Shown piece after piece: positions 1 to 38,461 of a DNA stretch of 38,461 nt. The notes under the pieces were generated by a model. That model saw nothing but the letters and a program-made list of their open reading frames with translations. It made no database searches and was not told where the DNA came from. The DNA comes from a virus, in the IMG/VR virus record IMGVR_UViG_3300025083_002754, positions 1-38,461 of that record, one strand, 5' to 3'. The translations under genes and the position numbers were made by a program. Each line of letters starts with the position of its first letter. The stretch's first letter is position 1.

Positions 1-1082
1 TAAACGAACTGTGCACCAAACGGATCAAACTCTGTACCACACTTCATAGCACAAACACCCAACTTACCTTCAGCAATGTTGGACTTATCCCAACTGTTTT
101 GTATAGTATTGAGTATACCGCTATTAAATACGCTTTCTAATCCATGTCGACGAACGTCAATACCCATTTTACCGCCAGCCATTTCAATATGATCCCATAT
201 TTGTTCCACACGGTAATCTTTGTGCCACCACTTGTACATACGCCCAGCAGTCCAACAGCAAGGCATTAATAATCCTTCTGCTGTAATAAAGATTTCTTTT
301 TTCTCTACGGCTTTACAACGTATGCTACACTTGTTATAATATTCATTCATGCTTCCGTAGGATTTTTCTATCTCTTTTTGTTTTAATAATGCTAGGTTTT
401 GATTATCCAGTTTAACTGGCTTGCGTATTAATTGTGTTTCTACACCTTTGCGGTTTTGTGCTTGATGATCATCTTTACCCTTATTACTTGCTGTAAAAAA
501 TCTACCGCTTTTCTTCTTTTGAAAGCGTTCACATCCCCATTCATGTGCTAGAGCTTCTGCTTGTTCAACTTGATGTTCGTTGTGTCCAAATACAATAAAG
601 TCCCAACGAGCACGGCCACCTGCCGCAATAAAGGCCCGCATATTGGTTTCTACTTTATCCCAGACCACATTCTGTCTATACAAATGATTAGTATCACTAA
701 GACCGTCTACACTAAAGATAACTGTACCCATTCTGCCAAATACTTCTGCTAACTGTGTCCACCATTGTGTGTCTTTTGCACCAGCGTTTGTATTCATACT
801 CAACCACATATTGGGGTTATGTTGTCTAAAGTAACGAAATATTTTTAGTGTATCTTTTGCAATGATAGGATCGCCCAAATTACCACACATGTACATACTG
901 TCTAGTTGTTGGATAAACTCTGGCTTAAAGATACGTTTACAGTCAGCTAAACTAAGTTCAGCATTAGTAATATGTCTGTTGTCAGCACCACCATTTTCAT
1001 TACGGTCACACATAGGACATGCCGCCTGACAGCGTTGTGTGACTTCCAGATGTACTTGTTTTATATCTTGATAGTTATACAT
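1..1082 (-). CDS. Radical SAM protein with C-terminal SPASM-like Cys motifs, 3' end outside window
   Basis: I translated this from the minus strand: it starts at the ATG at 1082-1080 and stays open to the window edge, giving about 360 residues without a stop. The radical SAM [4Fe-4S] motif CQAACPMC lies at residues 18-25, right after a beta strand (VHLEVTQRC). Downstream come CSIRC, then GLLMPCCW, then CAMKCG, a Cys pattern typical of SPASM auxiliary-cluster domains. Family knowledge: such enzymes cleave S-adenosylmethionine to a 5'-deoxyadenosyl radical to modify peptides or small molecules; the substrate here is unknown. The start overlaps the stop of the upstream gene by 8 nt (ATGTATAA), implying translational coupling. 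It is the ninth radical SAM gene of the window and lies 20 kb from the main block. The C-terminus is missing, so any final Cys ligands cannot be assessed. Confidence 0.9.
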   Translation of the reverse strand, partial: MYNYQDIKQVHLEVTQRCQAACPMCDRNENGGADNRHITNAELSLADCKRIFKPEFIQQLDSMYMCGNLGDPIIAKDTLKIFRYFRQHNPNMWLSMNTNAGAKDTQWWTQLAEVFGRMGTVIFSVDGLSDTNHLYRQNVVWDKVETNMRAFIAAGGRARWDFIVFGHNEHQVEQAEALAHEWGCERFQKKKSGRFFTASNKGKDDHQAQNRKGVETQLIRKPVKLDNQNLALLKQKEIEKSYGSMNEYYNKCSIRCKAVEKKEIFITAEGLLMPCCWTAGRMYKWWHKDYRVEQIWDHIEMAGGKMGIDVRRHGLESVFNSGILNTIQNSWDKSNIAEGKLGVCAMKCGTEFDPFGAQFV

Positions 1083-1302
1083 TGTCAATAATTAACTTTA
1101 CGTTTTGTCCTGGTCCAGTTTTACTAGGCAAGCCACCATATTCTGACATATACCAGGCAATAACTGCCTGATACCAAGCATGACTATTATGATGTGCTAA
1201 TTTATTAAATTGATAGATATTATTATTAGTAGCTTCCATAGTGCTTAATGCTCTAGCGGCTTCTACTTGTAATTGTCTAACAGTTAAATCATTTAAATCC
1301 AA
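1075..1302 (-). CDS. Small hypothetical protein (75 aa)
   Basis: This is a compact acidic and polar protein that I do not recognise. It has no signal peptide, membrane segment or Cys motif. The N-terminal half (LTVRQLQVEAARALSTMEA) looks helical, and the middle is rich in His, Trp and Tyr. The start codon is TTG at 1302-1300; no in-frame ATG exists near it, and AAGG lies about 10 nt upstream. It overlaps the methyltransferase upstream by 14 nt and the radical SAM gene downstream by 8 nt, so it is probably translated as part of that operon. It might be an accessory subunit for the radical SAM enzyme it overlaps, but that is inferred from position only. Confidence 0.65.
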   Translation of the reverse strand: MDLNDLTVRQLQVEAARALSTMEATNNNIYQFNKLAHHNSHAWYQAVIAWYMSEYGGLPSKTGPGQNVKLIIDNV

Positions 1303-2386
1303 TTTTCATATACCTTGTGTAATTGCCCAGATCCAATTCACCTTCAAACAATGGCTTACGCATGTGTATCATCCAACTAAAGTCAGCTAAACTGTTGTGT
1401 GTATTAACGTGCTCGTCAAGATCATGGTAGTTGTTGCCTTGCATGATGATTAAACTTCCAAATGGTATACCGGTATACCAATCATTAAAATCAAGAATGT
1501 GCTCTGTGCTGGTATTAATAAATGTATTTGGTTTTAGACGAGTTTCAATATGTTTACCCGAAGAGAAGTTCTCAGTTTCAAAGTAAAAGTTACCAACACT
1601 GCCGTCACTAGGGGCTGGCTCAGTGGTATAATTCATTTTGTGGATGTCTACTGTACTGCTTTTAAACTCCCACTTGTTTAAATATTGTGTTTTATTAAAT
1701 ATTTCTGCTATGGGTCCTGCTGATGGATCAGTATCAAAACTATGTATGCGTTCTAGTTTTATATCACTCTCAAACAACATTGTAGCAAGTGTAGCATACC
1801 AACCTGCACACAGGAATACCACACCCAAATCTAAGTCTAGTTTTTGTAGTTCATCAACTATCCAGCGTTTACTGCGCAACTGACCCTGACTTAAACAATC
1901 AGTGTTCCACTCTACTTTATTATTACGTAAACTTTTTAATGCAGGAATAAACGGAGAGTCTACATATTTTTCAATTTGCGGGAACACTTTGTGTTCATTG
2001 TGATCCAGTATTAGTTTACCCAAATCTTCATCGCCCAGTAAACGAGTAATACTACGAATATTTTTATTAACTATGGCTGTACGATACAAGTGCACTGTTT
2101 CGTCTTGTTCTGGAAATAATCTAAACAGACTGTATATGTTTTGCTCAAGCATTGCTCGTCTGAGATCGTCACTGTGACCAGTTACTTGCCACTCTTCTGC
2201 CAATCTAAATATACTGTGTATGTTATCGTCCAGTACTGCACTGCGCAAGTCACTGTCATTATCATCCACTAACCGGAATATACTGCTTAGGTCTTGATCA
2301 ACAACAGCTCGCCGTAGGTCACTCAGCTTTTGGTTATCAGGATACAGTATTTCAAATCTATCCAGTAATTCATGAAGCTCAAGCAT
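1289..2386 (-). CDS. Class I SAM-dependent methyltransferase-like protein with N-terminal helical repeats
   Basis: The C-terminal half resembles a Rossmann-fold methyltransferase: VVFLCAGWYATLATMLFE (about residues 189-206) is the motif I region and IHSFDTDPSA (about 214-223) ends in the acidic residues that would hold the ribose of SAM. The first 145 residues are different. They contain four to five copies of a 23-28 residue unit, at about 24, 47, 75, 100 and 122, each with the pattern LRxAxxDxxIxSIFRL. These are most likely short helical hairpins used for binding, of unknown target. The start ATG overlaps the previous stop by 8 nt (ATGCTTGA). Motif I lacks the usual GxGxG, so activity is not certain; a role in modifying a sugar or tail protein is inferred from neighbours. 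Confidence 0.7.
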   Translation of the reverse strand: MLELHELLDRFEILYPDNQKLSDLRRAVVDQDLSSIFRLVDDNDSDLRSAVLDDNIHSIFRLAEEWQVTGHSDDLRRAMLEQNIYSLFRLFPEQDETVHLYRTAIVNKNIRSITRLLGDEDLGKLILDHNEHKVFPQIEKYVDSPFIPALKSLRNNKVEWNTDCLSQGQLRSKRWIVDELQKLDLDLGVVFLCAGWYATLATMLFESDIKLERIHSFDTDPSAGPIAEIFNKTQYLNKWEFKSSTVDIHKMNYTTEPAPSDGSVGNFYFETENFSSGKHIETRLKPNTFINTSTEHILDFNDWYTGIPFGSLIIMQGNNYHDLDEHVNTHNSLADFSWMIHMRKPLFEGELDLGNYTRYMKIGFK

Positions 2387-3101
2387 TTTCCAGTGCCTCT
2401 ACTGCTTCTGTAAATGTCTGTTGTAACCAAGCAAAGTCGTTAATACGATTGAGTGCATTGATATTGCCTCTGTAATAAGCACCAAAGTCTGCACCTTGTT
2501 TTGCGCCCATTGTACAATATTCACCAAATGGTCGATTTTTTCCACGTGTTTTCCACACATCTAGTCTATACTCGTTGTCTATATTATCTCCATTTTTAAT
2601 AATACTGCTGGCTAGTTTAGTACATTCTCTAAATGCACTCTTCCAGGTATCAAACGGATTAGTATTAAACGCTGTAATGTTACTAACTTGAAACTTTGGC
2701 ACAAACGGACAACCAATTGATGTTGTCATATCAACTCGCCAATCCTTTGCTTTTAGTAGAGCTTTGCGTGGAAACATTTTTGCTCCACCATATCCATATA
2801 CTAAATCATTAATAGGGTTACGACTACGCCACACATAAACACACTCTGTTTGTGGAATGTGTTCGTACTCTAGTTTGTTTGCTTGTGGTTTAAAGTTAAA
2901 ACTAAACTCTTCTTCAATAATAGCATCAGCATCAATTACATAAAAGTGACTTGTTTCCGCTATCTCTGCTGCAGCCTGATGTGCATTGAATATACCTTTA
3001 ACGCCTTCTACTCTTTTAGCATGTGGTGCATAGTATTTTAATATTTCAAAGTTTTCTTCAGCCTGCTCTTCATGATAGCTGATTTGTATTACGTCTAGCA
3101 A
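2379..3101 (-). CDS. GT-A-like glycosyltransferase with DAD motif (240 aa)
   Basis: The protein opens with a beta strand (MLDVIQISYHEEQAEENF), then a helix and HFYVIDADAIIEEEF, in which D57-A-D59 fits the metal and nucleotide-sugar binding DxD of GT-A folds. YGYGGAKMFPRKAL follows at about residues 103-116. The same order, with GNGGIKMWP, is seen in the 326-residue protein at 32658-33638, so the two are paralogues about 30 kb apart. The start codon is TTG at 3101-3099, preceded by AGGAG at 8 nt spacing; no better ATG is in frame. A strong sigma70-like promoter lies just upstream (3130-3158). The glycosyltransferase call is a fold-level inference; donor and acceptor are unknown. Confidence 0.6.
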   Translation of the reverse strand: MLDVIQISYHEEQAEENFEILKYYAPHAKRVEGVKGIFNAHQAAAEIAETSHFYVIDADAIIEEEFSFNFKPQANKLEYEHIPQTECVYVWRSRNPINDLVYGYGGAKMFPRKALLKAKDWRVDMTTSIGCPFVPKFQVSNITAFNTNPFDTWKSAFRECTKLASSIIKNGDNIDNEYRLDVWKTRGKNRPFGEYCTMGAKQGADFGAYYRGNINALNRINDFAWLQQTFTEAVEALENA

Positions 3102-3129
3102 TCGGTATTCTCCTGTGGTGTTCTGTACA

Positions 3130-3158
3130 ATAATATACGATTATATCGAATTTGTCAA
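3130..3158 (-). promoter_or_regulatory. Sigma70-like promoter TTGACA-17-TATTAT
   Basis: On the minus strand the -35 box TTGACA (3158-3153) and -10 box TATTAT (3135-3130) are separated by exactly 17 bp. The predicted start is near 3123, giving a leader of about 22 nt that carries AGGAG before the TTG start at 3101. The promoter ends four bases before the stop codon of the small gene at 3162-3290. It should drive the glycosyltransferase, methyltransferase and radical SAM genes to its left. Confidence 0.8.
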
Positions 3159-3161
3159 TCG

Positions 3162-3290
3162 TTAATCATATATGAATGGATCACGCTTACGAAGTTTTTC
3201 CAACCTCTCTGCACGTTCCTGTTCTTTTTGTTTTCTTTGGGCTCGTTTAGTCCAAGGACTTAGTAACCATTGTCTGATTCTGGTAAACAT
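3162..3290 (-). CDS. Small basic carbamoyltransferase-linked protein (42 aa)
   Basis: This is an open frame of 42 codons starting at ATG 3290-3288 and ending with TAA at 3164-3162. The translation begins MFTRIRQWLLSPW, then has a highly charged helix (KRAQRKQKEQERAERLEKL) and ends RKRDPFIYD. A good ribosome binding site (GGAG and AAGG) lies 5-12 nt upstream, inside the carbamoyltransferase gene, whose last 31 nt it overlaps in another frame. An amphipathic N-terminus followed by a Lys/Arg/Glu helix suggests a membrane- or RNA-touching helper. Small proteins of similar shape next to carbamoyltransferases in other phages come to mind from memory, which supports the call but was not checked. Function unknown. 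Confidence 0.7.
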   Translation of the reverse strand: MFTRIRQWLLSPWTKRAQRKQKEQERAERLEKLRKRDPFIYD

Positions 3291-4771
3291 ACCTTTACTC
3301 CGTATTGTTCTGTCCAACGTAGTGCATCCTGTTCGGTATTAACTAGTGGCTCGCCTTTGATGTTTAGACTAGTATTTAACAGCATAGGACATCCTGTTTC
3401 CATTTCCCAACGCTTTAGTAAGGTATAAATCCAGCCATTTGACTCATCCACTGTTTGTACTCTTGATGTATCATCGTAATGTACAATAGCAGGAAATAAA
3501 TGTGGTTGACGACATTTAAGTGTGTACTGCATAAATGGTGACTCAGTAAAGTTTTTGGGTAACTCAAAGTAATCAGCCAAGTGCTCTTTTAATATCATGG
3601 GAGCAAACGGCCTAAACGCTTCACGCTGTTTAATTTGGTTTACTCTGTCCTTGACATCTACTCCCCTAGGATCAGCAAGAATGCTTCTGTTTCCGAGAGA
3701 CCTAGGTCCAAATTCTGCTCTACCACAGGCAACGGCTGTGATTTTTTTGTTTTTAAGTTCTCTGACAATAGTTTCGACTGGGTAGTCTCCTGGGATGTCG
3801 TGTCCTGTGTAGGCATGTTTAAACTCCATAAATTGTTTCTTTTTAGCTAGTACGCATCCAATACTACTACCAGCATCGCCAGGATTAGGCATAATCCATA
3901 CGCTATCAAAATATTTATATGCCAAACTGTTTGCAACGCAATTTAATGCACAACCTCCCATGATTGTAATACGGCGGCTTTTTGTTTTTTCTGCCGTTAT
4001 CATACAATAACGTTCAAATATTTCTTCATATATACGTTGGGTGGCTGCGGCAATGTCAGCATAGTCTTGTACACTATTTAATTCGGGACGCCAATCTCGG
4101 CATCCTCTGTGACAGTCTCGTTTAAACAATGTACGTGGATCACGCAAGTCTGGAAACTTTTTAATAAAGTCCATCTTTACAAGTTCATAATACCGTTCTG
4201 GATCGCCTATTGCAGCCATGCCCATGAGGATGTATTCGTGTTCTTGTGGCTTTAGTCCTAGTCGCTGTGTCATAGCACTATACCAGATACCAACACTGTG
4301 TGGATAGTTCTGGCTCCACAGTTTGCGTAGTTTACCACCAGTGCCATTCCAGATACTAATAGTATTCCATTCACCAATACTGTCTATTACTAGTACTGCA
4401 CTGTCTTTTTCACCAGGGTTAGTATAGTAGCCTGCGGCTGCATGACTTAAATGATGACTTACTGGTTCACTAACTGGTGCTGTTTGATCATATAATTGAT
4501 TACGCATATAAGCAGTGGGCGATATCTTTTTTAATAATGGCCATTGTCCAGCCCATGCTTGTCGTGTTTTCTTTAATAGTGGCCGCTCATAATAATAAAT
4601 TTTATCAGGCTTGCCAAATTCAAGTGCCTCTGCAATTAAATCAGGATGTAAGTTTTTGTCGTTTTTAATACGACTATAGCGTTCACTGTGTGCGGCGAAT
4701 TCTAATCCGTCAGCACTAAACACTGCTAAACTAGCATCGTGTGACATACCGCTCCAACCCCATGTAATCAT
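3260..4771 (-). CDS. NodU/CmcH/TobZ-family carbamoyltransferase
   Basis: Enzymes of this family move the carbamoyl group of carbamoyl phosphate, via a carbamoyl-adenylate, onto a hydroxyl of a sugar or antibiotic. The sequence starts MITWGWSGMSHDASLAVF, the family's N-terminal Kae1-like start with the conserved HDAS. HHLSHAAAGYYTN (about residues 106-118) carries the metal-binding histidines. GGCALNCVANSLA and, near residue 355, GRAEFGPRSLGNRSILADPR are the family signatures of the C-terminal part. At 503 residues it is near the usual size. The start ATG at 4771 has AAGGA 7 nt upstream. It faces the HAD phosphatase gene divergently. A role in decorating a phage-made or host surface sugar is inferred from the surrounding sugar genes. 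Confidence 0.93.
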   Translation of the reverse strand: MITWGWSGMSHDASLAVFSADGLEFAAHSERYSRIKNDKNLHPDLIAEALEFGKPDKIYYYERPLLKKTRQAWAGQWPLLKKISPTAYMRNQLYDQTAPVSEPVSHHLSHAAAGYYTNPGEKDSAVLVIDSIGEWNTISIWNGTGGKLRKLWSQNYPHSVGIWYSAMTQRLGLKPQEHEYILMGMAAIGDPERYYELVKMDFIKKFPDLRDPRTLFKRDCHRGCRDWRPELNSVQDYADIAAATQRIYEEIFERYCMITAEKTKSRRITIMGGCALNCVANSLAYKYFDSVWIMPNPGDAGSSIGCVLAKKKQFMEFKHAYTGHDIPGDYPVETIVRELKNKKITAVACGRAEFGPRSLGNRSILADPRGVDVKDRVNQIKQREAFRPFAPMILKEHLADYFELPKNFTESPFMQYTLKCRQPHLFPAIVHYDDTSRVQTVDESNGWIYTLLKRWEMETGCPMLLNTSLNIKGEPLVNTEQDALRWTEQYGVKVCLPESDNGY

Positions 4772-4795
4772 TCTGTTTCCTTAATTAACTACTAC

Positions 4796-4803
4796 TATAA
4801 ATA
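4796..4803 (+). promoter_or_regulatory. T4-type late promoter TATAAATA
   Basis: This is an exact match to the T4 late promoter octamer. In T4 the octamer spans -13 to -6, which places +1 at base 4809, the A of the ATG of the HAD gene. No sigma70 -35 box is present at the expected distance. The transcript would therefore be leaderless. Confidence 0.7.
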
Positions 4804-4809
4804 CTTATA
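4802..4809 (-). promoter_or_regulatory. Near-consensus late promoter TATAAGTA for the carbamoyltransferase gene
   Basis: The minus strand reads TATAAGTA, one mismatch from the T4 late octamer, overlapping the plus-strand octamer by two bases. The implied start near 4796 leaves a leader of about 25 nt containing AAGGA before ATG 4771. Confidence 0.4.
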
Positions 4810-5162
4810 TGATAATTTATGTTGACATTGACGGAACAATCTGTGAGGAGATTCCATTCCGTGGCAAAACTGCCGAACATTATCTTGCGCAAAAACCTTA
4901 TCCTGATCGTATATCAGCTATCAATAAACTGTATGCTGAAGGTCACCAAATACATTACTGGACTGCCCGTGGCGCAACACGTGGTATTGACTGGACTGAT
5001 TTAACACGTGAGCAACTTAGTGAATGGGGCTGTAAGTATCATGAACTTCATGTTGGCAACAAGCCGCATTTTGATATGTATATTTGTGATAAAAGTTTTA
5101 ACAGTGAATCTTGGTTTACTCAAAATTCGTATGAACAAATACCTCCGGTGGAAAGTCACTAA
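4809..5162 (+). CDS. HAD-superfamily sugar phosphatase (BcbF/EcbF-like)
   Basis: The 117-residue protein has the HAD motifs in order: VDIDGTI (D6 nucleophile, D8 general acid), YWTARG (T52, motif II), and GNKPHFDMYICDKS (K85, motif III; D94, motif IV). There is no cap domain, which matches the short phosphatases of capsule and heptose clusters. It probably removes a phosphate from a sugar phosphate made by the epimerase, isomerase and kinase genes to its right. It is on the opposite strand from them and its last 47 nt overlap the end of the SIS gene tail to tail. The ATG sits 5 nt after a late promoter octamer and has no ribosome binding site. Confidence 0.82.
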   Translation: MIIYVDIDGTICEEIPFRGKTAEHYLAQKPYPDRISAINKLYAEGHQIHYWTARGATRGIDWTDLTREQLSEWGCKYHELHVGNKPHFDMYICDKSFNSESWFTQNSYEQIPPVESH

Positions 5163-5604
5163 TTAATCGTTCAAATATATAGATAAACCCCAATTCATGA
5201 TAACTTTTCATCAATAACGGAAGATCGCTTTCTTTGTAATCGATACAAACATCTGTTGCACTACTAATACGTCCTTGGGGATTAAAAGTAATGCTCATAG
5301 TACGTGCACCAGTTTTACTGGCGATGTCTATGTAAGAAAAACTGCTGGCGGTATTTCCACTAGCAGTAACAAAGACAACTAAATCTCTGCTATCTAAACG
5401 TGGTACTTGTAGGTCTTCACTGTGGTATGCACGTAGCCCTTGTTGGCTTAATCGTTGCATAAACATCTTACATGCTAGACCCACTCTTCCCTTTGCCACA
5501 AATACAATATTGCGGGCACGTTGCAGTTCAACTAGAATAGTGTCTTGTTTTTGTTTATTATAGAGTGTAGTATAATCACTCCAAACTTTGTCAAAGTTGT
5601 TCAT
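5116..5604 (-). CDS. SIS-domain sugar-phosphate isomerase (6-phospho-3-hexuloisomerase-like)
   Basis: A single SIS domain fills the 162 residues. IVFVAKGRVGLACKMFMQRL (about 33-52) and VVFVTASGNTASSF (about 76-89) are the two strands with Gly/Ser-rich loops that hold the sugar phosphate. The arrangement KGRxGLxxKxFxxRL is most like 6-phospho-3-hexuloisomerase and less like GmhA heptose isomerase. The start ATG overlaps the nucleotidyltransferase gene by 14 nt. A perfect-consensus promoter lies about 185 nt upstream inside that gene. Likely job, inferred: interconvert a ketose and aldose phosphate before activation to a nucleotide sugar. Its 3' end runs 47 nt into the opposing HAD gene. Confidence 0.82.
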   Translation of the reverse strand: MNNFDKVWSDYTTLYNKQKQDTILVELQRARNIVFVAKGRVGLACKMFMQRLSQQGLRAYHSEDLQVPRLDSRDLVVFVTASGNTASSFSYIDIASKTGARTMSITFNPQGRISSATDVCIDYKESDLPLLMKSYHELGFIYIFERLISDFPPEVFVHTNFE

Positions 5605-6994
5605 TTAATTTTTCCATTGCTAACAAGAACAAGAATTTATTAAGCTCTTGATCTACGTTAAGCGGAGCCATACTAAGCCAAATACATCCTACGCTTAGTT
5701 CTATTTTGCGCTTGTTCCACTTATACAAACCAGTGTTATAAAATTGTTCTCTTCTTTCATAGTCTGTCTTTGTTAGTTTTAATTCTATTATATACTGATC
5801 TTGGTGTGTTGTCAAGTGCCAAGCCGACTTTAAATTTGTATTATGTAGATGTAAACTGTGATAAAACTTACACATATCATAATATACATCCTCTACTATG
5901 CCAGGTCTGTGATCAATATAATGTATTTTATCATCACCAACAACAATATTATCCAATACCAAATCACCATGTGCTGGACCTTGTATACCACTGCACAGCA
6001 TTGGCCAAGGTAAATTTTCCATAATACGTACTGGGTCTATTGTTTTGCCGTTAATTATAATACTACCAGCAAACTCTGGGTTTTGCTCTATCATAAGATT
6101 AAATCTTTCCCAGGTTTTGTCTTGCCATAGTTTAGTATCGTATGTTTGTTGATTGTTGTGTAAACTAAACTCCCATAACCGCACAAGTGTTGATAGCAGA
6201 TGCGTAAACTCACCGTTGTCTGGATTAACACGACCCTCTACAAAGTCGTAGCTTATGCCATGTTCCCCTTGGGTTACAGGCTGTGGATGTGGAAACGCCA
6301 TATTCTTGAAGTTTATATCCGGCTTGTGTTCAAACAATTTAACTACACGTTGGTTTACTTTATAAAACTCCTGATTTGTTTTATCCAGTATACCAAAGTC
6401 ATCATTAAACTGTTGTCTACAAGTTTCGTAACTGTTACGATTGCCAACATCATACCAGTCGTCAAGCGGAATACTATCCAGTTGGTCAAACTTTTGATAA
6501 AGCAATAAGTCGTTACGAGTTAACTCACTGTGTTGTAGTATATCATATAACTGTTTACTGTCTTGTATATAGGCAATGCCAGCGTAAACTTCTTCACCAC
6601 TGGTATCATAGTGTTGACTATCTATTGGGTTACATGTATAGTAAGTATTGCCCACTGGTTCAGGCACACTGGTTGTCCAGTTATCACATGCATTGTAGTA
6701 CAATGGCTCTTTAAATACGTGTTCAGGGATCTGTTGGAAACTTCTAATCTGGTTACTCATCCAGTCGTCGATGTATATAAACTCTATATTTGTGTATCCA
6801 GCATGTTCAATATACTCACGAATAATGTTAGCTTCATAACCCAGTGTAATATAGATAGTATCTATATCAGTATAGCTTTGTATAATACGATCAATAACTG
6901 CCATATTGCCTATACGTATAAGTGCTTTGTGAAACTTAGTGTATCCTACACTTCTAGTTCCGGGTCCACTGCATGGTATTAAGAGGTTAGCCAC
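5591..6994 (-). CDS. Bifunctional sugar-phosphate nucleotidyltransferase / APH-type sugar kinase
   Basis: Residues 1 to about 200 form a nucleotidyltransferase: LIPCSGPGTRSVGYTKFHKAL is the GxGTR-x(n)-K signature that binds the NTP. Residues from about 205 to 467 form an aminoglycoside-phosphotransferase-like kinase: a catalytic loop GPAHGDLVLDNIVV near 340-353 (HGDxxxxN) and HYIDHRPG shortly after (the metal-binding IDxR). Such fusions phosphorylate a sugar at C1 and then charge it with a nucleotide. The substrate is unknown; the neighbouring Rpe-like epimerase and SIS isomerase suggest a less common ketose- or heptose-derived sugar. The start is GTG at 6994-6992, overlapping the epimerase gene by 16 nt. 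A sigma70 consensus is embedded near the 3' end at 5787-5815. Confidence 0.85.
   Translation of the reverse strand: MANLLIPCSGPGTRSVGYTKFHKALIRIGNMAVIDRIIQSYTDIDTIYITLGYEANIIREYIEHAGYTNIEFIYIDDWMSNQIRSFQQIPEHVFKEPLYYNACDNWTTSVPEPVGNTYYTCNPIDSQHYDTSGEEVYAGIAYIQDSKQLYDILQHSELTRNDLLLYQKFDQLDSIPLDDWYDVGNRNSYETCRQQFNDDFGILDKTNQEFYKVNQRVVKLFEHKPDINFKNMAFPHPQPVTQGEHGISYDFVEGRVNPDNGEFTHLLSTLVRLWEFSLHNNQQTYDTKLWQDKTWERFNLMIEQNPEFAGSIIINGKTIDPVRIMENLPWPMLCSGIQGPAHGDLVLDNIVVGDDKIHYIDHRPGIVEDVYYDMCKFYHSLHLHNTNLKSAWHLTTHQDQYIIELKLTKTDYERREQFYNTGLYKWNKRKIELSVGCIWLSMAPLNVDQELNKFLFLLAMEKLNEQL
5787..5815 (-). promoter_or_regulatory. Intragenic sigma70-like promoter TTGACA-17-TATAAT
   Basis: On the minus strand both hexamers match the sigma70 consensus at all twelve bases (-35 at 5815-5810, -10 at 5792-5787), with the optimal 17-bp spacer. 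It lies inside the kinase domain coding sequence (reading LTTHQDQYIIEL). Transcription would begin near 5780, giving a leader of about 175 nt for the SIS gene. Confidence 0.7.
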
Positions 6995-7593
6995 TGCATA
7001 TTTTCCTTGTATTTGTCATTAAATATTATTTTACTTCCTGCTACCAATCGTATTTTAGGGTGTAACTGAAAACGTGATAGTGTTGCTGGTGTTACACCGC
7101 CATCCACTGTTACATAACGCTCTGTGTGTGATAGACTGTCTAGATCAAAGAACGCATCCTGTACTTTAATACCAGGATTATATGCCATTAATAAAAAGTT
7201 GTCTACATCAAGTCTGTCGCATATATCGTCCATTTGTCGAATAGTATGATAAGGTTTGAATGCCAGTTTAAGTCTAGCATCTCTGCTTAAAAAGTCAACA
7301 CACTGTTGGTCACTGTGGAAACTTTCATAGTGTGCATAGATTACATTGGCACTGCTGGCAAGTATATCGTCCCAAGCATTGCTGTTACTTTGTATCATAG
7401 CGTGTACGTCTATGTGTCCAGCAAAGTGTTCTCTGGCTTCATCAATGGCTTCAGGGTGGCATCCCAATCGTGGAACAAACTGTCCATCCATAAAGTCCAT
7501 GTGTAGACTCATACTGTAGTGTGGTTCTAAACACTCATATGTTTCTTTTATTTTGGGCCAACTGGCACATATATAACTTAGGCTAAGTTGCAT
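6979..7593 (-). CDS. Ribulose-phosphate 3-epimerase-like enzyme
   Basis: This is a 204-residue TIM barrel of the pentulose/hexulose-phosphate 3-epimerase family. The family's metal ligands are all visible: H31 and D33 in HMDFMDGQFVPRLG, H64 in DVHAMIQ, and D164 in VTVDGGV, which is also the catalytic acid. MAYNPGIKVQDAF and LVAGSKIIF match the phosphate-binding loops. I chose ATG 7593 over a start 36 nt further upstream because MQLSLSYIC aligns with the usual N-terminus; it still overlaps the upstream gene by 16 nt. In this setting it is more likely to supply a special sugar phosphate (for example an allulose- or heptulose-type) to the nucleotidyltransferase than to serve the pentose phosphate pathway; that is inference. 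Confidence 0.87.
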   Translation of the reverse strand: MQLSLSYICASWPKIKETYECLEPHYSMSLHMDFMDGQFVPRLGCHPEAIDEAREHFAGHIDVHAMIQSNSNAWDDILASSANVIYAHYESFHSDQQCVDFLSRDARLKLAFKPYHTIRQMDDICDRLDVDNFLLMAYNPGIKVQDAFFDLDSLSHTERYVTVDGGVTPATLSRFQLHPKIRLVAGSKIIFNDKYKENMQWLTS

Positions 7594-8732
7594 TGTATTC
7601 TCATTTCCTCGACTAATTCTGGTGTCCAACCATCATACCAATGGTAACGCCATTGGTCAGCAATTGGTGGATCGTTTAAGCTCAGTAACATTGGCGGCAA
7701 TTTTGATCCCATATTAAATGTATATCCATTATCCACACAAAACTTGGGTACTACCATTTCAGGTATACTCCACTTATCAATAGGATCTATAGTTCCGCCG
7801 TATACTCGATTATCTTGTTCTAACAGCCAGTCTTCTAACCCAGCACCAAATATTTGTGCACCTGGTCCATCAAAAGTATTTAAAACATCTCCTGCATTTA
7901 AATGTCCACGTAAGATATGCATATCATGTAAACTAACTATGGGTGATAAATCAAAACCTGCGTGATGTGTGTAGTGTTGGTCAGCATCACCATGTGGTGT
8001 CCACCACACACTAAACAACTCTTTGGCATAATGCCAAAGACTATAGTCTGATGCTAATGCTGTATCATAACGCTGTCTTATTACTACACTATTTTTAGTA
8101 AGATTGTCAAATATTTCTGGTAATTCTTGTACTGCTGAACTAAAATGTAAAAATTGATTGATCCATCGGGTATGCCAAGGACGATAATCAAACTTTTCTT
8201 CCATGCGATTTAATATTTTGTCATCAGTCCAGTATACAAAGTTAACGCTGTCTGCCCAATCCCATACTTCTCGCTGATATTTTTCCCATTTGTCTTTATT
8301 AATTGGAAACTTTTTGGAATTGTAAAGATCCATTACATAATCATTGGCACTGTGTTTATTAATAATAGCCAGTGGATCATAGTAGGGATCCACATCTAAT
8401 CCAGCTAAACGTGGATCTTCGCCTTGCATATAACGATCAGGTGTGTCGTATTCGCTAACAACACACACTATATCAATTATAGGTTTGTGTTTAACAGGAC
8501 AACCCTTTGCCCAATTTTCCCCAGTTAGTTTTGCATTAGGATCGTTACAGTGATCATCTTCAGGGTATGGATAAATGGTGGATTTCATTACATCACTTAA
8601 ATAACGTTTCCAAGTCTTTAATGTAGTACCACGTGGTTGCCCAACAAGCACTACTACAATACGATCAGTTACTTCACGCACTCTATCAATAGAATATTCT
8701 AATTCCGATTCAAAATCTAGTTTACTGACCAT
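7578..8732 (-). CDS. Putative surface-polysaccharide protein, paralogue of 12774-13796
   Basis: I cannot name the family securely. The protein (384 aa) begins with a strand DRIVVVLVGQPRGT and later has SVVIRQRYDTALA (about 217-229) and GAGLEDWLLEQ. The 340-residue protein at 12774-13796 has the same order: RYCIILVGRP, then SVILRTRYDLNLK, then CTMYEDWVAD, so they are diverged duplicates. The RxRYD pattern after two strands recalls the WavE-type lipopolysaccharide proteins and GT-A enzymes, but this is a weak resemblance. Start: ATG 8732 has AGG 8 nt upstream; the GTG at 8738 is too close to it. The gene overlaps the upstream one by 11 nt. Confidence 0.6.
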   Translation of the reverse strand: MVSKLDFESELEYSIDRVREVTDRIVVVLVGQPRGTTLKTWKRYLSDVMKSTIYPYPEDDHCNDPNAKLTGENWAKGCPVKHKPIIDIVCVVSEYDTPDRYMQGEDPRLAGLDVDPYYDPLAIINKHSANDYVMDLYNSKKFPINKDKWEKYQREVWDWADSVNFVYWTDDKILNRMEEKFDYRPWHTRWINQFLHFSSAVQELPEIFDNLTKNSVVIRQRYDTALASDYSLWHYAKELFSVWWTPHGDADQHYTHHAGFDLSPIVSLHDMHILRGHLNAGDVLNTFDGPGAQIFGAGLEDWLLEQDNRVYGGTIDPIDKWSIPEMVVPKFCVDNGYTFNMGSKLPPMLLSLNDPPIADQWRYHWYDGWTPELVEEMRIQCNLA

Positions 8733-9663
8733 AATCACTGCCTACTCTTTTTTTCCAATAGTCTATCCAATCACCAGTACGTGGTTCAGTACTAAATCCG
8801 CCTAGTGCAAAATCTTCACTATATCGTTGTGTAAATGCCTCCCACACTTCAGGATCTTGTAAAAAATACCAACTGCTTTCTTCTAAGTTAACATGCCTTT
8901 CTAGCCAAACATTAAACTTATCACGACGGCGCAGTTTTCCCCATAGGTGGTGACGTTCTAAATTATGATCTGTAATCACACCAACTTTTCTAATACTGTT
9001 AAGTATGCACTTGATCCCATATGGCCACTCTATTTCAGGAAGCATCTCTGTAATTTCCTGTTGTGTTACTTGATGTTGTAGGTCTTCGTGCCATAGTGCA
9101 TCTGGTTGCCAACGTTTGAAGCGTTGTGTTTGTGACTCCATCCACCACTCTGTACAATTTTTTAACAAGTCCAACAAGTACTCTCGACCTACCATAAATG
9201 TACCACGATAATGTCCTGTAATATTAATACGCAAGTCACCACGATCATATTTTAAATGTCTTAAAAAATATCCAACTGGGTCATATAACATACCTATTCC
9301 ATAAAACTGAGATTGGGGTCTAGTACACCAAATGCTTTCAAATTGGTCATAACTTTTTAAGTCGTTAACATAACTAATATGATTATAGAACTCGAATTGC
9401 TCATTATTAATAATGCCTATCATACTGTCAGTATAATATTGCCATAATGTATTAGCATGATAATTAGTCATATCTTCACCATTACGTGCTCGATCAAAAT
9501 ATTCATTTGGTACAATTATTTCATTAGCCACAGGCTCTTTACCCCGAGTACCATATGGATGGCTATCAGCTTGGCTATTATTAAATTGTATTTGTTCTAG
9601 ATGGTCGCCTAGTCCATCGAGTATTGCTGTCTCGATGTCATTTACTGTGCGGTAAAGTTTCAT
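8722..9663 (-). CDS. Hypothetical protein (313 aa)
   Basis: I do not recognise this protein. It is soluble-looking, rich in Trp, Tyr, His and Asp, without membrane segments, Cys clusters or P-loops. NGEDMTNYHANTLWQYYTDS and GHYRGTFMVGREYLLDLL are its most distinctive stretches, and the C-terminal part ends in a charged helix (IDYWKKRVG). It is the first gene of a minus-strand run that continues through the RxRYD protein and the epimerase, and it faces the plus-strand cupin gene. The ATG at 9663 has a weak AGG site. Context suggests a glycan-related job, possibly an unrecognised glycosyltransferase. Confidence 0.6.
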   Translation of the reverse strand: MKLYRTVNDIETAILDGLGDHLEQIQFNNSQADSHPYGTRGKEPVANEIIVPNEYFDRARNGEDMTNYHANTLWQYYTDSMIGIINNEQFEFYNHISYVNDLKSYDQFESIWCTRPQSQFYGIGMLYDPVGYFLRHLKYDRGDLRINITGHYRGTFMVGREYLLDLLKNCTEWWMESQTQRFKRWQPDALWHEDLQHQVTQQEITEMLPEIEWPYGIKCILNSIRKVGVITDHNLERHHLWGKLRRRDKFNVWLERHVNLEESSWYFLQDPEVWEAFTQRYSEDFALGGFSTEPRTGDWIDYWKKRVGSDYGQ

Positions 9664-9683
9664 ATAATTAAGTACCTACATAA

Positions 9684-9691
9684 TATAAATA
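9684..9691 (+). promoter_or_regulatory. T4-type late promoter TATAAATA
   Basis: This is the second exact late octamer in the window. Counting as in T4 puts +1 at 9697, one base before the ATG of the cupin gene at 9698. No ribosome binding site is present, so the message should be leaderless or nearly so. Confidence 0.7.
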
Positions 9692-9692
9692 G

Positions 9693-9700
9693 TATTTATG
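9693..9700 (-). promoter_or_regulatory. Near-consensus late promoter CATAAATA facing left
   Basis: The minus strand reads CATAAATA, one mismatch from the late octamer, back to back with the plus-strand site. The implied start near 9687 leaves a 24-nt leader before ATG 9663, closely matching the arrangement at the other divergent gap (4802-4809). Confidence 0.4.
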
Positions 9701-10069
9701 AAACAAATAAAGAAGCTAGATCCGGAAATTAACCCAATCACGTTCAAAGATGGCAGGGGCATTATACAAACATTTTACCCTGAACAGTACAACATAGTGG
9801 AGTGGAATTATATTGTAACACTCAAAGGTGCTGTGCGTGGACATCACTATCACAAAGAGTTCGACGAATATATTATGTTTGTTGAGGGTGAAGGTGTGTA
9901 CACTGAACTAACAGATGGTCAAGAGATAGTAACTCCAGTAAGTGCAGGAGATTGTATATACTTGCCTATGTTAGTACCGCATACATTTTACCCCACTGCT
10001 GACTGTAAAATGATTGCAATGATTACCAAACGGTGGAACGACTGTGATGAACCTATTACCAGATCATAA
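9698..10069 (+). CDS. RmlC/WxcM-like cupin, putative dTDP-sugar isomerase or epimerase
   Basis: The 123-residue protein is a single cupin. GAVRGHHYHKEFDEYIMFVEGEG region (about 44-66) carries H49, H50, H52 and acidic residues of cupin motif 1, and LPMLVPHTFYP (about 89-99) carries H95 of motif 2. The RGxHxH pattern is that of FdtA/QdtA-type 3,4-ketoisomerases and RmlC-like epimerases that act on dTDP-4-keto-6-deoxysugars. It would work with the DegT aminotransferase (11713-12777) and the C-methyltransferase (16246-17439). It heads a three-gene plus-strand island. Epimerase versus ketoisomerase cannot be decided by eye. Confidence 0.8.
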   Translation: MKQIKKLDPEINPITFKDGRGIIQTFYPEQYNIVEWNYIVTLKGAVRGHHYHKEFDEYIMFVEGEGVYTELTDGQEIVTPVSAGDCIYLPMLVPHTFYPTADCKMIAMITKRWNDCDEPITRS

Positions 10070-10835
10070 TTTATGGCCATTTGATATTGCTTTAAAATGT
10101 TATAATGATAAGTTTTACAGTAAATTAGAGCATGATAGTTTTTATCAAACAGGAGACCATTTCCAATTAGTTAAAAATGTTACAACTGATTATACAGCCG
10201 ACAATGTAACGTATGATCTTAATTATGGGTTTAGAGCTCGTGCAGATTACCAATATATTGATATAATGACACTGGGCTGTAGCCATACATTTGGTGTGGG
10301 TATTCCACTAGAACATACTTGGGGATATCAACTTACTAAAAAATTAAATATGAATACAGATCGTTATGCTAACTTGGGTATGTGTGGTGCCAGTATGGAA
10401 AATGTATTAATGATAGCTAGTAGTGTTATCATGCGACATCAGCCAAAAGTAGTAGCTATATTAGCACCGCATAGTGAGAGATCAATAATAATGAATAATA
10501 ATAATAGGATTGTAACACTGTTTCCTGGCAATGCAAAAAACCCAGAAATTTTAGAGGCACTTGGAGATAATGCTGTAGATAAACTAGATCATTGGTACGA
10601 ATGGCTTGATGATAATCATAGATATCATGAAGCCAAGATCACAATGATGAAATATTGTATACAAAGAATATGCAGTGCAAGCCACAGTAGACTATTATGG
10701 GTTGATCTAGATAATGATTTACGTAATAAAACAGTATATGATACTGAGCACTTAAACCGTGCGAGAGATAGAATGCATGTTGACGGATACCACAACAACA
10801 TATTTGCAGAAAAATTTATGGAGATATATAAATGA
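10047..10835 (+). CDS. SGNH/GDSL-like hydrolase or acyltransferase domain protein
   Basis: IMTLGCSHTFGVGI (about 73-86) fits block I of SGNH hydrolases, with S79 as the candidate nucleophile in place of GDS. NLGMCGASMENVL (about 109-121) fits block II with its Gly and Asn, and DRMHVDGYHNN near the C-terminus contains DxxH, block V. The catalytic triad is therefore plausible. Such proteins deacylate or acylate sugars and lipids. The start was set at ATG 10047; a GTG lies one codon upstream. It overlaps the cupin gene by 23 nt and the epimerase by 4 nt (ATGA), so the three are one coupled unit. A second SGNH-like protein lies at 13784-14680. Confidence 0.72.
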   Translation: MNLLPDHNLWPFDIALKCYNDKFYSKLEHDSFYQTGDHFQLVKNVTTDYTADNVTYDLNYGFRARADYQYIDIMTLGCSHTFGVGIPLEHTWGYQLTKKLNMNTDRYANLGMCGASMENVLMIASSVIMRHQPKVVAILAPHSERSIIMNNNNRIVTLFPGNAKNPEILEALGDNAVDKLDHWYEWLDDNHRYHEAKITMMKYCIQRICSASHSRLLWVDLDNDLRNKTVYDTEHLNRARDRMHVDGYHNNIFAEKFMEIYK

Positions 10836-11722
10836 GAATAGCAATAACAGGCGGAGCAGGATACATAGGATGTAGACTGAGTGAATATTTTTTACGCCAA
10901 GGACACACAGTTGATTGTATTGACTGGTTAAAATGGGGTATTGAGCCTGTACTAAACATTATAGACCACCCTAATTTCCATTTACACAAGCTGGACATTT
11001 GTACTCCACAAGTAGAGCCTGTGCTGGCTGGTGCAGATGCCGTTGTACACTTGGCAGGTATTATCGGCTTTCCAGCATGTAACGCAGATCCCAGTGAAGC
11101 ATATCGTATTAATGTAGATGGTACCAAAAGGGTTATTGATGCAAGTGCAAATAAACCGTTCGTGTATGCAAGTACTGGTAGTGTGTACGGAGCACTAGAT
11201 AGTGTGTGTACCGAGCTAGTAGAGCCCAATCCTATTAGCACATATAGCGTTTACAAACTTGTAGGTGAGGAATATTTAGATGGTACTGATGCTGTTATAC
11301 TACGTCCAGCAACCGCATTTGGTGTTAGTAACCGATTGCGTAACGACTTATTAATTAATGACTTTGTAAACAAGGCGTGTCAGGGCGAACACATGACACT
11401 GTTTGAAGGCCATTTTAAACGAACATTTATTAGTATTAATGACCTGGTGCGCAGCTTTGCTTGGAGCATCGAACGCTTTGACGATATGAAGGGCGAAATT
11501 TGGAATGTAGGTGATGAAACATTAAATCACACTAAGTTAGAAATATGCGAAACAATTAAACGTCACTTACCAGACTGGACATATGAAAACAATACTACAC
11601 TAGCACACGACCAGGACGGACGCAACTACTTTGTTGACTATACCAAGATACGTGAACTGGGATATACTGCTACTGAAAGTTTGGATCAAGGAATACAAAA
11701 CTTAATTAAAGTTTATTCATAA
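10832..11722 (+). CDS. NAD-dependent sugar epimerase/dehydratase (extended SDR)
   Basis: The protein has the Rossmann motif TGGAGYIG (residues 6-13), HLAG (73-76), ASTGSVYG (113-120) with the catalytic Ser/Thr, and Y138-x3-K142 in STYSVYKLVGEEYL. At 296 residues it is the usual length for the family. It probably acts on a nucleotide-activated sugar as a 4-epimerase, 4,6-dehydratase or 4-reductase; the exact reaction is not readable. It is the third gene of the plus-strand island, coupled by ATGA to the SGNH gene. Its last 10 nt overlap the converging aminotransferase gene, leaving no space for a terminator. Confidence 0.88.
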   Translation: MRIAITGGAGYIGCRLSEYFLRQGHTVDCIDWLKWGIEPVLNIIDHPNFHLHKLDICTPQVEPVLAGADAVVHLAGIIGFPACNADPSEAYRINVDGTKRVIDASANKPFVYASTGSVYGALDSVCTELVEPNPISTYSVYKLVGEEYLDGTDAVILRPATAFGVSNRLRNDLLINDFVNKACQGEHMTLFEGHFKRTFISINDLVRSFAWSIERFDDMKGEIWNVGDETLNHTKLEICETIKRHLPDWTYENNTTLAHDQDGRNYFVDYTKIRELGYTATESLDQGIQNLIKVYS

Positions 11723-12777
11723 AAGTCTCGTATAACTTGACAAATTTCTTTAATATCATAATCCAACAAATCTGCTTGCCCTGGCAATTGTAATCCACGA
11801 GCACCAATATAGTCTGTTACTGGACTTTCTGTTTTCCATTGTTTGTGGAAGGGCTGTTCGCATAAGCTATAGTATACTGCTCTACATCCTATATGATAAC
11901 TACGTAAATGTTTAGCAAGTTCATCACGATTTTCTACTAGTATTTCTGGATATGTTGGTGTACACCATGACAAGTTAGTTTCTACAAATTCAACCACATT
12001 ATCTAATTCACGACGGTATAAATTATAAATTTCTTTCTTGCGTTCTACAATTTCAGGTAGTTTACGCATTTGCTCTACGCCAAAGCTAGATTGTAAATCA
12101 GTAAACTTAAAGTTCATACCCATTATATTATATACTTCGCCCACTCCTACTGTACGTCCAAAGTTTTTTATAGCGTGTATACGCTCACTAAGTTCGGCAT
12201 TGTTTGTAATGATACACCCGCCCTGTCCTGTTGTAATAATTTTAGGTGCACCAAAACTAAACACACCAACATCACCCATTGTTCCAATATGTTTATTGCC
12301 ATGCCAACTACTCAATGCTTGAGCGGCATCTTCAATAACGAAGTGTCCACTATTGCGTAGTTTTCGTATTTGATGTTGATAGTTTTGTGGTGTTCTGCCA
12401 TTAATACTTGCTATATAAACAACACGGTTTGTAACTTTATTAAAATCTAAAGTATATGTATCGGGGTCAACATCAATAAAGTTTGGAGTAGCACCCATAA
12501 GTATACTACCATTTGCTGTAGCGGCTTGTGTGTAGGCTGGGCAGTCAAACACCTCACCTGGCTTGATGTCGCTGAGCATACTACAAAGCAACAGACCCAT
12601 AGTAGCACTTGGTACCATATGAGCATGTTTTGCACCAGTATAGTCACAAATCATTTGTTCTAGTTCTCTAGTTTTAGTATGCTCCATAATCCAGCCGCCG
12701 CTGTCTATGTACTGTTTAACACTATTACGTTCTTCCAGTTCGTATACTGGGTTCATGTGACTATTTGGTGTTATCAT
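11713..12777 (-). CDS. DegT/DnrJ/EryC1/StrS-family PLP sugar aminotransferase
   Basis: The family transfers an amino group from glutamate to a keto-sugar nucleotide. VIEDAAQALSS (about 147-157) holds D150, which pairs with the pyridine nitrogen of PLP, and FSFGAPKIITTGQGG (173-187) holds K179, the Schiff-base lysine. The usual SFxxxKxxxxGEGG is slightly altered, with GQGG in place of GEGG. The length (354 aa) is a little short of typical 370-400. It starts with ATG overlapping the upstream stop by 4 nt. Partners for an aminated deoxysugar are the cupin and epimerase genes that converge on it. Confidence 0.9.
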   Translation of the reverse strand: MITPNSHMNPVYELEERNSVKQYIDSGGWIMEHTKTRELEQMICDYTGAKHAHMVPSATMGLLLCSMLSDIKPGEVFDCPAYTQAATANGSILMGATPNFIDVDPDTYTLDFNKVTNRVVYIASINGRTPQNYQHQIRKLRNSGHFVIEDAAQALSSWHGNKHIGTMGDVGVFSFGAPKIITTGQGGCIITNNAELSERIHAIKNFGRTVGVGEVYNIMGMNFKFTDLQSSFGVEQMRKLPEIVERKKEIYNLYRRELDNVVEFVETNLSWCTPTYPEILVENRDELAKHLRSYHIGCRAVYYSLCEQPFHKQWKTESPVTDYIGARGLQLPGQADLLDYDIKEICQVIRDFYE

Positions 12778-13796
12778 ATTTTAAATCCTAATATTGATTG
12801 TTGTTGTTCTATTGTGTAATTATACCATCTTAGCCTGTGATCATCAAAATCATCATGATTATGATATTCTTTCCACATCCTTAGTGTTACATTTCCTAGT
12901 TGATCAGAAAAGTGTATATTATAATTTTGGGTTAAAAAGAACTCACTAAGATGCATATGGGCTGTTGGTCTGTTACTATTTCCACAAAAACGTTTATCAA
13001 GGTCATCAGCTACCCAATCCTCATACATAGTACACAATTGTTTTAGTCCTAGTCCGTCCAGTGCATACATTGTGTCGTGAGACCAAAACTGATTACCAAG
13101 TATACTAGGATGTTGCTGTTCCCAACCCGCATATTGTAACAACACGTTGGGTCTTTTAATATACGGATCTAGTCGTTCTTTATCATACTTATGTTGGAAT
13201 ATCTGAATTTGATTCGCAACCTTTGCTAACTCAAATATTTTCAAATTTAAATCATATCTAGTTCTTAAAATTACACTCTTGTTGGTATAACTATTGAATA
13301 ATTCTGGTTGCTCGAGATATGCCTGACTCAATTGGTAATGCTGTGCTTGCCAACCTACTTGGTCATGGTTATTATACGGGTGTCGTTGTCTTAAACGTTT
13401 AAGCAAGTCGTAATAACTTACAGTACAAACTGTAACCGTACTAGCAAAACTAAATTGTGATTTTATGTAGTCAGTAAACTGAGTTTTAAGCGGTACTTTT
13501 CCATTACCATTATCGTCAACAACCTGGTCAGTTATATATTTTTTTAAATCCCAAAGAGCACTATCATCGTCATCATGAGTATTAATATCAAAGAACCCTG
13601 AACATGCTGTTTTACTATTACCAGTACCATATACGTCATGATCCCATACTAGGGCAATAACGTCTATAGGCGCATCAGATGATTTTAGTTGATTTACAAA
13701 CTTTTCTTCCCACAATTTTGTACCCACAAAGCTAGGACGACCCACAAGTATAATACAGTAACGGTCAACGTCAGTTTGGAAATTTACTTTTTCCAA
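12774..13796 (-). CDS. Putative surface-polysaccharide protein, paralogue of 7578-8732
   Basis: This 340-residue protein shares with the protein at 7578-8732 an N-terminal strand followed by GRP, then ELFNSYTNKSVILRTRYD (about 171-188) and a later acidic EDW segment. No named family is certain. A GT-A or WavE-like fold is my best guess from the RTRYD motif. The start is TTG at 13796-13794; the next methionine is deep inside the protein, so TTG is required. It overlaps the SGNH gene upstream by 13 nt and the aminotransferase downstream by 4 nt. The duplicated pair flanks the plus-strand island, which hints at rearrangement of a once-continuous operon. Confidence 0.6.
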   Translation of the reverse strand: MEKVNFQTDVDRYCIILVGRPSFVGTKLWEEKFVNQLKSSDAPIDVIALVWDHDVYGTGNSKTACSGFFDINTHDDDDSALWDLKKYITDQVVDDNGNGKVPLKTQFTDYIKSQFSFASTVTVCTVSYYDLLKRLRQRHPYNNHDQVGWQAQHYQLSQAYLEQPELFNSYTNKSVILRTRYDLNLKIFELAKVANQIQIFQHKYDKERLDPYIKRPNVLLQYAGWEQQHPSILGNQFWSHDTMYALDGLGLKQLCTMYEDWVADDLDKRFCGNSNRPTAHMHLSEFFLTQNYNIHFSDQLGNVTLRMWKEYHNHDDFDDHRLRWYNYTIEQQQSILGFKI

Positions 13797-14680
13797 TTTT
13801 TAATCCAATTGCTTATGTAAGGCGCTAATGCATCATGTGCTTCTGGTCCTAGGTGGGCATCAATATAAGTTTTTTGACTCTTGAGGTATTGTTTACGATG
13901 ATTTTTTGCCAAGACTTGGTGTACAGTTTGATCTCCAAGTATATTATATGGTTTTAAAGTTTGTATTCCTTTAAACTTATTAGTAATCTCTTTTTTATTA
14001 TCAATGTCATTGCCCCAAAAGAATATACCAACACAATCTGTTACTGTTTGTGCGGCAAATATCATGGACATTAATTCTTGCTCTAGCTTTAATAACGCAT
14101 AAGGGTGTGATTGTTCTTCTACTTGAGTTACTAACTGTTGCTTTGAGTCATACCATTCACCACACCATTCAGTATAGTCAAACGGTTCTCGCTCAACCCA
14201 TTTTAATTTATTTGCCAGTGTTCGCTTTTGCAAAATTGTATCTGTACCATCATTGGTACTCCAAAAACGTAAATGGTCATGATGCTGTTGTTGTCGTTTT
14301 CTTGTGGATGTTGTTTTTTGCCAACATGCATACATTTTTAAGAAGTCGTTCCACCAGCCAGAATAATAAGCGTCACTATCTGATCTCCAAGTAATTGTTT
14401 CGTGTGTCATATCTCCTTCCAAAGTTAATCTAGGAAACGATACGTGGTCATAAAACAAACGTGGTTCAATGATAATAGCATCAGGCCGTTGTATAGTTTT
14501 ATCACTAGCAACTATCTTTATAAAGTCAAATATTTGTAAATTTTGTGCACCGCTAGTACCAAAGTTAATAACAGGCTGACCTGTTTGGTTACCAACTAAC
14601 TCTGGGTAACTAGCAGTGTCTTGATGTTTCACACCATCAGCAAAACCATCAGTATGACTTGTACCAAAAAACCAAATCAT
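13784..14680 (-). CDS. SGNH-hydrolase-like protein (298 aa)
   Basis: MIWFFGTSHTDGFADG starts the protein with an SGNH block I-like loop, S8 being the likely nucleophile. VINFGTSGAQNLQIFDFI (about 35-52) resembles block II with Gly and Asn, and YIDAHLGPEAHDAL (about 272-285) gives a candidate Asp-His pair (D274, H276 or H282). It is related in plan, though not closely in sequence, to the protein at 10047-10835. A sugar O-acyl esterase or transferase role is inferred from the family and neighbours. The start ATG overlaps the next gene's coding end as ATGA (14677-14680). There is no signal peptide, so it would act in the cytoplasm or on the virion. Confidence 0.62.
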   Translation of the reverse strand: MIWFFGTSHTDGFADGVKHQDTASYPELVGNQTGQPVINFGTSGAQNLQIFDFIKIVASDKTIQRPDAIIIEPRLFYDHVSFPRLTLEGDMTHETITWRSDSDAYYSGWWNDFLKMYACWQKTTSTRKRQQQHHDHLRFWSTNDGTDTILQKRTLANKLKWVEREPFDYTEWCGEWYDSKQQLVTQVEEQSHPYALLKLEQELMSMIFAAQTVTDCVGIFFWGNDIDNKKEITNKFKGIQTLKPYNILGDQTVHQVLAKNHRKQYLKSQKTYIDAHLGPEAHDALAPYISNWIKNWKK

Positions 14681-15567
14681 AAATTATTATACCAATCATA
14701 TGTTTCCGCTAGTGCATCTTCCAAACTATAAAGTGGCTTCCATCCCAATGCTTTTAAACGCTCATTACTAATTGCACGATTACTAATACCTTCTGGACGG
14801 TCTGTATTGTAAAATAGTTTACCCCGAAATCCACTAATGCGTTTGAGTGTTTCAGCTAGTTCACGTATAGTTGTTTCAACACCGCTTGCAATGTTAACTG
14901 TATCAAACGTATCGTTGTTTAATGTTAAATCCATAGCACATACTGCATCTTTAATATACAGTAAGTCTCTACTCTGATTACCGCTGCCCCAAATTTCTAT
15001 CTCACTGTGATCTTCCCGTACTGCGGTTACAAACTTTTGCATAAGTGCACCAACTACGTGTGCATGTTCTCCAGTACGGTCACCAGGACCAAACATGTTT
15101 GTACATATAGCAGTACGCCATGCTGTACCACGTTTGTCATTACTAGCACGACACTGATACATTCCTACCAGTTTGGGCAATGCAGTTGTTAAATACCCAT
15201 CAAAAGGTTTACCATCCAGTAGTTGTTGTTCCATAAATGGCTGTGGACCATGTTGTGGATAACTGCACGTACTGCCTTGTAGTAACACACGTTCAACGCC
15301 AGCTTCTGCACATGCTTCAAACAAATTGTTTTGTATATTTAGATTACGCAACATCAATTCAAAACTTCTATCTAAATCTTCTTGTAAGCCACCAACTGTT
15401 GCTGCATTAATTACTACATGACTAGGAAGCTCACGTTTGATATCTGCTATAGTATCTCCACGATTGGTGTAATCGATAGTATCAGTGTTGCCGCCAATTC
15501 GTGTGTTAATGTAATCACTATAATTACGCCCAACTAATCCACGGTTTCCTGCCATATAATATTTCAT
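14677..15567 (-). CDS. GDP-L-fucose-synthase-like epimerase/reductase with altered catalytic Tyr
   Basis: The protein follows the Fcl/WcaG plan: MAGNRGLVG (5-13, NADPH loop), NAATVGG (54-60), LLQGSTCSYP (95-104) with the Ser and Cys of the active site, and GEHAHVVGAL with the matching His. Length (296 aa) is a little under the usual 310-320. The active-site Tyr of YxxxK is not where expected: TALPKLVG (128-135) aligns with YAIAKIAG, giving Thr128 and Lys132. Y125 is three residues away and might substitute. So it may be an epimerase only, or act on another nucleotide sugar. It is coupled by ATGA at both ends to the SGNH and sulfotransferase genes. Confidence 0.85.
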   Translation of the reverse strand: MKYYMAGNRGLVGRNYSDYINTRIGGNTDTIDYTNRGDTIADIKRELPSHVVINAATVGGLQEDLDRSFELMLRNLNIQNNLFEACAEAGVERVLLQGSTCSYPQHGPQPFMEQQLLDGKPFDGYLTTALPKLVGMYQCRASNDKRGTAWRTAICTNMFGPGDRTGEHAHVVGALMQKFVTAVREDHSEIEIWGSGNQSRDLLYIKDAVCAMDLTLNNDTFDTVNIASGVETTIRELAETLKRISGFRGKLFYNTDRPEGISNRAISNERLKALGWKPLYSLEDALAETYDWYNNL

Positions 15568-16277
15568 ACTACTGCCTCAATTATTTCTTGACAACGCACT
15601 GGGTCATAGTTTAAGTTAACATTGTTTTTGTTAAATGAACTACCAGTTAAATCTAAATCTTCATAGTATAGTTCAGTGCCATCATATTGGTCAACCCACT
15701 GTTCGTTGTCTACAATATCAACCACAGCGTTTTTAAATACTTCATAATCAATATCACCAGCATCGCCAGTTAAATTATTACCATGCCACAACTGTGATTG
15801 TGTTGCTTTAGTCATGCTAAGTGCTTGTGCTAAACGGTCTCGTCTTTTTAGTATTACAACTTCATCAGCCTGATGTAGCATTTGATCAACAACGTTTTGT
15901 GGTGTTCCCTGATACTTAATTAGTTTAACACACCAACTATCCATATTTTTTATAGCACGCCAACGCTTATAATGTTCATTAAGAACTACGTCAAGAGTAG
16001 GGTGTTCATTAATACTAATCTTGTTCATGCTATCATCAAATGTGTACATACAATGTTGGTGAGTAATTTTAGGTCGATGACACCATGCAGTACTAAAGTT
16101 TAAATTATTAAGTGCATCTAAAAATGATTGATCACAAATACTAAAGTCAATATTTTCATCAGCCAATCTCGGCAACATCATATCTTCTATATTCATGCAC
16201 TCACTAAGATTGTTTTCCTGTAAGTCACAATAAGCATGACTGCCGCTACGTGGTGTCGCTAGTACTATTTTCTTCAT
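15564..16277 (-). CDS. Stf0-like sulfotransferase
   Basis: This 237-residue protein carries LATPRSGSHAYCDL at its start (residues 6-19), the 5'-phosphosulfate loop that binds PAPS. RRDRLAQALSMTKATQSQLW (145-164) matches the 3'-phosphate-binding segment of the mycobacterial trehalose sulfotransferase Stf0 group (RRDxxxQAxSxxxAxQTxxW). It would place a sulfate on a hydroxyl of a sugar, using host PAPS, since no PAPS synthesis gene is in the window. It overlaps the C-methyltransferase by 32 nt and the reductase by 4 nt (ATGA). The window has a second, unrelated sulfotransferase domain at 18102-19766. Confidence 0.8.
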   Translation of the reverse strand: MKKIVLATPRSGSHAYCDLQENNLSECMNIEDMMLPRLADENIDFSICDQSFLDALNNLNFSTAWCHRPKITHQHCMYTFDDSMNKISINEHPTLDVVLNEHYKRWRAIKNMDSWCVKLIKYQGTPQNVVDQMLHQADEVVILKRRDRLAQALSMTKATQSQLWHGNNLTGDAGDIDYEVFKNAVVDIVDNEQWVDQYDGTELYYEDLDLTGSSFNKNNVNLNYDPVRCQEIIEAVV

Positions 16278-17439
16278 ACTTAATTACCTCTACTTCCGGC
16301 ATTGCAAATACCAATTGTCCTCCAGCTTTGAGCCAAGGTTGTAAATTTTTAACAAATAAGTCTCGAAATCCAAAGTTTGGAGCAAACAAGATATCAGCAT
16401 CTGCCAGTGCATCATCTTCACTTACAATAGGAATATTACTACCAACAGTATAACGTCCAATCTTGTCAGGATGTATTTCTGCAGCACCTGCGAATAATGT
16501 GTTATCCAATCCCCAGATTTGTAACATAGTATTACCTTTGGTACTTGCCCCGTACACGTATGCTTTTTTACCTTGTTTTACTCGATCTTTTATCATTGCT
16601 TTAAGCAATCGTCCATTATTTTGTACTTTACCAAAAAACTCTTCCAACAATTCGTCGGTGTTTTCCCAATGGTCAATGCTACCGCTGTGATATGGGGTAG
16701 CCCAAACTTGGTAGCTGCCGCCTTGTATATCGTTTGTACGTATATCAGTAATTTGTAAACCATTTTGTTCATATAGTTTAACCAAACTTTTGTAACTATA
16801 GTATTCCAAGTGCTCGTGACATACATTGCCCAAATCACTTTGTTCCAACATAGGCTTGAGTGTCATTAGCTGTGCTACAAACACACCATCTTCACTTAGT
16901 ACATCTGATACTCCCCGAATAAAGTCATTGGGATCGTCCATATCATAAAACATACCAATTGCTGTTACAAACTTACACTTGCGGTCTAGTTTTGTACTGT
17001 CCCACATGTCTGGTAATAATACATCACAATGTCGGGCACACTTACTCCACAAGTTACTTGCGGGCTCACAACCAATACGTATACGATCTGATTTAACACC
17101 ACTCAGTAACGTGCCGTCATTTGCTCCAATATCTAGTACAGTGTCTCCTGGTTCAGTATGCTCGTTTGCATACTCAGCAATGTCTAACAAATTTTGTTTT
17201 AGTTTTGGATTAAGTGCACTTTCATACCAATAATGATCTCCGTATAGTATATCTGGATCAACTGTATGTCTCAATTGTACTAGTCCACAACTTTCACATT
17301 TATCTAATATCATAGGTGCACGACCTTTATGTTCTCCAGCGTGTTTTGGGAAGTCATTGATATATATCTCACCAAAGTTAGCAACTCGTGTAATTTTACT
17401 ATCGCATACACGACATTTTTTTGCTTCATTAATAATCAA
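16246..17439 (-). CDS. Zinc-binding sugar C-methyltransferase (NovU/TylCIII type)
   Basis: Three parts typical of nucleotide-sugar C-methyltransferases are seen. Residues 1-60 have Cys9-x2-Cys12 and Cys48-x2-Cys51 (KCESCGLVQL), the zinc finger. TVLDIGANDGTLL (100-112) is the SAM motif I. The C-terminal part has AYVYGASTKGNTMLQ and a second Rossmann-like region. At 397 residues it is close to the family norm of about 410. The substrate would be a dTDP-4-keto-deoxysugar, which fits the cupin and aminotransferase nearby. The start is TTG at 17439-17437; a stop lies five codons upstream in frame and AGAGAGAAG precedes it, so TTG is the only reasonable start. Confidence 0.9.
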   Translation of the reverse strand: MIINEAKKCRVCDSKITRVANFGEIYINDFPKHAGEHKGRAPMILDKCESCGLVQLRHTVDPDILYGDHYWYESALNPKLKQNLLDIAEYANEHTEPGDTVLDIGANDGTLLSGVKSDRIRIGCEPASNLWSKCARHCDVLLPDMWDSTKLDRKCKFVTAIGMFYDMDDPNDFIRGVSDVLSEDGVFVAQLMTLKPMLEQSDLGNVCHEHLEYYSYKSLVKLYEQNGLQITDIRTNDIQGGSYQVWATPYHSGSIDHWENTDELLEEFFGKVQNNGRLLKAMIKDRVKQGKKAYVYGASTKGNTMLQIWGLDNTLFAGAAEIHPDKIGRYTVGSNIPIVSEDDALADADILFAPNFGFRDLFVKNLQPWLKAGGQLVFAMPEVEVIKYEENSTSDTT

Positions 17440-17451
17440 ATTTACTTCTCT

Positions 17452-18129
17452 CTATTTTATACACAAAGTAGCTTGCTCCATGCTACTTTCAAGTATATAA
17501 GGTTGCAAAAATTCTAAAACTTCTGGTTGGTCATCGTATGGCCAAGGATGTGGTTGTATAATACACTGCCCACCTGGTTTTAGATACTTCTTAATACTGG
17601 TAATAAATGTTTGCCATTCAGATAAATTCCACGGCACAAAAAACGTATGTGTGCCTTCTCCTTTAGCAATTTGCCATTCTTTAGTTAATGTAGTTTGTTC
17701 TGGAGTTCTTGTCAAGCAATAAAGGTCATGTATTTTCCAGTGCATGTTAGTGTGTAGTATCAGTATTAAATCATACTGTTTGGGTAAAGTTAATTCTTTG
17801 CCAGGAAATACTTCTAGTTCATATGGTTGAATATCAAACAGTTCATGTAACGCTGTTAACTTATCTCGTACACCAGTATTGTGTGCCGCACATTCAGTAC
17901 ACTCAACATTTGTATATCCCATCTCTTTTAGTACTCTTGGCATAATGCCAAACCATGTACCAACATCAAGTATGTCAGCTGATTTATCAAGCTCTGGCAT
18001 GTGTCTAGTCGCAGTATCCCACCAACCAATAGTTGGATCTGTACTTTCAAATAGATAGCCAACTGGGTTTATATAATATGCTGGTCCCCAGTCAATAGCA
18101 CCTAATGTTTCTCTAAATTGTTTTTCCAT
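17452..18129 (-). CDS. Class I SAM-dependent methyltransferase
   Basis: ADILDVGTWFGIMPRVLKEM (51-70) is a clear motif I and helix, followed by NVECTECAAH (about 75-84), which ends strand beta2. LKPGGQCIIQPHPWP is the typical motif before strand beta5. The 225-residue protein lacks extra domains. Target unknown: O-methylation of a sugar is likely from the neighbours. It overlaps the fusion gene upstream by 28 nt. A possible weak promoter (TTGACT-16-TATAAA) lies near its start. Confidence 0.8.
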   Translation of the reverse strand: MEKQFRETLGAIDWGPAYYINPVGYLFESTDPTIGWWDTATRHMPELDKSADILDVGTWFGIMPRVLKEMGYTNVECTECAAHNTGVRDKLTALHELFDIQPYELEVFPGKELTLPKQYDLILILHTNMHWKIHDLYCLTRTPEQTTLTKEWQIAKGEGTHTFFVPWNLSEWQTFITSIKKYLKPGGQCIIQPHPWPYDDQPEVLEFLQPYILESSMEQATLCIK

Positions 18130-19766
18130 ATAGTTATTGTCCTACTTTGTTCACTTGGTGTATGTCCATACCAATCAGCATGTGCTAATATATAACAGTA
18201 ATCTCCCGGTACATCATGATCTTCAAAATATACCTCGCCGCCAAGTTGTTGTATGAGTTGTGCTACTATTAATCCATAACTGCCTGCTGTGCTATCTACA
18301 CCAGGCTTGTAGCTTTTGCCCAGTATAATTACTGGTAGACCTGTATTTACTGCCTTTTGTGCAAGCAGTGTTGCTTGTTGTAATCTTACATTATGATTAT
18401 GCATAGCTGGATCATATGGTAATTCAAGTTGTTGCGTTAGCCAACTCATCATTAAATTATCCCGTGGATGACAAGGCCCACCATCGCCCCAACCTGGAGT
18501 CATATATGCTGGACTAGTGATTAAGTTATCACACTTTTTAAGCCAAGTCATTATACGATCTGCATTAGTATTAGGCGCCAATCTGTCAGTAATGTCTGAG
18601 ACCCAGTTAGCAAAGTTAATTTTTTGTATGATCCAACTGTTATACATTACTTTTGCCAATTCAGCTTCTTCCCAAGTACCTGAATAAATTGGACTTGGAC
18701 TAAACCGTTTAATTTTTTCCTTTAGCTGATTTAATTGCATACTATTTCCTGGATTATGACCCAGGAACCAACAGTCTGGTTGTCGCAATCCAGCAAGTAC
18801 ATTTCCCTGACTTATTAAAAATGGGCAATAGTATAAATTACAATTTGGATACTCTTTACTAAGTTTACGTATTGTGCCGGGAGAAACTGTACAACCAATA
18901 ATAATAGTCTTATCAGGCACTGCAAATAAATCAAGTGCAGATCTTAAATTAGTATAATCATAATCGCTTGGCACATCTTCAAGACTATTGCCCCAATTTT
19001 TTGTGGGAGTGTCAACACAAATCCAAATAGTATCTGCTTCAGCTACCATGCTATATGTGTCAGAAATTTTATGTGTATCATAACTGCATGTTCTTATACC
19101 GTTATTTTGTAATATTGTTTCTAATGCACTCCCAATATTACCTGTGCCCACGATACCAACATCAAACTTATGATTACCAATAGCACGATGATAAAGCTCA
19201 ATATCATTGTAGTAATATTTTTGTACTACACGTATATCTTCAGGACTAAGATCAGTGTATTTCTTGTCAGATCTATTTTCTGCTATTGAACTTCCATAAT
19301 GACTAATAATACTGTTAATATGATTTACTACATCATCATGTGGATCTCCGTGTATCCATTTAAGGTTATCTAAATCAATATACCATTCAATATCATGATT
19401 GAATAAAAAATGTTCTTGACGAGTGAAATGCATATCAGTCTCATTAAAACTATTTGGTCTCAGTGTGTCAATCCAGTAGTCCACTGATGTATCTTTATTA
19501 TTTTCAACTGCTCGCTCCATTTGACCATTAAACCGATTTTTAGGATGTCGTATAAACGTAAATCCTCGGTAACCCGTCATTGTGGAAGTATCATGTTTTT
19601 CTAACGAGTATCCCCACTCTTTAGCTTGATACATAAATGACGTATTGGCATTGCGCCAAATTGGCACAAAGAATAGCTTCCACTTATGATTAACCCATAT
19701 GCGGTCTTCCCACATATCCATATCAGTCCAATGATCTATAACATACTGTGCATCATATACGGTCAT
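18102..19766 (-). CDS. Fusion: sulfotransferase domain + UDP-glucose/GDP-mannose 6-dehydrogenase
   Basis: Residues 1 to about 197 look like a Sulfotransfer_2-type domain: FFVPIWRNANTSFMY (32-46) as the 5'-phosphosulfate loop, FIRHPKNRFNGQMER (71-85) as the 3'-phosphate segment, and a final YYYNDIELYH. Residues 200-554 are a nucleotide-sugar dehydrogenase: VGIVGTGNIGSAL (203-215), ICVDTPT (249-255), GCTVSPGTI (291-299), EEAELAKVMYNSWIIQKINF (366-385) with the catalytic Lys, and GGPCHPRDN with nucleophile C432. GKSYKPGVDSTAGS is the C-terminal NAD-domain signature. One uninterrupted frame encodes both. The dehydrogenase would oxidise a UDP- or GDP-sugar to a uronic acid. The start ATG overlaps the previous stop by 4 nt (ATGA). 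Confidence 0.85.
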   Translation of the reverse strand: MTVYDAQYVIDHWTDMDMWEDRIWVNHKWKLFFVPIWRNANTSFMYQAKEWGYSLEKHDTSTMTGYRGFTFIRHPKNRFNGQMERAVENNKDTSVDYWIDTLRPNSFNETDMHFTRQEHFLFNHDIEWYIDLDNLKWIHGDPHDDVVNHINSIISHYGSSIAENRSDKKYTDLSPEDIRVVQKYYYNDIELYHRAIGNHKFDVGIVGTGNIGSALETILQNNGIRTCSYDTHKISDTYSMVAEADTIWICVDTPTKNWGNSLEDVPSDYDYTNLRSALDLFAVPDKTIIIGCTVSPGTIRKLSKEYPNCNLYYCPFLISQGNVLAGLRQPDCWFLGHNPGNSMQLNQLKEKIKRFSPSPIYSGTWEEAELAKVMYNSWIIQKINFANWVSDITDRLAPNTNADRIMTWLKKCDNLITSPAYMTPGWGDGGPCHPRDNLMMSWLTQQLELPYDPAMHNHNVRLQQATLLAQKAVNTGLPVIILGKSYKPGVDSTAGSYGLIVAQLIQQLGGEVYFEDHDVPGDYCYILAHADWYGHTPSEQSRTITIWKNNLEKH

Positions 19767-20920
19767 TTAAAAATTCCTTGTGCGAGAGCAATCTGTTGCC
19801 TTTTATACCCACCAAAATAATGATTGTAGTTGTATTCAAGTACATCGTTTAACTCATCATCATAATACTCTAGAGTAAATTCCCTGGCTGCTAACAGTCC
19901 AGCATCCATTCTATCCTTTGCGTTTAGTATACTATCATAGGATTCATCAATCCATTTATCAAATGTTTTAAATCCCATCCTATGTAACTCACTTAGTGAG
20001 TTAGCATCTCCTAGAATAATAAAAGGGTTACCCATTACTATACTACGGCTCACTTTCTCTGTCAAGAAACTTTTGTTATTGCTGCAATTAAATTCACTTA
20101 CTATTTCAAGTGCACATTGTTCTGATGTAATACCAAGCTGTACTAGCTCTGGAATATCCTGATCATCATTCTTAACACGGTATTGTGGATCTACTGCATC
20201 AGTCTGATATTTAAGAAAGGTTAAATCAATCTCATCATCTTCTAAAAATACATTAAGTTCACTTTTAAAATGTTCCCATCCAAGCTCAACCTCGTTAAAG
20301 TTGTGAAAGGTATATTTTGCTTTATCCATCATTTTTAAACGAAATGCCTGATGCAATGCATATATACGATGTGCACGACTGCGTCTGTTCAACCAAAGGT
20401 AACGATATTTAAAATTACCACTTTTGGGAGTAAACGGAGAAAACTTTTGAAAATCAAAGTATCGATTAAATGGTTCAGTAAACGGAATGGCTGGCCAATC
20501 ATCGTGTTGCTCTAGATCAGTTGTACTACTAGGAGTACTAAACACACTGTGTTCTTTTATACCAAGTTCAGTAACTTTACGATATAACAAATTGTATATG
20601 TCAAGTGTAAGGAAGTTACCGTTATAGGTTAAATGAGTTTCATGTCGGTTACATGTGTTCCATGCATCGCTCATTATGAATACTACTTTTATATCACCAC
20701 AACGTATTTCAGGTAACAAGTGTCCATACTCTTTATCAAAGTTTCCAAAATACTCAATTTGATTAAATGGTATATTATGATCGTTAAATTGCTTGCTTGG
20801 TACATGATAAGGCGTGCCTATCAATAGTATTTGTTTTCTTGGACTTTGTTTAAAAAGCTCTACAACATCATGTCGTAACAAGTACTGTATTGCAATAGAG
20901 TCAGGGTGCAGTGTTGCCAT
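19763..20920 (-). CDS. Putative GT10-like (fucosyltransferase-like) glycosyltransferase
   Basis: The C-terminal third contains FNCSNNKSFLTEKVSRSIVM followed by GNPFIILG (about 276-302), which resembles the nucleotide-binding motif of alpha-1,3-fucosyltransferases (FENSxxxDYxTEK-x-x-AL-x-G-x-VPVV). KYRYLWLNRRSRAHRIYAL (about 171-189) is a basic stretch common to related phage proteins. The N-terminal half has ILLIGTPYH and otherwise no known signature. It would transfer a GDP- or similar activated sugar; a link with the fucose-synthase-like reductase is possible. It overlaps the radical SAM gene by a single base (TAATG). A strong sigma70-like promoter sits inside it at 20037-20065. Confidence 0.6.
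   Translation of the reverse strand: MATLHPDSIAIQYLLRHDVVELFKQSPRKQILLIGTPYHVPSKQFNDHNIPFNQIEYFGNFDKEYGHLLPEIRCGDIKVVFIMSDAWNTCNRHETHLTYNGNFLTLDIYNLLYRKVTELGIKEHSVFSTPSSTTDLEQHDDWPAIPFTEPFNRYFDFQKFSPFTPKSGNFKYRYLWLNRRSRAHRIYALHQAFRLKMMDKAKYTFHNFNEVELGWEHFKSELNVFLEDDEIDLTFLKYQTDAVDPQYRVKNDDQDIPELVQLGITSEQCALEIVSEFNCSNNKSFLTEKVSRSIVMGNPFIILGDANSLSELHRMGFKTFDKWIDESYDSILNAKDRMDAGLLAAREFTLEYYDDELNDVLEYNYNHYFGGYKRQQIALAQGIFK
20037..20065 (-). promoter_or_regulatory. Intragenic sigma70-like promoter TTGACA-17-TATAGT
   Basis: Minus-strand -35 TTGACA (20065-20060) and -10 TATAGT (20042-20037) with a 17-bp spacer, eleven of twelve consensus bases. It lies within the GT10-like gene and would start transcription about 265 nt before the sulfotransferase-dehydrogenase fusion. 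Confidence 0.6.
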
Positions 20921-22140
20921 TATTTTTTCCAGTATTCAGCGTACTCAGGTATTACATCCAGTATACTTTGTTTTCTCAAAATGTCGAGTCTATTTGTTTC
21001 ATCAATAAATTGATCCCACATTGCTGGATCACGTTCATTTTGCATAACATGATCAAGCAAGGCTTGATTGTTTGCTTTTTCCCATTCTGGTGCTGTACTG
21101 TTGTTTAATACGCTACATGCAGCATCATAACCTTTTTGTTTGATTGCTTCAGGCAAATGTATTGCGTCCATGTGTGCAGGTTGGTTTACTTGAATAAGAT
21201 AGGGAAGGCTAATATCCATATCCAGTGTTTGTGTGTATTCATATAAATTAGCCAAGTCCAGCCAGGTTAAACTACTCATTGTACTGTGTACTTGTAGTGT
21301 CCACTGTCCTGGTTTCATTTGCTTTGACCAGTCAATTACTTTTTGTAAGTTGCGTTCCCACTTACTCCATTTACCAGGCCATCTAACATATTCGTTTACT
21401 TCATTGACACCGTCACAACTCATGTTTATATTAAGTCCTTTGAAGTGTTTCCACAAGTCAAATACTTTGTTTTGTACTGCTAACATATTAGTGTTAAACT
21501 GTAAACTGACTTCTGATGCTCGCCCACTATCAACAACACGTTGCAAGAGTTCATAATACTTGGGAACAAATAGTGGTTCGCCACCCAACATATTAATGTG
21601 TTTTATTGTTGGAATAATCTCTTCAAATACACGGTCAAAGTTTGGATGGTTATACCATTCAAAGTTAATTTTTGATACATCTGCTCTCCAAAAATTAACT
21701 TCGGGATTTTTAGTAATATCGTCAGCCCACATACTGCTTGACCAAGGATTGCACATTCTACACTGAATATTACATTTGTTTCCTAGTGTAAGCTCTAGAT
21801 ATTCGATATTAATATTATTGTGTAACTTGTGTTGCTCTTCAGTGTCAAACCATTGGTTCCAACTTTGTCTATAACTAAAGCCACCATTATCTTCTACTAC
21901 CCAGCAACGATTACAAAAGTCATGTTTTTTACCACTTTCAATATCTTTGCGTAACTCACGATGAGGCACTGCATCAAGTAACCCATCTTCACAATCCATA
22001 ATATTTTTGAATGTCCATCCAGCTTCTTTTCCTGGATAGTTCTTGGAATGGAAGTTATAGTTACAACATGGACGAATTTGTCCAGTTGGGTCTATACTTA
22101 AATGATTGTACGGTAAGATGCAGTATGTTTTGGTGTCCAT
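20920..22140 (-). CDS. Twitch-type radical SAM protein
   Basis: The N-terminal part has Cys7, PCC (25-26) and CNRCWVVED (C76, C79), a ligand set for an auxiliary Fe-S cluster placed before the barrel. The radical SAM motif is CNIQCRMC (123-130) after a LELTLGNK strand, followed by MLGGEPL (near 185), the GGE motif that binds the SAM amino group. Family knowledge: proteins of this plan are called twitch-domain radical SAM proteins in databases and most have no known substrate. The Cys spacing (7, 25/26, then C-x2-C, then the triad) is almost identical in the protein at 25659-26942. It ends the long radical SAM block; one base separates it from the NTF2-like gene. Confidence 0.9.
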   Translation of the reverse strand: MDTKTYCILPYNHLSIDPTGQIRPCCNYNFHSKNYPGKEAGWTFKNIMDCEDGLLDAVPHRELRKDIESGKKHDFCNRCWVVEDNGGFSYRQSWNQWFDTEEQHKLHNNINIEYLELTLGNKCNIQCRMCNPWSSSMWADDITKNPEVNFWRADVSKINFEWYNHPNFDRVFEEIIPTIKHINMLGGEPLFVPKYYELLQRVVDSGRASEVSLQFNTNMLAVQNKVFDLWKHFKGLNINMSCDGVNEVNEYVRWPGKWSKWERNLQKVIDWSKQMKPGQWTLQVHSTMSSLTWLDLANLYEYTQTLDMDISLPYLIQVNQPAHMDAIHLPEAIKQKGYDAACSVLNNSTAPEWEKANNQALLDHVMQNERDPAMWDQFIDETNRLDILRKQSILDVIPEYAEYWKK

Positions 22141-22141
22141 G

Positions 22142-22474
22142 TTAGCCCTTGTATGCCCTGATAGAACTTACTTTGTTATTAGTAAATGTTATAACATCTA
22201 CTACATCAATTGCTTCTTCCTTCTCAGGAATATGTATACGTAACTGTGCGCTGACTGTGTGTTCGTTATTTGTCATACCAAGTATTTCAGCTCTTATTCC
22301 TGGTGCACCTTTAAAGATGTTATCATTGGTTTTAATAACCTGATCAAATCCCTTAACACTAACGTCCCAATCAGTGAGCTCAATGTCTTCGTGAAATAAT
22401 GGCTTTAGTTGTTCTACATCATTAATATTCCATGCGTTGAAATATTCATGTGCTAAATTGATTAGATGGTTCAT
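22142..22474 (-). CDS. SnoaL/NTF2-like small protein
   Basis: The 110-residue protein has the look of the SnoaL/NTF2 cone fold: helix AHEYFNAWNINDVEQLKPLF, the strand HEDIELTD, then INNxFKG-type turn and a long C-terminal sheet (TVSAQLRIHI, VDVITFTNNKVSSIRAY). These domains act as isomerases, cyclases or simple ligand-binding partners. I chose ATG 22474 because AAGGA lies 8 nt upstream; a longer start at 22516 would deepen the overlap with the previous gene. It is the only non-radical-SAM gene inside the block, so it may bind the product or intermediate of the neighbouring enzymes. That is inference. Confidence 0.75.
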   Translation of the reverse strand: MNHLINLAHEYFNAWNINDVEQLKPLFHEDIELTDWDVSVKGFDQVIKTNDNIFKGAPGIRAEILGMTNNEHTVSAQLRIHIPEKEEAIDVVDVITFTNNKVSSIRAYKG

Positions 22475-23453
22475 AATTTCTATCCTTATATTTTGTAATG
22501 TAAATGTCTGTACCACAATGACAATGTGTCTTAGGACAAATTACGCTTGTTGGTAAGTCTAACTCTAGTTCTGGATCATACAAGTTACCTACTCGTGGCA
22601 TAACACCACAGCTACCCATATCAATATGTCCTTCACAGTTAATAAAGATACTCTCCATGGGTATTAAACATTTCCAACCCTTGAAGAAGTTTTTACTTTC
22701 TGCTACTAATCTATTACAATTAATAGGCTGTTCGGTTCCGTCACTGTACACTTCCATACTACCCATACCAAGTGCTTTGGCTGGCACATTATATTTAATA
22801 TCTTGCTCTAAGTTAGTTTTCTCTAAAAACTCTTTGTGCTCTGGATTTTTATAATTAAACGGGCGTGTTGTATGACTAAGCTCTTCAAATATTGGCACGT
22901 ATTCAATACGCCAATTGTGCTCATTCATTTCTGTTTTTATTCGTTTACTAAAGTCAATAACTTCGTCCCATGTGGGCTCATGCATCATCATACGCCCACA
23001 CAAGTAGTTAACACGGTCACTTAAAAACTTGTAAATTTCCAAGTAATGGTCGCTGTCAACAAATTCAGGATGGTAACTGGCAACAACATCATCAAAGTAA
23101 TGTACATTCTTTTCCCACCATGCTCGTTTACTACTAAGGTTGGTATTAACAGCAAACTTGACTTCAGTCATTCCGCTTGCTAGTATATGTTCCATTACAG
23201 GCACTAGTGGCTTCCAGTAACAAGGCTCGCCGCCGCTAAAGAATACTTTAAGTCTAGTATAACCTCTACTAAGTTCATAGTCAATTAGTTTAGTTAGTCC
23301 TGCTTTGATAGCTTCAATATCTAAGTTAAGATTACTTCCGTTCCAATTAGACTCATTACAGTATGTACAACGAAAGTTACACAAGTTACTAACTTGCCAA
23401 GTGATGTTTACAAACGGTTCACCGCCTTGTTCAATTCTTATTAATTCACTCAT
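22446..23453 (-). CDS. Radical SAM protein with C-terminal Cys-rich region
   Basis: CNFRCTYC lies at residues 25-32 after VNITWQVSN, with FSGGEPCYWKPL as the GGE motif. The C-terminal third has NCN, KCL, NCEGHIDMGSCG and CPKTHCHC, a SPASM-like set of cluster ligands. Unlike most neighbours, its radical SAM motif is at the very N-terminus, so it belongs to a different subgroup. Start: ATG 23453 overlaps the stop of the B12-type gene by 8 nt (ATGAGTGA); a longer frame upstream runs through that gene's end and is not favoured. A promoter-like site lies inside it at 23256-23284. Substrate unknown. Confidence 0.88.
   Translation of the reverse strand: MSELIRIEQGGEPFVNITWQVSNLCNFRCTYCNESNWNGSNLNLDIEAIKAGLTKLIDYELSRGYTRLKVFFSGGEPCYWKPLVPVMEHILASGMTEVKFAVNTNLSSKRAWWEKNVHYFDDVVASYHPEFVDSDHYLEIYKFLSDRVNYLCGRMMMHEPTWDEVIDFSKRIKTEMNEHNWRIEYVPIFEELSHTTRPFNYKNPEHKEFLEKTNLEQDIKYNVPAKALGMGSMEVYSDGTEQPINCNRLVAESKNFFKGWKCLIPMESIFINCEGHIDMGSCGVMPRVGNLYDPELELDLPTSVICPKTHCHCGTDIYITKYKDRNYEPSNQFST
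23256..23284 (-). promoter_or_regulatory. Intragenic sigma70-like promoter TTGACT-17-TATACT
   Basis: Minus-strand -35 TTGACT (23284-23279) and -10 TATACT (23261-23256), spacer 17 bp. Both hexamers are identical to the intergenic promoter at 36723-36751. It lies in the radical SAM gene, upstream of the NTF2-like gene and the twitch gene that follows. Confidence 0.5.
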
Positions 23454-25659
23454 CCCATTTTCCTTCGCCTTGCCAGTCATATTTAAAACTATAATCGTGA
23501 TAACGTGCCGTTGCAAAGTCTTGTTTAACTTTCCAAAACCATTCTGCGTCAAACGCATTCCACGGATCCTTACCTTTAAAGTTAGGATCGCCTTTCCATG
23601 CTAGTTTCCTAGCACGAGTAGCAGCATTGCTGTTATCACCAAAAAAGTTCATTACTGTATACACTGGTCCAACTGTATCTGGATCTATTATGGTGTTACC
23701 ATCTTGGTCCTGCCAAACATGGTCATTGTATTCGTAATCTGTATCTGTTTGTCTATAATCCCAAGCAAAGTCAGCTTTCCAATGTCCATCGTCTGTAATT
23801 TCAAAATCATAGTTGGCATATAATGGTGCTGCATTTCTGGCACCCCATTCTTCCAATTCCCATTCATAGTTAAATTTTAAGTTTAGTTTATAACCGCCTC
23901 TGGTCCTCCACATTATGTGCAGTAGTGGCCATACTTCGTTTACTAAACTATCTGCAAAATTACTTATGCCTGGCTTGATTATGTCATAATCAAAATCATC
24001 ATTAGGATATTCGATTTCTATTTGCTTTAGTGGATCATTCCATTCAATAGTGTAATGGCGTTCACGTAGATTATGACGAGTAGGTCGGCCAATCTCTGAT
24101 TCGCTCAGTAAGAAGTCAGTAAACATACTAAACGTTTTCATACGTATTAGTTTGTGTGCGATACTCATTTTGTCGTCTTTGGTAATCCAGTGATCATAAT
24201 AATACCATTGTTTTAAATTAAATCTATCAAAGTTTTGACCTACAATAGTATCAACACCAACACTAAAGCCTGTGCCTTGACCAATATTAAGTAATCCTTG
24301 ATTACGTTGCCGCCATAAGAATGTCATACTATCTTCAAACATACGATATGTTTCATTTGGATAGCCAACAATCCAGTTAGTCATTGAAGCAATACCAACT
24401 TTTTTACCATCACGGAAGTTGGCTTCCATTTCTGGCACTGTAACTTTTTTATCCATGGCATCTAATACTTCTTGTGCACCACTTTCTGTACCATAGTTAA
24501 GAGCTTCACATCCACTGTCACGAAGTATTTGCATATATTCTAAATCCATGCGTCCGTCACATCTGGAATAACCACTCCAGTGTATTTTTATACCACTGGC
24601 AATTACACCTTCAGCAAAGGCACGTAGCTCATTTAGATTACCATTTACTAAACTGTCAACAAAGTAAAAAACATTTGTTCCATATGTATTATGCATATGA
24701 ATTACTTCATCCAGTGTACTAACACTTGTACGCTGTCTGTATTTGTAATAGTGTGTTTCCTCACAGAATGTACATTTAGCAATGCATCCTCTACTAATAG
24801 CAAGTAATGCTCCATTTGGAAAACTGTATTTGTCCATGGGCATGTTGCTGTAATCAGGATAAGGAAGTTCATCTAAACTAACACGTTCATTTTCTGCTTG
24901 ACGTAATATTAGTGTTTTTCCGTTGTCAGATTTTTCGCCTTCAACTTCTAGTTTCTTTTCGTGTTGCATCAAAATGTTTAACAGTGGGCGTTCTCCCTCA
25001 CCGTTGACAACATAATCATAAATGTCTTTTGGCTTAAAATAACTATAGTGTGTACTAGGACCACCTACAATAATTTTAATGTTAGGTAACCGTTCTTTAA
25101 TTGCTTTAATAATATAATCAGTAGGCTCTTCATTACAGTAGTAAAGGCTTACACCCAAAAAGTCTGGCGCAAACTCTACCATTTGATCTACTGCCTTATC
25201 AAGTATTGGCTTTACATATTCATGTAACTCGTTCCAGTATTGTTCGCCTATCCAGTGCCAATCACGTGGGCCGTCCCAAGGGTCATAATGAATATCCCAG
25301 GCATCATCTCCGCCAAAAACGTCCCAAAATGCCCTGTATGCTTCTACATTTAAGTCAAAACACTTTGTTTCAAACCCTGCTGTATTGGTTACACCTGCAA
25401 GTTTAGCAATACCATAATGCGGAAAACCTGGATCCCATTCCGGACACATAAGCAGACATAACTTAGTTTGTCGACTGATATTATACTCAATCTCAACAGG
25501 AGCCAGACCTTTTTGTGGTCCTTTACTCCATTTTTCCATAATCTTCTGTGTAGCAGTGCTGCGGTCTTCTAAATAAGTACCCTCTTCCCTAGTAGGCGGG
25601 TCTCTTCGTTTTTTCTGCTGTAGTCTGTACCATGCAATACCTTGATCTTCTTGACTCAT
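23446..25659 (-). CDS. B12-binding-type radical SAM protein (737 aa)
   Basis: About residues 60-235 match the cobalamin-binding Rossmann domain of class B-type radical SAM enzymes (KLCLLMCPEWDPGFPHYG at its start, FLGVSLYYCNEEP, IIVGGPSTHYSYF, VVNGEGERPL), though the DxHxxG motif that makes lower-axial contact with B12 is absent, as it is in many members. The radical SAM core follows with ISRGCIAKCTFC (Cys 292, 296, 299), then WSGYSRCDG and GTESGAQEVLDAM. The last 250 residues are not assigned. Class members perform methylations at unreactive carbons and other rearrangements. It is joined to neighbours by 1 nt (TAATG) upstream and 8 nt downstream. Confidence 0.88.
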   Translation of the reverse strand: MSQEDQGIAWYRLQQKKRRDPPTREEGTYLEDRSTATQKIMEKWSKGPQKGLAPVEIEYNISRQTKLCLLMCPEWDPGFPHYGIAKLAGVTNTAGFETKCFDLNVEAYRAFWDVFGGDDAWDIHYDPWDGPRDWHWIGEQYWNELHEYVKPILDKAVDQMVEFAPDFLGVSLYYCNEEPTDYIIKAIKERLPNIKIIVGGPSTHYSYFKPKDIYDYVVNGEGERPLLNILMQHEKKLEVEGEKSDNGKTLILRQAENERVSLDELPYPDYSNMPMDKYSFPNGALLAISRGCIAKCTFCEETHYYKYRQRTSVSTLDEVIHMHNTYGTNVFYFVDSLVNGNLNELRAFAEGVIASGIKIHWSGYSRCDGRMDLEYMQILRDSGCEALNYGTESGAQEVLDAMDKKVTVPEMEANFRDGKKVGIASMTNWIVGYPNETYRMFEDSMTFLWRQRNQGLLNIGQGTGFSVGVDTIVGQNFDRFNLKQWYYYDHWITKDDKMSIAHKLIRMKTFSMFTDFLLSESEIGRPTRHNLRERHYTIEWNDPLKQIEIEYPNDDFDYDIIKPGISNFADSLVNEVWPLLHIMWRTRGGYKLNLKFNYEWELEEWGARNAAPLYANYDFEITDDGHWKADFAWDYRQTDTDYEYNDHVWQDQDGNTIIDPDTVGPVYTVMNFFGDNSNAATRARKLAWKGDPNFKGKDPWNAFDAEWFWKVKQDFATARYHDYSFKYDWQGEGKWDE

Positions 25660-26942
25660 TACGTTAGAACCTCAAACGCAATATTGTGGAAAGTATCATA
25701 CCATTTGGTGCCACGATGACGGTCCATAGTGTCACTAAACTCTCTAAAATGCTGTCGTTTTTCAGCACAATATTCTTCACTTAGTGAATTATCTTCTAGT
25801 CTTTTAATTGCTTGTTCTATCCCATGTTGATACCAGATATTTGGTACATTGTGACTAGGCTCGTATGACTTTAATGCCGCAACTGCTTTTGCACGTATCT
25901 CAGGTTGTACGATCCTGACATCCAAATAACTAGGACTATCTAACATAATTGGGCTCCAAATGTAAAGTCTGTTCTTTTCTTTACTATCATACCAGCTACG
26001 GTGATTGTGTACCCAATCAAGTACTTGTGGTATAGCATCGTAGTTATAAGTTTGAAACACTGTGTAATGTTTGATCTTCCAACTTTGAGGAAATGCATCG
26101 TATATTTTTAAAATATTTCTTTCAATGTTTTCCCATTTAGTTGGGTACCTAATATATTCGTTTTTATCGTAAATATGATCAATACTAATCTGTATCTCGC
26201 CATTTTTAAAGCGTGACATTGTATTATAAAATATCTCGTTCCACTGTGTTAGGTTTGTTGTAAGTGCAATATAACAGTCTGTGTTGCCACTGTCAAGTAT
26301 CATTTGCATGATTTCAATATTACGTTTGATTAGAGTTGGTTCGCCTCCAGTTAGGTATAGTCGTTTAAGTTTGGGTGCAAGTTTTTTAATACTCTTAACA
26401 AACTCATCACTTTCCCACCAACGCCAGTTAGCTTGTTCATCTAGCTTTAACTCATGATCCCATTCTTTACGTAACCAGAACGGCATATTATCATCTTTAC
26501 GCTGTATAAGACGTCTTTCATCTGCAACTCTATCACTACTAAGTGCCCAGCAACTATTACAACGTAGGTTACAAAAATTTCCCAAACGAAGTTCTAAGCT
26601 CTGTGGCAATGGGGGGTTGCTAGTTTGATATTCTTTAGGCACAGCCCAATCTTTAAGCTCACCAAATGCACTTTGTCTTGAGCTTTGGATACCACTATCT
26701 TCTAGTTTCCAACATACATCACATGCTGACGGTCTTTCCCCCTTGAGCATTTGTTTACGAACGTTCACCATGTAGTCACTATTCCAAATCTCTTCAACAC
26801 TATGAGTACCAAAGTTTAGTTCTTGTCCATCACCGCCAGTTGCGTGGATATTTTCATTAATACTACAACACAACTTAACACTGCCTTCAGTGTTACTGTT
26901 TAAGTTAGTAAACGGGTATAAACAATATGTATTACTGCTCAC
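25659..26942 (-). CDS. Twitch-type radical SAM protein
   Basis: The N-terminal auxiliary ligands are Cys7, CC (25-26) and CDVCWKLED (C74, C77). The core motif is CNLRCNSC (124-131), with YLTGGEP (near 222) for SAM. It aligns position by position with the protein at 20920-22140 and so is its closest paralogue in the window. The start is GTG at 26942-26940 with AGGAG 7 nt upstream, overlapping the previous gene by 11 nt. The barrel is followed by a helical C-terminus without more Cys clusters. It contains a sigma70-like promoter at 26268-26296. Substrate unknown. Confidence 0.9.
   Translation of the reverse strand: MSSNTYCLYPFTNLNSNTEGSVKLCCSINENIHATGGDGQELNFGTHSVEEIWNSDYMVNVRKQMLKGERPSACDVCWKLEDSGIQSSRQSAFGELKDWAVPKEYQTSNPPLPQSLELRLGNFCNLRCNSCWALSSDRVADERRLIQRKDDNMPFWLRKEWDHELKLDEQANWRWWESDEFVKSIKKLAPKLKRLYLTGGEPTLIKRNIEIMQMILDSGNTDCYIALTTNLTQWNEIFYNTMSRFKNGEIQISIDHIYDKNEYIRYPTKWENIERNILKIYDAFPQSWKIKHYTVFQTYNYDAIPQVLDWVHNHRSWYDSKEKNRLYIWSPIMLDSPSYLDVRIVQPEIRAKAVAALKSYEPSHNVPNIWYQHGIEQAIKRLEDNSLSEEYCAEKRQHFREFSDTMDRHRGTKWYDTFHNIAFEVLT
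26268..26296 (-). promoter_or_regulatory. Intragenic sigma70-like promoter TTGACA-17-TATATT
   Basis: Minus-strand -35 TTGACA (26296-26291) and -10 TATATT (26273-26268), spacer 17 bp. It lies within a radical SAM gene, about 600 nt before the start of the B12-type gene. Confidence 0.55.
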
Positions 26943-28227
26943 GATATTCTCCTATACACAATAATTCTGGCAGTGCTTCCTGCCAATTTTCATTTCTAAT
27001 ACGGTCCCAACGTTCAAATTCTTTAATCGTATCTGGCAACTCACTGGTGCGGTCTGTTGTATTCATAAAGTTTAATAGTCCCTCTGCGCTACTAACAAAC
27101 TGATTAGCAGGCCAATGATCAGGAATAAAGTTTTCCTGTTTGTCTAACCATGCAAGATGTTCCTCCCATCGTTGGGTTACTTTTATTTTGTAATCATTTG
27201 GCAATGCTTGCATACTCAAGAACTTTGGGTCCAGCAAGTTATTTAACCTTATCTCACCTGGCGGAATAAATCCTTTTCTTACCCAATCTTCATGAAAGTC
27301 TGGGAAATGTAGTACGTTCATTAAACTAAGTGTAGGGCACAAATCAAACTCAATATGTGTAAGTTCTGGATCATCTAGCATTGCTTGTCTATTTGCTTCA
27401 ATGTCTGACCAAATAGTACCTTTGCGTATATACTCACCATGTGTTCCCATTGCGTCTAAGCTAGCACTTACTTTAACTTGCTTAAATTGTTTCCACAAAT
27501 CAAATACATGTTGTTTTTTATATGTAAGCTGGCTAAAGTTTGTAGTATATAACACACTAACATTTTGTGCATGACCAGTTTCAACCCAGTGGTTCATAAT
27601 TTCCCAGTGCATGTCTGTTATTAGTGGTTCTCCACCTGCCCAGTATACTTCTTCTACTGTATCCAAATACGGGCGTAGTTCTTCTAGGAAGCCTGGTTTA
27701 TTTTTAAGTTGTATAAATTTTTGCTCTGCAACATCTTTAGGCACAGCGCCAAACTCTTTAACAAAATCATCAAACCAACTGGTACTAAATGTTGGGCTAC
27801 AACTACGGCAACTCATATTACACAAGTTACTAAAACGGAAGTCCATGTATGTAAGATTGATATCATCATATTGCCCGTCCGCATGTGTATCTTTTGTACG
27901 CCAGAACTGATGTGCAAAACGATTGTTCATATTTTTACGAAGTGTATATGCGTTACTATCGTTTTCAAGTTCATAACAACGGTTACATGCATTACTAGCT
28001 TTACCATTTAGCATGTTTGTACGAAGCTTTTTAGCTAGGTCACTGTTCCACAACTCTTCAAGAGTATGTGTATTAGTATTTCCATAATCGTTACCGTCAT
28101 TATGTTCAGCTAAACAACAAGGGAAAGTTCTACCATTTGGCCATACATGCATATGTATCCATGGTGCCATGCAGAATACTTTACTGTCAGTTAATAGTGG
28201 ATTAGGCGATTCTATATCTTGGGTCAT
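26932..28227 (-). CDS. Twitch-type radical SAM protein
   Basis: Auxiliary ligands are Cys19 in VFCMAPWIHMHVWPNG, PCC (37-38) and CNRCYELEN (C81, C84). The core motif is CNMSCRSC (136-143) and the GGE motif is WAGGEPL. The next gene upstream (28202-29488) shares DSKxFCMAPW, HxxxDTHADG and FxNLCNxxC, so the two are tandem duplicates that have diverged. ATG 28227 overlaps the upstream stop by 26 nt. The conserved CMAPWxxxHxxPxGxxFPCC entry matches a large phage and bacterial twitch family with no known reaction. Confidence 0.9.
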   Translation of the reverse strand: MTQDIESPNPLLTDSKVFCMAPWIHMHVWPNGRTFPCCLAEHNDGNDYGNTNTHTLEELWNSDLAKKLRTNMLNGKASNACNRCYELENDSNAYTLRKNMNNRFAHQFWRTKDTHADGQYDDINLTYMDFRFSNLCNMSCRSCSPTFSTSWFDDFVKEFGAVPKDVAEQKFIQLKNKPGFLEELRPYLDTVEEVYWAGGEPLITDMHWEIMNHWVETGHAQNVSVLYTTNFSQLTYKKQHVFDLWKQFKQVKVSASLDAMGTHGEYIRKGTIWSDIEANRQAMLDDPELTHIEFDLCPTLSLMNVLHFPDFHEDWVRKGFIPPGEIRLNNLLDPKFLSMQALPNDYKIKVTQRWEEHLAWLDKQENFIPDHWPANQFVSSAEGLLNFMNTTDRTSELPDTIKEFERWDRIRNENWQEALPELLCIGEYREQ

Positions 28228-29488
28228 CTGGCATTATCTCATATTTTTTTAATTGTTCTAACTCTGGGTATGCTTTATATGCATCATTGTTTCTAATCGT
28301 ATCAAATTCTTTTGTGTTCCACAGAAACTCGTTAAATTTTGTATCAAAGGTATTGTCAGCATACATAAACTTAATAATACCCTGTAGGTTATTTGAATCA
28401 TGTTGCCAGTCTGGGTTTTGTTTTTTGCGTAGATCTTCAATCCATTCAATATGTTTTTCCCACTTTTTGGCTACTTGTCTTTTATAATCTTCTGGCAAGA
28501 TTTGTATACTTAAACGTTCAGGATGTGTTAAGATAGTTAAGTTTAAACTGTTAACACTAACTAGTCCTTCTTCAATCCATTCACGATGAAAGTCTGGCCA
28601 ATGCAGTACATTGTAAGCACTAATAGTACTACTAATAAAGAACCTAGTATCAGGACACTCAGCTATCATTTCACGCCGATTCTTTACAACATCTGTCCAG
28701 ATAGTATCTTTACGCAAGTATTCTGCACGTTCCCAATTATCATCCAAACTGGCACCAACGTTAACATTTGTAAACTTATTCCAGTAGTCAAACACTCGCT
28801 TTTTACCCAAATGTGTTTTAGTAAAGTTGGTTGTATAACTAATATTTACATCAGTGTTGCCCCACTCTAACCAAGTATCTAACATTTTATAATGCTCTGC
28901 TGTAATTAATGGTTCGCCTCCAGCAAAGTATGCGTGGCGTACTTCCTGAATTGCAGGCAGTGCATCGTCCCAGAATGTTTTAGGTAACTCTAATAGTGCA
29001 GGCTCTTTGTAGTTCCATGCCTTTTTAGCATCGTTAATCCAACTACTACTAAACTGTGGACCACAACTTAAACAGCGTAGGTTACACAAGTTATTAAATC
29101 TTACGTCCCAGTAGTAAAAGCGTGGGTCATCATGCGATCCATCTGCATGTGTGTCTTTAACACGATCAAACATATCGCCAAAGTCTTCATTTAGACTTAT
29201 ACGCAGTGTTCTAATATCTGCATCTTTTTCCTGTTGATAGCAACGTCTACATGCCCGGCTGGGTTTATCTGCCATCATATTACGGCGCAACTCTCGCATT
29301 TGTTCAGTGTTCCAAAGTTCACCAATGCTATTGTCGTTTAAATTTCCCATAAATTCGTCGGAAAGATTATTGCTTTCAGGAAGTATTACGCAACAAGGAA
29401 ACGCCTGTCCACTTGGCCAAAAATGCATAGTGACCCAAGGCGCCATACAAAAAAACTTACTATCGTTTAGTAAATGGTCTTCATTCAT
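28202..29488 (-). CDS. Twitch-type radical SAM protein (tandem paralogue)
   Basis: With the start at ATG 29488 the protein has 428 residues, Cys14 in FFCMAPWVTMHFWPSG, PCC (32-33), CRRCYQQEK (C80, C83) and the core CNLRCLSC (134-141); the GGE motif is YFAGGEPL. The alternative start 36 nt upstream gives a Lys-rich extension not seen in its paralogue at 26932-28227, and the chosen ATG gives an 8-nt overlap (ATGAATGA) like other junctions here. It is the upstream copy of the tandem pair. Confidence 0.9.
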   Translation of the reverse strand: MNEDHLLNDSKFFCMAPWVTMHFWPSGQAFPCCVILPESNNLSDEFMGNLNDNSIGELWNTEQMRELRRNMMADKPSRACRRCYQQEKDADIRTLRISLNEDFGDMFDRVKDTHADGSHDDPRFYYWDVRFNNLCNLRCLSCGPQFSSSWINDAKKAWNYKEPALLELPKTFWDDALPAIQEVRHAYFAGGEPLITAEHYKMLDTWLEWGNTDVNISYTTNFTKTHLGKKRVFDYWNKFTNVNVGASLDDNWERAEYLRKDTIWTDVVKNRREMIAECPDTRFFISSTISAYNVLHWPDFHREWIEEGLVSVNSLNLTILTHPERLSIQILPEDYKRQVAKKWEKHIEWIEDLRKKQNPDWQHDSNNLQGIIKFMYADNTFDTKFNEFLWNTKEFDTIRNNDAYKAYPELEQLKKYEIMPDDPRYRIA

Positions 29489-31169
29489 CAGCGGTTTCTT
29501 CTTCATCAAATTTTCCAAATGCACCTACTAAATTATCTTCACTGTACATTCTGGTAGGTATATTTCTAATCTTTCTATAGTTAATCAAGCTCTTTGCTAG
29601 TCCAGGATGATGCCAAACAAAATCATCATCCCAATGAAAATCAACTGGTTCATCTTTTAATAGTTCTTCCTTGCATTTACGATTATATTCCATCTCAGAA
29701 ATATCATATAGTGTAGCACACATATCATAATATTCAACCATCTCAGGAAAAATCTCCTTGAAGTCTGTATTACGTCTTGCATCAGTTGATTTAATAAACA
29801 AGTACCAGTTACGTCTAGCATCATCAATTTCTCTTGGTTCAAGATATGCATCTGTTTGTACACGGTTACGTTTGTCACAAATAGTTTTCCACATTGCTTG
29901 TACTCTAGACCATGCACGTACTTCTTCATCGCTAAAGTACATATGATATTGTTTGTTGTGATCCTCTTTTGGATACTTATGCCAGTTTGCTTTCCACTTC
30001 CATCGATCCATAAAATCTGTTGTTAAGTCAATATACTCATTAAATGCGTCAGGAAGTCCAACTAGTGTCCAATGGTTAGGCTCAGTACAATGAGGAATAT
30101 CAAACATAATCTTTGGATATTCCATACCAGGTCTCTGAAACTTACGGCGCCATTCCAGTATTTTCTCAAGGAAGCTGATGTAGCTTGTTACACACATAAT
30201 GTTATATGTGTTCATAATCTGGATTCCATTAAAGTCATCAACATGATGGTGACCCATCTTGTCCATAATTGCATTAATGTTTGCTTCAAACAATCCCAAG
30301 TCTAAACCACTACGTGTATATGATGCTCTATCGCCCCAACTTTCAATACTACTAAAAATCTGGAAACGTTTAATTTTCTCATCGTGCAACAGCTCATTAA
30401 CCTGGTCACACATTCTCTCTACTAGTTTAGTTTTGATATTTAAGTTGGTATTAATTTGCAAAACCATTTCACTACACTCGCCTGTTTGTTGTAGTTTCTT
30501 TAAAAACTTCCAAACGTTTTGTTGTAGTAATGGCTCGCCGCCTGTAATGCGAATTACCTTAAGTGTTTTACGTAAGTAAGGCCACCATTTCCAAAAAGCG
30601 TCAACATACGGGTTATCATCCTCTGCATAGATTTTTTCGTGCTGTACTTGTAAGTGTGGTGCTTCAGGGAAAAGCCCTTCCTTGTCCATCTCTTTTTTCC
30701 ATGCACTACTTGCTTTAGGATGACAATAGGCACACTTCATGTTACATTCGTTACCAAAACTAATTTCCAAGTATGTTGGTCTATAGTTATGATCCCATCC
30801 GTTTTCCAAGATCATTTCATGTGCATCTGGTGTAAGTAACAGTTCGTTTTTACTTTTGATAACACGGTCACTAATTTGATTGTCGTCAATATCTTCAACA
30901 CGCCAACAATAATTACACTCATCAGGACGTTCGCCGTTAAGCATTTGTTTACGTCTAGCAATCTTATGTTTTGTATTGTGCAATGCACTTGGATTGTCTT
31001 TAATTTCTTCTAGTGGTATTTTATGTGGTAGCGGATGATAACAACTGTGTGTGTGGCCGCTTTGTAGATACAACGTACTTGTAAGAAATTTTGCAGTACA
31101 CATGCTATCACAGCCGTATACTTTTTTCATATTTTCTCGTTCGTCTAGGTAATCTATATTCTTATACAT
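29481..31169 (-). CDS. Twitch-type radical SAM protein (large form, 562 aa)
   Basis: The N-terminal region has CDSMC (C20, C24), a single Cys at HSCYHPLPHKIPLEEI and CNYCWRVED, then the core CNMKCAYC (142-149) and RITGGEPLL. It shares with the gene at 31162-32631 the features HxxPxHKIxxExIxDNPxxLHNT and NEYRLxP-free long C-terminus, so they form a second tandem pair. I chose ATG 31169, giving the 8-nt overlap ATGTATAA, rather than the frame start at 31202. The C-terminal 200 residues are rich in Trp, Lys and Asp and have no further known domain. Confidence 0.88.
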   Translation of the reverse strand: MYKNIDYLDERENMKKVYGCDSMCTAKFLTSTLYLQSGHTHSCYHPLPHKIPLEEIKDNPSALHNTKHKIARRKQMLNGERPDECNYCWRVEDIDDNQISDRVIKSKNELLLTPDAHEMILENGWDHNYRPTYLEISFGNECNMKCAYCHPKASSAWKKEMDKEGLFPEAPHLQVQHEKIYAEDDNPYVDAFWKWWPYLRKTLKVIRITGGEPLLQQNVWKFLKKLQQTGECSEMVLQINTNLNIKTKLVERMCDQVNELLHDEKIKRFQIFSSIESWGDRASYTRSGLDLGLFEANINAIMDKMGHHHVDDFNGIQIMNTYNIMCVTSYISFLEKILEWRRKFQRPGMEYPKIMFDIPHCTEPNHWTLVGLPDAFNEYIDLTTDFMDRWKWKANWHKYPKEDHNKQYHMYFSDEEVRAWSRVQAMWKTICDKRNRVQTDAYLEPREIDDARRNWYLFIKSTDARRNTDFKEIFPEMVEYYDMCATLYDISEMEYNRKCKEELLKDEPVDFHWDDDFVWHHPGLAKSLINYRKIRNIPTRMYSEDNLVGAFGKFDEEETADE

Positions 31170-32631
31170 TGTATTTGTCTTTCCATTCGTGGTATTGTTC
31201 ACTAAACTCAGGGAAGGTATCTAATATACTAGTATCTCTTCGTCTATCGTGATCATCAAAAAATCTTACAAAGTTTTCTTCAGCTTCTTCACGTTGCTCA
31301 TCAGTATCAAATCCTTGTTTCATAAATTCAATACTGCGATCAAATCGCTCAATCTGGTGTGGTTTAAACCCTACCCAACGGCTATCACGATGCTTGTCAA
31401 TATTTGCTTTCATAAATTCAAGTGCCTCATCTGCATAATGCCAATGGCTTTCTGGTGTTAGTTGTAAACTCTGCCAAAGCGGATAACGCAACATTGGTGT
31501 ATCAATAAACACTTTGTGGTGTCCATACACTACAATGTTTCCGTCAGCATCTCGTCTACTTTTAGTTACATTATGTATACGCTGTAGTTCTAGTATGCCT
31601 TCAAGTAACTTTTTAATACTTGGCAAACTAAGCATGTTGAATGTGACAATAAACGTAACAAGTCCTTCATCTACTCTGGTTAGATAATTATTTACGTTAT
31701 TCCACATACGGTCAAAATCTAGTCCGTGCCGCATATACTCTGCTTGATCGCCCCAACCGTCTACACTAACAAATGCTCTAAAGCGTTTCAGTTTGTTGTA
31801 CTCGCTGATAAAACTTACTTTGTCTACAAACTTGTCCCATAACTTATCAGGTACACTAGCGTTTGTAGTGACAGCCATTTCAAGGTCTGGACGACCGTTA
31901 TCAATTACATAGTCAAGTACACGGAATGTATTTTTATCCATAAGCGGCTCACCGCCTGTCATACGGAAGTTCTGAAGTTTAGGGTATAGTTCAGGCCACC
32001 ATTCCCAAAACGCTTCTACATATGGATTATGTTCACGGTTTGGAATAGGATACTGTCCAATTTGCTTGAAATAGTCAATACTATTATGAGGAACAATAGT
32101 ATCATAAGGACCATTCTGCTCAATATCTTCTGCCCACTTACTACTTAAATGTGGACTACAATAACTACATGCTAAGTTACAAGCGTGGTTAAAGTTAACT
32201 TCCATGAAGCGAGGTTCAATGTCGCCATCAGCACCTTTTTCCAATACATCATCCCATCCAGCTTGTGCCCAAGGCTCACTACTGCGATAATGTCTATCAC
32301 TGTTAAAGGATCTATCCATCTTTTCAATATTCCAACAGTAGCTACACCCATCAGGCTGTTCGCCGTCTAGCATCATCTGCCGTTGTTCTTTTTTCTGTGG
32401 AGTATTGTGTAACCCTTTTGGGTTATCTGTAATATTTTCAACTTCAATTTTGTGAATAGGAGGAAGGAAACAACTATTAGTTGTTCCGTTGGTTAAGTGA
32501 ACACTAGTCCACAACCACTTAGCCATACACATGGTAGGGCTAATTTTATCTAGTTTTGGTTTTACTAACTCTGCTGCTGTTTCCGGATCTGGATCAAGCT
32601 CATAGTTTACAATTTCTACGTCATCGCTCAT
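31162..32631 (-). CDS. Twitch-type radical SAM protein (large form, 489 aa)
   Basis: Cys35 in TMCMAKWLWTSVHLTNG, Cys54 (single, where other members have CC), CSYCWNIEK (C96, C99) and the core CNLACSYC (151-158) are seen, with RMTGGEPLM as the GGE motif. It is the first radical SAM gene of the block and the tandem partner of 29481-31169. Its ATG lies only 5 nt after the -10 box of a consensus sigma70-like promoter (32637-32665) and has no Shine-Dalgarno sequence, so translation from a leaderless message is expected. If that were wrong, a later Met at residue 34 would remove the acidic N-terminal arm. Confidence 0.88.
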   Translation of the reverse strand: MSDDVEIVNYELDPDPETAAELVKPKLDKISPTMCMAKWLWTSVHLTNGTTNSCFLPPIHKIEVENITDNPKGLHNTPQKKEQRQMMLDGEQPDGCSYCWNIEKMDRSFNSDRHYRSSEPWAQAGWDDVLEKGADGDIEPRFMEVNFNHACNLACSYCSPHLSSKWAEDIEQNGPYDTIVPHNSIDYFKQIGQYPIPNREHNPYVEAFWEWWPELYPKLQNFRMTGGEPLMDKNTFRVLDYVIDNGRPDLEMAVTTNASVPDKLWDKFVDKVSFISEYNKLKRFRAFVSVDGWGDQAEYMRHGLDFDRMWNNVNNYLTRVDEGLVTFIVTFNMLSLPSIKKLLEGILELQRIHNVTKSRRDADGNIVVYGHHKVFIDTPMLRYPLWQSLQLTPESHWHYADEALEFMKANIDKHRDSRWVGFKPHQIERFDRSIEFMKQGFDTDEQREEAEENFVRFFDDHDRRRDTSILDTFPEFSEQYHEWKDKYNV

Positions 32632-32636
32632 ATATT

Positions 32637-32665
32637 ATTATAACACACTCTCTATCTTCAGTCAA
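32637..32665 (-). promoter_or_regulatory. Sigma70-like promoter TTGACT-17-TATAAT at head of radical SAM block
   Basis: Minus-strand -35 TTGACT (32665-32660) overlaps the stop of the upstream gene, and -10 TATAAT (32642-32637) is a perfect match with a 17-bp spacer. The predicted start falls on the ATG at 32631-32629. It is the only intergenic promoter seen for the eight-gene radical SAM block. Confidence 0.8.
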
Positions 32666-33638
32666 TAGTATCTTGTACTTGGTCTTCACGTACCATTGCA
32701 CCAAGTCTACTTGGGTTACGATAAACTGTTTTCCAGAAACGTGAACCTTCAGCACCAACATCTGCTATCTCTAAATCAAGTGTACTACGTAACTCTTTAC
32801 CCAGTTCTATAGTTTTTGCTTTTAGTTTATCTTTATCCCAACTGTATCCAGTACGTGGACATAGCTCTACACCATCAGCAAACTGTGGTGCTAGTTCATC
32901 TTCAAAGTATTTTGTTAACCAATCAAAGTCCCTAACATTTTTCCAATCCCATTCATGCCGTAACACATTTGTCATATGACAACCAAGTCGTGCACCATAA
33001 ATTGCCCAAAGACCGTTGGGTGCATCTTCACCAATGGTCATCCATACCATTAAACGACGATAATTTTCACGATAGATGTTTTTAATTTTAGCAGGATCAA
33101 CAACGTCACCGTTCTCTAGTCCCATCTTAACACCTTCTCTAAATCCAGCACGCCAGGCTTGTAGTGGGCTACCATTATTATATACCCAACTATGCCAGTT
33201 ATTCATTTGAATGTATTGGATATTCCAACAAAAGTCTACTTGTGCTCTTTTGTCTGTTGCTGGTGCCGCTTCATGTGTACGCATACGATTAACAACGTCA
33301 ACTGGCCACATTTTGATGCCACCATTACCATATACTAATCCGTTAACTTTATTTTTTGCAGCAAAGCTAATAACATGATTTTGTTCAATTTTATCCATGT
33401 CTAACTCAACATTAAAAAAATCATCGTTTACTATATTATCAGCATCAATGGTAATAAAACGTTCTGTTTCACTCATTGCGGCTGCTGCTTTGTGTGCGGC
33501 ATCACTACCCCATACACCATGGCTTCGTTTAGCCCATGGACATTTATCCAACAAGTCTGCATAATTTTCATCAGCATTTGGTTCGTCGTAACTGATGTAA
33601 ATTATATCAAACTCATTAATACTAACCATATTTGACAT
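32658..33638 (-). CDS. GT-A-like glycosyltransferase with DAD motif (326 aa)
   Basis: The order of features is that of the 240-residue protein at 2379-3101: FDIIYISYDEPNADENYADL, then RFITIDADNIVNDDFF with D65-A-D67, then YGNGGIKMWPVDVV. It has an extra C-terminal stretch of about 80 residues, charged and with an Arg-rich end, that the paralogue lacks. GT-A fold and donor binding by the DxD are inferred. ATG 33638 has GAGG upstream and overlaps the previous stop by one base. It lies between the tail-side genes and the radical SAM block. Confidence 0.62.
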   Translation of the reverse strand: MSNMVSINEFDIIYISYDEPNADENYADLLDKCPWAKRSHGVWGSDAAHKAAAAMSETERFITIDADNIVNDDFFNVELDMDKIEQNHVISFAAKNKVNGLVYGNGGIKMWPVDVVNRMRTHEAAPATDKRAQVDFCWNIQYIQMNNWHSWVYNNGSPLQAWRAGFREGVKMGLENGDVVDPAKIKNIYRENYRRLMVWMTIGEDAPNGLWAIYGARLGCHMTNVLRHEWDWKNVRDFDWLTKYFEDELAPQFADGVELCPRTGYSWDKDKLKAKTIELGKELRSTLDLEIADVGAEGSRFWKTVYRNPSRLGAMVREDQVQDTID

Positions 33639-34618
33639 TATTTTATTTCCTCATAGTTAAATGTAATATTTCTGCCCGCTTCTCCAACAAGCATTTGAGA
33701 CGTTTTTAGATCTGCGTTGGTCTTGATAGTTGTTTCTCTACCCCATCCTAGTTCAGTCTTTGGCAATGTAAAACTGCCCAGTAGTTCATGTGGTGAATCT
33801 CCAACAATATAAAAAGTAAGATCACTATAAATTTTTACTTCTTCAGGATCTTGGAAATTACTACGCACAATCCAACCACTGTTTGCTTCACTAAGTGTAA
33901 ACACGGCATCTTTGTCGTCTCTAATTTTAACCATATTACGCTTAGTAACTTTACGCCTGTTGTAGTCTAGTGTAACATAGGTTGTTTTCTTTTTCAAGCC
34001 ATAACTTTTAAATACTCGACGGGTTAACACATCAATGTCACCCAGTGCTACTTTAGTTGAAAGGTCATATAAATCAAACGTAGCAACACCATCATTGATT
34101 AAATCAATAGGGTCAATCTCAATTGTTTTGTATAGATATGATGGGTTATCCTTTGCAACGATATAAAAATATAGTGTAGTATTGTTTTCGTTATGCGCTT
34201 GGCTAAACTTTTTGTTAACATTCCTACCAACCATTTTAAGTACAGTATCACTACTAATATTAATTTCTAGCATCATGCTTTCAATATATGTAATGATATT
34301 GATTTCTCTATCAACAGTATTTGGTACTTCTACAATTTTACTAAGTTGATCTTCTTCAGCTTTGATACGTAAACTATCCGACTTAGCCATAATAAACGTA
34401 CCACTTGGCGTATCGTTAACAATATACTTGCGTGGATTTAGATGCCCCATCAAAATTTCAGCCGCAGTATTATCCTCAGTGAGTAAAACGCTGTACCCAC
34501 CGTCCTTAAATTTATTTCCTACGCTGTATATTTCTCCTGACCATTCGTCATAGAATACATAGTACTTAGGAAGCGGCTTTTCGCCTACTATTGATATTAA
34601 CTTGGGCTCTGTATTCAT
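33638..34618 (-). CDS. Hypothetical protein (326 aa), possibly structural
   Basis: I do not recognise this protein. It is rich in beta-strand patterns with alternating hydrophobic and charged residues, has no Cys and no membrane segment, and repeats the theme DLxFYIVGD/TLYFYIVAKD, suggesting two similar beta domains (about residues 140-240 and 240-326). That look and its position between the tail-fibre-like genes and glycosyltransferases suit a virion or baseplate component, but this is weak inference. Its start overlaps the glycosyltransferase upstream by 53 nt, unusually deep; ATG 34618 is the only start near the N-terminus and has no clear ribosome binding site. Confidence 0.6.
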   Translation of the reverse strand: MNTEPKLISIVGEKPLPKYYVFYDEWSGEIYSVGNKFKDGGYSVLLTEDNTAAEILMGHLNPRKYIVNDTPSGTFIMAKSDSLRIKAEEDQLSKIVEVPNTVDREINIITYIESMMLEINISSDTVLKMVGRNVNKKFSQAHNENNTTLYFYIVAKDNPSYLYKTIEIDPIDLINDGVATFDLYDLSTKVALGDIDVLTRRVFKSYGLKKKTTYVTLDYNRRKVTKRNMVKIRDDKDAVFTLSEANSGWIVRSNFQDPEEVKIYSDLTFYIVGDSPHELLGSFTLPKTELGWGRETTIKTNADLKTSQMLVGEAGRNITFNYEEIK

Positions 34619-35450
34619 TTAAAATTTCATTCGTTAAAAAGTTCTCGTCTTTGTAATGTACGATTCCATTTGTGATTGCACTGTTTTCAATAAGTAACTG
34701 TTTGTTTTTAGGAAACCAGTAGTTAAGGTTTTCAGTCCATTGATTTGAAACATCATTGTTCCATAGATATTGGCTTCTTGCATCTAGGTCATATAGATTA
34801 ATTATCTCTACTTCAATTTGCTTTTCAACATCGAGCATACCAGTTACAATATTGCAAAGTACATTCTTGTTAAATGATTCTGGTTTCTTATCTTTAAAGA
34901 CACTATTATATGTATCTCTCCAATTTTGGAAGATCGGATCAGCCATCTTAAACCAATCAATAGCAAGTTGTGATTCTTTCTTAAAATAAATCATACTGTT
35001 GTATAGCTTTGGTAGTCCATACATATTTTCATACTCAAACTGGAATCTATCATTACTTAACATATTTCTATATGTCATTGCTCTTTTGCTCATTGCTAAG
35101 TCATAAGGTGAAAATGTATCCCACAGTAAGTCAAGATCAACGTTAACAAATATTGTATCATAGTCAACATAAATTGTCTCGTCATATGGTGTTGAATGAT
35201 GTAATTGCCACAAGTTTGAACCATGAAATCCGTCAAGATGTCCACTGTTGCCAAATGGAAGTTCCACAGCATAATCAAATGCTGCTTCGTATTTTCCTAA
35301 ACTGGCTTCTGTTTCACTATTTGCACCGTCATATATTATAGTTACACTTGCATCAGGATCACAGGTTTTAATACTTAATGCAGTAGCATAAGCATACTTA
35401 ATTTTATCAACGTCAGTATTGATACCAATAATAACAAATCCACGACTCAT
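34566..35450 (-). CDS. GT-A/GT8-like glycosyltransferase (294 aa)
   Basis: FVIIGINTDVDKIKYAYATA opens the Rossmann-like sheet, TIYVDYDTIFVN (about 92-103) has the D96-Y-D98 motif of metal-dependent GT-A enzymes, and LYNSMIYFKK (about 149-158) plus GIVHYKDENF near the C-terminus match the acceptor side and the His ligand of GT8-like enzymes. It probably adds a sugar to a virion protein or to a glycan made by the neighbouring genes. It is linked to the next gene upstream by ATGA (35447-35450). Confidence 0.72.
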   Translation of the reverse strand: MSRGFVIIGINTDVDKIKYAYATALSIKTCDPDASVTIIYDGANSETEASLGKYEAAFDYAVELPFGNSGHLDGFHGSNLWQLHHSTPYDETIYVDYDTIFVNVDLDLLWDTFSPYDLAMSKRAMTYRNMLSNDRFQFEYENMYGLPKLYNSMIYFKKESQLAIDWFKMADPIFQNWRDTYNSVFKDKKPESFNKNVLCNIVTGMLDVEKQIEVEIINLYDLDARSQYLWNNDVSNQWTENLNYWFPKNKQLLIENSAITNGIVHYKDENFLTNEILNEYRAQVNINSRRKAAS

Positions 35451-36349
35451 GTTATACTCTCCATAATTAACTGTTCAAACCTATCAGTTTGTCTTGTTAT
35501 TGCAAGTTTGTTCATCATATGTAAATTTGTATTAGTTTGTCTTGTTAGAATGTTTTTCCATTGCTCTTTTCGATTATGAGATAGTAAGACTAAGTCATTC
35601 CAGTCTTTAACTTCAACAAGGTCATCTTTTTGGTCCATACTAATTAAAGGTTCACCACCAAAATCATGTACAAAATTATTTTCGTTAAATCCGTTAAGTA
35701 TGTGTGCTGCTATACTAACACAAAAATCTGTACGGAAAAGTCCAGGGGGGAATTGGTATAGTAAATGATAATAGTCCCAATTATCTTTTACATGCTCCCA
35801 TGTGTCAAAGAAAATCTGTGCTTCATCACTTTTATCAAAGTACACAGCGGTACTCCACCAGTGATGTATGCCAGCTTCACTAAGCTGTTGTTCATTCATA
35901 TAAGGTGCTTGGTGTTCTAAATATCTTGCATATTTGTGCATAGCAAGCGGTATGTCACTATCAAAAACATAGTCATAAAAGTCGTTCATAATAAAGTAGT
36001 CAGTATCAACCAACATTGTTTTTTCAAACGGACTTAGTGTAAAAATATCATGCTTGTTACTATTACTAAATTGTACACTGAATTCTGTCCACGGACTATC
36101 AAAGTGTCTACGTGGATTAGATTCGTGTGCAACGTCACTGATAACAACAGTATCAAAACAGTATTCATGCATCTTGGAATCAATACTGTCTTTAAGATAT
36201 GCAAACGTACCCGAATCAGTAATAAGACAGGTACTATTGTTTTTCATATTTCGTTTTACGTGTGCGGCTGCAAAGTGTGCTAATTTAACATAATCAATCT
36301 TGTTGTTGTTATATGCAAAGAAGCATGTGCCTTTTTCTTCTTCGCTCAT
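35447..36349 (-). CDS. GT-A-like glycosyltransferase (300 aa)
   Basis: MLVDTDYFIMNDFYDYVF (about 112-129) has the D115-T-D117 motif of GT-A enzymes, followed by a Trp-rich acceptor region (HHWWSTAVYFDKSDEAQIFF). FVHDFGGEPLI near 230 is a loop, not the radical SAM GGE motif, since no CxxxCxxC exists. It shares general plan but little sequence with the next gene (34566-35450). The start is ATG 36349, overlapping the upstream TAA by one base; the in-frame TTG two codons upstream is less likely. Confidence 0.68.
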   Translation of the reverse strand: MSEEEKGTCFFAYNNNKIDYVKLAHFAAAHVKRNMKNNSTCLITDSGTFAYLKDSIDSKMHEYCFDTVVISDVAHESNPRRHFDSPWTEFSVQFSNSNKHDIFTLSPFEKTMLVDTDYFIMNDFYDYVFDSDIPLAMHKYARYLEHQAPYMNEQQLSEAGIHHWWSTAVYFDKSDEAQIFFDTWEHVKDNWDYYHLLYQFPPGLFRTDFCVSIAAHILNGFNENNFVHDFGGEPLISMDQKDDLVEVKDWNDLVLLSHNRKEQWKNILTRQTNTNLHMMNKLAITRQTDRFEQLIMESIT

Positions 36350-36696
36350 TACCAATCCATAAGTTTCTTAATGTTTCTTGCTTTTTTTAGCTTATCCATT
36401 TGTACTTTGTATTCATTAACACCCTCGCTGTAGGCACTAATAAGTAATTCCATAAACTCGTCTAAGTTAGGTATTTCAATAGGGTTTTCTTTAGTATCAA
36501 GAATAACACCCTTTGCTTTTCCTTGTTGTATTAACGCCTGTACAAAGCTAATAGTTACTGGATTAGCTTTGAAGGAACCTCCTTCATGATGCACAAGTTG
36601 CAGTGTTTGCATACGTGCAATAATGTTTTTCTTTTGATTACTTAACGTTGTGCGATAGTTTCCGAATTCCAGCGCTCTTTCAAGTCTCTCATCCAT
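36349..36696 (-). CDS. Conserved small phage protein of unknown function (115 aa)
   Basis: The sequence starts MDERLERALEFGNYRTTLSN and is mostly helical, with a Lys-rich C-terminal helix (VQMDKLKKARNIKKLMDW). The opening recalls a short protein next to tail genes in marine T4-like phages, but I cannot name it. It has an excellent ribosome binding site (AGGAG, 7 nt from ATG 36696), a sigma70-like promoter at 36723-36751 and a late-like octamer (GATAAATA) in the same gap. It starts the run that leads into the glycosyltransferase and radical SAM genes. Confidence 0.75.
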   Translation of the reverse strand: MDERLERALEFGNYRTTLSNQKKNIIARMQTLQLVHHEGGSFKANPVTISFVQALIQQGKAKGVILDTKENPIEIPNLDEFMELLISAYSEGVNEYKVQMDKLKKARNIKKLMDW

Positions 36697-36722
36697 ATGA
36701 GTTTCTCCTATAGTTATATGCT

Positions 36723-36751
36723 AGTATAATTATTTATCGGTAAAAAGTCAA
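36723..36751 (-). promoter_or_regulatory. Sigma70-like promoter TTGACT-17-TATACT
   Basis: Minus-strand -35 TTGACT (36751-36746) and -10 TATACT (36728-36723), spacer 17 bp. The predicted start near 36716 gives a leader of about 20 nt with AGGAG before ATG 36696. Confidence 0.78.
36731..36738 (-). promoter_or_regulatory. Late-promoter-like octamer GATAAATA
   Basis: The minus strand reads GATAAATA, one mismatch from the T4 late octamer, lying within the spacer of the sigma70-like promoter. Counting as in T4, +1 would be near 36725, 28 nt before the start codon. This suggests the same gene can be read both early and late. Confidence 0.35.
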
Positions 36752-36759
36752 GTGTTTTT

Positions 36760-37884
36760 TTAGCCATCATCTGCGGTTTGCAGATTATTCACTATTGAAA
36801 ACACTGGATCAGGGGTGACATCAAAGGTCGCATCGTTTTTTGTGATAACATCTGGCATTAGATAACTACATGTTGCTTCTAGTTGTCCATCAGTAACTTG
36901 AGCAAATGCTGTGTCGTCTAATGTAATTTTAAAATCTACATCTTTACCGTTATCTGCCCATTTTCCATACAATTTCATATAACGGTTAGCGTAACCGCCA
37001 TATCCGTACCCGTAGCCGTATCCATATCCATATCCATATGCACTACCTGCATCTCCCAGTGGAAGTTGGCTTTCAAATGCATTTTCATGTACATACAAGC
37101 CTGCTTGTTGATACCCGTAACCATATCCATAACCAGTTGGCGGTGCAGTAACACCACTACTAGTAAACAATAGTTGATATGTGTTGGTTAAATCATAAAA
37201 ACCTTTGCCTTCACTAGTACCTTGTGTAATACTACTACTCTGAAATGTATTATCCCATGTAAAGCTCAATACACCAATTTCATTAATAATGTCTGCCCAG
37301 TTGTAATAACCAGCAGTACTACCTCCAGACATTTCCATGTTTAAGCGTAATTGCCCACCACTATTAAAAAAGTAACGAGCATGGTTATAGCTATCAAATG
37401 TCCATTTGTGTTCGCCAATTATCTGGTCTTGCCATAATGCAGTACGCTCATATGGCTGAGCTGGGTTTGCAATATATGAGTTAGCATTTGTTGGATCAAT
37501 AGTAAGGTGTGTTCCAGCATTTATTATACTGTTTAATAATTTTGATTCAACAATGTTAAGGTCTTCTGCACGTATTAGTGTTCTAGCTAGTACGTCTGTA
37601 CGATTAGACGGAACACTAAAAACTAAAATAGTATCGTTAATATTAACATGATCCACCATAACGTTAGTGCGGTTAATCATACTTTGTAGTCGTTCAGCAG
37701 TAATCAGTGTACCATTAACAAGTGCATCTTCTATATTAACAGCTCCCCAACCAAATTTATGGTCAGATCTGTCAGCATCAGTGACAAGCACTGCGGAATA
37801 TTTGTCACCAAAAATTTTGTTGACAAGTTCTGCAACTGTGTTATATTCACTGGCTAGTACTACTGTACCTGCTGATACCGCCAT
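36760..37884 (-). CDS. Tail-fibre-like virion protein with Tyr-Gly repeats
   Basis: The N-terminal 150 residues (VLASEYNTVAELVNKIFGD) look like the head of T4-like phage structural proteins. Two low-complexity tracts of alternating Tyr and Gly follow: about residues 250-259 and about 281-296, separated by ordinary sequence. The middle has SxGxxRLNMEMSGGS and WADIINEIGVLSFTWDN, typical of beta-rich fibre or jelly-roll proteins. Such repeat tracts are known from phage adhesin tips, so host binding is a fair inference. One base separates it from the upstream gene (TAA-C-ATG). Confidence 0.75.
   Translation of the reverse strand: MAVSAGTVVLASEYNTVAELVNKIFGDKYSAVLVTDADRSDHKFGWGAVNIEDALVNGTLITAERLQSMINRTNVMVDHVNINDTILVFSVPSNRTDVLARTLIRAEDLNIVESKLLNSIINAGTHLTIDPTNANSYIANPAQPYERTALWQDQIIGEHKWTFDSYNHARYFFNSGGQLRLNMEMSGGSTAGYYNWADIINEIGVLSFTWDNTFQSSSITQGTSEGKGFYDLTNTYQLLFTSSGVTAPPTGYGYGYGYQQAGLYVHENAFESQLPLGDAGSAYGYGYGYGYGYGYGGYANRYMKLYGKWADNGKDVDFKITLDDTAFAQVTDGQLEATCSYLMPDVITKNDATFDVTPDPVFSIVNNLQTADDG
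36997..37041 (-). repeat. Tyr-Gly-encoding hexamer repeat tract, long copy
   Basis: About seven near-identical hexamers (TAYGGN-type codons read on the minus strand) encode alternating Tyr and Gly. Part of it is an exact tandem of ATATGG units near 37021-37040, with codon variation elsewhere, which implies selection on the protein. Confidence 0.85.
37113..37137 (-). repeat. Tyr-Gly-encoding repeat tract, short copy
   Basis: Four Gly-Tyr pairs encoded by hexamers like those of the long tract, about 75 nt away and in the same frame. Confidence 0.8.
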
Positions 37885-37885
37885 G

Positions 37886-38461
37886 TTACTTTGCTCCTAC
37901 TACTACTTCGATTAAACCTTCACCGTCATCGGTTTTATCTGCAAGAGCTCTCCCAATAATAATTCTATAATCTAATATATCCGTCATATGCGCTGCTTCA
38001 GCATGTCCGGCGACCAAACTAGTAACCATTCTATCGCCCTTTTTAATAATTCCAACTACTTTACAAGGTACACGCCCTGCTAATGCCACAAACGGATGTG
38101 TATCATCACTACCAGCTGCACTATTCATTTCAAATCCTGGTGCTGTAGATATAATACCAAATACTTCAGGATCACCATGGTTATAAGTTTGTGTAATTTC
38201 TTTCATTCCACCAATTCTTACTACTGTACCTGGTTCATATACTTCGTCTGATTCATAACGCTCTGCAAGGTCGGCATATTCAGCACTTGTGGCAATGCCT
38301 CTAAACTTAAAATTAGTTGTTGTATTCATGTTTACGCCAGACTGGATAACTGGAAATTGTGTACTTAATTCAGTTACACCATCTTCCAAATATTCTGTTG
38401 ACGCAGGTGTCCAAGCGACAGTGTCATCTACAAGTATAGTAACAATAACACTATCAACAAT
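37886..38461 (-). CDS. Virion structural / tail-fibre-like protein, 5' end outside window
   Basis: The minus-strand frame remains open to the window edge, giving 191 visible residues, so the true start lies to the right. An in-frame TTG at 38389 or ATG at 38329 (MNTTTNFKFRGIA) could be starts, but the upstream codons (VDSVIVTILVDD) look coding. The body has FRGIATSAEYADLAERYESD, then TVVRIGGMKEITQT and VALAGRVPCKVVGIIKKGDRMV, the last a pattern seen in phage fibre-tip and chaperone-like domains, though this is from memory. It is followed after one base by the Tyr-Gly protein. Confidence 0.7.
   Translation of the reverse strand: MVDSVIVTILVDDTVAWTPASTEYLEDGVTELSTQFPVIQSGVNMNTTTNFKFRGIATSAEYADLAERYESDEVYEPGTVVRIGGMKEITQTYNHGDPEVFGIISTAPGFEMNSAAGSDDTHPFVALAGRVPCKVVGIIKKGDRMVTSLVAGHAEAAHMTDILDYRIIIGRALADKTDDGEGLIEVVVGAK

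Follow-up and report, generated by a model that had tools for sequence, protein, structure and literature searches.

Ordered arrays of N-twitch radical SAM genes beside tail and glycosyltransferase-like genes in large T4-like phages

Eight radical SAM genes lie head to tail on the minus strand between positions 20920 and 32631 of a 38,461-nucleotide DNA stretch from a marine, probably T4-like phage (IMG/VR record IMGVR_UViG_3300025083_002754, here called the window), with one SnoaL/NTF2-like gene among them, and relatives carry such arrays in one gene order. The reading that best fits the observations, and to which we give about an even chance, is that radical SAM enzymes decorate a tail-linked glycan late in infection by T4-like phages. 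Because the array is common to many large phages, some of them encoding enzymes that supply and recycle its cofactor, it reads as an uncharacterised viral pathway for unusual sugar coats.

All eight open reading frames that an initial annotation had placed here are present at the positions it gave, on the minus strand; all eight products have a Pfam Radical_SAM and/or SPASM match, and PF12680 identifies the small NTF2-like gene. The CX3CX2C cluster motif, which together with a partial TIM barrel marks the radical SAM superfamily, occurs in all nine radical SAM reading frames of the window, the ninth being a gene annotated at 1-1082 and now confirmed as 3-1088, in which the Cys-rich region follows the radical SAM motif. 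Membership in NF033640 (N_Twi_rSAM), a family with an auxiliary Cys motif before the barrel, was taken as a score above 170 bits with the model covered almost end to end; six window genes score 256 to 377 bits, and 22446, 23446 and 3-1088 fall below the cut-off. The annotation had counted five such motifs and a comparable one in 29481; the motifs are indeed there, but since six genes exceed the cut-off the count is six, with 29481 a full member. Likewise, 23446 was rightly called B12-binding-like: its domains are those of a B12-dependent radical SAM protein with putative methyl transfer activity. Its best NCBIfam matches lie below cut-off (BchE, 110.7 of 481; PhpK, 104.4 of 600), and it belongs to neither these nor any other named B12 radical SAM equivalog by the NCBIfam thresholds. 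The STM4011-like gene 22446 scores 48.3 bits where that family requires 200; because most of its orthologues are about 331 to 349 aa long, it probably starts at an internal ATG near 23453.

Several orthologues share 88-91% identity with 22446 (dN/dS 0.03-0.05), and the array genes compared with contig L002 give dN/dS of 0.04-0.08, indicating purifying selection. No NF033640 match over cut-off was found in 14 control genomes. The array is thus not a chance assembly, given the empty controls, the orthologous arrays in dozens of contigs, and the selection on its genes. The annotation had named a block missing from relatives, or broken genes, as evidence that would tell against it, and neither was observed; besides those orthologous arrays, an IMG/VR contig (L001) 99.985% identical to the window over 13.4 kb has no gene disrupted. 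The array genes have assigned enzyme families, intact cofactor cysteines, purifying selection and a conserved order.

Table 1. Features of the window (strand "." where a set of genes is meant).
Feature	Position	Strand	Evidence or remark
Radical SAM gene opening a probable second array that the window end truncates	3..1088	-	PF04055
NDP-sugar and decoration genes	1289..19766	.	Largely collinear in G003
Glycosyltransferase-like protein c6, uncertain family, follows array	19763..20920	-	Homologues in 51/85 loci
N-twitch radical SAM, clade E	20920..22140	-	NF033640 306 bits
SnoaL/NTF2-like small protein (SnoaL_2)	22142..22516	-	PF12680 5.3e-12
STM4011-like radical SAM without N-terminal twitch	22446..23453	-	Open frame extends to 23558
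B12-binding radical SAM protein, optional in relatives	23446..25659	-	PF02310 38.3 bits, PF04055 52 bits
N-twitch radical SAM, clade D	25659..26942	-	NF033640 300.2 bits
N-twitch radical SAM, clade C, second copy	26932..28227	-	NF033640 377.1 bits; tandem relative of 28202
N-twitch radical SAM, clade C, first copy	28202..29524	-	NF033640 353.6 bits; N-terminal SPASM Pfam
N-twitch radical SAM, clade B	29481..31202	-	NF033640 256 bits
N-twitch radical SAM, clade A, first array gene	31162..32631	-	NF033640 339.5 bits
Probable GT-A-fold glycosyltransferase, family c1, constant neighbour	32658..33638	-	AF2 pLDDT 89.6
Constant protein c13	33638..34618	-	Recurrent in block of relatives
GT8 (glycogenin)-like protein c2, copy 2	34566..35450	-	Family profile match
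GT8 (glycogenin)-like protein c2, copy 1	35447..36355	-	Family profile match; tandem pair in most loci
115-aa constant protein c4, between tail and glycosyltransferase genes	36349..36696	-	In 68/85 loci
Probable tail structural protein c3	36760..37884	-	Weak match to PA5oct-like jumbo phages
Probable tail fibre/virion structural protein c5, incomplete at window end	37886..38461	-	Via L001 copy

Across a set of 212 non-redundant viral N-twitch proteins, seven cysteines are invariant without exception; exactly four of the auxiliary Cys columns are invariant in this set, and a fifth is about half occupied. A twitch domain holds one auxiliary cluster with four Cys ligands only and a SPASM domain holds two clusters, and the cysteine count accordingly puts the predicted ligands of the window family on the twitch side. 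Local duplication had been suggested for two tandem pairs; it is borne out for 26932 and 28202, which group in the tree (support 0.976), but not for 29481 and 31162, since these belong to lineages that parted long ago, and other phages hold separate orthologues of each. An AF2 model of 31162 (pLDDT 91.5) has anSME, SuiB, MoaA, BlsE and viperin as PDB neighbours, with AprD4 a weak match (E 1.9e-3). The fit is equally good to peptide-modifying (anSME, SuiB) and small-molecule (MoaA, BlsE) enzymes, and the comparison of model with PDB did not discriminate between substrate classes. We know of no characterised N-twitch enzyme. Recent capture of the array from a host was rejected, N-twitch matches at E<=1e-30 being found in only 1 of 289 Alphaproteobacteria genomes and in 4 of 199 genomes of the phylum of G011 (titled Neomarinimicrobiota MAG); the G011 matches are probably binned viral DNA, because their contigs also carry gp23.

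About 60 IMG/VR loci have the array in the order A-(B/U1)-C-(C)-D-(C/E), with the clade A gene first in nearly all. Array contigs reach 328 kb, and gp23, our marker of a T4-like phage, was found in four of the five tested records above 250 kb and in G004; the window is too short to contain it. The concentration of twitch-type genes that the annotation had singled out is real, with six NF033640 members, but not unique, as relatives have up to 16 per record. In the collinear record G003, which has no counterpart of 23446, the orthologue of 3-1088 (73% identity) opens a second nine-gene array, so that 3-1088 is no stray gene but the probable start of another array cut off by the window end; the NDP-sugar cassette of G003 has a radical SAM array on each side. 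Glycosyltransferase-like genes lie upstream of the radical SAM genes in four further loci (L075, L077, L078 and L080), and L087 is another context joining the two. Solitary twitch genes elsewhere in jumbo contigs gave no pointer to a substrate, their neighbours being mostly uncharacterised.

Upstream of the array stands a constant block, c7-c5-c3-c4-c2-c2-c13/14/8-c1. A full-length c5 copy in L001 has PHROG virion structural and tail fibre matches. A profile built from the c2 family aligns with glycogenin-1 across 104 positions (E 1.5e-4), a GT8 assignment that holds at profile level only, single members giving no Pfam GT8 match. The c1 model has weak PDB matches to SunS, TarP and ppGalNAcT (E 5.6e-4, TM about 0.3), and the DxD-like D65/D67 is invariant in the family. 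Among 47 non-redundant loci selected by c1, independently of the array and with at least 6 kb downstream, 32 have twitch genes. Many c1-bearing phages lack the array, and in these the genes after c1 are not clearly sugar genes (Asp hydroxylase, desaturase, Thy1), so the slot is not itself proof of glycan work. Downstream, c6 has no informative Pfam or PDB match, and attempted family assignment of c9 gave no result; c13 likewise has no family assignment. The sugar gene set comprises a UDP-sugar dehydrogenase, C- and other methyltransferases, a sulphotransferase, two epimerases, a DegT aminotransferase, a cupin, a ribulose-P epimerase, an SIS isomerase and a carbamoyltransferase. Linkage to tail, glycosyltransferase-like and NDP-sugar genes is thus observed, as are cofactor-supply genes in relatives: an MTA/SAH nucleosidase lies inside some arrays (6 of 28 records) and a SAM synthetase near the array end (5 of 28), neither being in the window, and A-type Fe-S carriers occur in five of six records above 130 kb.

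The minus-strand genes from 38461 down to 11713 have no intergenic gap above 63 bp, and the T4-type sequence TATAAATA stands near the start of 16 of 56 c5 genes and 10 of 45 c7 genes; promoter and terminator scans gave counts near or modestly above those of shuffled sequence. The array is probably embedded in a late tail operon, as judged from gene arrangement and motifs.

Phage origin and multi-step modification with no established job, as first proposed, are supported. The proposed substrates, "peptide, cofactor, tail protein or sugar", were too vague; the choice narrows because the array is tied to the tail-structural and glycosyltransferase block and to NDP-sugar genes, and because the same enzymes adjoin glycosyltransferase-like genes in other contexts. 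We infer a glycan substrate, an acceptor site on the virion, and the reaction types as follows. The constant glycosyltransferases (two glycogenin-like GT8 proteins and the GT-A-fold c1) would assemble a core glycan from activated sugars supplied by the NDP-sugar genes; its carrier would most likely be a tail or baseplate protein encoded in that operon. The radical SAM enzymes would alter sugar C-H positions by ketone oxidation for later transamination, epimerisation or deoxygenation, and the B12 enzyme may C-methylate sugars; each paralogue would be one step toward a variable surface sugar. BtrN, DesII, AprD4 and GenK are radical SAM enzymes whose substrates are sugars or aminocyclitols, and some of them have twitch domains; they model such C-H chemistry but are not of the same family, and in BtrN the auxiliary domain follows the barrel. 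More tentatively, some relatives may run a radical-enzyme assembly line of up to 16-17 enzymes, with SAM synthetase, a nucleosidase clearing 5'-deoxyadenosine, MTA and SAH, and Fe-S carriers, making sugars not known elsewhere that are put on the tail fibre in late infection.

The same sugar chemistry might instead act on host LPS or capsule, blocking superinfection or keeping released virions from sticking to debris. This is the published reading for glycosyltransferases of pelagimyophage host-recognition islands (PMC7029224) and jumbo phages (PMC7824862), and the window has typical O-antigen sugar genes; we nevertheless think it rather unlikely, since the array sits inside a probably late tail operon, the glycosyltransferase-like core keeps its place next to the tail genes in loci that have neither array nor sugar genes, and a look through the window found no O-antigen flippase, polymerase, exporter or polyprenyl transferase.

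Less likely still is RiPP-like protein modification (cross-links, epimerisations, oxidations) of a tail fibre, such as the Gly-Tyr repeat of 36760, or of c4 or c8. The peptide enzymes anSME and SuiB are the best fold neighbours, c4 is small and constant, and the array follows a fibre gene; yet the Gly-Tyr repeat is confined to the closest lineage, which removes it as a general substrate, and c4 and c8, with little Cys and no leader-plus-variable-core pattern, were rejected as precursors. No RRE/PqqD-like match appeared among the window proteins (very short reading frames being covered in part), and the constant partners resemble glycosyltransferases. It seems very improbable that the array has nothing to do with the tail and is an auxiliary metabolic set making a cofactor, a lipid or a secreted metabolite: radical SAM enzymes often make cofactors, and enzymes of the BchE and hopanoid types are found among the B12 radical SAM families, but no complete pathway lies nearby, dozens of contigs keep one gene order behind the tail genes, and linkage to glycosyltransferase-like genes recurs.

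Two papers, of 2017 and 2020, had already described clusters of radical SAM genes in marine T4-like phages, in the relevant sections without explanation. The 183-kb T4-like genome TARA_ERS488813_N000010 codes for 12 radical SAM proteins as well as an A-type Fe-S carrier, classed there and in related marine T4-like viruses as Fe-S related auxiliary genes (Nishimura 2017, PMC5332604); unlike the present analysis, the parts of that account dealing with them give no gene order, tail or glycosyltransferase linkage, or SAM-recycling genes. The pelagimyophage host recognition cluster, a hypervariable tail-fibre island with GT8 and sugar genes, includes radical SAM cassettes named only as variable additions, with no role given (Zaragoza-Solas 2020, PMC7029224). 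N-twitch proteins may account for viral "ahbD" calls such as the 261 from the Baltic Sea that their authors called speculative (PMC9301287). The cultured Vibrio phages K566 and K567 (OZ196521, OZ196593) have a cluster in which four N-twitch genes stand with two GT8 genes and one GT4-like gene, and a fifth twitch gene adjoining a GT4-like gene; they differ from the window in that their twitch proteins reach only about 23% identity by tblastn, and no conserved tail block was seen there.

The NF033640 name conveys no function, and radical SAM genes in marine viruses have often been counted without a role; paralogues of the window type form ordered arrays in T4-like phages, a selected, tail-linked system with glycosyltransferase-like genes and cofactor recycling that occurs in large phages not yet cultured and, on a smaller scale, in two Vibrio isolates. 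If tail-linked glycan decoration is the correct reading, these arrays would be a rich and so far unused source of radical enzymes that modify sugars, and would add a new level at which virion surfaces vary.

Eight radical SAM ORFs and a single SnoaL-like ORF occupy the minus strand between 32631 and 20920, with neighboring ORFs overlapping or abutting in nearly every case. Pfam matches to Radical_SAM and/or SPASM in all eight bear out the radical SAM block proposed in the initial annotation, whose array coordinates were correct, and the ninth gene, which it had placed at 1-1082, is also real. Six of the eight belong to NF033640, the NCBIfam family of radical SAM proteins with an N-terminal twitch (N-twitch). 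Three SAM-cluster cysteines and four auxiliary cysteines are invariant across a set of 212 relatives, all non-redundant and taken from viral loci; with auxiliary ligands numbering four, the sequences fit one extra cluster (twitch) rather than two (SPASM). Compared with the related locus L002 (84-94% amino acid identity), dN/dS is 0.04-0.08 in all eight genes, ratios that are approximate because synonymous change is close to or above one per site. Another IMG/VR contig, L001, is 99.985% identical to the window over 13.4 kb. Judged from sequence, the array enzymes look functional.

Features of the window (genes without a range are named by left coordinate)
Feature	Coordinates	Strand	Observation
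Tail-type protein	36760-37884		Gly-Tyr repeats (AYGYGYGYGYGYGYG), of varying length among close relatives and absent in distant ones
STM4011-like radical SAM gene	22446 to near 23453 (probable start)	-	score under NCBIfam cutoff
B12-binding radical SAM gene	23446	-	passes no named NCBIfam family cutoff
Apparent fusion	5591-6994		N-terminal sugar nucleotidyltransferase-like and C-terminal phosphotransferase-like parts (by eye); no Pfam match
Ninth radical SAM gene	3-1088
TATAAATA motif	4796-4803	+	before gene 4809
TATAAATA motif	9684-9691	+	before gene 9698

A scan with gene 31162 as the query found 122 viral relatives, and a tree of the array proteins contains clades A, B, U1, C, D, and E. The order A-(B or U1)-C-(C)-D-(C or E) was found, whole or as far as the fetched stretch extends, in about 60 loci, which were picked by homology and are not independent; of 162 pairs of adjacent twitch genes, 143 overlap. 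The array is a conserved unit, and since the ordered clades recur across these loci, the paralogues diverged before these phages did. Two tandem duplications had been proposed; in the tree, 26932/28202 is a later tandem duplicate, whereas 29481/31162 is not. As many as 16 N-twitch matches occur in a single record, and among the long records tested, gp23 is carried by four of the five exceeding 250 kb. The ninth gene is accounted for by a longer relative, G003 (67.8 kb; the record of locus L006), whose gene order is largely that of the window: the gene orthologous to 3-1088 (73% identity) is the first of another nine-gene radical SAM array there, so that in that phage the sugar cassette is flanked on both sides by radical SAM arrays.

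The recurrent order upstream of the array is c7-c5-c3-c4-c2-c2-(c13, c14 or c8)-c1. PHROG matches of families c5 and c16 are virion structural or tail fiber proteins, c2 matches glycogenin at the profile level, and the AF2 model of c1 is confident, its GT-A matches being weak. With c3 and c1 as baits, loci were selected without reference to the array itself; of the non-redundant c1 loci, 47 extend 6 kb or more downstream, and among these c2 lies upstream in 44 and N-twitch genes downstream in 32, most often immediately behind c1. The constant part is therefore the tail-plus-glycosyltransferase block, and the array occupies a fixed slot as an optional module. In the window, NDP-sugar and decoration genes lie downstream of the array.

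Pairing with glycosyltransferases recurs in other contexts. In the cultured Vibrio phages K566 and K567, N-twitch genes are intermixed with a GT4-like gene and with GT8 genes identified at the Pfam level; another GT4-like gene adjoins a fifth twitch gene (by eye). Clade A genes follow unrelated glycosyltransferase-like genes in four loci (L075, L077, L078, and L080) and likewise in a bacterial-MAG locus, L087 (all by eye). In 81 of the first 85 loci, a twitch gene has a member of the glycosyltransferase-like clusters no more than three genes away, with labels taken partly from weak matches. Annotations in the K566 locus (L117, 140000-189000) also include ribonucleotide reductase, genes for NAD salvage, and a lipid A acylation protein resembling PagP. 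A few loci encode, close to the array, an amidinotransferase-like protein of family c29 (L044:8955-9944; weak ADI match), which could perform a sugar amidino-transfer step. Two contigs of 153 and 335 kb (L085 and L086) in a MAG titled Neomarinimicrobiota (G011) carry gp23 and the tail/array block and are probably phage DNA binned into the MAG.

Some relatives encode a short MTA/SAH nucleosidase inside the array (PF01048, 1.9e-13; PDB relatives), with the EMEA and ISD motifs kept, and a SAM synthetase directly beyond it. Enzymes of the MTA/SAH nucleosidase type cleave 5'-deoxyadenosine, the radical SAM by-product. Among 28 records, the nucleosidase is present in six, SAM synthetase in five, A-type Fe-S carriers in six (including five of the six records over 130 kb), and IscU in two. 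These cofactor genes, found in relatives and outside the window, argue that radical SAM chemistry is used heavily.

Minus-strand genes run from 38461 to 11713 with no gap larger than 63 bp, and 16 of 56 c5 genes and 10 of 45 c7 genes have the T4-type late motif TATAAATA close to their start; together these make late read-through into the block a plausible prediction for this phage. Two of only three such motifs in the window lie within short divergent intergenic gaps, 5-6 bases before two plus-strand transcription units, and resemble T4-type late promoters of messages with almost no leader.

Nishimura 2017 reported 12 radical SAM genes in one T4-like virus (PMC5332604), and radical SAM cassettes have been reported in the pelagimyophage host recognition island (Zaragoza-Solas 2020, PMC7029224); radical SAM goes unmentioned in a survey of jumbo phages (PMC7824862). 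No functional account of such arrays was found in the open-access journal literature searched. The strongest doubts about a role in glycan decoration are that the glycosyltransferase assignments of c1 and c2 are weak, that array-free phages fill the slot with genes that are not clearly sugar genes, and that we know of no characterized N-twitch enzyme. We favor, at about even odds, the reading that the radical SAM array serves glycan decoration, most likely of a tail protein.
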